NCBI GenBank assembly: GCA_949293165.1
Contig: CASFCW010000006.1
Location: forward strand, 1 to 44,435
Direction of reading: 5' to 3'
DNA length: 44,435 bases
Source: an uncultured bacterium
GTDB taxonomy: Bacteria > Bacillota > Clostridia > Oscillospirales > Oscillospiraceae
The notes beneath the pieces were generated by a model. It made no database searches. It saw only the letters and a program-made list of their open reading frames with translations, and was not told the DNA's origin. This document shows, one piece after another, positions 1 to 44,435 of the stretch (position 1 is its first letter; each line of letters begins with the position of its first letter). Position numbers and translations under genes: made by a program.

Positions 1-4
1 GGGC

Positions 5-607
5 ATGGCTGGACTGGAACACCCTCTGTTCTACCATGCGCCGGTAGGCATTCGGTTTGAGATCGGCGGGGAGGAACCAATCTATCTGGACAGGAGTGCG
101 GCGAAACTGAGAACCAACCCCGCCTATGTTCAGGGGGCGCTGGACCGGGCCGCCGCGATCTATCGGGCACTTCCGGAGGTGCCGGACCTTCTGCGAATCG
201 ACGGGTATCCCGATGAAGAACCTACCGAGTCCCTACTGACCGTTATCCGGCAGCGAATGGGACTCCCGGTTCCCAATGAGCAACTTCCGGCCATAGAGCT
301 GGACGAAGATGGGGATACCCATGCACAAGTGCAGTTTTACTGGGATCTCAGAGGGATTACCTTTCAGTCGGAGCAATTTTTGCAGGAGATCATTCTGGGA
401 GATATCGGAGGCTGGAGCGGCTTTGTGTCCAGCGTCTATCTGACAGGGCCAGGACCATTCCTCTACCACCTGTATGATGACCGGGGGCTGGATGTGCTGG
501 GCAGTTCCAGAGAACTGCTTTTGCCGCTTTACCATCAATTTCATGGCTGGATCTTGAAGTACGATCTGGAGAAAATCGACAGGCTGTTCGCTCCAGCAAA
601 AGGATGA
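5..607 (+). CDS. DUF3885-like protein, probably 5'-truncated by the window edge
   Basis: The visible 200 residues open with a hydrophobic stretch (LFYHAPVGIRFEIGG, about residues 8-22) and end with YDDRGLDVLG followed by LYHQFHGWILKYDLEKID. From memory this matches DUF3885, a small uncharacterised family common in Bacillota. Family members usually carry 20-30 residues before the PLFY motif, and the frame is open back to base 2, so the true start is probably outside the window. No signal peptide or membrane segment is seen. It is followed after 27 bases by another small gene in the same direction, and the group resembles immunity/orphan gene clusters. The function is unknown; the family call is from motif memory, not a search. 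Confidence 0.7.
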   Translation: MAGLEHPLFYHAPVGIRFEIGGEEPIYLDRSAAKLRTNPAYVQGALDRAAAIYRALPEVPDLLRIDGYPDEEPTESLLTVIRQRMGLPVPNEQLPAIELDEDGDTHAQVQFYWDLRGITFQSEQFLQEIILGDIGGWSGFVSSVYLTGPGPFLYHLYDDRGLDVLGSSRELLLPLYHQFHGWILKYDLEKIDRLFAPAKG

Positions 608-634
608 CCACATAACAGAAAAGGAGGCATCACG

Positions 635-1414
635 ATGGGACTTGACATCTACGCCGGAACATTGACCCGGTACTATTCTCACAACTGGAAAACCGTTGTT
701 CAGCAGTGGGCGGAGGAAAACGGATACGCCTTTAACCGGATCACGCCGGATGGAGAAGCTGCTGATAACGAGGAAGAACTGTCCCCGGCCGAAGTCCAGG
801 CGGCGGTGGAGAACTGGCGGGATCAGATTCTGAGCGCCATTTCTCAGCCGGGCCAGCCCCCCTACACCCCCTGGCCGGAGAATAATGAAAAGCCCTATTA
901 CACCGACAAGCCGGATTGGGATGCCTTCGGCGCTATGCTGCTGGTGGCCGCCTGCCATACATACGAGGAGCCGGTGCCTTCCACTGTGGAGAAGGACTGG
1001 AACTTCGGGGAGCATCCTCTGGTCGCCCGTCTTGCATCGGACGAGGAGCGGGTGTGGTTCCTGCTGCGTGGGGCAACTTGGTGGCTGCCTCTGGCTGATG
1101 CCTTCTTCTTTCAGGCGCCTCTGCCCACCGATGATCAGGCGATGATCGCCACCCTGGGCGGACTGCGGAAGGAGCTGGAGAAGCTGAACCAGCTGGCATG
1201 GCAGGCCGATGAGGATGCCATCCTTGCTTGGGCGGATACGGAAGGGTACCCGGTAGACGGGACCCTGGGCCCGGATGGGCAGTATAGCAAGGCGGACATC
1301 CCGGAACACACCCAGTATGACACCCAATCCCTGGCCAAGTTCGCCTTCTCCATGTTCTGGCGTGCCATGCGGTTTGCCGAGGAACAGCAGGTACCTATCC
1401 TGCTGGATTACTAA
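635..1414 (+). CDS. Uncharacterised soluble acidic protein (259 aa)
   Basis: I do not recognise a named family. The start at 635 is supported by AAAGGAGG about 8 bases upstream (around 622-629). The protein begins MGLDIYAGTLTRYYSHNWK, is rich in Trp, Glu and Asp, and has no signal peptide or membrane helix, so it is probably a cytosolic globular protein. The N-terminal MGLDxYxGT style is shared in spirit with the next gene (MGYDVSFHP), which suggests a set of small single-domain proteins of related use. The gene stops 10 bases before the next start, implying an operon. Immunity or accessory function is inferred from context only. Confidence 0.7.
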   Translation: MGLDIYAGTLTRYYSHNWKTVVQQWAEENGYAFNRITPDGEAADNEEELSPAEVQAAVENWRDQILSAISQPGQPPYTPWPENNEKPYYTDKPDWDAFGAMLLVAACHTYEEPVPSTVEKDWNFGEHPLVARLASDEERVWFLLRGATWWLPLADAFFFQAPLPTDDQAMIATLGGLRKELEKLNQLAWQADEDAILAWADTEGYPVDGTLGPDGQYSKADIPEHTQYDTQSLAKFAFSMFWRAMRFAEEQQVPILLDY

Positions 1415-1424
1415 GGAGGTTTTT

Positions 1425-2138
1425 ATGGGATACGATGTGAGCTTTCACCCGATTTCACCAGAGGAAATGCAAGAATGGTATTTTACTCCCTTAACCTGGA
1501 TACAGCAGGGACAGGAGGAAAAGGTGCTGGCACTCGCCGCACAGTATGGAATAGAGGATTTCTATGCAGAAAAATATCTGGATACCCTGCGAGTTGGGGC
1601 TGAAACAGAATCCAACGAGCTGTTTGACAAAAGCCATGGTTTCTATATTGCAGTGATCCAAGGTTTTTTCCGGGATTACTATTACACCAGAGGCAGTGCT
1701 TTTTCTTTCCTGGCGGAAGAAAAGCCGGAATATGGGCGGTACTTCACCTCATGGGATCAAGTGACTCCTGTTTCCTTTCCAAATCTCATGCAGAACCGAA
1801 TCATCGAAAACTATTGCTCCGGTGTATATCTGTCTCCGGATCAAGTTATGCAGCTTCTCAAAGATATGGAGCAGGACCCCAAAGTGTGTGAAGATCTGGA
1901 GAGGATTTGGAGCAATGGACAGATTGCTGTGCTGAAAAAAGCACTTTCTGCCGCTGCAGAACTGGGCGTCGGTCTGCTGGAGGCCACTGAGGTGGTGGAG
2001 CCTGACCCTATCCGCCCCAATGAGAGTACGAGTTATTCCAACCTATACCACTGCGACAGGGACGGGGTGTATCTCTACATGGATGCCGCCAGCAGGCAGA
2101 TCGCGGATGCCATCAGGAGAAGGGAGGGAGGAGTATGA
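1425..2138 (+). CDS. Uncharacterised protein (237 aa) beginning MGYDVSFHP
   Basis: The frame is open further upstream (to 1275), but the ATG at 1425 is preceded by a near-perfect AAGGAGG at 1413-1419 and lies just after the previous stop, so I choose it. The product is a soluble protein with no signal peptide. It has an aromatic-rich middle (FFRDYYYTRGSAFSFL) and a C-terminal segment with YLYMDAASRQIADAI. I do not recognise the family. Its stop overlaps the next start as ATGA (2135-2138), a classic translational-coupling arrangement. Codon use is more AT-rich than that of the gene before it, which may indicate separate acquisition. Confidence 0.72.
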   Translation: MGYDVSFHPISPEEMQEWYFTPLTWIQQGQEEKVLALAAQYGIEDFYAEKYLDTLRVGAETESNELFDKSHGFYIAVIQGFFRDYYYTRGSAFSFLAEEKPEYGRYFTSWDQVTPVSFPNLMQNRIIENYCSGVYLSPDQVMQLLKDMEQDPKVCEDLERIWSNGQIAVLKKALSAAAELGVGLLEATEVVEPDPIRPNESTSYSNLYHCDRDGVYLYMDAASRQIADAIRRREGGV

Positions 2139-2464
2139 GCAATCAAGTTTTTCGGCAAAACCTGGATGACAAAAAGGGCCCCCAGCCCGGCGGCCCCTAT
2201 CTCATTCAGATGCTGTTCAAGGCGCCGGTGGAGATGCCGGACAGGGATGAGATGACCGCTGTGATGAGAAAGCACATCGGCGCTGTAGAGTGTTTCTGCC
2301 GTGATAAAAAAATGGCCGGCTTTGCCGCCCTGGATCATATCGCGGAATTTCAGGACGGCAAATGCCCGGTGCAGCTGATGGCCCTTCTCCCATGGTGGAG
2401 AGCATTTCTTCGTACCGCTCCCACCCGCTCCGGAAGGGCTGGCTTCTCCTCCCAGTCCCGCTGA
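2135..2464 (+). pseudogene. DUF4261-like protein, C-terminally truncated
   Basis: The first 80 or so residues (GPYLIQMLFKAPVEMP, then KHIGAVECFCRDKKMAGFAA, then AEFQDGKCPVQLM) look like the N-terminal part of DUF4261 proteins, in which the strand FxDGxxPxQLM is followed by a much longer domain. Here the sequence after about 2380 turns into Arg/Ala/Ser-rich residues without family character, and the frame stops at 2464. The junction coincides with the beginning of protein-like segments on the opposite strand, so the gene seems to have been cut by a rearrangement. Translation would couple to the upstream gene through the ATGA overlap. The family assignment is from memory; truncation is an inference. 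Confidence 0.55.
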
Positions 2465-2812
2465 GCCTGGCTTTTGCGCTTGGCTGTACCCCTGGCAAAC
2501 ACGATTTCCAAGGCTTCCCCTTCCAGCAGCGAGCGCACCGCTGCGGATGTGGTCGGGCCAGTCAGGGCTTTCAGCCGCCCCTTTACCCGGGCCAGGGTGC
2601 TGTGGCCGGGGCTCCGCCGCCGATTTTCTCCCTTTGGGAGGATACGTTTTATACAGTTTCCCGTACCCCGGTTCCGCAAGCTGGGCCCTTAGCAGACGGG
2701 CGGGTGCGTTCTCCGGTATCGTTCCTGAATTTAGGGCAAGTACCAGTTGGCCGTAGCGCTCGTATACCGTACACTGGCCTTGTTTTTCTTTGGAATCACA
2801 GACGAAGAATCA
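2390..2812 (-). pseudogene. Decayed minus-strand coding fragment(s), mobile-element-like
   Basis: No single clean gene is present. Minus-strand frames contain successive protein-like pieces. One, without a start codon, lies at about 2591-2812 (contains YERYGQLVLALNSGTIPENA). A second frame at about 2440-2620 contains ARVKGRLKALTGPTTSAAV, and a third near 2390-2450 contains WERYEEMLSTMGEG. Such frame-hopping suggests a gene broken by indels. I cannot name the family; conjugative-element or plasmid cargo would fit the neighbourhood. All of these may also be chance frames in GC-rich DNA. Confidence 0.3.
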
Positions 2813-2817
2813 AGCGA

Positions 2818-2865
2818 TGAGCGAGGTTTGAAAGCCCTTTCTGGCTCCAATCCTCGCTCATTTTT
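2818..2865 (+). terminator. Intrinsic terminator-like hairpin
   Basis: TGAGCGAGG (2818-2826) pairs with CCTCGCTCA (2852-2860). The inner part of the loop can extend the stem imperfectly, and TTTTT follows at 2861-2865. On the + strand this would end transcripts arriving from the small-gene cluster. Confidence 0.55.
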
Positions 2866-2871
2866 ATGGCC

Positions 2872-3111
2872 TCATTTCGCACTGTCCCTTTGCTGATGTA
2901 TTCGTTTAATTGCCTCTATCAACTTCACCTTCTGTCCCACGGGGCAAGGCATGGCTTTTATTTGCTCCATGACTGTCTGGGCATGGACGGCGGCAACCTT
3001 CTTGGAAAGCGCTTCCCGCTTTTCTGGGGCTGCCGGATAATGCATAACGACGCCCAATGTGCATACCCCCTCCTTGGTAAGGCAGTATATGCGGCAGCGC
3101 CTGTTCTTCAT
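2872..3111 (-). CDS. Small uncharacterised protein (79 aa), possible mobile-element remnant
   Basis: The minus-strand start has GGAAGGGG about 5 bases upstream. The product has a Cys-containing N-terminus (RRCRIYCLTKEG) and a helical, charged C-terminal half (AAVHAQTVMEQIKAM, then KVKLIEAIKRIHQQ). It is antiparallel to all neighbours and sits between decayed fragments and the LuxR-type gene. I do not recognise the family; small helical proteins like this occur in clostridial conjugative elements, but that is only a guess. The remaining DNA between 2465 and 3250 shows nothing else I can support. Confidence 0.4.
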   Translation of the reverse strand: MKNRRCRIYCLTKEGVCTLGVVMHYPAAPEKREALSKKVAAVHAQTVMEQIKAMPCPVGQKVKLIEAIKRIHQQRDSAK

Positions 3112-3254
3112 GCCCCTTCCCAGACGGGGAAGCGGCTGCGTCGCCGACGGGCACAGGGTTCACGGTGGGGCGAGGCTCAAGACGAAAGCTATCGCGGCTT
3201 GCGGCGCTGCTGGAGCATGGTGCAAATCCGGCCCGCCTTCGTCAGAACGCCCCA

Positions 3255-3284
3255 CTGGCAATCGGGGAAAACATGTGCTATAAT
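3255..3284 (+). promoter_or_regulatory. Sigma-A-type promoter of the LuxR-type gene
   Basis: An extended -10 (TGC followed by TATAAT, 3279-3284) lies 18 bases after CTGGCA (3255-3260, a weak -35). It is 54 bases upstream of the ATG at 3338, leaving a short leader. Confidence 0.6.
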
Positions 3285-3337
3285 ACGAGTCACACAAGAA
3301 GGCACACACTGCTGGGAGTGATGGGAGGCGGTGATCA

Positions 3338-4771
3338 ATGTTGCAACAAAGGAGCAGGGCGATTCTGGGATTTTCCCCTGCACAGTGGTTTTTGTCGGCT
3401 CTTTTTGCCATCTATATGTTTGAATACATGGTCACCCTGACCTTTATTGACCAGCGCAGCGCCGTTATCACGGGCCCGGTCTGGCAGCTGTACCTGCACT
3501 ACATCGACTACGCCCTGGTGGCGCTGGGCTTTGCTTCCTTCGCGCTGCTGCGGCGGGTGACGGAACAATTCACATTCCGCAGGGTGCTTCTGCTGCTGCC
3601 CAGTGTGGCCTACGGCTGCACCGTGCTGCTGCTGTTCATCCTAGGGGATGTGACGGCTTTTTCCATCTCGGCCATGGGCGCGGCCTATTTTCTGGGCCTG
3701 CTGGGCGGTATGGTCTACTTCTGCATGGCGGCGGCGCTGGCGGACAACCCCAAGACAGGCCGGGTGATGGCACTGGGCGCCTCCGCGGCGGTGCTGCTGC
3801 AGTATCTCCTTCAGGAATATTGGCACATCACAGCCGGTATCCCTGGCGCTCTGGTACTGGGCTTTTGTGCCGCCGTGTATTTGACGGTGCGGCGGCCATG
3901 GGAATGGCTGACCGAGGACTGCCTGCCCTACGAAGCGCCGAAGCCGGAAAAGGCCCGGGCCATGACTGGCACGCTGGCCCGGCTGTGCCTGAATGTCCTG
4001 TGCCTGTATGCCATTGGGACTACCTACGACCGGCAGATGATGCTGCTCAATGTGCAGAGCGGCTATGAGGACTACAACTTCTACGCATGGCCCCGGCTGT
4101 TTACGATCGTGGGATATCTGCTGGTAGGCGGTTTGTCGGATATATGGGGCGGAAAACTCCTTTCTGTCGCCACGCTGTGCGCGGCGCTGGCGGCGCTGAT
4201 GAACCCGGTGCTTTTCGGCGATCCTGCCTATTACGCGGTCAATATGTGCCTGTTCTACCTTTATCTGGGCGCCTCACTCTCTTACTACAATCTGGCCTTC
4301 TGGCGCGTGGCGCCCCGGACTGGCTGGCCGGAGCTGTGGGCCGGCATGGGGAGAATCTCCACCAACCTGTTTTCCGCCCTGCTCACCCTCGTGCCGGTGG
4401 GAAGCCTGTCCATGGCGGCGGCCATCGGGGCGGCCGTGGTGCTCTTTGGCGTGCTGGTGGTGAGCATGGCCATGGGGGGAGAACTGACTCTGACCCGTCC
4501 GGCACAGCCGAAAGCGCCTGAGCTGACACAGGAACAGAAAATCAGCGCTTACTGCAGGCGGTGCGCCTTTACTCCGCGGGAGACAGAGGTCTTTGAACGT
4601 CTGGTCACCACCGAGGACTGCGTGCAGGAAATCGCGGACCAGCTGTTTATTTCCCGACGGGTGCTTCAGCGGTATATCGCGTCCATCTATCAAAAAACGG
4701 GGACAAAGACGAGGGCGGGCCTGTACAAGAGCTGCATGGAGCCAGACGAGCGGACGCAGTCTGGGGACTGA
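3338..4771 (+). CDS. Membrane-anchored LuxR-family transcriptional regulator (MFS-like N-terminus)
   Basis: The 477-residue protein has about twelve hydrophobic segments over residues 12-390, laid out like an MFS transporter, followed by a cytosolic LuxR/GerE-type helix-turn-helix at about residues 403-461 (FTPRETEVFERLV, then QEIADQLFISRRVLQRYIASIYQKTG). Regulators of this build are common in Actinobacteria such as Eggerthella and in Oscillospiraceae; their ligands are mostly unknown. The start is supported by GGGAGGCGG about 8 bases upstream. It has its own promoter upstream and a strong terminator downstream, so it is monocistronic. It is the nearest regulator to the giant surface-protein gene and could sense a surface or membrane signal and control it; this link is inference. 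Confidence 0.88.
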   Translation: MLQQRSRAILGFSPAQWFLSALFAIYMFEYMVTLTFIDQRSAVITGPVWQLYLHYIDYALVALGFASFALLRRVTEQFTFRRVLLLLPSVAYGCTVLLLFILGDVTAFSISAMGAAYFLGLLGGMVYFCMAAALADNPKTGRVMALGASAAVLLQYLLQEYWHITAGIPGALVLGFCAAVYLTVRRPWEWLTEDCLPYEAPKPEKARAMTGTLARLCLNVLCLYAIGTTYDRQMMLLNVQSGYEDYNFYAWPRLFTIVGYLLVGGLSDIWGGKLLSVATLCAALAALMNPVLFGDPAYYAVNMCLFYLYLGASLSYYNLAFWRVAPRTGWPELWAGMGRISTNLFSALLTLVPVGSLSMAAAIGAAVVLFGVLVVSMAMGGELTLTRPAQPKAPELTQEQKISAYCRRCAFTPRETEVFERLVTTEDCVQEIADQLFISRRVLQRYIASIYQKTGTKTRAGLYKSCMEPDERTQSGD

Positions 4772-4816
4772 ACCTCACCAGAGAATCGAAAACAGCATCT
4801 TTTCCGCCGGTTTTCA

Positions 4817-4847
4817 GGGGGGTCACATTTGTGACCCCCCTGTTTTT
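4817..4847 (+). terminator. Intrinsic terminator after the LuxR-type gene
   Basis: GGGGGGTCACA (4817-4827) is perfectly complementary to TGTGACCCCCC (4830-4840), followed by TGTTTTT. The apparent two-base loop opens to a normal tetraloop or larger. It separates the regulator from the next transcription unit. Confidence 0.85.
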
Positions 4848-4869
4848 CCATTTTGGCACCCGTGTGACC

Positions 4870-4898
4870 TGCAAAAAGGGAGATATTCGGCTTATAAT
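4870..4898 (+). promoter_or_regulatory. Putative promoter for the small gene and the giant gene
   Basis: TATAAT at 4893-4898 sits 41 bases before the ATG at 4939. The matching -35 is poor (TGCAAA at 4870-4875, 17-base spacing). It follows a terminator directly and is the only clear -10 element ahead of the two overlapping genes, so it probably drives both. Confidence 0.5.
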
Positions 4899-4938
4899 CA
4901 GGCTTGTATTTTGTGTATTTTGCCCGGGAGGTGTGGAG

Positions 4939-5418
4939 ATGGAGCCTGTCGTGTCCGCAATACGGATGAATCCCTTTGCCATGAAGATCCTGCAGCTGGC
5001 CGTGAAAGACGTGCTGGAGCGGTTTGGCTGCCGGGAGTATGCCATTGACCCTGAGACCGGGAATGTGGACGCGCAGGTCATGGTAAATGGCTATGAAAGC
5101 CATTTCCTGTTTCTGCTGAACAACCCCTTCCTGGAGGTGGCGGTCACCCAGCCGCACCCGGCGCTGAGCCGGGAGGAGGCGTGCCGGGCGGTGGACAACC
5201 TGGCCGACCGAGTGCTGCAGTTTGTGGAGAACACTACCAGAGCCCGTCCCCGCCGTCAGGCGAAGGTGGGGCAGACCGAAGGGAAGCGAAAGAAGAAAGG
5301 CGGGCTGCGTGCCTTCCTGAGCGGAAGGACGCACCCCCGGGAGCATAGGGAACTATCCGTGAAAATAGAGCCTATGGCAAATGCGAGGGAGGAGTCAAGA
5401 TGGGAAAAAAGAGGATGA
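4939..5418 (+). CDS. Uncharacterised basic-tailed protein coupled to the giant surface gene (159 aa)
   Basis: The ATG at 4939 follows GGGAGGTG at 4926-4933, so it is preferred over upstream in-frame codons. Residues 1-100 look globular (helix NPFAMKILQLAVKDVLERFG, then a beta region VDAQVMVNGYESHFLFLLN). Residues 103-159 are strongly basic and probably disordered, with clusters RARPRRQAK and KRKKKGG. There is no signal peptide or membrane helix. The gene overlaps the start of the giant gene by 19 bases, so the two are almost certainly cotranscribed and translationally coupled. Possible roles (regulator, chaperone or secretion helper for the giant protein) are inference; I do not recognise the family. 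Confidence 0.75.
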   Translation: MEPVVSAIRMNPFAMKILQLAVKDVLERFGCREYAIDPETGNVDAQVMVNGYESHFLFLLNNPFLEVAVTQPHPALSREEACRAVDNLADRVLQFVENTTRARPRRQAKVGQTEGKRKKKGGLRAFLSGRTHPREHRELSVKIEPMANAREESRWEKRG

Positions 5419-8400
5419 AACGCGTTGTATCCTGGCTGCTGGCCGTGTCTCTTGTGAGCACGCTCCTGCCCTCTGTGGCAGTGGGGACGCAGACCGGGCC
5501 CCAGACTGCTCCCGTAGTGGAAACTGTTACCCAGGCCGAGCCTAAGGGAGAGCCCCAGGCCGAGCCCCAGTCTGAGCCCCAGGGAGAGCCTCAGTCTGAG
5601 CCCCAGGGAGAGCCCCAGTCTGAGCCCCAGTCTGAGCCCCAGGGAGAGCCCCAGTCTGAGCCCCAGGGAGAGCCCCAGTCTGAGCCCCAGGGAGAGCCCC
5701 AGTCTGAACCCCGGGGAGAGCCCCAGTCTGAACCCCGGGGAGAGCCCCAGCCTGAGCCCCAGGGAGAGCCCCAGCCTGAGCCCCAGGGAGAGCCTCAGTC
5801 TGAGCCCCAGGGAGAGCCTCAGTCTGAGCCCCAGGGAGAGCCCCAGTCTGAGGCCCAGGGAGAGCCCCAGTCTGAGCCCCAGGGAGAGCCCCAGTCTGAG
5901 GCCCAGGGAGAGCCCCAGGGAGAGCTCCAGCCTGAGCCCCAGGCCGAGCCCCAGGGAGAGCCTCAGTCTGAGCCCCAGGGAGAACCCCAGCCTGAGCCCC
6001 AGGGAGAGCCCCAGTCTGAGCCCCAGGACGAAGTCAAGGATGAGCCCCAGGACGAAGTCAAGGATGAGCCCCAGGACGAAGTCAAGGATGAGCCCCAGGA
6101 CGAAGTCAAGGGCGAGATTAAAAACGAGCCCAAGGACGAGGTCAAGAACGAGCCTGCATCCGTGACGGGAGTTTCCCAGGCGGCTGCCGCCAACGGCGCG
6201 CCCACCCGGGACGTCCAAGCGGCCCTTGAAAGCCTGACCATTACCAAGGTGGACGGCACTGTATCCAACTACATCAGCCCCGGCTGTTCCTTCACGGTGG
6301 CTGTCACCCCGCCGGAGGGCTATACCGTGTCCAACGTCTATGCCTCTCTGAGGCCATCCAACGAGGGGGACAGGGAGCATCTCTCTGACATCAGCTGGTG
6401 GAGCGCGAGCGGGTCAGTGTTTTACAACTCCTACCTGACGAAGCAGGACAGCGGATTCCAGTACTCCTATCTGAAAGGGGAGCAGCTGACCGTCGGGGCG
6501 GAGTATTCCCTGCGCCTGGAGGTGCTCCTCCTGGACGAGAGTAACAACTGGAGCACGAGCTATTTGCTGAGCACGGTGACGGCGGAGGAAGCGCCGGCCT
6601 CCTACCTGCCCACAGGCATCCAGGGGCAGCCGGCCAGCAACGGCGTGAAGATCACCTGGACCAACCCCGCCGCAGCTGATGCGGCGCACATTGCCTACCG
6701 CTTCCAGCTCTACAACCAGGCGGGGGAGAACATCTCCAATAAAGTGATCATCTTCTCCGGTTCAGAGCTATACGCCATGGGCAATGAGACGGAAAAGCGT
6801 TTCTATGTGGACCCGGCCATCGGGCCGGTGACGGTCACCATGGAGACTGGCTATTTTTACAACGAGAACAGCCTCCCCACGGCGGACGACTATAATCCCT
6901 TTTCCCAACACTCCAACACTGTCCTGGGCAAGACCACCCTGGAGCCGCTGACCTCCGGGGCGGATCAAGACAAGCCCACGGTAGAGATCACCCAGGACAT
7001 CAACGCCAGTGTCAGCCTGGGCAGCAGCCCCGTGACCGTGAAGGCCTATGCCTTGGATTTTGGCACGCTCCAGGAGGTGGAATTCTGGCTCCAGGAGCAA
7101 GTCGGGGATACCTGGCAGGATGTGGCGGGCACCAACACCGTGACGTCCGTCGCCAGCCCCTCCTTCAACGCGGATAGCCGCTTCGGGTTGACCCTGTCCG
7201 CCCTGATGGACCTCTCCGGCCTGACGGCGGGGAATACCTACCGCCTGCAGGTTCGGGCCAGGGACAAGGCGGGCAACCTCTCCGACATAGCCGACGGCGG
7301 CGCGTTCGTCCCCACCGGCACCGTCTCCTACCCGCCCCTGGGGATCGCCGCCCCCGAGCCCGGCGTGAATTTCTTCACCCTGACCCTCACCCTCAGCGAT
7401 ACGGCCAGGGAAAAGATCCTGGCAGATCTGGCCAGCTACGGCGACTCTGGTGTTACCAACGACGACCTGACCCGCTTCCTCCAGAGCGAGAACAATACCT
7501 GGTATGTGGCGCTCAACGGCAGCACCACGTACTCCTACAGCCTCCATGGGAGCGCCGGGGCGGACGGCGCCCTGACCCTCCGTGTGCCCCTGAAGTGGTA
7601 CGACACAAGCCGCGGCACCACCCAGTCCGCCCTGAACGACGGCGGCATCTCCGCGGGCAAGATCTGCTCCTTCCAGGTGTGGATTGGCAGCCGGGACAGC
7701 GCGTTTTCCTGGGCCTCCAAAGTGAACAGCAAGTATTTCACCACCCTGAACAGCGCCGGCGGGACGCTGCTGGCGGATAACGAGGCCCCGGAGATCGGCA
7801 GCGCCATCCTTGTGGACGGCGCGGATGAGGATACCTTCAACAGCACGACCGATACCTTCTCCGTCCGGGCCTCCGACAACTACCTGCTGGCCAACGACGC
7901 CCAGTTCTACTGGCGCGAGGAGGGAACCGAGGGGTGGAACGAGTCCACATATAAGTTTGACAGGTATAGCAACACCCCCTACCAGAACGCGCCCCAGGAC
8001 TCCTCGGCCACCTACAACATGAAGCTGAGCTACCTGTTCCCCGACAAGGGCGCGAACCTGGTGAATGGAAAGAAGTATGAGATCAAAGTGGTGGTCTCCG
8101 ACGTGGGCGGCCGCACCGCCGAGGTCACCAAAACCCTGACCTACACCCAGGCGGAGGCGCCGGAGTTTACGGTGGCCTCCCTGGAGGGGAAGTCCGCCCT
8201 GGAGATCACCTGGCATGCGGTGGAGGATGACCCCGGGGCCACCTACCGGCTCTACCTGGACGGGGTGTCCTATAGCTTCGGCATCACCTCCGACGGCGTG
8301 GAGGCTGTGGAAGGGCAGACGGGCTGGTACACCAAGACCCTGTATCTGCCCCCCGCCGGAGAGCCGGTGTGGCAGGACGAGGAGGGGGAGACTTATCCCA

Positions 8401-11400
8401 CCAACTACACGGTGGCTATGTCCACGCAATACTCCAGCGGCATTTCCAGCGCCGTGTCGGACGGGAAGCCCGTCGACCTCTCCCCGGACACCACGGCCCC
8501 GGTGGTGGTCTTTTACACCGGGAGCTCCTCCAACGCCTGGGCCACCACGCCCCAGGCCGGCTCCTTCCAGGTCAACGGCAGTGTGCAGGACGAGAACTGG
8601 GAGAAGTACGCCCGGGTGGAGGTGGTTAAGCAGGGCCAGAGCGACGACGACGATGTGCTTCTGCTCACCTATGCCGCCAGGTCTGCGGGGAATATCGAAG
8701 ACACCCCCTGGGATTTCACCACCCTTTCCCCCTATTGCTATTATTATGGAGACAAGACGTACCTCACCTCCGCCTTCGGCTTCCAATTCTGGCTGAACAC
8801 CCTGGACGTGGAGAATCCCGGCTACGGGTCCTACAACGTCATCATTCCGGAGGCGCTGAAAGGGAATGCGGAGGCCCTGGCCCAATACTTCACCGCCGTC
8901 ACCGACGAGGGAACGGGGGCGGCCGCCTATACCCTTCTGGACGGCACCTACGCCTTCCGGATCACCGTGGAGGACTACGCGGGCAACCGCGGCGTCAGCT
9001 ATCACCCCTTCACGGTGAACAACGTGGCGCCGGAGCTGCCCGGGGATTTTGCCTATGACGCCCAGGTCAGGATGAACTACCCTGGCTACAGCCAGAGCAC
9101 CTTCACCTGGAGCGGCGCCGAGACGTACCCCGTCCGCCTCTGGGTGCCCTCCTCCGGCTATGACACCGTGGAAGCGCGGGACGAGGCGATCACGAGCTTT
9201 CGGGAGAACCTCTCCAGCCCCGCTTTTAGGACGCCGCAGGACTTCCTCCCCGAGGATGGGAACTCCTATACCAGCCAGTATTCCGGAAGCTCCCGGTACT
9301 ATTTCTACGCCGTGGCCATCTGCAACGCCGCCGGCGTGGCGGGAGAGGTGCAGATCGGCACCTTCGACACCTTCTTCCAGAACGCGGAGCTGACCGTGGA
9401 TGAGGTCACCTATACCACCCCTCAGGGAACGGAAATCGACATCATGGAGGACAGCAGCACTGAGCTGGAGCAGGGCGGCACCCTCTCGGTCACTGCCTCG
9501 GGTGATTTCTTCACGGCAAACAGCGCCCAAAGCGTTACTGCCAACCTCTGGCATAGAGAAATGGGCGGGGATACCTTGGTGTCCGGCCTCTACTACCGCT
9601 TCAACAATAGCGACGAGAACGGCAAGCGCACCGTTACCATCGACTACCCGATCCCCACCGATGACTTCACCTGGAGCGGGCCGCAGCAGGTCTATGTCCG
9701 GCTCGCAAATGGAAGCTACCCATATGATATCCGCACCGGGGATATCCTCGTCAACCTGCGGATCATGCCGGACGAGGAAGCGCCTGTACTGAAGGGCGTT
9801 TCTCCCGCCGCGGGCGCGGGCATTTCGGGGGGCGCCTTTGCGTTCACCCTCGACGCGACGGACAACTCCAACGTCATCGCCGGGGCGAAGGTGTGGCAGA
9901 GCCCCTATACCGGCCAGGAGAGCTGGGCTCCGATCACCGAGGGCGTTACCTGGGACGGCAGCGTGCTGACCCTGGACACCACGGACCTCACCGCCGACGC
10001 CACCGGCAACCTCAAGCTGAAATTTGCCGTGACCGACGGGGCGGGCAATGAGAGCACCCCCATCTCCGGCGCCTATGCCCTGGCCAACAGTCCCATCGCT
10101 GCTCCCACCAACCTGACCGTTGCGGCGGGAGAGCGCCAACTCACCCTGGCCTGGAACCCCGTGCAGCGGCTGGACGCGATGGGCTACATCATCTACCGCG
10201 CCGAGGACAGCGGGGAGTATGTGCAGGTGGGCAAGGTGGGCAAGGATGGCGGAAACACCTTCACCGACACCGACAACGGCGGCTACCTGGACCCCACCAA
10301 GGCCTACAGCTACAAAGTGGCGGCCTACTCTGACGCCAATGTGGAGGGGGAGCGGAGCGTGGCCACCGGCTGGCTCCACCCCGAGGAGCAGACCAACGCC
10401 CCCACCATCCTCTCCCTGCAGCCCTGGCAGGGCTCCGCCTTCCGCAGCCCGGTGACTGTCACCGCCCAGGTGGAGGATAAGATCACCGTGACTGCCGCCA
10501 AGCTGGAATACGCCTACCTGGGCGAGAGCTCTGCGGCGGAGCCGGGCAGCGGCACCGCCTGGCAGCTCATCCATTCCTTTACGGCGGCGGAACTGGCCGC
10601 CGGCCAGAGCGGCACTACCTATACCCTCTCGGCCCAATGGACGCTGGACGTGGCCGCCCAGACCGAGGGCTGGTTTGCCATCCGGGTCACTGCCAGCAAC
10701 AACAGCAATAAGACGGCGGTGTCCACGGTAAGGTGTCGCTATGACAACCAGGCCCCCGACAAGGTCACTGAGCTCACAGCTACAGACGAGGGCAGCGGTG
10801 GGGCCATCCGGCTGAACTTCACCGCCAGCACCTCACCCGATGTACAGAAGTACGCCGTCTACCGGGCGGAGAGCAGTGAATTTAACGCGGCCCAGGTTAT
10901 CGGCGAGACCGCCGCCGGCGCCTACCGGGACAGCACCTGTGAAAAGGGCAAGACCTACTACTATTGGGTCACTGCCGTGGACCGGGCGGGCAATGAGTCT
11001 GCTCCCACCGGCCCCGTATCGGCTGCTGCCGGGGCGGTGTGCGATGTGGCTGTTGTACAGCCCCCGGTGAGCCGGGACATCGTCCTCACCGTGGGACAGA
11101 TCAGCACCATCGCAGTGACCGTCCGCAACGCCGGCCCCGCCCGGGCAGGGGGCGTCCTGACCCTCACCTCCGACTACGGCAGCGGGCCGCAGATTGTGGA
11201 TCGTGTTACCTTCGGCGCGGACACGGATGACGATTACGCCCTGCTGCGGGCGGGGGAGACCCGGGAGGTCCTCTTTACCCTGGCTGTGGCCGAGGGAGAG
11301 AGCGTCACCCTCTCCGCCACCTTTGCCATTGATTCCGGTACCGCAACGGACACCGATGCAAAGAATAATACCCTGAGCGCTGATCCCCTGCCCCTCAACC

Positions 11401-14400
11401 ACGCCCCTGCTGCGGTGTGGAACCTCACAGATGCCGCCCTGACCTGCGACTCCGGCGAGACGGTAGCCCTGACGGCGGAGGGGAGCGGCGATACCGACGG
11501 GGATGCGCTTACCTACATCTGGAGCATTGGCGGCGAGAGCAAGACCGGCATGGCGGTCTCCCACCGCTTCATGACGCCCGGCAGCTACCCCGTCACCCTC
11601 ACCGTCACCGACGCTAAGGGGGCGGCCACCGTCCTCACCGGCAGCATCACTGTCGCCGACAACCGCCCCGACCTGTATGTGGACTCCATCACCGTGGAGC
11701 GCAAGGGCGGGGAGGAGGCGGACTATACCCCGGTGACCGAAGCTAACCCCATCCAGGAGGGCGACGCCGTCAAGGTCACCGCCGTCATCGGCAACGAAGG
11801 CGCCGGGCCGGTGCCCTCCGATATGTCCTTCCTCACCAGCCTGATCCGCAACGGCACCTCCCTGGGCTACCAGACTCTCACCGGCCTGGAGGCGGGGGAG
11901 ACTAAGACCGTCACCTTCCACTACACCGCCGAAGCCGGTGCCCAGGTGCTCAAGGTGGTGACCAACGACATCCTGCAGGTCATCTCCGAGCCGGACATGG
12001 CCAACAATGTCATGACGGTCCAGTACAACGCCGACCAGGTGAAGTTTGCCGACATCGCCGTCTCCGGCCTGACGTGGACCAATCTGAATGCCGCCGGCTC
12101 CGCCGCCTTTACCACCCAGGACCAGGTGATCTGGTCGGCTATGGTGGAGAACAGCGGCGACGCCGACGCCACCTTCACCCTGACTCTCTATGTGGACGGC
12201 CAGGTGGCCGCCCAGCGGCAGGTCTTCCGGGCCATGGGGACCAGCGGCACCGAGTCCTTCGCCATCACCCCCACGGCGGGTGAGCACACCGTCACCCTCA
12301 CCGCCGGCGGCGAGCTGATGGACCGCGATGAGAGCAACAACAGCGCCACTGTCACCACAGAGGCATTCACCGTCGCGGCGCCCACGCTCACCCTGAGCAG
12401 CATCACCATCGAGCCCGCCGACACCGCCGACCCGGTGCAGGGCTCCACCCTGCGCTTCACCGCCCAGGTGAGCAGCACCGTCAATATCACGGTGCCCTTC
12501 TCCGTCACCTTCCAGGTGGACGGCAAGCCCTTGAAGGCCGTGCAGCTGGACCGAGGCCCCGGGAGCAATGTGGTGCTCCAGGCAAACCAGCCTGTGAACG
12601 TCTTTGCCGAGTGGGTGGTGGACGACGGCAGCCACACTGTTACCATCACCGCCGACCCGGACCGGGCCGTGGTGGAGGAACCGGTGGTCCAGACGGCCCG
12701 CACCCTGGATCTGACGGTGCGCAAGCCAGACCTGTGGCTGTCCGACGTGTACAACGCTCCGGCGGATACCCTGGACTATGGCGGCGAGGCCAAATTCACC
12801 GTCCGGGTATCCAACCGCTCCACCGCTACCCTGTTTGACAAGTACGCCCTGCTGGTCTCCGCCGCCAGGTGGATGGACGAGGACACCGAGCCGGCGGAGA
12901 ATGCCTATGAGACCGTCTCCCGCACTCAGTACAACGGCATCCAGGGGAACTCCACCTCCATCCAGATCCTGTCCTTCCGGCCGGAGGACTCCGGCAAGTA
13001 CAGCGTCCGGGTGAGCCTGGAGCCGGTGGGCGGCGCCGACTTTGACACCACCTACTACCGGCCCTACACCTTTACCTACACAGTCAATGACGGCATGACC
13101 CTCACCACCAGCCCCAACAAGGACGGCGAGAGCAATGACTACGGGGCCAATATGTTCCTGGCCAGCCAGGTCACCATCCCGGTGAAGGCCAGCGCGGCCA
13201 TGGCCGACGGGCAGAAGCTCACCGCCGCGGGCGGCCTGTCCATCACAGCCTCCATCCTGGGCACCGACAGGCAGGTGAACCTGACGGACGACGGGGAGGG
13301 GAACTTCTCCGCCGACCTGTCCACCAGCGGGCTGGGGACCCAGAACTATACCCTTCGCTTCGACGGGGTGTACGGTGGTTACTCCACCACCTATGAGACC
13401 CAAATCCTCTTTGTCCAGGATGTGCAGGGCTCCCTGTCGGTGACCGACAAAACCACCACCGTACACACGGTGGAGAGCGACGACCCCGGCCTGCAGGTCA
13501 CTGCGGAGACACCGATCACCATTACCGGCACCCTGACAGAGGGGGACGGCAATCCCTACACCGGCACCATCGTGCTGGAGCTGGACCTGCTGCCGAGCTA
13601 TCAGACTCAGCCCGACGGCAGCATCGTGGAGGGCGACACCTCTGCCGTCACCACCTGGTATCGGGGCCAGAAGATCATCTTCATCGACCGGGAGGCCGCC
13701 GATGAGCGGGCCGATATTACCTACAACACCGAAACCGGCACCTTTACCTACACCTTTGCCCCCCAGGCCAAGGAGAGCGGCAAGTGGGTGGTGCGGGCCT
13801 ACGCCTACGACCAGCTGCTGGGCACCGACATCACCTCCACTGCCTTCACCGTCTACGGCATGGAGCCCTCCCCCCGGGAGACCGTGGTCACCATGACCAA
13901 GGGGGGCAGTGTGAGCGTAGACGACGGGGTGACGCTGGAGCTCTACAACGCCGCGTGGGACGGGAGATTCGGCAAGCTGAGCAATGTGCAGGCCGCCCTG
14001 ACGCCCAAGGGGACCTATCCCGGCATCACGGTGAATGCGGATCTGAGCGGGCTTAGCACTGACCTGCCTGTGGGCGACACCGCTCTATCCATCCCCGTAA
14101 GCATCACCAGTATAAATGGGGAGGACACCCCGGACTACGCGGAGTACGCCGTAGACTTCTCCGCCGTATCCAACGACGGGGGCAGCGGGAGCGTCTCTGT
14201 TTCCGCCCAGGCGGTGCTGAAGCTCTATCTCCGCCCGGCCACCGCTGCGCCCAAAGCAAGCCCGGCCAACGTGGTGGTTTCCGCCAACCCCGGGGACACC
14301 ATCACCCGCACCGTCACTGTGAAGAACAACGGTATGGGAGACTGGGAGGGCATCACCATCCAGCAGCCTGGCCTGAGCTTCATCCGGGCGGACAATCTGT

Positions 14401-17400
14401 CAAAGACCGCCATTCACCAGTGGGAGAGCTTGACCTTTGATGTTACCTTCGCCCCCCTCGCCTCCACCCAGCTGGGCCAGTATCAGGACAAGGTGGTGCT
14501 GAGGAATGGCGCGGGTGACATTACCTGCACCATCCCTGTGGCCCTGGAGGTCAATGCCCTGGATACCGGCACCGCCACCTTCCAGGTGACCAGCGACCTG
14601 GGGGAGAAGGTGCGCAACGCCCAGATCAAGCTCTACGGCAAGACCCCCCAGATCCAGATTGTCAACGGCGTGGAGACCGAGTATTACCTGAACTACACCG
14701 CCACCACTGACGAAAACGGTCTGGCTGTCCTGGAGGGCAAGCCGGCAGGGACCTACGACTACGTTATCACCGCCCAGGGCATGGAGGTCTATGAGGGGGT
14801 GCTGGAGCTGATGCCCGGACTCAGCGGCCAGGCGGAGGCAGTCACCCTCACCACCCTGCCGGTGCAGATCACCTGGACGGTCACTGAGACCACCATCGTG
14901 GATCAGTACGACATTAAGCTGAACATCGACATGGGGGTCCACATTCCCGCGCCCAAGCTGGGAAGCACCGCCCCCTGGTTCACCGTGCCCAAACAGGTGG
15001 ATAACCCCATCACCCTCACCACCAACATTGTCAACAACTCCCTGGTGGACGTGTACGACGTCACCGCCAAGATCGACTACAATGGGACCAACCCCGGCAT
15101 CTCGGTGGTGGGCGGCGGTTATATCGGCACCATCCCTGCCATGAGCTATAAGACGGTGCAGATTGTGGTGCTGCCAGGGTACTATGAGCTGGACAGCCGG
15201 CCCTCCGCCAAGGCGGCATTGCAGGTCACGGGCAGCTACCTGTCCTACGACGCCGACGGCCTGCCCGAGCTGCCGCCCAAGACGCTGGCCCTGGGCGTCG
15301 GCATCTATAACCCCGGTACCTCCAAGGTCACTGTGGAGGCCATAATAGACAGAGAGCAGGGCCTGAAAGATACCCTGGAACTGAGCCTGCCTGATGGCGT
15401 AGACGTCAGCGAACTGGAGTATCTGCTGCTTAAGGGGGAACTGGGAGAGCAGAAGCCGGAGCAGTCCGGGGATGGCAGCGTCATGGAGCTGGTAAAGATG
15501 GAGCTGTCCCAGACTGCCTCCCTGGAGCGCCAGGCCTTTGACGCTACCCTCACCGTCACCAACAACTACACCGGGAACACCACCATCCAGGGCCTGACCG
15601 CCAATGTGGTGGTGGAGCGGGTGGAGGAGGACGGTACCGTCACCGACGCTACCGCCCTGATGTACATCCTGCCCCAGCGCACCGCCCCCACCGTCCTTCA
15701 GCCCGGCGAGACGGCTACCCTTACCTGGAAGCTGATCCCCGGCGAGGGTATGGGCGGCACCAGCGGCATCAAATATCAGGTCCGGGCCGATGTGGGCTAC
15801 ACGGTGGTTATGCCCGGGGAGGACGGGACCGAGGGCAGCTCCAAGCCGGTGCAGACCTCCACCCAGGCGGTGGAGATCACCGTCACACCCCAGCCCTCCC
15901 TGACCGTGGACTATTTCCTGCCCCACAAGGTCTACCCAGGCCAGCCCTTTAACCTGGACGTGGTGGTGATTAACAGCGGCCATGGACCGGCGCAGAATGT
16001 GGTGCTGGATTCCTCCCAGCTGGAAATCGTGGAGAACAAATCCGGCCTGGCAGGCACCTGGCAGATCGTGGGGACCTCCTTCGGCAGCACTGACGGCAGC
16101 AGCTTCCGGGTGACCCTGGGTGATGTGCCGGCGGGCGCGACCGTCATGGGGTATTATACCATCCGTTGGGACCTGCCCACCTCTGCCGGGGAGCTGGGGG
16201 ATGACGTGTACGGCGAGGTGCTCAACTTCACCGCCGCCCTCACCCACCGGCCTTATGGGGGTGTGGAGCTCAACCCCCTGATTACCGCCGTCTACACCCA
16301 TGTGGTGGGCAAGGATGCAGTGGCCATTCAGGATGAGAACCAGGAAACCCAGACCGTCAAGGTCGTCATGGGGGACCACGGCCTGCCCGCCTTCTTCTGG
16401 AACACCGCCACCAACGTGCGGATACCGCTGTATGTACCCCAGGCCGTGAGCAACGGCACCCTGGCCAGCGATGGCTACACCTTTACCGCCCCGGAGCGGG
16501 CGGAGCCCCTTGGCACCGAGAACGCCAACGCCCGGCATGCTGTGCTGATGATTGGTGAGGTGGCGGCTATGACCGGCATCCCCGTCGCGGCGGTGTACCG
16601 TTATGACGACGCGTCCATGACCGGAAACCCGGTGGAGCTGTCCAATGGGAACTACTGGAAGGACACCTACCGGAACGCCGAGGGAAAGGACACCGACTAC
16701 CTGTACATCGTGGATGAGCTGCGGCTGGAGGATGGCCAGGTGCAGCCCCGGTACTATAAGGTGGTCTACGGCAGCGGCGTGGAGCTGCAGGACCCCGTTA
16801 CCTCCCAGATTCTTTACGACGAAAGTGGAGAGCGCACCGCCGTTCTGTACGAGACCGGCCGCAACCATGAGCTGGGGGACAACGTGCCCGCTCAGCTCTC
16901 GGTGAAGGCCGTGAACAACAGCAAAAGCGAAGAACAGGTCACCGTGTCCTTCTACGCGGCCCGCTGTGTGAACGGCATTGCCCAGGAGTACAAGTACCTG
17001 GGCAGCAGCGGCCCCAAGCCCCTGGCTCCCGACGCCTCTGACAGCTTCACCTATACCTGGGTTCTGGACGTCAGCAATCCCGACCGGCCCGCCATTGCCG
17101 GTACCTACCGGGTGAAGATGACCACCCTGGGGGCTGATCTAACTGCGGAGGCCGCGGCCAGCGTTCCCGGCGTTACCGCCGATATTACCTTCAACGCTCC
17201 CCCCATCGCCGATGCCGGGGTGGATTTCTCCGTGGACTATGGCCAGCCGGCGGTGTTTGACGGCACCCGGTCCTACGACCCAGATGGAGGGGCCATTGAC
17301 CTGTTCGTCTGGGACTTCGGCGACGGCCAATCCGGCTTTGGCCCCACCCCCAGCCATACCTACCGGGCCTCCGGCTCCTACATCGCCACCCTCTATGTGG

Positions 17401-20400
17401 TGGACGACAACGGCACGGAGAATACCATGGACAAGGGCGCCTGGAAAGAAGGGCGGCCCATCAATTCCAGCGCAGTCCACGACGTGATGGTAACGGTGGA
17501 GGAGACCCGGCCCGACCTGATCCTGCCCATCAGCAATGGGCTGACCATCAGGGGAGGCAGCAGCTTCTCTGCCGGGCAGGAGGTCACCCTTCACGCGGTC
17601 ATTACCAATGACGAGTCCGCCCCCGTTACCGATAACTTCATCGCCACCCTGTATGTGGACAACGTCTACCAGGGCTATGAGCCGGTCAACCTCTATGACA
17701 ACGGGGGAGATGGGCGGCTGGAACAGGGCGAGCAGGTGACAGTGGACTTCACCTACACCATGCCTGACAGCTACTCCCATGTGGCCACGGTAAAGGTCAA
17801 CGACGTGTCCCTGCTGGTGGACGAGGCCGACCTGCTCAACAACCAGCGCAGCATCGTCATCAAGGGCAGCGCCGGCGTGAGCGCCTTCCCCGATTTGGCG
17901 CTTTTCGATGTGAAGTTGGATGGCACCGCGCCTGACGAGAACGGCGTGGTCTGGGCCTCTGGAAACGGCATGCTCTCCCTCGACGCCGGTGAACCCATCG
18001 CCATCACCGCCACAGTGAAGAACGAAGGCGACCTGGACTCTGGCGCCACCGCCGTCATCCTCTATGCCAACGGGGAGTACGCCGGCATGGCTGCCCTGGA
18101 CGCCCTGGCGGTGGGCGGCAGCCAGACTGTGACCATCCGCTATGTCCCGGGGGCCAGCGGAAGCTATGACTTTACCCTCCTGGCCGACGGCCCCGCCGCC
18201 AAGCTGGTGGAGCTGGACAAGATCAACAACCAGGTGGAGTTCTCCCTGCCCATGGCGGAGATCCTCTACCCCGACCTGGTGGTCACCGCCCTGTCCCGGA
18301 CGGCGGCCGCGGACGGCTATCAGCTTACCGCCACAGTGGAGAACCAAGGGGACGCCGACTGTCCCGCCGGGCTGGAGGTGGCCTTCTACGCCGGCGGCCG
18401 CTATGCAGGCGCTGCCAAGACCGGCAGCACGCTTGCCGCCGGAAGCTCGACCCAGGTCACCTTCACCTGGACCCAGGTCGCCTCAGCTGAAACGCTGACG
18501 GCTGTGGTCAACCAGGGCGGCAAGACCCTGGAGCTGAATCAGCTCAACAACACCTTTACCCAGGAGGAGGGGGTGAGCATCTCTGCCCCCGCCCGGCCCA
18601 CCCTGGTTGTCACAGAGGTGTCCCCCTCCGGGACGGTCACCTTCGGCCAGGAGACCACCGCCCAGGTGAGCATCCAGAATACCGGCAGCGCGGACGCCGG
18701 GGCCTTTACCGTGTCCCTGTATCTCGATGGGGCGCTGGTGGGCAGCGCCCAGTGCGATGGCCTTGCGGCTGGGGCGGGCACCGCCGTTGCCATCCAATGG
18801 GTGGCTGACCAGATTACCGCCGGGGAGGCGACCCTTACCGCCGTGGCCGACAGCCAGTACCAGGTCGTCATGGACAGCCGCGGCGGCGTGGCCAAGGCTG
18901 TCCCCGTGGCCGTGGGCAGGGGCGTCCTGGTGACCCTCCGCGATCCCGGCACCCTGACCCAAAACGCCCAGAACGATTTGGCGGCCGAGGTCACGGATTC
19001 GGGAAGCGGGCTTTACACCTATGGCGCCGCGGTGACCTTCTACCTGGGGGATCAGCTGCTGGGCACCGGCACCTATGACGAGGCCACCGGCACCTACCGG
19101 CTCAGCGGTGACCTGACCGATGTGGAACTGGGGCCAAAGACCCTGCGCGCGGTGGCCGCCATCACCGATGAAAGCGGCGCCTACACCGGCCAGGCCACAC
19201 GGACCGTCAACGTGGCCGCCCCCGTGGGCATCACCCTGGCGGCATCTAAAACCGTCCTGGCTGCGGGGGACACCCTTACCCTCTCCGGCACCACCGAAAA
19301 TGTAGCCGACGGCGCCGCGGTCACCCTGACCCTGGCGGGCTGTGGCGTCTACTCCTACACCGCCAAAGTGAGCGGCGGCAGCTACTCTCAGACCATCGCC
19401 CTGCCCGCCGACCTGGGCGGCGCCGTGACGGCCTCCGCCTCGGTGACCCAAAACGGTATCACCAGGACGGCCTCCCAGGGCATCTCGGTCTACGGGGCCT
19501 ATGTCAGCCTGCCCAATACCCTCGCCATCACCCAGGGACAGGCAAAGGCCGTGACGGCCTCCGCCGTCAACACGGGCTACACCGACCTGGCCAATCTCAC
19601 CCTAAAGGCCACCGGCGTGCCCACGGGCTTGACCGTACTGTTCCGGGGCACCGGCGGCGTGTATGAGATTTCCGGCGCCACCGGCATCTCGGCCGCCAGC
19701 CTGGCCCGCACCGAAGCTCCCGTCTCCATCAACGGCGCGGAGCCGGAGTACGAAGCCCTGGACTTCGGCATCCAGGTCGCCGTGGGGACCGCTGTGGCCC
19801 CCGGTGAGTATCCCCTGACCTTTACCCTGGCCGGTGCCACCGGCGACCCCAACCCGGGACAGGCCTTCACCCGCACCATGACCGTCACGGTCACGGTGAA
19901 AGAGGCCAAGGCAGACCTGCGGATCGACACCGGGGACGAGGACAATCCTGGAGCAGTGGTCCGGGCCATCCGTCCCGGCCAGACCGTCACCGCCCTGGTG
20001 CGGGCCTGGAACGCCGGGAACGGCGCTTTGACCGATCTCCAGATCACTGCCCCCGACCTGCCCTGGGTCAACCTGGCCATCGCCGGCCTGGGCGAGGGCA
20101 CCACCCTGGAGCCCTATCAGGCCAGCGCCCAACGGCTTTCCATCCAGATCGTCGCCGCCCCCACGGAGAAGGTGGAGGCGGGCACCTACTCCGGAACGGT
20201 GGTCATCAGCGCCAGGAGCGGCAGCGCGGCGGTGGAGCAGCGCATCCCCGTGACCTTCTATGTCTCCTCCGCCCAGATCGGTACTGCCGTGCTGGAGCTG
20301 TGGGATGAAGACAGCACCCCCGTGCCAGAGGGAACTGCGGTTTCCCTCTATGGACCTGCCGAGGCGGCGAAGCCCCAGCTCTACACCGAGACGCTGGGGG

Positions 20401-23400
20401 CGTACGGCCGGGTACAGCTGACCAACTACCCCGCCGGCACCTATACCCTCACCTTCCGGCAGAGCGGCTTTGAGGAGCTGGAACAGACCTTTGCCCTCTA
20501 TCCCACCATCGACCTCAACCCCCGCAGGGTCACGGTGGAGCGCAAGCAGTTCCAGGTCACCATCAGCACGGACAGCGTCACGGCTCTGGAGGGGGTCACC
20601 GGCGACAACCAGGCCTTCTACGACATTATCTACCAGCTGGAGATCCAGCCCACCAACACGGCGGGCCTGGCCTTCAACTACCCCGCCGACGAGTTCGAGG
20701 CGTCTTACGCTCTGGGCCGGACCACCAGCCGCATCTCGGTGCGCAACTCCTGCCTGGAGGGAACCGGCGCCCTGCACGAAACCCTGTATGACGTCAACTT
20801 CACCCTGCTCAGCGATGATCCCGCCTATGAGGGGCTGATCACCTTCCGGGGAGAAAACGGCTCCGTGTCCTCCATTGATCTTGACGAGCTGGCCCCCGGC
20901 CAGCAGATGGATCTGGTGTGGGAGGTGGCGGAGAGCGCCCTGTACGTCCGGGCGGGCGTGGCCGAGGCAGAGGGCAGCGCCAACACCTACACGATGACTC
21001 TGCCGGAGGGCTGCGGCCTGGTCTGGAACGGGGAAAAGGGAATGTTCCCCACCTGGAACAGTGAGAACGACGGGCAGTATATCCTCATCGGCGTCAGCGG
21101 CGACGGCCGCACCGCCACGGTGCTGGCTAAGACGGATTCCGAGGGCGTCACCGCTCCTGCCCCCGACAGCCGGGTGCCCAAGGTGCAGCTGGTGAATCAG
21201 GACGGCGAGTACATCGCCGGCGGCTGGTATCTGGACTTCACCCTGGCAGCCAGCGGCATACGCAAGCAGGATGACGGTACGGAACAGCCTGTGGCCCGGA
21301 CCATCCCCCTGCGGGTGAGCTATGTTTCCTCCGGGTACTATCTGGCGGCCAACAGCGCCCAGACGGCCCTGGATGTACGCATGGAGGCGGCCTTCCCAGC
21401 CCTGTCCGGCGTGGGTTATAAGTATTTCAGCGAGAACTTCCTCTCCAACGCGCAGATCAGCAGCAGCCAGGTCAACGGCAACGGCTTCTCCCTGGGCTTC
21501 TCCCACACCACTGCTTATGAGAACGAGACCCAGGTGCTGCAGGTTCGCTTTGACAACCCCTCCGCGCTGGAGCAGATCACCGACCTTACCTTTGAGCTGA
21601 TGGTTTCCGATCTGCCCCCGGAGGACGGCCTTCTGGCCCCCGGCGGCTCGATGAAGAACGCCGCGTTCACGGTGACTCCCAGCATCGACGGTGAGGCCGC
21701 CAAGTTGAATTCGGACGGCTCCATCACCGTGGACACCGTAGGGGCCGGAGCCGGCGTGACCGCCAGCTTCCTGATGACGCCCACCCTGGAGATCCTGGAT
21801 CTGACCATCCTGGACGACTTTGTGGAGGACGGGCTCATGACCCAGGAGGAGGCCCAGCAGGCCGCCCAGTGGATGAACAGTCTGAACGGCGACTACTACG
21901 CCTGGCTCAACTACTCCTACCGTCTGAACGGCGAGAGATACAGCGGGAGCACGCCGGCGGTGCAGCAGAGCGCCAAGCCGGTGGCCCAGCTGGCCAGCAG
22001 CTATTCCCTGGAGGCCGGCGAGGGCAACGCCTGGTATCTCAACGCCACCATCACCAACACCAGCGCCGTGGAGGCGGAGGGCGTGGTCCTGATGACCCCG
22101 TCCCTGCCGGTGGTCGAGGGCGTCACCGTGCAGCTTCTGGCCGGGACCTGGGCCTTCTCCGGTGAGGGGTTCCAAAGCGGTTGGGAGAACACCCCCTACA
22201 GCGGCGAGCTGGAGGTGGGCACCATCCCCGGCGGCGCCACCCTCCGGGCCTGCTACAAGCTGCTGGTGCTGGACGGCACCAGCGGAAACACCCCCGTCTC
22301 CTTCGTCAGCGACGGCGACACCTCCAGCGGCGGCACTGAGCCCGCCAGCTTCGCCCTGCGCACCAACGCCGTGTCCCGGGCGGGCCTGACGGCCTATGAG
22401 CAGTACCGGCAGAGCCTTTTGAACATGGTGGCCAAGAACGGCGTCAGCGACAGCAACGCCTACCAGAACATCTCCGTCAAAACCATCAGCGGCGACGCCC
22501 AGGCCAGCCCGAAGGAGCTGGAGCAGATCATCCTGCTGCTGGAGCTGCTCAACGCCCAGCCTGATGATCCGGACGCCGAGACCCTCATCGAGCAGCTGGC
22601 TGGCAGCAGCCTGACCTCTGAGGAGCTCAAGGCGCTGCTGACAGACCCGGACACCATGGACAGCTACGGTATGGAGAGCCTCTATGCCGTCACGGAGGAG
22701 AAGTACGTCTACGCCCTGTCCGATTACCTCTACGCTGTATCCTCCCTGGAGCACTGGGACAAGCAAATTTCCGATATGGACGCCTGGGCCGGCAACGTCT
22801 CGCTGGCCGCCTCCATCACCGGGCTGGTGGGGAAGCTGGGCACCGCGGGCGTCAAAGCCATGTCGCAGGCTTACAAGTCCGGCAGCAGCTTCTCCGATAT
22901 GTGGGCCAGCACCAAAAAGGCCGTGCTGGATGCCGGCCGCGAGGAGTACGTCAAGGGCTTCCAGGAATACTGGGAGTTCGTCAAGAAAGGATTCGGCAGC
23001 CTGCGCAAGGGCCAGGTGTATCTCAAGCCCTACCAGGATCTGCTGAAGCTGTTCCGCAACATCAAGGCCGGCTACACGGCGGCCACCAGCGCCAAGGGCC
23101 TGATCGGCGTGGTGGAGCGTGTCAAGCAGCTTGACCGTTTCCTGCCGCCCGCTAAAGTCACGCCTCCGGTGCTGAGCACCAAGAACGGCGATTCCATCTT
23201 TACGCTGCTGGGCAATTCCGCCACCGAGTACGAGAAGGCGGCCCAGGCGTGCAGCGACGCCCTCAAGGAATATCAGACGGCCATGCAGAATCTGAAGGAC
23301 GCCAATCTGCTCTTTGCCAGCGAGGATAGCGCCCAAAAACTTCTGGATACGGCGCTTGCCACCCGCAACAACCTGACCGACAAGATCAAGTATGTGCAGG

Positions 23401-26400
23401 AGTATGCGGAGCCCCAGCTGTGGAGGAAAATCTGGTCGGTCAACCTCGACAGCAACTTCACCAGGGCGCAGCAGGACGCACTGCTGGACTACACCGTCAA
23501 GCTCGGCCGTCAGGTGGACAGATGGAACGATGTCACCTTGACCATGGATGGCGCGACGGGGATGAAGGATCTGAAGGTGACCGACAGCGTGGTCAAGACC
23601 CTCAGCGCCAGCGCAAAGACCATGCGGGAAGGGCTTGACAGCATGGGCACCCTGATGGGGACCGTCGGCCAGGTGAAAGACCTGGGCAAGTGCGCCTACA
23701 GCTCCTGCGTTGCCGTCATGGAAGGGGATTGGGGCCAGCTGGTCCGGGAGGGCGAGAACGGTATACTGCTGCTGGGTACCAACGGCGAAGGGATCGCCAA
23801 CAGCATCGGCGGCATCGTGCTGGGATGGCTCAACGACCTGATGTTCCAGAAGAACGCCGAGGCGGCCAAGGACTCCGCCGCCGGTATGCTCACGGTCTAC
23901 CAGACCATGTCTGACAAGGTTTATGAGACCCTTTACAAGAAGGATACCCCCACGTGGCCCGACCCGGACGAGTGCAGAACCCTGGCCCTAACCTTTATGG
24001 AGACGATAATGGGGCTCCAGGCCAGCGGGAAAGAGGCGCCCAGCTGGATCAAGCTTCCCACCGGCAGCGAGGTGGCGTCGTACCCAGCCGAGCTGTACAG
24101 CCGACTGCGTGCCATCTCGGAGGCGAAGCAGGACATCCCGGTGCCCAAGCCAAGCAGCAAGCCGGACATCTTCGACGACACGATGTACCAGACCATTATG
24201 AACTTCTTCACCCACGCCTATGTGGAGCGGCTCATGGTGGCTGTCAGCAGCGGCAAGAACCCGTCCCGGGTTCTGCTGGACCTGGACCTGCCGACGGATG
24301 GTTGGGTGGACGAGAGCATCCTCATCAACGCCCTGACCCAGACCCAGTCCCTGATGAGCCAGCGGGAGAACACCTCCACCACGCTGGAGCGGGGCATTGC
24401 CAGCACGGAGGCTCTGCTGAAGGAGTACACCCTCAACGCCACCTATCCCACCGCCGCCATGCTGGCCTACCTGGAGGAACTCAACGCCTACATCCTGGCC
24501 GCTGGTGATGATGGACGCAGCATGAGCGGCCTGTCGCCCCTGCCGGTGTACCAGCGGGGCAGCGGCAAGCAGATCACAGGCACCCTGCTCAACTTCTACG
24601 AGCTCCGCAAGGCCCTGGCTGCCCAAAACTCCGCCCTGTCCGGCATCTATGACACCACCAACGACTCCATCGACTATTCCAACCGCAACAACTGGTTCCG
24701 CGCGTCCATGGCCACCGCCGACGTGGTGAGCACGGCCCTGTCCTTCACCAGTGCCTCCGGGTTCGGCAAGCTGCTGGGCGGTGTGTCCGGGGCAGTCTCC
24801 ATCGGTTACGACGTCTACGCCTTCTTCTGGGGCAATGGCCACCAGAAGACGGCCCAGAACGCCGTCGGCGTGGTGCAGTCCTACATGCCCGGGTCCATGC
24901 GCAGCCTGACCACCCTGCTGGCGCAGGAGGCGCAGATCACCGGCAACACCGGCGATCTGTTCGGCGCGCTGGCCCAGTGGAGCAAGGTGGACCCGGAGCT
25001 GCCGGTGGAAGCCATCAGCTTCTCCGTCTCCGACGCGGAGGCGGCCCCCGGCCAGAGCACCGGCAGCGGACAGGCCCGCGCGGCCTTCCTCAATAACCAC
25101 AGCAGCCCGGTGCAAATCCATCCCACAATCCTGTTTGTCAGCCGTCAGGGTGTCTTGACCGAGATGCCCCTGGAGACCATGGCGCTGGCGGCCGGAGAAA
25201 GCGGCGAGCAGACCGTTGTATTCCAAATCCCGGCCAGCACACTGATGGACGCCGGCGGCTACATCGCCCTGCTGACCTGGTCGGTCAGCGAGGGGACCAC
25301 CGCCACCGTCACCCAGTCCAGCGGCCCCATCACCGCCCGTTTCTGGGCGGGTGAGCAGGCCATGCTCTCCGGCATGCGGGACGGCGGCGCCCAGAGCACC
25401 ATTGTGGCCTCCGCCGCCTGTCGGGAGGATCAGGCCACGGTACTGACCGGCACGGTCCAGGTCACCGGCAATACCGGCGAGGCGCGCTTCTTCCTGGCGG
25501 CCCAAAGCCACTGCGGCGCCGAGCTGACCGTGACCGGCCCCGACGGAAGTGCAATCACCGGCAACGGACTGACCATACTCAGCATTGACAACGAGGGCGA
25601 CTATTGGATCATCACCAGCCCTGAGGCTGGACTCTACACCGCCAAAGCCGTGATCCCCGCCGGAACCTCCGGCCAGGCGTCCATTGAGGCCCTGACCCTC
25701 ACGGGCAGCGGCGCGGTGCTGGATGTCCACAGCGGCGACGCCCTGGGCATCGGGAAGGACCTGCGGGGGAACACCGCCTCCGGCACCCTGGAGGTCATCC
25801 TGGCAGAGTCCGGCTGCCGCAGCGGCGCGGGCGAGGTGACCTTCACCCTCACCGACCAGGACGGCAATGCCTGGAGCCAGCCGGGCCTCCAGTGGAGCTT
25901 CTTCGGCACCGAGGTGGGGGACGACGGGTTTAAACCCGCTGGCGCGGCCGCTGTGAAGGCCGGCGATGTACTGGCGGCCACCCTGCTTGTGGAGCCCGAT
26001 GGTACGGCCCTCAGCGACGGCAGCTACCCCGCCTGGATCACTGTCACAGTGCAGCCGGCGGGCGGCGAAACCCTCCAGCCGGCCACCAGCCTGTGGACGG
26101 GAAACGACGACGGCTCCATCACCTACCGCAAACCCATCACCATCCTGGTGGACCGCACGCCGCCTGCCGAACCCGCCGAAGTGACCGCCCAGGACCAGGG
26201 AGACGGCACTACGCTGGTCACCGGAACGGCTCAGCCCGGCCAACTGGTGGGCGCGGTTCTGACCGCCGACGCCGAGAGCATAGGCCGGGTGGAGGGCGCC
26301 GCCGTCCTGGCGGGCCTGGCCACGGCGGATGAGACCACCGGTGAATTCCAGATGACTGTCACTACTCCGGCCGGTGGCCAACTCCTGGTGCCCTTCGCCG

Positions 26401-28436
26401 CTTCGGCCACAGGCACCCTGTCCCTGGCCCCCGCGGCAGAGATGGAGCAGCCGGTGGAAAAGGCTGAAGTTACTGTTACCGCCCCCGCCGCCGCGGGCAA
26501 GACCTATGACGGCACCCCCGCCCAGGTGGACGCTTCCGCCGCGGGCTACCCCGGCGCGCTGGAATATGCCTGGCGCACCGCCGGCGGCACGGCCCTGACC
26601 GGCGCGCCCACGGATGCGGGCAGCTACACCGTGACCATCCGTGTACCGGAGAGCGACCCCAAATATACCAGCGAGCCCGTCCGGGTCACCGTGACCATCG
26701 ACCCGGCCCCGGGCAGCAGCGACCCGGCCTATCGGGAGCCCGACGGACTGACCGGCGATTACGGCGCGGCGCTGGGCACCGTGGCCCTGCCCAGCGGCTG
26801 GGCCTGGGCGGACGGGACGCAGACCCTGACCGCCAGCAGCGCCTACCAGGCCGCCTATACGCCTCAAAATCCCAACTATGCCCCTGTCGATGTGAGCTTG
26901 ACCGTCAATGTCAATCCTCCCACAGGTAAGATTCCGGTGACTATCACCGGCCTGACCGTGAGCGGTAAGACCTACGACGGCACGGCCGTCACCGTGGAGG
27001 GCGCACCCAGCGTCACCGGCGGCTACACCGGCGGGCTGACCTACACCTGGAAGAGGGACGACGGGACAATCCTGGCCGGCGCACCTGCGGATGCGGGCAG
27101 CTACACCCTCACCGTCAGCGTGCCGGAGGACAGCGAATACTTTGGCAGTGCGGTCCTGCCCTTCACCATCTCCAAGGCCCCGGCAGCCAGCGACCCGGCC
27201 TATCAGGAACCCGCCGGCCTGACCGGTACCGCGGGCAACGCGCTCAGTGCCGTCGCCCTGCCCGGTGGCTGGAGCTGGGACAGCCCGGCCACGGTGCTGG
27301 ATAAGGCTCAGGACACCTATAGCGCCACTTACACTCCCACCAACGCCAACTATGAATCCGTAACCAAGTTCCTGACGGTTGCTGTCACCGGCGATGATCA
27401 GAGCGGCGGCGGGGGCGGCGGCGGAGGCGGCAGCGTGCCGGAGAAGCCCGGCGGAGAGACGATGATCAATCCGGACGGCTCCGTCACGACCACGGTCACG
27501 GAGCCGGACGGCACGGTGATTGAAACCACTACCGACCCCGACGGCACCACGGGTACGGCACGGACCGACCCGGAAGGGAACACCACCGCCCAGGTGGAGA
27601 TCTCCCAGGCGGGGGTGGAGCAGGCGGAGCAGGCCGGCCAGCCGGTGGAACTGCCCCTGCCTGCCCTGACGCCTGGCTCGGACGGCGGCAGCGCCCCCAC
27701 GGTGGAGATCGGCCTTCCCGACAATTCCGGGCCTGTCACCGTAAAGATCCCTGTGGAGGACGTCACCCCCGGCGTGGTGGCGGTCCTGGTGGATGAGGAC
27801 GGCTCGGAGACTGTGCTGAAACAGTCGGTGCCCGGCGAGGGCGGCGTGCTTCTCACCCTGGAGGGCAGCTCCACCATTCGCCTGGTGGACCATACAAAGA
27901 CCTTCGGCGATGTGGTTGAAGACGCCTGGTACTACGACGCGGTGACCTTTACCGCGGCCCGGGGTATTTTCAGCGGGACGTGCGAGGGGAGCTTCAGCCC
28001 GGACAGCACTATGACCCGAGGGATGCTGGCTACGGTGCTCCACAGCATGGAGAACAACCCTGAGCCCAGCGCGAAGGATATCTTCCTGGATGTGAAGCCC
28101 GATGCCTGGTATGCCGACGCCGTGTGCTGGGTGGCGGAAAAGGGGATCGTGGCCGGTTACGGCGGCGGCCTGTTTGGACCCAGCGACTGCGTCACCCGGG
28201 AACAGCTGGCCACAATCCTGTGGCGCTACGCGGGCAGCCAGGCGAGCACCCACAGCCTGGACCGCTTCACCGACGCCGATCAGATCAGCGACTATGCCCG
28301 ACAGGCCATGGCCTGGGCCAATGAGCACGGCATCATCAGCGGCATGGACGACGGGAGATTGGCGCCCCAGGGCTCCGCGCTGCGCAGCCAGGTGGCCCAG
28401 ATGCTGATGAACCTCTGTAAGCACAGGCTCAAGTGA
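5400..28436 (+). CDS. Giant SLH-anchored multi-domain surface protein (7,678 aa)
   Basis: The start is ATG 5400 with GGGAGGAG upstream. The order of parts (residues) is: signal peptide 1-29; Pro/Glu/Gln repeats 47-252; Ig-like modules to about 1560; Fn3 about 1567-1662 and 1784-1880; PKD about 2000-2088; CARDB-like modules about 2089-2550; further beta modules with a carboxypeptidase-regulatory-like unit about 3056-3157; a second PKD about 3934-4034; at least four CARDB-like units about 4037-4504 (each opening like PDLxxxxV); another prealbumin-like unit about 4957-5054; a helical block about 5664-6536; more beta modules; two YDG/MBG modules about 7021-7331 (KTYDGT twice); a poly-Gly linker 7335-7345; three SLH domains 7502-7676. 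Secretion by Sec and S-layer-type anchoring to wall polysaccharide follow from the SLH family. The ligand is unknown. The length is extreme for any bacterial protein, and the frame is intact throughout, so selection is maintaining it. Confidence 0.93.
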   Translation: MGKKRMKRVVSWLLAVSLVSTLLPSVAVGTQTGPQTAPVVETVTQAEPKGEPQAEPQSEPQGEPQSEPQGEPQSEPQSEPQGEPQSEPQGEPQSEPQGEPQSEPRGEPQSEPRGEPQPEPQGEPQPEPQGEPQSEPQGEPQSEPQGEPQSEAQGEPQSEPQGEPQSEAQGEPQGELQPEPQAEPQGEPQSEPQGEPQPEPQGEPQSEPQDEVKDEPQDEVKDEPQDEVKDEPQDEVKGEIKNEPKDEVKNEPASVTGVSQAAAANGAPTRDVQAALESLTITKVDGTVSNYISPGCSFTVAVTPPEGYTVSNVYASLRPSNEGDREHLSDISWWSASGSVFYNSYLTKQDSGFQYSYLKGEQLTVGAEYSLRLEVLLLDESNNWSTSYLLSTVTAEEAPASYLPTGIQGQPASNGVKITWTNPAAADAAHIAYRFQLYNQAGENISNKVIIFSGSELYAMGNETEKRFYVDPAIGPVTVTMETGYFYNENSLPTADDYNPFSQHSNTVLGKTTLEPLTSGADQDKPTVEITQDINASVSLGSSPVTVKAYALDFGTLQEVEFWLQEQVGDTWQDVAGTNTVTSVASPSFNADSRFGLTLSALMDLSGLTAGNTYRLQVRARDKAGNLSDIADGGAFVPTGTVSYPPLGIAAPEPGVNFFTLTLTLSDTAREKILADLASYGDSGVTNDDLTRFLQSENNTWYVALNGSTTYSYSLHGSAGADGALTLRVPLKWYDTSRGTTQSALNDGGISAGKICSFQVWIGSRDSAFSWASKVNSKYFTTLNSAGGTLLADNEAPEIGSAILVDGADEDTFNSTTDTFSVRASDNYLLANDAQFYWREEGTEGWNESTYKFDRYSNTPYQNAPQDSSATYNMKLSYLFPDKGANLVNGKKYEIKVVVSDVGGRTAEVTKTLTYTQAEAPEFTVASLEGKSALEITWHAVEDDPGATYRLYLDGVSYSFGITSDGVEAVEGQTGWYTKTLYLPPAGEPVWQDEEGETYPTNYTVAMSTQYSSGISSAVSDGKPVDLSPDTTAPVVVFYTGSSSNAWATTPQAGSFQVNGSVQDENWEKYARVEVVKQGQSDDDDVLLLTYAARSAGNIEDTPWDFTTLSPYCYYYGDKTYLTSAFGFQFWLNTLDVENPGYGSYNVIIPEALKGNAEALAQYFTAVTDEGTGAAAYTLLDGTYAFRITVEDYAGNRGVSYHPFTVNNVAPELPGDFAYDAQVRMNYPGYSQSTFTWSGAETYPVRLWVPSSGYDTVEARDEAITSFRENLSSPAFRTPQDFLPEDGNSYTSQYSGSSRYYFYAVAICNAAGVAGEVQIGTFDTFFQNAELTVDEVTYTTPQGTEIDIMEDSSTELEQGGTLSVTASGDFFTANSAQSVTANLWHREMGGDTLVSGLYYRFNNSDENGKRTVTIDYPIPTDDFTWSGPQQVYVRLANGSYPYDIRTGDILVNLRIMPDEEAPVLKGVSPAAGAGISGGAFAFTLDATDNSNVIAGAKVWQSPYTGQESWAPITEGVTWDGSVLTLDTTDLTADATGNLKLKFAVTDGAGNESTPISGAYALANSPIAAPTNLTVAAGERQLTLAWNPVQRLDAMGYIIYRAEDSGEYVQVGKVGKDGGNTFTDTDNGGYLDPTKAYSYKVAAYSDANVEGERSVATGWLHPEEQTNAPTILSLQPWQGSAFRSPVTVTAQVEDKITVTAAKLEYAYLGESSAAEPGSGTAWQLIHSFTAAELAAGQSGTTYTLSAQWTLDVAAQTEGWFAIRVTASNNSNKTAVSTVRCRYDNQAPDKVTELTATDEGSGGAIRLNFTASTSPDVQKYAVYRAESSEFNAAQVIGETAAGAYRDSTCEKGKTYYYWVTAVDRAGNESAPTGPVSAAAGAVCDVAVVQPPVSRDIVLTVGQISTIAVTVRNAGPARAGGVLTLTSDYGSGPQIVDRVTFGADTDDDYALLRAGETREVLFTLAVAEGESVTLSATFAIDSGTATDTDAKNNTLSADPLPLNHAPAAVWNLTDAALTCDSGETVALTAEGSGDTDGDALTYIWSIGGESKTGMAVSHRFMTPGSYPVTLTVTDAKGAATVLTGSITVADNRPDLYVDSITVERKGGEEADYTPVTEANPIQEGDAVKVTAVIGNEGAGPVPSDMSFLTSLIRNGTSLGYQTLTGLEAGETKTVTFHYTAEAGAQVLKVVTNDILQVISEPDMANNVMTVQYNADQVKFADIAVSGLTWTNLNAAGSAAFTTQDQVIWSAMVENSGDADATFTLTLYVDGQVAAQRQVFRAMGTSGTESFAITPTAGEHTVTLTAGGELMDRDESNNSATVTTEAFTVAAPTLTLSSITIEPADTADPVQGSTLRFTAQVSSTVNITVPFSVTFQVDGKPLKAVQLDRGPGSNVVLQANQPVNVFAEWVVDDGSHTVTITADPDRAVVEEPVVQTARTLDLTVRKPDLWLSDVYNAPADTLDYGGEAKFTVRVSNRSTATLFDKYALLVSAARWMDEDTEPAENAYETVSRTQYNGIQGNSTSIQILSFRPEDSGKYSVRVSLEPVGGADFDTTYYRPYTFTYTVNDGMTLTTSPNKDGESNDYGANMFLASQVTIPVKASAAMADGQKLTAAGGLSITASILGTDRQVNLTDDGEGNFSADLSTSGLGTQNYTLRFDGVYGGYSTTYETQILFVQDVQGSLSVTDKTTTVHTVESDDPGLQVTAETPITITGTLTEGDGNPYTGTIVLELDLLPSYQTQPDGSIVEGDTSAVTTWYRGQKIIFIDREAADERADITYNTETGTFTYTFAPQAKESGKWVVRAYAYDQLLGTDITSTAFTVYGMEPSPRETVVTMTKGGSVSVDDGVTLELYNAAWDGRFGKLSNVQAALTPKGTYPGITVNADLSGLSTDLPVGDTALSIPVSITSINGEDTPDYAEYAVDFSAVSNDGGSGSVSVSAQAVLKLYLRPATAAPKASPANVVVSANPGDTITRTVTVKNNGMGDWEGITIQQPGLSFIRADNLSKTAIHQWESLTFDVTFAPLASTQLGQYQDKVVLRNGAGDITCTIPVALEVNALDTGTATFQVTSDLGEKVRNAQIKLYGKTPQIQIVNGVETEYYLNYTATTDENGLAVLEGKPAGTYDYVITAQGMEVYEGVLELMPGLSGQAEAVTLTTLPVQITWTVTETTIVDQYDIKLNIDMGVHIPAPKLGSTAPWFTVPKQVDNPITLTTNIVNNSLVDVYDVTAKIDYNGTNPGISVVGGGYIGTIPAMSYKTVQIVVLPGYYELDSRPSAKAALQVTGSYLSYDADGLPELPPKTLALGVGIYNPGTSKVTVEAIIDREQGLKDTLELSLPDGVDVSELEYLLLKGELGEQKPEQSGDGSVMELVKMELSQTASLERQAFDATLTVTNNYTGNTTIQGLTANVVVERVEEDGTVTDATALMYILPQRTAPTVLQPGETATLTWKLIPGEGMGGTSGIKYQVRADVGYTVVMPGEDGTEGSSKPVQTSTQAVEITVTPQPSLTVDYFLPHKVYPGQPFNLDVVVINSGHGPAQNVVLDSSQLEIVENKSGLAGTWQIVGTSFGSTDGSSFRVTLGDVPAGATVMGYYTIRWDLPTSAGELGDDVYGEVLNFTAALTHRPYGGVELNPLITAVYTHVVGKDAVAIQDENQETQTVKVVMGDHGLPAFFWNTATNVRIPLYVPQAVSNGTLASDGYTFTAPERAEPLGTENANARHAVLMIGEVAAMTGIPVAAVYRYDDASMTGNPVELSNGNYWKDTYRNAEGKDTDYLYIVDELRLEDGQVQPRYYKVVYGSGVELQDPVTSQILYDESGERTAVLYETGRNHELGDNVPAQLSVKAVNNSKSEEQVTVSFYAARCVNGIAQEYKYLGSSGPKPLAPDASDSFTYTWVLDVSNPDRPAIAGTYRVKMTTLGADLTAEAAASVPGVTADITFNAPPIADAGVDFSVDYGQPAVFDGTRSYDPDGGAIDLFVWDFGDGQSGFGPTPSHTYRASGSYIATLYVVDDNGTENTMDKGAWKEGRPINSSAVHDVMVTVEETRPDLILPISNGLTIRGGSSFSAGQEVTLHAVITNDESAPVTDNFIATLYVDNVYQGYEPVNLYDNGGDGRLEQGEQVTVDFTYTMPDSYSHVATVKVNDVSLLVDEADLLNNQRSIVIKGSAGVSAFPDLALFDVKLDGTAPDENGVVWASGNGMLSLDAGEPIAITATVKNEGDLDSGATAVILYANGEYAGMAALDALAVGGSQTVTIRYVPGASGSYDFTLLADGPAAKLVELDKINNQVEFSLPMAEILYPDLVVTALSRTAAADGYQLTATVENQGDADCPAGLEVAFYAGGRYAGAAKTGSTLAAGSSTQVTFTWTQVASAETLTAVVNQGGKTLELNQLNNTFTQEEGVSISAPARPTLVVTEVSPSGTVTFGQETTAQVSIQNTGSADAGAFTVSLYLDGALVGSAQCDGLAAGAGTAVAIQWVADQITAGEATLTAVADSQYQVVMDSRGGVAKAVPVAVGRGVLVTLRDPGTLTQNAQNDLAAEVTDSGSGLYTYGAAVTFYLGDQLLGTGTYDEATGTYRLSGDLTDVELGPKTLRAVAAITDESGAYTGQATRTVNVAAPVGITLAASKTVLAAGDTLTLSGTTENVADGAAVTLTLAGCGVYSYTAKVSGGSYSQTIALPADLGGAVTASASVTQNGITRTASQGISVYGAYVSLPNTLAITQGQAKAVTASAVNTGYTDLANLTLKATGVPTGLTVLFRGTGGVYEISGATGISAASLARTEAPVSINGAEPEYEALDFGIQVAVGTAVAPGEYPLTFTLAGATGDPNPGQAFTRTMTVTVTVKEAKADLRIDTGDEDNPGAVVRAIRPGQTVTALVRAWNAGNGALTDLQITAPDLPWVNLAIAGLGEGTTLEPYQASAQRLSIQIVAAPTEKVEAGTYSGTVVISARSGSAAVEQRIPVTFYVSSAQIGTAVLELWDEDSTPVPEGTAVSLYGPAEAAKPQLYTETLGAYGRVQLTNYPAGTYTLTFRQSGFEELEQTFALYPTIDLNPRRVTVERKQFQVTISTDSVTALEGVTGDNQAFYDIIYQLEIQPTNTAGLAFNYPADEFEASYALGRTTSRISVRNSCLEGTGALHETLYDVNFTLLSDDPAYEGLITFRGENGSVSSIDLDELAPGQQMDLVWEVAESALYVRAGVAEAEGSANTYTMTLPEGCGLVWNGEKGMFPTWNSENDGQYILIGVSGDGRTATVLAKTDSEGVTAPAPDSRVPKVQLVNQDGEYIAGGWYLDFTLAASGIRKQDDGTEQPVARTIPLRVSYVSSGYYLAANSAQTALDVRMEAAFPALSGVGYKYFSENFLSNAQISSSQVNGNGFSLGFSHTTAYENETQVLQVRFDNPSALEQITDLTFELMVSDLPPEDGLLAPGGSMKNAAFTVTPSIDGEAAKLNSDGSITVDTVGAGAGVTASFLMTPTLEILDLTILDDFVEDGLMTQEEAQQAAQWMNSLNGDYYAWLNYSYRLNGERYSGSTPAVQQSAKPVAQLASSYSLEAGEGNAWYLNATITNTSAVEAEGVVLMTPSLPVVEGVTVQLLAGTWAFSGEGFQSGWENTPYSGELEVGTIPGGATLRACYKLLVLDGTSGNTPVSFVSDGDTSSGGTEPASFALRTNAVSRAGLTAYEQYRQSLLNMVAKNGVSDSNAYQNISVKTISGDAQASPKELEQIILLLELLNAQPDDPDAETLIEQLAGSSLTSEELKALLTDPDTMDSYGMESLYAVTEEKYVYALSDYLYAVSSLEHWDKQISDMDAWAGNVSLAASITGLVGKLGTAGVKAMSQAYKSGSSFSDMWASTKKAVLDAGREEYVKGFQEYWEFVKKGFGSLRKGQVYLKPYQDLLKLFRNIKAGYTAATSAKGLIGVVERVKQLDRFLPPAKVTPPVLSTKNGDSIFTLLGNSATEYEKAAQACSDALKEYQTAMQNLKDANLLFASEDSAQKLLDTALATRNNLTDKIKYVQEYAEPQLWRKIWSVNLDSNFTRAQQDALLDYTVKLGRQVDRWNDVTLTMDGATGMKDLKVTDSVVKTLSASAKTMREGLDSMGTLMGTVGQVKDLGKCAYSSCVAVMEGDWGQLVREGENGILLLGTNGEGIANSIGGIVLGWLNDLMFQKNAEAAKDSAAGMLTVYQTMSDKVYETLYKKDTPTWPDPDECRTLALTFMETIMGLQASGKEAPSWIKLPTGSEVASYPAELYSRLRAISEAKQDIPVPKPSSKPDIFDDTMYQTIMNFFTHAYVERLMVAVSSGKNPSRVLLDLDLPTDGWVDESILINALTQTQSLMSQRENTSTTLERGIASTEALLKEYTLNATYPTAAMLAYLEELNAYILAAGDDGRSMSGLSPLPVYQRGSGKQITGTLLNFYELRKALAAQNSALSGIYDTTNDSIDYSNRNNWFRASMATADVVSTALSFTSASGFGKLLGGVSGAVSIGYDVYAFFWGNGHQKTAQNAVGVVQSYMPGSMRSLTTLLAQEAQITGNTGDLFGALAQWSKVDPELPVEAISFSVSDAEAAPGQSTGSGQARAAFLNNHSSPVQIHPTILFVSRQGVLTEMPLETMALAAGESGEQTVVFQIPASTLMDAGGYIALLTWSVSEGTTATVTQSSGPITARFWAGEQAMLSGMRDGGAQSTIVASAACREDQATVLTGTVQVTGNTGEARFFLAAQSHCGAELTVTGPDGSAITGNGLTILSIDNEGDYWIITSPEAGLYTAKAVIPAGTSGQASIEALTLTGSGAVLDVHSGDALGIGKDLRGNTASGTLEVILAESGCRSGAGEVTFTLTDQDGNAWSQPGLQWSFFGTEVGDDGFKPAGAAAVKAGDVLAATLLVEPDGTALSDGSYPAWITVTVQPAGGETLQPATSLWTGNDDGSITYRKPITILVDRTPPAEPAEVTAQDQGDGTTLVTGTAQPGQLVGAVLTADAESIGRVEGAAVLAGLATADETTGEFQMTVTTPAGGQLLVPFAASATGTLSLAPAAEMEQPVEKAEVTVTAPAAAGKTYDGTPAQVDASAAGYPGALEYAWRTAGGTALTGAPTDAGSYTVTIRVPESDPKYTSEPVRVTVTIDPAPGSSDPAYREPDGLTGDYGAALGTVALPSGWAWADGTQTLTASSAYQAAYTPQNPNYAPVDVSLTVNVNPPTGKIPVTITGLTVSGKTYDGTAVTVEGAPSVTGGYTGGLTYTWKRDDGTILAGAPADAGSYTLTVSVPEDSEYFGSAVLPFTISKAPAASDPAYQEPAGLTGTAGNALSAVALPGGWSWDSPATVLDKAQDTYSATYTPTNANYESVTKFLTVAVTGDDQSGGGGGGGGGSVPEKPGGETMINPDGSVTTTVTEPDGTVIETTTDPDGTTGTARTDPEGNTTAQVEISQAGVEQAEQAGQPVELPLPALTPGSDGGSAPTVEIGLPDNSGPVTVKIPVEDVTPGVVAVLVDEDGSETVLKQSVPGEGGVLLTLEGSSTIRLVDHTKTFGDVVEDAWYYDAVTFTAARGIFSGTCEGSFSPDSTMTRGMLATVLHSMENNPEPSAKDIFLDVKPDAWYADAVCWVAEKGIVAGYGGGLFGPSDCVTREQLATILWRYAGSQASTHSLDRFTDADQISDYARQAMAWANEHGIISGMDDGRLAPQGSALRSQVAQMLMNLCKHRLK
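5538..6160 (+). repeat. In-frame 24-bp tandem repeat coding Pro/Glu/Gln and Asp/Glu/Val/Lys tracts
   Basis: Residues 47-209 of the giant protein are variants of the octapeptide SEPQGEPQ, i.e. 12/24-base units built on GAGCCCCAG with near-identical copies. Residues 210-252 switch to DEVKDEPQ-type units, with copies starting at 6027, 6051, 6075 and 6099. The tract directly follows the signal peptide and is acidic, Pro-rich and probably an extended spacer. Because the period is a multiple of three, copy-number change would alter length without breaking the frame. The opposite strand reads as Leu-Gly-Leu-Arg/Ser repeats only because of this composition. Confidence 0.92.
22390..25005 (+). other. 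Helical block embedded in the giant surface protein
   Basis: Residues about 5664-6536 differ sharply from the surrounding Thr/Val/Gly-rich beta modules. They are Leu/Ala/Lys/Glu/Gln-rich with helix-like periodicity, e.g. PKELEQIILLLELLNAQ and SATEYEKAAQACSDALKEYQ. Several Gly/Ala-rich hydrophobic stretches are present, including VSLAASITGLVGKLGTAGV (about 5800), GIANSIGGIVLGWLNDLMF (about 6140) and SGFGKLLGGVSGAVSIGYDV (about 6460). No catalytic motif was recognised. It could be a ligand-binding head, a membrane-active module or a structural hinge. Confidence 0.75.
27902..28433 (+). other. Three C-terminal SLH domains of the giant protein
   Basis: Three successive units begin FGDVVEDAWYYDAV, FLDVKPDAWYADAV and FTDADQISDYARQAM, each followed by a GI-x-x-G turn. 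The conserved TRAE-type motif appears as TRGM, TREQ and, in the last copy, the degenerate LRSQ. SLH triplets bind pyruvylated secondary cell-wall polymer in Bacillota; the pyruvyl transferase CsaB is not in this window. The third repeat may bind weakly. Confidence 0.9.
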
Positions 28437-28454
28437 ACCAACCCACAGATCAGT

Positions 28455-28482
28455 GCGGGGCCGGAGATTCCTCCGGCCCCGC
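28455..28482 (+). terminator. Hairpin after the giant gene
   Basis: A 12-bp perfect stem, GCGGGGCCGGAG (28455-28466) with CTCCGGCCCCGC (28471-28482), and loop ATTC, lie 19 bases after the stop. There is no T-run, so it may terminate poorly or protect the 3' end of a 23-kb message. Confidence 0.65.
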
Positions 28483-28559
28483 GCTGGCGGTATCATAGCA
28501 TGAAATTGGACGGGGTCGATACATGCGGGCCCCGGCTCCGTCATAAGGCTTGCTGCCAT

Positions 28560-28597
28560 CCGCGTCTATCATCAGACGCGGTGCCGCCCGCTATAAT
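28560..28597 (+). promoter_or_regulatory. Putative promoter with overlapping inverted repeat before the recombinase
   Basis: TATAAT occurs at 28592-28597, 36 bases before the recombinase ATG; the -35 region is weak. An 8-bp inverted repeat, CCGCGTCT (28560-28567) with AGACGCGG (28574-28581), covers where the -35 would lie and could be an operator. I see no clear sigma-E consensus. Confidence 0.45.
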
Positions 28598-28632
28598 GTA
28601 CTGATTAAAAACCATGACAGGGCGGTGATCCT

Positions 28633-30402
28633 ATGGCCGTTGCCAATCCAATCGTTATCTACTCCCGAAAGTCCAAGTTTACCGGCAAAGGGGAGAGCGT
28701 TGAGAACCAGATTGAAATGTGCAGGCAGTATATCCGGCTGCAGTTTGGAGACGATGCCGCAGAGCAGGCTTTGGTATATGAGGACGAGGGCTTTTCCGGC
28801 GGCACACTGGAGCGGCCGCAATTTAGGGAAATGATGGCCGACGCGAAAGAAAAAAACTTCTGCGCTATCGTGGTCTACCGCCTGGACCGGATCAGCCGCA
28901 ACATCGGCGATTTCGCCAAGCTGATCGAGCAGCTGAACAGGATGAAGATCGACTTCATCTCCATCAAGGAGCAGTTTGATACGTCCTCCCCCATGGGGCG
29001 GGCCATGATGTATATTTCCTCGGTTTTTTCCCAGCTGGAGCGGGAGACCATTGCCGAGCGCATCCGGGATAATATGCATGAACTGGCCAAAACAGGCCGC
29101 TGGCTGGGCGGCAACACCCCCACCGGCTACGCATCGGAGAGCGTCTCCCATGTGACCATGGACGGCAAGACCAAGAGGGCCTGCAAGCTGAAGATTCTCC
29201 CGGAGGAGATGGGCATTGTCAGGCTGATCTACGACAAGTTCCTGGAAACAGGCTCGCTGACAAAGACGGAGACCTACCTGCTGCAAAACGGCTGCACCAC
29301 AAAAAACGGCAAGCAGTTTACCCGCTTTGCCGTCAAGGGGATTTTGTCCAATCCGGTTTATCTGATCGCCGATGAATTTGCCTATGACTATCTGACGAAA
29401 AACCATGTGGACCTCTTTGCGGCGCAGAGCGACTTTGACGGTGTCCACGGCATTATGGCCTATAACCGTACCTTGCAGCAGCCGGGGAGGGCCAACCAGA
29501 TCAAACCCATAAAGGAGTGGATCGTCTCGGTGGGCAAGCACCAGGGCGTTATCGAGGGGAAGGCGTGGGTCAAGGTACAGACCATTCTGGAGCGGAATAA
29601 ATCCAAGAGCTACCGGAAACCCCGCGGCAATGTGGCCCTGCTCTCCGGCCTGCTGGTCTGTGGCAGCTGCGGCGAGTACATGCGCCCCAAGCTGTCCCAG
29701 CGGCGAGATACAAAGGGGGAAGCCAGCTATACTTATCGCTGCTCCATGAAGGAGCGCAGCCGGGGCCATGTCTGCAATATGAAAAACTGCAGCGGCAACA
29801 GGCTGGACGCCGACATAGTAGAGCAGCTGAAATATTTGAGTGAAGACGGCTCTGATTTTATCCGGCAGCTGGAACAGAGCAAGCGGGCGATTCTGGGCAA
29901 CCGGCAAGGCTATGGCGCGGAGATATCCAATCTGGAAGCTGAGATTGCCGCAAACGAGGGGGAGATCAAGAGACTGGTTTCCGCCCTGGGAAAGTCCTCC
30001 GGCACCTCTGCCGAAAGTTATATCATGCAGCAGATCGACGAGCTGCACGAAAAAGGGGAGGGCTTGAAGCGGCGTTTGACGGAACTGAAGGAGCTGACCG
30101 CCAGCCATGCCCTGGCGGACATCGGGTTTGACCTGCTGGCGCAGATGCTGTCCACCTTTCGGGACACCGTGGATAAAATGACGGTGGAGCAGAAGCGCTC
30201 GGCCATCCGTGCCTTTGTCAAGGAGATCATCTGGGATGGGACAGACGCCCATGTGGTGCTGTTTGGATCGGAGTATGTATATGGGTTCCCCAAAACGCTG
30301 GCGGGCGTGGGGAAACAAATCGCAGGGAGTAAAACAGAGGAAAATCTTGCAGAAGCGGCGGAAGGGGGCCTCGCGGAGCCGTCAGGAGAGAATAGCAAAT
30401 GA
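28633..30402 (+). CDS. Large serine recombinase, SpoIVCA-like (skin-element excisionase)
   Basis: The 589-residue protein has a resolvase N-terminal domain with YSRKS (residues 10-14; catalytic Ser14 and Arg12 by alignment to resolvases), then GFSGGTLERPQF and VVYRLDRISR. A recombinase domain (about 200-300), a zinc ribbon with CGSCG near 345 and a second Cys pair, and a C-terminal coiled coil (about 430-490) follow. This is the architecture of SpoIVCA and of phage or transposon large serine integrases. AGGGCGG upstream supports ATG 28633. Its TGA stop (30400-30402) lies within AATGA, where a sigma-K-like frame continues. From that location I infer it excises a skin-like element during sporulation. 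A phage-type integrase using a sigK attachment site would look the same. Confidence 0.88.
   Translation: MAVANPIVIYSRKSKFTGKGESVENQIEMCRQYIRLQFGDDAAEQALVYEDEGFSGGTLERPQFREMMADAKEKNFCAIVVYRLDRISRNIGDFAKLIEQLNRMKIDFISIKEQFDTSSPMGRAMMYISSVFSQLERETIAERIRDNMHELAKTGRWLGGNTPTGYASESVSHVTMDGKTKRACKLKILPEEMGIVRLIYDKFLETGSLTKTETYLLQNGCTTKNGKQFTRFAVKGILSNPVYLIADEFAYDYLTKNHVDLFAAQSDFDGVHGIMAYNRTLQQPGRANQIKPIKEWIVSVGKHQGVIEGKAWVKVQTILERNKSKSYRKPRGNVALLSGLLVCGSCGEYMRPKLSQRRDTKGEASYTYRCSMKERSRGHVCNMKNCSGNRLDADIVEQLKYLSEDGSDFIRQLEQSKRAILGNRQGYGAEISNLEAEIAANEGEIKRLVSALGKSSGTSAESYIMQQIDELHEKGEGLKRRLTELKELTASHALADIGFDLLAQMLSTFRDTVDKMTVEQKRSAIRAFVKEIIWDGTDAHVVLFGSEYVYGFPKTLAGVGKQIAGSKTEENLAEAAEGGLAEPSGENSK
30398..30402 (+). 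other. Presumed crossover core (attachment site) AATGA inside split sigK
   Basis: The pentamer AATGA, in the sigma frame Asn-Glu, overlaps the recombinase stop codon. As I recall, AATGA is the five-base repeat at which the B. subtilis skin element recombines within sigK, at the same Asn-Glu-Ile-Leu codons. The partner copy is not seen in the window. I could not make out convincing flanking inverted repeats. Confidence 0.6.
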
Positions 30403-30766
30403 AATCCTCATGCACCTGCGCGCCCAGAGGAAGCTGCAAAGCGAGGTGTCCCTGACGGAGACCATGGACGGGGCGGGGGACGGCGGCAGCCTGTCGCTGA
30501 TGGACACCATCGCCGTGGATGACGACATGCTGGAGGACCTGGACACCAGGGAGGCCTGCCGCACGGTACGCCGGTGCGTCCAGGAGTGCCTGACGCCCAG
30601 GGAACGGAGGATCATCACCCTGCGCTACGGCCTGGATGACCGCCAGCCAAAGACACAGCGGGAAATCGCCGCCCAGTGCGGCATCAGCCGCTCCTACGTC
30701 TCCAGGATTGAAAAACGGGCCCTGTCCAAGCTGGGGCAGGCCATGGAGGGGTGGCGCCCCTGGTAA
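30398..30766 (+). CDS. sigK: 3' segment of a SigK-like sporulation sigma factor (SpoIIIC-type half gene)
   Basis: Reading from the AATGA core gives NEILMHLRAQRKLQSEVSL, then a linker, then region 4 (LTPRERRIITLRYGL, TQREIAAQCGISRSYVSRIE and KRALSKL). This is nearly colinear with the second half of B. subtilis sigma-K, including the MHLR and SRSYVSRIEKRAL signatures that separate SigK from SigE. Regions 1.2, 2.1-2.3 and the core-binding helices are absent, and there is no promoter or good ribosome binding site, so alone it cannot make an active sigma factor. ATG 30410 is the only plausible internal start. The frame continues by chance upstream inside the recombinase gene. It should become functional only when joined to a 5' half by excision of the element. 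Confidence 0.82.
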   Translation, partial: NEILMHLRAQRKLQSEVSLTETMDGAGDGGSLSLMDTIAVDDDMLEDLDTREACRTVRRCVQECLTPRERRIITLRYGLDDRQPKTQREIAAQCGISRSYVSRIEKRALSKLGQAMEGWRPW

Positions 30767-30889
30767 TTGCCATATAATTTTTATTATCAGAAATGAAACG
30801 AAAACGGCCAAAAACATTGAAATAAATGAGAAAATATGGGAAATAGGTCGAATTAGACTGCGGTACATGCAATTTTAACAAGAAATATA

Positions 30890-30918
30890 TTGCATTATGA
30901 TAATGAATCGATTATAAT
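30890..30918 (+). promoter_or_regulatory. Promoter of the TAXI-TRAP operon with overlapping inverted repeat
   Basis: TTGCAT (30890-30895) and TATAAT (30913-30918) have ideal 17-base spacing. ATGCAAT (30867-30873) and ATTGCAT (30889-30895) form an inverted repeat whose right arm is the -35 box, a plausible repressor site. The surrounding 200 bases are AT-rich. Confidence 0.78.
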
Positions 30919-30970
30919 AGACTCGCAAGCAGTTCCCCAGCAAATTTTCGTTTGAATTGGAGGAATCATT

Positions 30971-32005
30971 ATGATGAAAAAGAAACTTGCCCTTGCCCTG
31001 GCGCTGGTTATGTCCATCGGGCTGCTTCTGCCCGGCTGCACCAGCTCCGACCCCGGGACCAGCTCCGGTGACGTTTCCGGCTCCCAGGGTGACTCCAGCT
31101 TCAGCTCCGATCTTACCCCCAAGGAGGGCGGCACCAGCCTGACCTTTACCACCGGCGGTGAGACCGGCACCTACTACGGCTTCGGCGGCGTCATCGCCGG
31201 CAAGGTCTCCGACCTGACCAGCACCTCCGTCAAGGCCATCTCCTCCGGCGGCTCCGACGCCAACATCAAGGGCATGCAGCTGGGGGACGCCCAGATCGGC
31301 TTCACCCAGTCTGACGTGATGATGTACGCCTATAACGGCGAGCGCACCTTCGAGTCCCCCGTCACCGACTTCTCCGTGGTGGCCGACCTGTACATGGAGC
31401 AGGTTCAGATCGTCACCCTGGATCCCGACATCAAGACCGTGGCTGACCTGAAGGGCAAGCGGGTGTCCGTGGGCGCCTCCGGCTCCGGCGTGTTCTTCAA
31501 CGCGGTGGATATTCTGGGCGCCTATGGCCTGGATGTAGAGAAGGACATCACCCCCACCTATCAGTCCTTCGGTGACTCCACCGAGGCCCTGAAGGACGGC
31601 CAGATTGACGCCGCCTTCGTGGTCGCCGGCGCTCCCACCACCGCCGTGACCGACCTGGCCGCCGGCCGGGACGTGTACCTGGTCAGCCTGGACCAGGAGC
31701 ACATCGACGCCCTGATTGAGGCCTCCCCCTACTACAGCGAGTCCACCATCGCCAAGAATGTGTACAACACCGCTGAGGACGCCACCACCGTGGCCATCGG
31801 CGCCGTGGTCATCGCCCGGGACGACGTGTCCGAGGCCGATGTGTACAACTTCCTGTACGGCACCTTCGAGGATATCCCCAACCTGTCTCACGGCAAGGCC
31901 GCTGAGCTGGATCTGGAGTTCGCTACCTCCATCACCTCCATCGGCTATCATCCCGGTGCGGTAGCCTACTTCGCCGACAAGGGCATCACCGTCCCCGGCA
32001 AGTAA
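30971..32005 (+). CDS. TAXI-family TRAP transporter solute-binding lipoprotein
   Basis: This is a 344-residue lipoprotein with signal peptide and lipobox LLLPGC (Cys23), followed by a Ser/Gly/Asp-rich tether. The mature part begins LTFTTGGETGTYYGFGGVIAG, the hallmark start of TAXI (TRAP-associated extracytoplasmic immunogenic) receptors. It also has GDAQIGFTQSDV and LKGKRVSVGASGSGV, typical of the family. In a Gram-positive it would sit outside the membrane and deliver its ligand to the permease encoded next. The substrate cannot be read from the sequence; some TAXI systems handle organic acids or glutamate. The start at 30971 has TTGGAGGAA upstream; 30974 is an alternative. Confidence 0.92.
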   Translation: MMKKKLALALALVMSIGLLLPGCTSSDPGTSSGDVSGSQGDSSFSSDLTPKEGGTSLTFTTGGETGTYYGFGGVIAGKVSDLTSTSVKAISSGGSDANIKGMQLGDAQIGFTQSDVMMYAYNGERTFESPVTDFSVVADLYMEQVQIVTLDPDIKTVADLKGKRVSVGASGSGVFFNAVDILGAYGLDVEKDITPTYQSFGDSTEALKDGQIDAAFVVAGAPTTAVTDLAAGRDVYLVSLDQEHIDALIEASPYYSESTIAKNVYNTAEDATTVAIGAVVIARDDVSEADVYNFLYGTFEDIPNLSHGKAAELDLEFATSITSIGYHPGAVAYFADKGITVPGK

Positions 32006-32040
32006 CAGGCTGCCTGGCGGGTTCCTTCGCCGGTCATCAG

Positions 32041-32074
32041 GGCGGCTGCGGCGTTTTTGCCAGCCGCAGCCGCC
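32041..32074 (+). terminator. Intercistronic hairpin between receptor and permease genes
   Basis: A 12-bp perfect stem, GGCGGCTGCGGC (32041-32052) with GCCGCAGCCGCC (32063-32074), and a 10-base loop. There is no long T-run after it (CTTATC), so it is more likely a partial terminator or RNA-stabilising structure that lets the receptor be made in excess over the permease. Confidence 0.65.
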
Positions 32075-32185
32075 CTTATCGTATGCCTGCGGGTTGAACA
32101 ACCCCCCGGAGCAGACGCGTCTGCGCCTGGCGGGGCGCGGAGGCGTGTGCTCCGCAGTGTGCCTGTACGGAGAAAGGAGAGCGAC

Positions 32186-34189
32186 ATGAAACCCAACGAG
32201 AATGAGAAATTAAACGACATCCAGGAGGAGATAGACCTTTCTGTCGGTACCGCCGAGGACGTGGAAGCGGTCATGAAAAAATACGACCGGGAATCCAACA
32301 CCCGGGTGTGGGAGGGCAAGCCCAAGGCCGTGATCCGTGGGCTGGGCATCCTGTTCTCCTGCTACTGTATCTTCTCCACCCTGAAGGGCTGGCCCACCCT
32401 GCCGGAGCAGAAGCTGAACATTTTCCTGGGCCTGATCCTGATTATCGGCTATCTCCACTTCCCCATTAAGAAGGGCATGTCCCGGCCCAACTACCTGCCC
32501 TGGTACGACATTGTGCTGATGGTGGTGGGCGTGATCCCCTTCTTCTACTTCGCGTATAAGGCCAACGACATCATTAAGCTGTCCAGCTTTGTCACCCAGG
32601 ATATGAAAATGGTGGTGCTGGCCATTGTGGGCGTGCTGGTGTTTATGGAGCTGTGCCGCCGGTGTGTGGGCCTGCCCATCCTGTGCGTGCTCACCGCGCT
32701 GCTGATTTACGCCTTCTCCACGGTGCGCTTCGGCAAGGTGGTCTACGACCTGTTCTACACCGCCAGCGGCATCATGGGCACCCCCATCAACGTGTGCCAG
32801 AAGTACATCGTGATCTTCATTATCTTCGGCGCCTTCCTGGAGCGCACCGGCATCTCCAACTTCTTCATCAGCCTGGCCAACTGCGCGGCCGGCTCCTCCG
32901 CCGGCGGCCCGGCCAAGGTGGCCGTCATCTCCTCCGCCCTGTGCGGCATGGTGTCCGGCTCCTCCGTGGGCAACACCGTGACCACCGGTTCGGTGACCAT
33001 CCCCATGATGAAGAAAACCGGCTACAAGCCGGAGTTTGCCGGCGCCGTTGAGGCTGCCGCCTCCACCGGCGGACAGATCATGCCCCCCATCATGGGCGCC
33101 GCCGCCTTCCTGATGGCGGAGTACATGAACGTCCCCTATGCCCAGGTGGCTTTGAAGGCCATCCTCCCCGCTGTGCTTTACTTCACCGGCATCTACATCG
33201 CCGTCCATCTGGAGGCCAAGAAGCTGGGCCTGAAGGGCATTCCCAGAAGCGAGCTGCCCAAGCTGACCAAGCTGCTGCCCAAGATCTATCTGCTGCTGCC
33301 TCTGGTGGTGCTGGTGGTGCTGGTGTCCGCCCAGATCCGCACCATGCAGTCCTCCGCCGCCATCGCCATCCTGATTGCGGTGGTCGTGGGCGTGATCAAC
33401 ACCATTATCAACAAGGCCTGCGGCATCAACGAGCCCAGCGAGGAGTTTACCGTCACCAAGTTCTTTGACGCCCTGGAAGCCGGCGGCAAGAGCACCATCA
33501 CCGTGGCTGTGGCCTGCGCCATGGCCGGTCTGGTGGCCGGATGCATTACCACCACGGGCCTTGCCTCCACCCTGATTACCGGTATCGTCAAGATCTCCGG
33601 CGGCCTGCCCATCATCGCTTTGTTCCTCACCATGATCTGCTGTATCGTGCTGGGCATGGGCGTGCCTACCACCGCCAACTTCTGTATCATGGCCTCCACC
33701 TGTGCCCCCATCCTCATTGATAACCGCATCGGCATTGTCCCTGTGGCGGCCTACTTCTTCGTGTTCTACTTCGGCATCGTGGCCGACATCACCCCTCCCG
33801 TGGCCCTGGCCGCCTACGCCGGCTCCGCCATCGCCAAGTCCTCCCCCATGAAGACGGCCCTCAACGCCACCCGGCTTGCCATCGCCGCCTTCATCGTGCC
33901 GTACATCTTCGCCTTCAGCCCGGTGATGCTGTTTGAGGGGGTTACCTCCCCCCTCCAGGTGGTACAGATCGTGTTTACCTCCCTGTTCGGCATCTTCGGC
34001 ATCGCTGCCGCCCTGAACGGGTTCCTGTACCGCAAGCTGAACATCCCATTCCGGCTGCTTCTGGTGGCCGGCGGCCTGTGCATGCTCTACCCCGAGCCCA
34101 TCTCCGATGTGGTAGGCATCGTGGTGGTGGGCGGCATCTGCCTGCTGCAGTACCGGGCGGCCAAGAAAGAAAAAGCCTCATTGGCCTGA
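32186..34189 (+). CDS. TRAP transporter fused permease (4TM/12TM, DctQM-type)
   Basis: The ATG at 32186 is chosen because AGAAAGGAGAG lies directly upstream; the frame is open from 32057. The 667-residue product has a hydrophilic N-terminus of about 45 residues. About four TM segments (DctQ-like) follow, then a 12-TM DctM-like unit with NCAAGSSAGGPAKVAVISSA and SSVGNTVTTGSVTIPMMK, the characteristic signature of TRAP 4TM/12TM fusions that pair with TAXI receptors. It acts in the cytoplasmic membrane as a secondary, ion-coupled importer. It is in an operon with the receptor and ends before a strong terminator. Confidence 0.93.
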   Translation: MKPNENEKLNDIQEEIDLSVGTAEDVEAVMKKYDRESNTRVWEGKPKAVIRGLGILFSCYCIFSTLKGWPTLPEQKLNIFLGLILIIGYLHFPIKKGMSRPNYLPWYDIVLMVVGVIPFFYFAYKANDIIKLSSFVTQDMKMVVLAIVGVLVFMELCRRCVGLPILCVLTALLIYAFSTVRFGKVVYDLFYTASGIMGTPINVCQKYIVIFIIFGAFLERTGISNFFISLANCAAGSSAGGPAKVAVISSALCGMVSGSSVGNTVTTGSVTIPMMKKTGYKPEFAGAVEAAASTGGQIMPPIMGAAAFLMAEYMNVPYAQVALKAILPAVLYFTGIYIAVHLEAKKLGLKGIPRSELPKLTKLLPKIYLLLPLVVLVVLVSAQIRTMQSSAAIAILIAVVVGVINTIINKACGINEPSEEFTVTKFFDALEAGGKSTITVAVACAMAGLVAGCITTTGLASTLITGIVKISGGLPIIALFLTMICCIVLGMGVPTTANFCIMASTCAPILIDNRIGIVPVAAYFFVFYFGIVADITPPVALAAYAGSAIAKSSPMKTALNATRLAIAAFIVPYIFAFSPVMLFEGVTSPLQVVQIVFTSLFGIFGIAAALNGFLYRKLNIPFRLLLVAGGLCMLYPEPISDVVGIVVVGGICLLQYRAAKKEKASLA

Positions 34190-34225
34190 TCCCTCTGCCA
34201 ATCTGATAGAAACCCCTCTGCTTGC

Positions 34226-34267
34226 GCCGCCGGGGCCGTGAATCCTCCCATTCACGGCCCCGGCGGC
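34226..34267 (+). terminator. Strong hairpin terminator after the TRAP operon
   Basis: An 18-bp perfect stem, GCCGCCGGGGCCGTGAAT (34226-34243) with ATTCACGGCCCCGGCGGC (34250-34267), and a 6-base loop, then CCTTTGTCTGC. Confidence 0.82.
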
Positions 34268-34286
34268 CCTTTGTCTGCTTTCACCA

Positions 34287-34315
34287 TTCCCAAGGGGGGA
34301 AAACTGTGCTATAAT
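34287..34315 (+). promoter_or_regulatory. Promoter upstream of the NUDIX-walRK operon
   Basis: TATAAT (34310-34315) with a weak -35 (TTCCCA, 34287-34292, 17-base spacing). The leader to the ATG at 34453 is about 130 bases and shows no clear riboswitch. Confidence 0.55.
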
Positions 34316-34452
34316 AAGCCCACATCGGTCATGATGCGCTGAATTTGGGGCGGGGTTGGGGCAGCCGATCCGGCCTTATTGCTGCGGTATGGATGGAAAA
34401 TCAGCCTGCCGGCCTGTATAGATTGACGCCGGGGCGCAAGGAGGACAGGAGC

Positions 34453-34989
34453 ATGAAACTGGAAGAACGAACCCTGGAGCGGAGCACGGTTTTTAAGGGT
34501 AAAATTTTGGAGATCCAGGTGGACCGGGTGGAGCTGCCCAATGGCCACACCTCCATCCGGGAGGTAGCCCGGCATCCAGGCGGGGTGGCCATTCTGCCCC
34601 TGGACGGGGAGGGGAATGTCACCCTGGTGCGGCAGTTCCGCTACCCCTTCGCCAAGGTGATTTTGGAGCTGCCCGCCGGTAAGCTGGACGGGCCGGAGGA
34701 TCACCGGCTGGCCGCGGAGCGGGAGCTGAGCGAGGAGACCGGCCTGGTGGCCGGGAAGTACACCTATATGGGGGCGATTCTGGCCTCCCCCGGCTTCTGT
34801 GACGAGCGGCTGCATATGTATCTGGCCCAGGAGCTGAGCCAGAAGGAGAGCCACCCCGATGAGGACGAGTTTTTAAATGTGGTGAAGATGCCCTTCGGCC
34901 AGCTGGTGGAGCAGGTGATGAAGGGCGAGGTGGAGGACGCCAAAACGGTGGCCGCCACGCTGAAGGCGAAGGAGCTGCTGAATCGGTAA
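34453..34989 (+). CDS. NUDIX hydrolase, ADP-ribose pyrophosphatase type
   Basis: The protein has 178 residues from ATG 34453, with GGAGGACAGGAG upstream. The NUDIX box matches the consensus Gx5Ex7REUxEExGU exactly: Gly at GKLDGPE, then RELSEETGL, at about residues 76-98. The preceding VRQFRYPFAKVILELPAG is typical of ADP-ribose pyrophosphatases (NudF/YqkG), which split ADP-ribose to AMP and ribose 5-phosphate with Mg. It is cytosolic. It ends 16 bases before walR and is probably cotranscribed with it. The substrate is assigned by family resemblance only. Confidence 0.92.
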   Translation: MKLEERTLERSTVFKGKILEIQVDRVELPNGHTSIREVARHPGGVAILPLDGEGNVTLVRQFRYPFAKVILELPAGKLDGPEDHRLAAERELSEETGLVAGKYTYMGAILASPGFCDERLHMYLAQELSQKESHPDEDEFLNVVKMPFGQLVEQVMKGEVEDAKTVAATLKAKELLNR

Positions 34990-35005
34990 GGGAGGGAGAG
35001 TCTCT

Positions 35006-35719
35006 GTGGGAAAGACCATCCTGATTGTGGAGGACGAACCCAATATCGTGGATATTTTATCCTTTAATCTCAGCCGGGAGGGGTATCAGACCCTGGAGGC
35101 CTACGACGGGAAAACCGGGCTGCAGCTGGCCCTGGAGCAGAATCCCGACCTGGTGCTGCTGGACCTGATGCTGCCGGAGATGGACGGCTTTGATGTGTGC
35201 CGGCAGATCCGGGCGGCCGGCAGCGCCGTGCCCATCCTGATGCTCACCGCCCGGGAGGAGGAGACCGACAAGGTGCTGGGCCTGGAGCTGGGGGCTGACG
35301 ACTATATCACCAAGCCCTTTGCCGTCCGGGAGCTGATGGCCCGGGTGAAGGCCAACATCCGCAGGGTGTCCATGGCGGCCCAGCTGCCGGCGGCGCCGGA
35401 GACGGAGGGCCAGGAGGGCCGTCTGGAGCGGGGCCGGGTGACCATTGACCTGGACAGCGCCACGGTGTACAAGGACGGCGCCCCCCTGGAGCTGACCCAG
35501 CGGGAGTATGACCTGATCCGTTACCTGGCCGACCAGCCGGGGAAGGTTTTTTCCCGTGAGGCGCTGATGGAGCACGTGTGGAACTATGAGGGCTACGTGG
35601 GCGACGTGCGGGCCGTGGATGTGGCCATCCGCCGCCTGAGAGAGAAATTGGAGGACGACCCTGCCAGCCCCACCTTTATCCTCACCAAGCGGGGGATGGG
35701 GTATCTGTTCGCGGGATAA
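35006..35719 (+). CDS. walR: WalR-type OmpR/PhoB family response regulator
   Basis: The protein has 237 residues from GTG 35006, preceded by GGGAGGGAGAG. The receiver domain is at residues 3-118 with acidic pocket EDE (9-11), phosphoacceptor Asp53 (LLDLMLPEMDG), and conserved Thr and Lys (LTARE, ITKPF). The winged-helix DNA-binding domain is about 137-236 (LTQREYDLIRYL, VFSREALMEHVWNY, VDVAIRRLREKLE, TKRGMGYLF). The presence of yycH and yycI downstream identifies this as the WalRK cell-wall stress system, which in Bacillota controls autolysins and wall synthesis. Confidence 0.93.
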   Translation: MGKTILIVEDEPNIVDILSFNLSREGYQTLEAYDGKTGLQLALEQNPDLVLLDLMLPEMDGFDVCRQIRAAGSAVPILMLTAREEETDKVLGLELGADDYITKPFAVRELMARVKANIRRVSMAAQLPAAPETEGQEGRLERGRVTIDLDSATVYKDGAPLELTQREYDLIRYLADQPGKVFSREALMEHVWNYEGYVGDVRAVDVAIRRLREKLEDDPASPTFILTKRGMGYLFAG

Positions 35720-35746
35720 TTTGGTGGGACGAGAGGGGGTGAGACC

Positions 35747-37516
35747 GTGCTTCGCAGCCTGCATATGAAGCTGGTCATGATTATGGTGCTGCTGATCCTG
35801 TCGCTGATGACGGTGGTGGGCGCCTTTTTGATCAATTCTGTCATGGTATTTTATCTGGAGGACTTCTACAGCCAGATGGCGGATGTGTTTTCCAGGGAAT
35901 CGCTCAGCCGGGATCTCACCACCGAGGCCCAGGGGGAGGAGGACGGCGCCCAGGCCATCCTGGACGTGATCCGCAGCTATTCCGGCGAGCTGGGGCTGGA
36001 TGGCTCCAACCGCACCCTGTATATCCTGGACGGGGAGACGGGGGCCTATCTGGCGGGCACCGACGACGGGGCCGGGCAGAATCTGGACTACAACTCCGTC
36101 AACCTGACCCGTGCCCTGGCCGACGGCACGGAGGGCAGCCAGGCCAATCTGGCCGAGGACTATATGGATGTGGCCCTGCCCTTCCAGCGGGGGGACGAGC
36201 CCTACGTCATCTATATCCTGGACAACAAAAGCACGGTCAACGCCCTCATCAGCCAGATCTTTGTGCTGATTTTGGAGGCGCTGATTTTCGGGCTGTTTAT
36301 CTCCGTCCTGCTCTCCTTCCTGCTGTCCAAAACCATGGTTATTCCCATCCAGCGGCTGACCGAGGGGGCGCTGCGGGTGGCGGAAGGGGATTTTTCCCGC
36401 CGGATCGACGTGGATTCCCGGGATGAGATCGGCGAGCTGACCGACACCTTCAACCGCATGGCCCGCCAGCTGCGGGACACCCTCCGCCAGGCGGAGAATG
36501 AGCGCAACAAGCTGGATACCCTGTTCCTCCATATGACCGACGGCGTGGTGGCCTTTTCCCGGGATGGGGCGGTGATCCACTCCAACCCCGCCGCGGCGGA
36601 GATGCTGGGCAGCGCCATCGGCACCCAGACCCGGTATGGGGAGCTGTTCGGGGAGATTGCCCCCCTGTATGAGGTGCTGGACGTCCAGGACCATGTGGCG
36701 GGGGAGCGCCAGGTGGGGGAGCGGTATTTGGAGCTGGTGATGGCCCCCTTTGACCGGGAGCAGCGGGGCGGCGTGCTGGTGGTGATCCACGACGTCACCG
36801 AGCGGCGGAAGAACGAGGCCATGCAGCGGGAGTTTGTGGCCAACGTCTCCCATGAGCTGCGCACCCCCCTGACCAACATCCGCAGCTACGCCGAGACGCT
36901 GTCGGAAAGCGCCGGGGACATCCCGCCCTCCATGCAGAAAAAGTTCCTGGGGGTCATTCTGGGGGAGAGCGACCGGATGACCCATATTGTGCAGGATCTG
37001 CTCACCCTGTCCCGGCTGGATTCCGGCCGGGACGAGCTGAGGCTGGCCCGGTTCCCCTTCCTCCGGGCGGTCCAGGATCTGTACCACGCAGTCTATATGG
37101 AGGCCCAGCGGCATAGCCATACCTTGGAGCTGTCCGTCCCGGATGAGGACACGGAGATTGTGGCCGACCGGGAGCGGATCGTCCAGGTGATGATGAACAT
37201 TGTTTCCAACTCCATCAAGTACACGCCTGACGGCGGGAAAATCCTCATTTCCGCCGGACGGCAGGGGGACTGGGTGTGGATGCAGGTGGACGACAACGGC
37301 ATCGGCATCCCCAAGGAGGACCGTCCCCGGATTTTTGAGCGGTTTTACCGGGTGGATAAGGCCAGATCCCGCCAGTCGGGAGGCACAGGCCTGGGGCTGT
37401 CCATCGCCCGGGAGATTGTGCTGCGCCATGACGGGCAGCTGAAGCTGGTGGATCGGGAGGGGCCGGGCCTCTCCGTCCGGCTGGAGCTGCGGATTGAGGG
37501 ACCGAGCCATGGGTAG
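35747..37516 (+). CDS. walK: WalK-type sensor histidine kinase
   Basis: The protein has 589 residues from GTG 35747 with GAGAGGGGG upstream. TM1 is at about 6-30, an extracellular sensor domain at about 31-165, TM2 at about 168-195, HAMP at about 197-250, and a PAS domain at about 255-345 (LFLHMTDGVVAFSRDG). HisKA follows with His369 (VANVSHELRTPLTN), then HATPase with N box IVSNSIKYTPDGG, G1 DNGIGIP, F box RFYRVDKARS and G2 GGTGLGLSIA. This is the standard WalK layout (TM-Cache/PAS-TM-HAMP-PAS-kinase) and normal length. It phosphorylates WalR; its activity is modulated by YycH and YycI encoded next. Confidence 0.93.
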   Translation: MLRSLHMKLVMIMVLLILSLMTVVGAFLINSVMVFYLEDFYSQMADVFSRESLSRDLTTEAQGEEDGAQAILDVIRSYSGELGLDGSNRTLYILDGETGAYLAGTDDGAGQNLDYNSVNLTRALADGTEGSQANLAEDYMDVALPFQRGDEPYVIYILDNKSTVNALISQIFVLILEALIFGLFISVLLSFLLSKTMVIPIQRLTEGALRVAEGDFSRRIDVDSRDEIGELTDTFNRMARQLRDTLRQAENERNKLDTLFLHMTDGVVAFSRDGAVIHSNPAAAEMLGSAIGTQTRYGELFGEIAPLYEVLDVQDHVAGERQVGERYLELVMAPFDREQRGGVLVVIHDVTERRKNEAMQREFVANVSHELRTPLTNIRSYAETLSESAGDIPPSMQKKFLGVILGESDRMTHIVQDLLTLSRLDSGRDELRLARFPFLRAVQDLYHAVYMEAQRHSHTLELSVPDEDTEIVADRERIVQVMMNIVSNSIKYTPDGGKILISAGRQGDWVWMQVDDNGIGIPKEDRPRIFERFYRVDKARSRQSGGTGLGLSIAREIVLRHDGQLKLVDREGPGLSVRLELRIEGPSHG

Positions 37517-38807
37517 AGGAAGGAAAAAGGCCCGCAGGGTGGAGCGGCTGAAATCCGCCCTGATCGCGCTGCTCAGCGTGACAGCCATCCTCCTCACCAC
37601 CCAGATCCTGCCGGGGCAGCCCCTGGCCGCCGGAGCCGGGGGCGTTTCTGGGACCGGCGGGCAGCAGGCCGGCGGTGAGGAGACGGCGGCCATCCTGCCT
37701 ATGCGCATGGCGGTCACCCTGCGGGATGACGAGCTGCAGCGCTACGGCGTGCAGTACCAGCGGGAGGAGGGCCAGCTGCTGTTCCAGCAGATTTACAGCC
37801 TGCTGCTGGAGTCCCTGAGCAGTGCCGGCCCGGCCAAAGCCGCGGGGGAGACGGCGTGGCGCGCCGCTATGGCCACCGCGCCGGGGGTCTATCTGGACTG
37901 GCAGACGGAACTGCCCTTTTCTGTGGTGCTTAGCTGGTTTTCGGTGGATAACGCCAACCTGACCGGAGATGTGCGCCGGATCATCCTCACGGAGGAACGT
38001 GAGACGGTGGTGCTCTACTGGGAGGGGGAGGACGGGTACCGGATGGCGGAGGTGACCCTGGTCGGCCGGGAACGGCTGGCGGAGGCTGCCTCCGGCCTGA
38101 AGGACAACGGGGCGCGCTATGCCTTTGAGGTGGAGCGGCTGGAGCTGCTGGACCCTTACACCATGGTGCTGGGGCAGACCCCCGCGCCCAAAATCTATAA
38201 CGCGTCCAACCCCACCGCCGACGCCGGGACGCTGAACGATATGCTCAATCGCCTGGAATTTCCGGAGCAGACCAGCGCCTCCTACGACGGGGCCGGCGCC
38301 CTGGTAATCCGGAACGAGGGGGACACCCTCCGGGTATCCGCCGACGGCACCGTGACCTATGAGGCCGCCGATGACGGCAGCGGAAGGTATGGGAGCATGG
38401 GGCGGGACGCCGCCGCGGTGGTGGACAACTGCCGCCGGCTGGCCCAGCGGCTGCTCAGCGGCCTGCAGGGCGAGGCCAGCCTCTGCTTGCAGTCGGTGGA
38501 GGAGGAGCACGGCGTTTGGACAGTGCGGCTGGACTACACCCTGAGCGGCGCCCGGGTCCAGACCGGCCAGGGCTGCGCCGCTGAGTTTACCGTGGAGGAG
38601 GGAGAGCTGGCCCGGTTCCGCCTGTTGGTGCGCAGCTACCAGGATTCCGGCTCCACCGCGGTGATGCTGCCGGAGCTGCAGGCTATGGCCGCCATGGATG
38701 CCCGAGGGCACGGGGGCGAGGAGCTGCTGTTGGTTTACCTGGACACGGGGGGCCAGACCGCGACCCCCTGCTGGGCGGCCGCAGGTGAGCTGAAGTCGGA
38801 GGGATAG
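37509..38807 (+). CDS. yycH: YycH (WalH)-like regulator of WalK
   Basis: The ATG at 37509 (GAGGGA upstream) overlaps the end of walK by 8 bases; an in-frame TTG at 37494 is less likely. The protein has 432 residues with a basic N-terminus, one TM anchor at about 17-40, and a large extracytoplasmic part. PMRMAVTLRDDELQRYGVQYQ and LVYLDTGGQ resemble clostridial YycH domains. In B. subtilis, YycH and YycI sit with WalK in the membrane and restrain its activity. The sequence is diverged, so the call rests partly on gene order. Confidence 0.78.
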   Translation: MGRGRKKARRVERLKSALIALLSVTAILLTTQILPGQPLAAGAGGVSGTGGQQAGGEETAAILPMRMAVTLRDDELQRYGVQYQREEGQLLFQQIYSLLLESLSSAGPAKAAGETAWRAAMATAPGVYLDWQTELPFSVVLSWFSVDNANLTGDVRRIILTEERETVVLYWEGEDGYRMAEVTLVGRERLAEAASGLKDNGARYAFEVERLELLDPYTMVLGQTPAPKIYNASNPTADAGTLNDMLNRLEFPEQTSASYDGAGALVIRNEGDTLRVSADGTVTYEAADDGSGRYGSMGRDAAAVVDNCRRLAQRLLSGLQGEASLCLQSVEEEHGVWTVRLDYTLSGARVQTGQGCAAEFTVEEGELARFRLLVRSYQDSGSTAVMLPELQAMAAMDARGHGGEELLLVYLDTGGQTATPCWAAAGELKSEG

Positions 38808-38810
38808 CCC

Positions 38811-39662
38811 ATGGCATGGTCAAAGCTAAAAACGATTATCCTGATCATCCTGGCGGCGACAAACCTCTGCCTGGCCGCTTTTGTGGCCCACCGGGCCTTC
38901 CTGGGGGGATATGCCCAGGTTCAGGCCAGGGAGAATGCGGTGGCCTTTTTACAGGAAAAGGGCATCTCTGTGGAGGAGCAGGCCATCCCGGGAGGGATGG
39001 AGCTGCTGCCCCAGACTGTGACGCGGGACCGCGACCAGGAGACGGAACTGGCCCAGCGGATTCTGGGCCAGGAGGCGGAGGAGGTCTCCCTGGGCGGCGG
39101 GATTTACCGGTATGAGAGCCGGCGGGGCAGCGTCCAGTTCCATGAGGACGGCACCTTCCAGGGGCAGTTTGCCCAGGGGACCTTCCCCTTGGGGGAGGAG
39201 ACCCCGGAGCATTACGCGGTATCCTTCGCCCGGGATATGGGCTATGAGCCGGAGGTGCTGTCGGTGGAGGCGGAGGCCGGGACGGACGGCACAGAGACCC
39301 GGGTCACCCTGGGGCAGACCTGGAAGGGCGTGCCCCTGTTCAACCAGCGGATGACATTGGTGTTTGCCCAGGGGGAGTGTACCGCCATCACCCAGGGACG
39401 CAGGCTCAACGGGACGCCGGCGGAGGACATTGGGAAGGACCCTATCTCGGTACCCACCGCCCTGATCTCCTTCTACCAGGGGCTGACGGCGATGGGCGAC
39501 GTGTGCAGCCGGGTGGACCGGATTCAGCCTGGGTACACCAGCTCTGTGTCGGCCAGCAGCGGCGCGTCCGCCCTGCTGCCGGTTTGGTGGATTGACACGG
39601 ATACAGGGGCCTATCTGCTGGACACCATGTCCGGCGGGCTCAGCCGGGCGGAGAACCTGTAA
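38811..39662 (+). CDS. yycI: YycI (WalI)-like regulator of WalK
   Basis: The protein has 283 residues, starting 3 bases after yycH. The N-terminus MAWSKLKTIILIILAATNL is the characteristic short cytosolic tail plus single TM anchor of YycI. The extracytoplasmic region contains LAQRILGQEAEEVSLGG, EHYAVSFARDMGYEPEV and repeated PepSY-like folds (VTLGQTWKGVPLFNQRM), ending with LPVWWIDTDTGAYLL. With YycH it forms the WalK-modulating pair. The operon appears to end here or to read on into murI, 47 bases downstream. Confidence 0.82.
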   Translation: MAWSKLKTIILIILAATNLCLAAFVAHRAFLGGYAQVQARENAVAFLQEKGISVEEQAIPGGMELLPQTVTRDRDQETELAQRILGQEAEEVSLGGGIYRYESRRGSVQFHEDGTFQGQFAQGTFPLGEETPEHYAVSFARDMGYEPEVLSVEAEAGTDGTETRVTLGQTWKGVPLFNQRMTLVFAQGECTAITQGRRLNGTPAEDIGKDPISVPTALISFYQGLTAMGDVCSRVDRIQPGYTSSVSASSGASALLPVWWIDTDTGAYLLDTMSGGLSRAENL

Positions 39663-39709
39663 AAGCGGGGGACAGCCCGCCCCCTCGGCGGGAGAAGGAG
39701 AAAAACCCA

Positions 39710-40543
39710 GTGAGAAAGGTGGAACCCTTTGTGACGAACAGACGTCCCATCGGTGTGATTGATTCGGGCATCGGCGGCTTCAGCGTGGTGAAAACGGTGC
39801 AGCAGGCCCTGCCGGGAGAAGATCTGGTCTACTTTGGCGACGGCGCGAATACGCCCTACGGCAACTATGACGCCTGTGCGATTTTGAATATGACCCGGTA
39901 CATGCTGGAGTTCATGCGGGGGCAGCGGATCAAGCTGCTGCTGGTGGCCTGCAACACCATCTCCTGCCTGATCCCGGAGTTTGAGGGGGAGATGGACTGC
40001 CCGGTGCTCAGTGTGGTGCAGGCCGGCGCCCAGGCGGCGGCCCGGTCGCCCCAGCGGCGCATTGGCGTGGTCTCCACCTGCTTTACCCACTCCACAGGCT
40101 GCTATCCCCGGGCGATCCGGGCGCTGGCGCCGGAGAAAGAGGTGGTCAGCTATGGCTGCGCCAACCTGGCCCGGATGGTGGAAACCCGTCTGGGGGTGCC
40201 GGAGGGCCAGCGGGAGCTGACGGAGGAGCTGCGGCAGGACTTCCTGCGGCTGGTTACGGTGGACAAGGTGGATGTCTGCCTGCTGGGCTGCACCCACTTC
40301 CCCCTGGTGGAGGACCAGATCCGCGGACTCTATCCGGGGCTGGAACTGCTGGACCCCGCCCGGGAGATGGTCCGCATGGCCCGGGAGCGGCTGGGGCAGG
40401 AGGGCCTGGCGGCGGAAGCCGGGCGGGAAGGCGGCCTGTGGATCTACACCACCGCCGACCCCCGGGACTACCGGGAGAAGGCGGACCGTGTGGGGCTGAC
40501 CCATATTCGGGATGTGGCGCATTACCCGCCTAAGCGGCCCTGA
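39710..40543 (+). CDS. murI: Glutamate racemase
   Basis: The protein has 277 residues from GTG 39710 with GGGAGAAGGAG upstream. It interconverts L- and D-glutamate for peptidoglycan. The two catalytic cysteines are present: Cys81 in VACNTIS and Cys194 in GCTHFPL. DSGIGGFSV (18-26), YFGDGANTPYG (41-51) and STCFTHSTG also fit the family. ACNTIS rather than the common ACNTA(S) is a minor variation; another aspartate/glutamate racemase is possible but less likely. Its place right after walRK-yycHI fits a wall-synthesis theme. Confidence 0.9.
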   Translation: MRKVEPFVTNRRPIGVIDSGIGGFSVVKTVQQALPGEDLVYFGDGANTPYGNYDACAILNMTRYMLEFMRGQRIKLLLVACNTISCLIPEFEGEMDCPVLSVVQAGAQAAARSPQRRIGVVSTCFTHSTGCYPRAIRALAPEKEVVSYGCANLARMVETRLGVPEGQRELTEELRQDFLRLVTVDKVDVCLLGCTHFPLVEDQIRGLYPGLELLDPAREMVRMARERLGQEGLAAEAGREGGLWIYTTADPRDYREKADRVGLTHIRDVAHYPPKRP

Positions 40544-40566
40544 GCATTTGAAAAGAGGCGACCTTT

Positions 40567-41943
40567 TTGCAACAATCCATTCAGACGGAGGCTATGCTGG
40601 CCAACGCGCCCATCGGCAGGCTGATGCTGCGCCTGGCCATCCCAACGGTGGCGGCCCAGATCATCAACATGCTGTACAACATTGTGGACCGGATCTACAT
40701 CGGCCACATTCCGGTGGTGGGGAACACCGCCCTGACTGGGGTGGGCGTTACCTTTCCAATCATCACCCTGATCTCCGCCTTTGCGGCTTTCGCCGGCCAG
40801 GGCGGCGCGCCCCTGGCCTCCATCCAGCTGGGAGCGGGGCGGAGAAAGGAAGCGGAGGAGGTTTTGGGCAGCTCCGTGCTGATGCTGCTGTCGGCAGCCG
40901 TCGTGCTGACGGTTGGCTTCAGCCTGGTGAAGGAGCCGGTGCTCTACGCCTTCGGCGCCTCCCAGGACACCATCGGTTACGCCGTGGACTACATCGGCAT
41001 TTATCTGCTGGGCACCCTGTTTGTCCAGATTGCCCTGGGGCTGAATACCTTCATCACCGCCCAGGGCAGGACCACGGTGGCCATGCTCAGCGTGGTCATC
41101 GGGGCGGCGCTGAACATCGTGCTGGACCCCATCTTCATTTTCCTGCTGGGGCTGGGCGTGCGGGGGGCTGCCCTGGCCACCATCCTGTCCCAGGGAGTGA
41201 GCGCCGTATGGGTGCTGTGCTTCCTCTGCTCCCCACGCAGCGGGCTGCGGATTCGGAAGGAGAACCTCCGTTTCCGGCCCCAGGTCATCAAACGGATTGC
41301 CGGGCTGGGGATCGCCCCGTTTATCATGCAGTCCACCGAGAGCCTGGTGACCATTGTGCTCAACCGGGGGATGCAGACCTACGGCGGCAGCATGGGCGAC
41401 CTGTATGTGGGCAGCATCACCATCATGCAGTCCATCATGCAGATGATTGTCATGCCGGTGCAGGGCATCACCCAGGGCACCCAGCCTATTATGAGCTACA
41501 ACTACGGGGCGGGGAACTACCTGCGGGTGCGAAAGACCTTCAAGCGCCTGCTGACGGTGACGCTGACGGCCACCTTCTGCGCCTTCCTGGCGGTGGCCCT
41601 TCTGCCCCACATGTGGGCCCGGATCTTCACCCCCAACCAGGACCTGATTGATCTGGTGTCCCGCATGATGCCCCTGTTCTTCGGCGGCATCTGGGCCTTC
41701 GGTGCCCAAAGCGCCTGCCAGGCCTCCTTCATGGCCCTGGGCCAGGCCAAAACCAGCCTGTTCCTGGCGCTGCTGCGGAAGGTGATCCTGCTCATCCCCC
41801 TGGCTATCATCCTGCCCAGGGTGACCGGCAGCGTCCTGGGCATTTACGCCGCCGAGCCCATCGCGGATTTCCTGGCCAGCAGCACCACGCTGACCCTGTT
41901 CCTGCATAAACGAAAGGAGCTTTTGCCCCTGAAACAGGAATAA
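40567..41943 (+). CDS. MATE family multidrug/cation exporter
   Basis: The 458 residues are laid out as twelve TM segments in two similar halves. The N-terminal motif LRLAIPTVAAQIINMLYNIVDRIYIG and its second-half counterpart (IAGLGIAPFIMQSTESLVTIVLNRG) are typical of the DinF/NorM-like MATE group, and GITQGTQPIMSYNYGAGNY is a strong family signature. The start is TTG 40567 with AAGAGGCG 8 bases upstream; ATG 40594 is an alternative. It uses Na+ or H+ gradients to expel organic cations. The substrate is unknown. Confidence 0.92.
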   Translation: MQQSIQTEAMLANAPIGRLMLRLAIPTVAAQIINMLYNIVDRIYIGHIPVVGNTALTGVGVTFPIITLISAFAAFAGQGGAPLASIQLGAGRRKEAEEVLGSSVLMLLSAAVVLTVGFSLVKEPVLYAFGASQDTIGYAVDYIGIYLLGTLFVQIALGLNTFITAQGRTTVAMLSVVIGAALNIVLDPIFIFLLGLGVRGAALATILSQGVSAVWVLCFLCSPRSGLRIRKENLRFRPQVIKRIAGLGIAPFIMQSTESLVTIVLNRGMQTYGGSMGDLYVGSITIMQSIMQMIVMPVQGITQGTQPIMSYNYGAGNYLRVRKTFKRLLTVTLTATFCAFLAVALLPHMWARIFTPNQDLIDLVSRMMPLFFGGIWAFGAQSACQASFMALGQAKTSLFLALLRKVILLIPLAIILPRVTGSVLGIYAAEPIADFLASSTTLTLFLHKRKELLPLKQE

Positions 41944-42022
41944 AGAAAGAATATTCTTCCGTTTATGTACAAAATGGCGGGGCAAACAGAATAAAAACAG
42001 AAAAGAATGGTTATTATTGCCC

Positions 42023-42050
42023 TTTTCCTGGAAGAAAAACCTGATACAAT
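42023..42050 (+). promoter_or_regulatory. Putative promoter of the DUF6465 gene
   Basis: TACAAT (42045-42050) lies in an AT-rich 160-base gap; the -35 is weak (TTTTCC, 42023-42028, 16-base spacing). A 12-base palindrome AAGAATATTCTT at 41947-41958 follows the MATE stop and could be an operator. Confidence 0.45.
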
Positions 42051-42104
42051 AGTACACGGATACAAAGCAAGATTTCGTCTTTGAAAAAAAGGAGCGTGTG
42101 AGAA

Positions 42105-42383
42105 ATGGCAATCGTGAAGAAGAAGAGCGCCGCCCCTGCGGCTGCGGAGAAGAAAGAGGCCCCTGTGACCAAGGCAAAGGCCAGCCGGAAGGCTCCCGCC
42201 CCCAAGGTCGCCCTGAAGATCCAGTACATGGGCAAGGAGTTCACCCAGGAGGATCTGGTGGCTGCCGTCCAGGCCGCCTGCCAGGAGCTGACCATCAAGA
42301 CCATGGATCTCTATGTGAAGCCTGAGGACAACGCTGTGTACTATGTAGTCAACGGCGATGTGACCGGCAAGGTAGAGCTCTGA
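42105..42383 (+). CDS. DUF6465-like small basic protein (92 aa)
   Basis: The start is ATG 42105 with AAGGAGCG upstream. Residues 1-35 are Lys/Ala/Pro-rich and disordered, like the tails of histone-like proteins. Residues 36-92 form a small alpha/beta unit (LKIQYMGKEFTQEDLVAAV, then DLYVKPEDNAVYYVVNGD and a GKVEL end) that I recall as DUF6465, widespread in clostridia. It is monocistronic with its own promoter and terminator. The function is unknown; nucleic-acid binding through the basic tail is conceivable. Confidence 0.82.
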   Translation: MAIVKKKSAAPAAAEKKEAPVTKAKASRKAPAPKVALKIQYMGKEFTQEDLVAAVQAACQELTIKTMDLYVKPEDNAVYYVVNGDVTGKVEL

Positions 42384-42404
42384 TCGGGTGCTCCCCACTA
42401 TAAA

Positions 42405-42457
42405 AACGGCCTCGGTCCCCGACGGAGTGTGCTCCGCCGGGGGCCGTCTATTTTTCC
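42405..42457 (+). terminator. Intrinsic terminator after the DUF6465 gene
   Basis: The central stem CGGAG-TGTG-CTCCG (42423-42436) is extended by CCCC/GGGG and an outer ACGGC/GCCGT pairing, followed by CTATTTTT. Confidence 0.8.
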
Positions 42458-42480
42458 CGGCCATGACGGCGTTCCCGGCC

Positions 42481-42510
42481 TTGACGGCGGCTGGGGAGCG
42501 ACGGTATAAT
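42481..42510 (+). promoter_or_regulatory. Promoter of the amidohydrolase gene
   Basis: TTGACG (42481-42486) and TATAAT (42505-42510) with 18-base spacing form one of the best housekeeping promoter matches in the window, 61 bases before the ATG at 42572. Confidence 0.8.
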
Positions 42511-42571
42511 GGCAGGCGCACAGAGACAGAGAAACATCCTCCTGGAGGAGAGAAAATAAGGTGGCTTTGAT

Positions 42572-43432
42572 ATGATAATTGACGTTCACACCCATACGTT
42601 CCCCGACGCCCTGGCGGCCACCACCATACCCATGCTGGAGCAGAAGTCCCACACCAGGTCCTGGTCGGACGGTACGGCAAAGGGGCTGATGGACTCCATG
42701 AAGGCCGCGGGGGTGGATTGCTCCGTGGTCCTGCCGGTGGCCACGGCGCCCCGGCAGGTGGTCCACATCAACGACCGGGCGGCCCAGGTGAACGAGAAGT
42801 TCGCCCAGACTGGCATCTGCTCCCTGGGCAGCATGCACCCGGACTTCCCCGATTACCGCCAGGAGCTGGCCCGTCTGGCTGAGATGGGCTTTCGGGGGAT
42901 CAAGCTCCATCCCGTCTACCAGGGGGTAGCCTTTGACGATATCCGCACCCTGCGGGTGTTGGAGCGGGCGGCGGAGCTGGGCCTGGTGGTGCTGTCCCAC
43001 GGGGGGCTGGACGTAGGCTTCCCCGGCGTGGAGAAGGTCTCCCCGGCTATGGTCAGGCGGGCCGTGGAGCAGGTGGGGGATATCCCGCTGATTATGGCCC
43101 ATATGGGCGGCTGGAGGAATTGGGACCAGGTGGAGCAGCTGCTGGCGGACACCAAGGTCTGTCTGGATACCTCCTATGCCCTGGGTCGGCTGGACGCCCT
43201 GGACGACGGGTTCTACGGCCCGGAGGATCTGCCTATGATGGGGGAGGAGCAGTTTGTCCGCATGGTGCGTACCTTCGGGCACCAGCGTATCCTCTTTGGC
43301 ACGGACAGCCCCTGGAAGGGGCAGAAGGAGAGCGTGGCCCAGATTCGGGCCCTGCCCCTCACCGAGGAGGAGAAAACGGCCATTCTGGGCGGAAACGCCC
43401 GGCGTATGCTGAATCTGCCGGAGCGGGGCTGA
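42572..43432 (+). CDS. Amidohydrolase-2 family metal-dependent hydrolase
   Basis: The 286-residue TIM-barrel enzyme has metal ligands in HTH (residues 6-8, IIDVHTHTFPD), GIKLHP (about 108-113), SHGG and MAHMGG, and the catalytic or metal Asp in LFGTDSPW. These are the markers of the ACMSD/amidohydrolase-2 group, which includes decarboxylases and lactone hydrolases; the substrate cannot be told. AATAAGGTGG upstream supports the ATG at 42572. It is followed by the CDF gene after about 40 bases and is likely cotranscribed with it. Confidence 0.85.
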   Translation: MIIDVHTHTFPDALAATTIPMLEQKSHTRSWSDGTAKGLMDSMKAAGVDCSVVLPVATAPRQVVHINDRAAQVNEKFAQTGICSLGSMHPDFPDYRQELARLAEMGFRGIKLHPVYQGVAFDDIRTLRVLERAAELGLVVLSHGGLDVGFPGVEKVSPAMVRRAVEQVGDIPLIMAHMGGWRNWDQVEQLLADTKVCLDTSYALGRLDALDDGFYGPEDLPMMGEEQFVRMVRTFGHQRILFGTDSPWKGQKESVAQIRALPLTEEEKTAILGGNARRMLNLPERG

Positions 43433-43474
43433 CGGCCCCGGGAAAACGGATTTCTCTGGGAGAAGGATGATAAC

Positions 43475-44435
43475 GTGATTTCCTGGATCGTGAAACGATG
43501 GGTGGGGGAGAATCCGGCGTCGCCGGAGACCCGCCGCCGCTGCGGGACCCGGGCAGGGGCCCTGGGAATCGGGCTGAACGGCGTGCTGTGCGCCGGCAAG
43601 CTGGCGGCGGGCTGGATGACCGGCTCCATCGCCATGGCTGCCGACGGACTGAATAACCTGTCCGATGCGGCGTCCTCCCTGATTACCCTGATTGGATTCC
43701 GGCTGGCCGGCCAGGCCGCGGATGAGGAGCACCCCTTCGGCCACGGGCGGATGGAGTATCTGGCCGGGCTGGTGGTGTCCATGGCCATATTGATGATGGG
43801 TGTGGAGCTGGGCAAATCCTCGGTGGAGAAGCTGCTCCATCCGGAGACCCTGGCCTTTTCCTGGCTGGCCATGGGCATTTTGGCCGCGTCGGTGGCGGTG
43901 AAGGTGTGGATGTATTTCTTCTACCGGGCCCTGGGCCGGGCACTGAGCTCCCAGACCATGGGGGCCACAGCCTCCGACGCCCTGTCCGATTCGGCGGCCA
44001 CGTCGGTGGTGGCTGCGGCTACCCTGGTGGGCCACTTCCTCCACGTGAGCATCGACGGCTTTGCCGGGCTGCTGGTGGCCCTGTTCATCCTGAAAACGGG
44101 AATTGAGGCGGCGAAGGGTACCCTGGACCCCCTTCTGGGGCGGCCCATGGACCCGGAGCTGGCGGCGGATATTGATAAGCTGGCCCTGTCCCATGAGGAT
44201 ATCCTGGGCATCCATGATCTGGTGTACCACGACTATGGACCGGGGCGGGCCATGATGTCCTTCCACGCGGAGGTGCCTGCCGATGGGGATCTGCTGAAAA
44301 TCCACGACATCATCGACCACATCGAGCGGGAGCTGAAGGCCAAGCACCACATTGAGACCGTGATCCACATGGACCCGGTGGTGCGCGACGGCCGAACCGA
44401 CGCGCTGCGAGAGCAGGTGGAGCGCATCGCCCTGG
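43475..44435 (+). CDS. Cation diffusion facilitator, probably Mn-type (runs off the window)
   Basis: The start is GTG 43475 with GGGAGAAGG upstream; 320 codons are visible and the C-terminus is cut by the window edge. Six TM segments are followed by a cytosolic domain with IHDLVYHDYGPGRAMMSFHAEV. The transport site aligns to YiiP as Asn60-x3-Asp64 in TM2 (DGLNNLSD) and Asp168-x3-Asp172 in TM5 (SDALSDSAAT), i.e. the ND-DD pattern that I recall as typical of manganese exporters (MntE/MneP group) rather than the DD-HD of zinc exporters. HPFGHGRMEY after TM2 is also characteristic. An Mn2+/H+ antiport role is inference from these residues. Confidence 0.88.
   Translation, partial: MISWIVKRWVGENPASPETRRRCGTRAGALGIGLNGVLCAGKLAAGWMTGSIAMAADGLNNLSDAASSLITLIGFRLAGQAADEEHPFGHGRMEYLAGLVVSMAILMMGVELGKSSVEKLLHPETLAFSWLAMGILAASVAVKVWMYFFYRALGRALSSQTMGATASDALSDSAATSVVAAATLVGHFLHVSIDGFAGLLVALFILKTGIEAAKGTLDPLLGRPMDPELAADIDKLALSHEDILGIHDLVYHDYGPGRAMMSFHAEVPADGDLLKIHDIIDHIERELKAKHHIETVIHMDPVVRDGRTDALREQVERIAL

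What the first reader, a model, noticed from the sequence alone, without database searches (positions are those of the whole stretch)
28633..30766. Skin-like split sigK: serine recombinase stop codon overlaps an AATGA core inside a 3' SigK half gene
The recombinase ends with TGA at 30400-30402. Those bases lie in AATGA (30398-30402), exactly where a SigK-like frame begins with NEILMHLRA and continues to the complete region 4. This is the same codon position at which the B. subtilis skin element, and the C. difficile one, interrupt sigK (established knowledge recalled from the literature). The 5' sigK half and a promoter are missing. The recombinase sits beside the 3' half in the same direction. 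This points to a developmentally excised element in a GC-rich Oscillospiraceae-type genome.
Basis: partly seen in the sequence, partly recalled or inferred. Interest (0 to 1): 0.93.

Follow-up and report, generated by a model that had tools for sequence, protein, structure and literature searches.

The report
Spore gene split by excisable elements
In a gut spore-former related to Flavonifractor, the gene for the last spore-making switch protein, SigK, is cut in two by a mobile DNA element that carries its own cutting enzyme; relatives show three such element families at three places in the same gene, sometimes two at once, so a working gene should exist only after precise DNA excision.

Summary
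Window 28633-30402 is a large serine recombinase whose TGA stop lies in the att core; 30398-30766 is the 3' half of sigK. The missing 5' half is on contig C23 of the same genome and ends at the matching site. Crossing over at the shared dinucleotide AA (30398-30399) gives an open 231-codon sigK. Both halves show low dN/dS; the genome has Spo0A and SpoIVA and no intact SigK. attP is a near-palindrome centred on AA.

Beyond the claim: among the 64 genomes of the genus, sigK is interrupted in 30 of the 55 with any piece found, at three codons (A ~111, B ~66, C ~211), each with its own recombinase lineage; 6 genomes carry two insertions, and four of these genes rejoin to 231 codons in silico. The site-A recombinase comes with a SigK half in 74 of 80 genome loci, and its frame runs into the att core in 70 of 75 right ends.

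Corrections: attL reads AATGC, so AATGA is not the shared core; papers place the C. difficile skin elsewhere in sigK. Excision during sporulation is inferred, not shown.

The parts
28633..30402 (+). large serine recombinase (589 aa), catalytic-type motif IYSRKS at the N terminus; stop TGA uses bases of the att core
   Evidence: PHROG 95 integrase 7.7e-115; layout shared
30373..30424 (.). attR: central dinucleotide AA at 30398-30399 with 25-bp arms; left arm is element, right arm is host sigK
   Evidence: rebuilt attP has 16 of 25 arm positions paired, 0 of 2000 shuffles as good; attL partner at C23:2473-2472
30398..30766 (+). 3' half of sigK (from the Asn-Glu codons to the end of region 4)
   Evidence: dN/dS 0.07-0.20 against six intact relatives
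1..30397 (.). right part of the element as far as this contig goes; the left part is C23:1-2471; together at least 32.9 kb, gap between contigs unknown
   Evidence: orientation of the two halves; element-type small gene at 2872-3057; the span is inferred, not assembled
2872..3057 (-). 61-aa protein, candidate recombination directionality factor; CATATACT (sigma-E -10-like) 34 nt upstream
   Evidence: same family in 32 of 233 loci scanned, alignment, helical hairpin model pLDDT 84.5; role inferred
5400..28436 (+). cargo: 7678-aa protein with CARDB, PKD, fn3 and three SLH stretches, ending 196 bp before the recombinase
3338..4771 (+). cargo: protein with a LuxR-type HTH
   Evidence: PF00196 1.2e-06
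5..607 (+). cargo: DUF3885 protein
   Evidence: PF13021 4.8e-30
30971..32005 (+). host flank: first gene downstream of sigK (TAXI-type solute-binding protein, name recalled)
   Evidence: a relative lies downstream of intact sigK in 11 of 21 intact loci L031-L051 (short flanks) and in L079

Best explanation
A functional skin-type element. It splits sigK inside the Asn codon of the Asn-Glu pair. In growing cells and in the forespore sigK is off. In the mother cell a small directionality protein (probably the 61-aa gene at 2872-3057) lets the recombinase join attL and attR at AA; the element leaves as a circle and an open 231-codon sigK is restored. The mother cell dies, so the split gene is passed on through the spore. 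Shown by sequence: both halves, the recombinase, palindromic att sites, the in-frame join, constraint on both halves, no intact sigK found, the same layout in many genera. Inferred: timing, mother-cell restriction, the role of the small protein. In this host group three element families (sites A, B, C), each with its own recombinase lineage, use sigK, and some genomes should need two excisions to make one sigma factor.
For: 5' half on C23 and 3' half on C6 are complementary; in-frame 231-codon join in 11 of 11 genomes tried, four of them across two elements; joined window SigK reaches 271.3 bits against a cut-off of 252, while the full-length C62 hit is SigE; palindromic attP in 13 of 13 elements tested; dN/dS 0.04-0.08 (5', five of six comparisons computable) and 0.07-0.20 (3'); Spo0A and SpoIVA present; a SigK half beside site-A recombinases in 74 of 80 genome loci, beside site-B ones in 12 of the 13 best and site-C ones in 17 of the 20 best family loci.
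Against: No expression, read or excision data. The two halves lie on different contigs and the span between them is not assembled. 25 of 64 genomes of the genus have an intact sigK, so the element is not needed for the gene. No sigma-70 promoter was found before the recombinase on its strand, and the full sigma-E motif is absent before the window's small gene. The attP palindrome of one site-B element (G007) is weaker: 13 of 25 paired, 7 of 2000 shuffles as good.
Confidence: 0.85

Rival explanations
1. An ordinary mobile element that uses sigK as a safe harbour and excises for transfer; repair of sigK is a by-product without developmental timing.
For: The recombinase belongs to a phage-type integrase family (PHROG 95); element contents and sizes vary widely, 6.8 to 140 kb; both orientations occur (L111, L113, L184); a SigK half also occurs in 3 of 80 viral contigs.
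Against: No phage gene among the window ORFs scanned (six window proteins besides the recombinase); sigK frames stay open after in silico joins in 11 of 11, which needs selection for precise excision at the right time; the site is kept across many genera.
Confidence: 0.09
2. A dead remnant: sigK is a pseudogene in this species.
For: Loss of sigK does seem to occur in the genus (no piece found in 9 of 64 genomes), and decayed sigK fragments exist beside such recombinases elsewhere (L122, L151). The HTH segment next to attL is broken in the window's element.
Against: Low dN/dS on both halves, open 231-codon join, intact recombinase domains, palindromic att.
Confidence: 0.04
3. An assembly or binning artefact: the halves come from different strains or a misjoin.
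For: 127-contig assembly with the halves on two contigs; one relative (G003) has an odd order of the halves on one contig.
Against: The gene downstream of the 3' half is also downstream of intact sigK in relatives; the same layout occurs in one-contig genomes G007 and G011 and in the isolate contig L143, which equals G038:C11 in length and right end.
Confidence: 0.02

Closest known systems
B. subtilis skin (SpoIVCA, RDF Skr) and B. cereus AH820/J7/J62 sigK insertions (AATGA site)
   Same: sigK split by an element with a large serine recombinase; AATGA at the site (PMC10745906, passages); small RDF (Skr, 64 aa, PMC6957869, passages)
   Different: Here the recombinase lies at the 3' half in the same direction and its stop uses the core; no phage genes among the ORFs scanned; attL is AATGC; other recombinase lineage by position (not compared by sequence here)
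C. difficile skinCd (CD1231, RDF CD1234)
   Same: recombinase immediately upstream of the 3' part of sigK; small RDF under sigma-E and SpoIIID (PMC5025042, passages)
   Different: different position in sigK according to PMC5025042 and PMC10745906; no C. difficile sequence was aligned here
B. cereus biovar anthracis island IV in sigK at nucleotide 195
   Same: position close to our site B; recombinase beside the 5' part in the opposite direction, ORFs overlapping (PMC10745906, passages), as in our G007, G003, G018, G035
   Different: one element per strain reported; different cargo; sequences not compared here
B. cereus gin in gerE (GirC, GirX)
   Same: non-prophage element, AA cleavage dinucleotide, small RDF (PMC5595907, two sections read)
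   Different: other target gene
Mycobacteriophage BPs integration-dependent immunity
   Same: attachment site tied to a phage gene so that integration changes its product (PMC4557955, start of abstract in a listing; location inside the repressor gene recalled)
   Different: there the repressor gene, here the recombinase gene

Membership tests
sigK-intervening (skin) elements | interrupts the sigK reading frame | tested here: met
sigK-intervening (skin) elements | encodes a large serine recombinase next to a junction | tested here: met
sigK-intervening (skin) elements | att sites whose recombination restores sigK in frame | tested here: met
sigK-intervening (skin) elements | same insertion site as B. 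subtilis skin (AATGA) | tested here: inconclusive
   attR here reads AATGA and PMC10745906 gives AATGA for B. subtilis; no B. subtilis sequence was aligned
[quoted passage not shown]
   no culture or reads
sigK-intervening (skin) elements | recombination directionality factor under mother-cell control | tested here: inconclusive
   conserved small protein; -10-like site in 22 of 32 loci against a shuffle mean of 8.9, full motif in 8 against 1.2, many loci near-identical
prophage-type skin (as B. subtilis, C. tetani) | phage structural genes in the element | tested here: not met
   none among six window proteins besides the recombinase and one of C23 scanned against PHROGs (one weak hit of unknown function, 0.0074); the element is not complete

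The most novel reading that the evidence does not exclude
In the site-A family attP lies inside the recombinase gene, so the enzyme exists in two forms. Integrated, it ends at a stop borrowed from host sigK; in the excised circle that stop is lost and the frame runs on, in a subset of elements into a conserved segment with two Xre-type HTH domains (a recombinase-regulator fusion). Integration would then turn an extended, integrating enzyme into a short, excision-ready one: a built-in directionality or immunity switch.
Probability: 0.25. Interest if true: 0.85.

Novelty: new variant of a known kind. Interest (0 to 1): 0.75.

Why it matters
A passage of PMC5025042 calls skin elements an exception in clostridia. 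Here sigK is split in more than half of the genomes of one gut genus that keep the gene, the site-A recombinase goes with sigK across several classes, and one gene can be cut into three pieces by two element families, so some hosts should need two excisions to make one sigma factor. Gene finders will score such sigK genes as absent or broken, which bears on claims about which gut bacteria can sporulate. The set also offers many recombinase, att and candidate RDF combinations for testing.

Tried and rejected
AATGA as the core shared by both ends: attL is AATGC. The C62 sigma gene as an intact sigK: it is SigE. A full sigma-E promoter before the window's small gene: only the -10 fits; over 32 loci 22 have a -10-like site (mean 8.9, maximum 17 in 300 shuffles) and 8 the full motif (mean 1.2, maximum 6), but many loci are near-identical Lacrimispora, so this is weak. 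Sigma-70 promoter before the recombinase on its strand: none. The giant ORF as a shared skin gene: hits to its C-terminal part in 4 loci only. Upstream neighbours of the 5' half near sigK in relatives: not found in the loci held. Rfam: no match at gathering scores. Fold search with the 61-aa model: one match at E 8.5; profile against PDB sequences: best E 0.00091 over 28 residues, an unnamed chain, not followed. The first att-centre script had a wrong register for sites A and C and was redone. Frame agreement of the HTH segment with the recombinase was given little weight, because the att arm itself puts stops in the other two frames; codons 1-20 after the centre differ between L061 and L062 at positions 1,2,3 by 3,9,5 with 40% identity, which speaks against coding there.

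Full report
OBSERVATION. The window is contig C6 (44435 bases) of a 127-contig, 2.19-Mb genome, completeness 95.14. The recombinase ORF 28633-30402 and the SigK frame from 30398 to 30766 are as described. A SigK profile on the whole genome finds the missing half: C23:2459-2779 (minus) matches positions 9-115 and C6:30389-30742 matches 108-225. The full-length hit on C62 is SigE (358.5 bits against a cut-off of 339). No intact sigK was found.

ATT SITES. attL reads ...TGCATTGAAAATGCTATCCTAAC and attR ...GAATAGCAAATGAAATCCTCATG. Rebuilding attP from the element half-sites gives a near-palindrome centred on AA (window 30398-30399): 16 of 25 arm positions pair and 0 of 2000 shuffles do as well. 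The host side then reads CIENEILMH in frame. The joined gene is 231 codons and its product passes the NF004471 SigK cut-off (271.3 against 252), though not the stricter TIGR02846 one (260.5 against 298.65), which an intact relative also misses (281.6). Both halves have low dN/dS against six intact relatives (one 5' comparison not computable). The gene downstream of the 3' half has relatives downstream of intact sigK in 11 of 21 intact loci. Spo0A (285.5 bits) and SpoIVA (707.7 bits) are present.

THE GENUS. The 64 genomes of the genus (junctions) fall as: intact sigK 25; site C only 9 (for G063 only from the match end, junction not read); B only 5 (5' piece of G041 not found); A only 7 (G025 from its 3' half, G054 and G001 from their 5' halves); B+C 2 (G014, G055); B+A 4 (G008, G021, G032, G058; the last piece of G032 and G058 not found); a 5' piece ending at B alone 3 (G023, G036, G047); no piece found 9. 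So 30 of 55 with any piece are interrupted, 6 doubly. Many of these are incomplete assemblies. G000 itself is unnamed.

THREE SITES. A (~codon 111), B (~66) and C (~211) have palindromic attP centred on AA, AA and GT; 4, 6 and 3 elements were tested, with 15-20, 13-17 and 18-20 of 25 positions paired. In the recombinase tree seven site-B enzymes (100/99) and six site-C enzymes (100/100) form separate groups; five site-A enzymes group at 96/98, and the sixth (G053) joins them only in an open fork that also holds a distant row. Sizes on one contig: A 14.6, 57 and 140 kb; B 9.1 to 56 kb; C 6.8 to 8.7 kb. In silico joins were tried for 11 genomes and all are open over 231 codons; G014 and G055 needed B and C, G008 and G021 B and A (for G007 the script began 7 codons early). 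In 150 genomes of the family, 12 of the 13 best site-B recombinase loci and 17 of the 20 best site-C loci hold the expected SigK piece (for site C short matches, E up to 0.004; L308 lies 1.2 kb off); of the weaker loci 0 of 17 and 1 of 9 do. L272, from another genus, shows SigK 63-114 alone, as B+A would.

SITE A ELSEWHERE. Of the best 80 of at least 498 relatives in genome contigs, 74 hold a SigK half; of the other 6, L122 and L151 show a fragment by eye, L109 and L161 end at the contig edge, L136 and L139 show none. Hosts include Oscillospiraceae, Lacrimispora, Sporomusa ovata and Holdemania. In viral contigs 3 of 80 do. The phage collection holds only distant enzymes (984 records, all under 60% identity; best 38.1% over 92%). 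L111, L113 and L184 have the flipped orientation.

THE RECOMBINASE ENDS INSIDE ATT. Of 75 distinct site-A right ends the recombinase stop is the TGA of AATGA in 52; the frame runs past the core in 18 (all AACGA) and stops before it in 5 (L129, L131, L150, L159, L174). On the attL side the frame that would continue the recombinase in the circle is open and conserved in L061, L062, L066, L067, L068, L172, L158, L171, L136 and, for 61 codons, in the window's element (L029); the longest carry two HTH_3 stretches (2.2e-17 and 2.9e-12). It is short or stopped at once in L123, L153, L160, L150, L152, L155, L162, L164, L166, L169, L179, L138. In L061 against L062, codons 20-75 differ at positions 1,2,3 by 6,4,13 (coding-like), but the first 20 codons by 3,9,5. 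This is moderate evidence only.

CANDIDATE RDF. A protein of about 55-65 aa occurs in 32 of 233 loci scanned (many are not elements), the window included. In the 2.6-kb element L179 it lies with the recombinase and a cytochrome-b5-like protein. The model is a helical hairpin. By analogy with CD1234, Skr and GirX I take it as the directionality factor; this is inference.

LITERATURE. Passages were read of PMC5025042, PMC6957869, PMC10745906, PMC10747680, PMC4191935, PMC13141910, PMC5553647, PMC3789829, PMC3416734 and PMC8953710, and two sections of PMC5595907. Precedents: the AATGA site in Bacillus; nucleotide 195 in B. cereus biovar anthracis, close to site B; different sigK positions within the B. 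cereus group; and PMC4191935 notes that spsM expression needs two excisions, but in two genes. In the searches I saw no report of two elements in one sigK, of site C, or of split sigK in Oscillospiraceae; (sigK, Oscillospiraceae, recombinase) found 0 papers. Most subscription papers are not held, and only listings were seen for most hits.

Noticed in passing
G003:C8 (L075, L087): The 3' part of sigK (45297) lies before the 5' part (111974) on the same strand of one contig, 66 kb apart, the reverse of the expected order; misassembly or rearrangement.
   Followed up: no
L150, L152, L155, L164, L166, L169 (Lacrimispora and relatives): The site-A element carries a NiFe-hydrogenase small and large subunit, a maturation protease and an alpha-galactosidase-like gene (Pfam on L166; the others by clustering).
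   Followed up: partly
G011:C1:3055148-3195553: In a one-contig genome the two sigK halves lie about 140 kb apart; most of the content was not annotated.
   Followed up: no
window 5400-28436: A 7678-aa protein with CARDB, PKD and SLH domains lies in the element directly before the recombinase.
   Followed up: partly
site-B elements: G007, G003, G018, G035 against G014, G055: The same recombinase clade sits antisense at the left end in some elements and sense at the right end in others.
   Followed up: partly
L136 (Hominifimenecus microfluidus): A close relative of the site-A recombinase with the HTH segment but no SigK at either end; another target site.
   Followed up: partly
G024, G026, G030, G033, G034, G048, G056, G057, G061: No SigK piece found in 9 of 64 genomes of the genus at the thresholds used: loss of sigK or missing contigs.
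   Followed up: no
G045:C92:98-262: A second, partial SigK N-terminal piece besides an intact sigK in a genome with 8% contamination.
   Followed up: no
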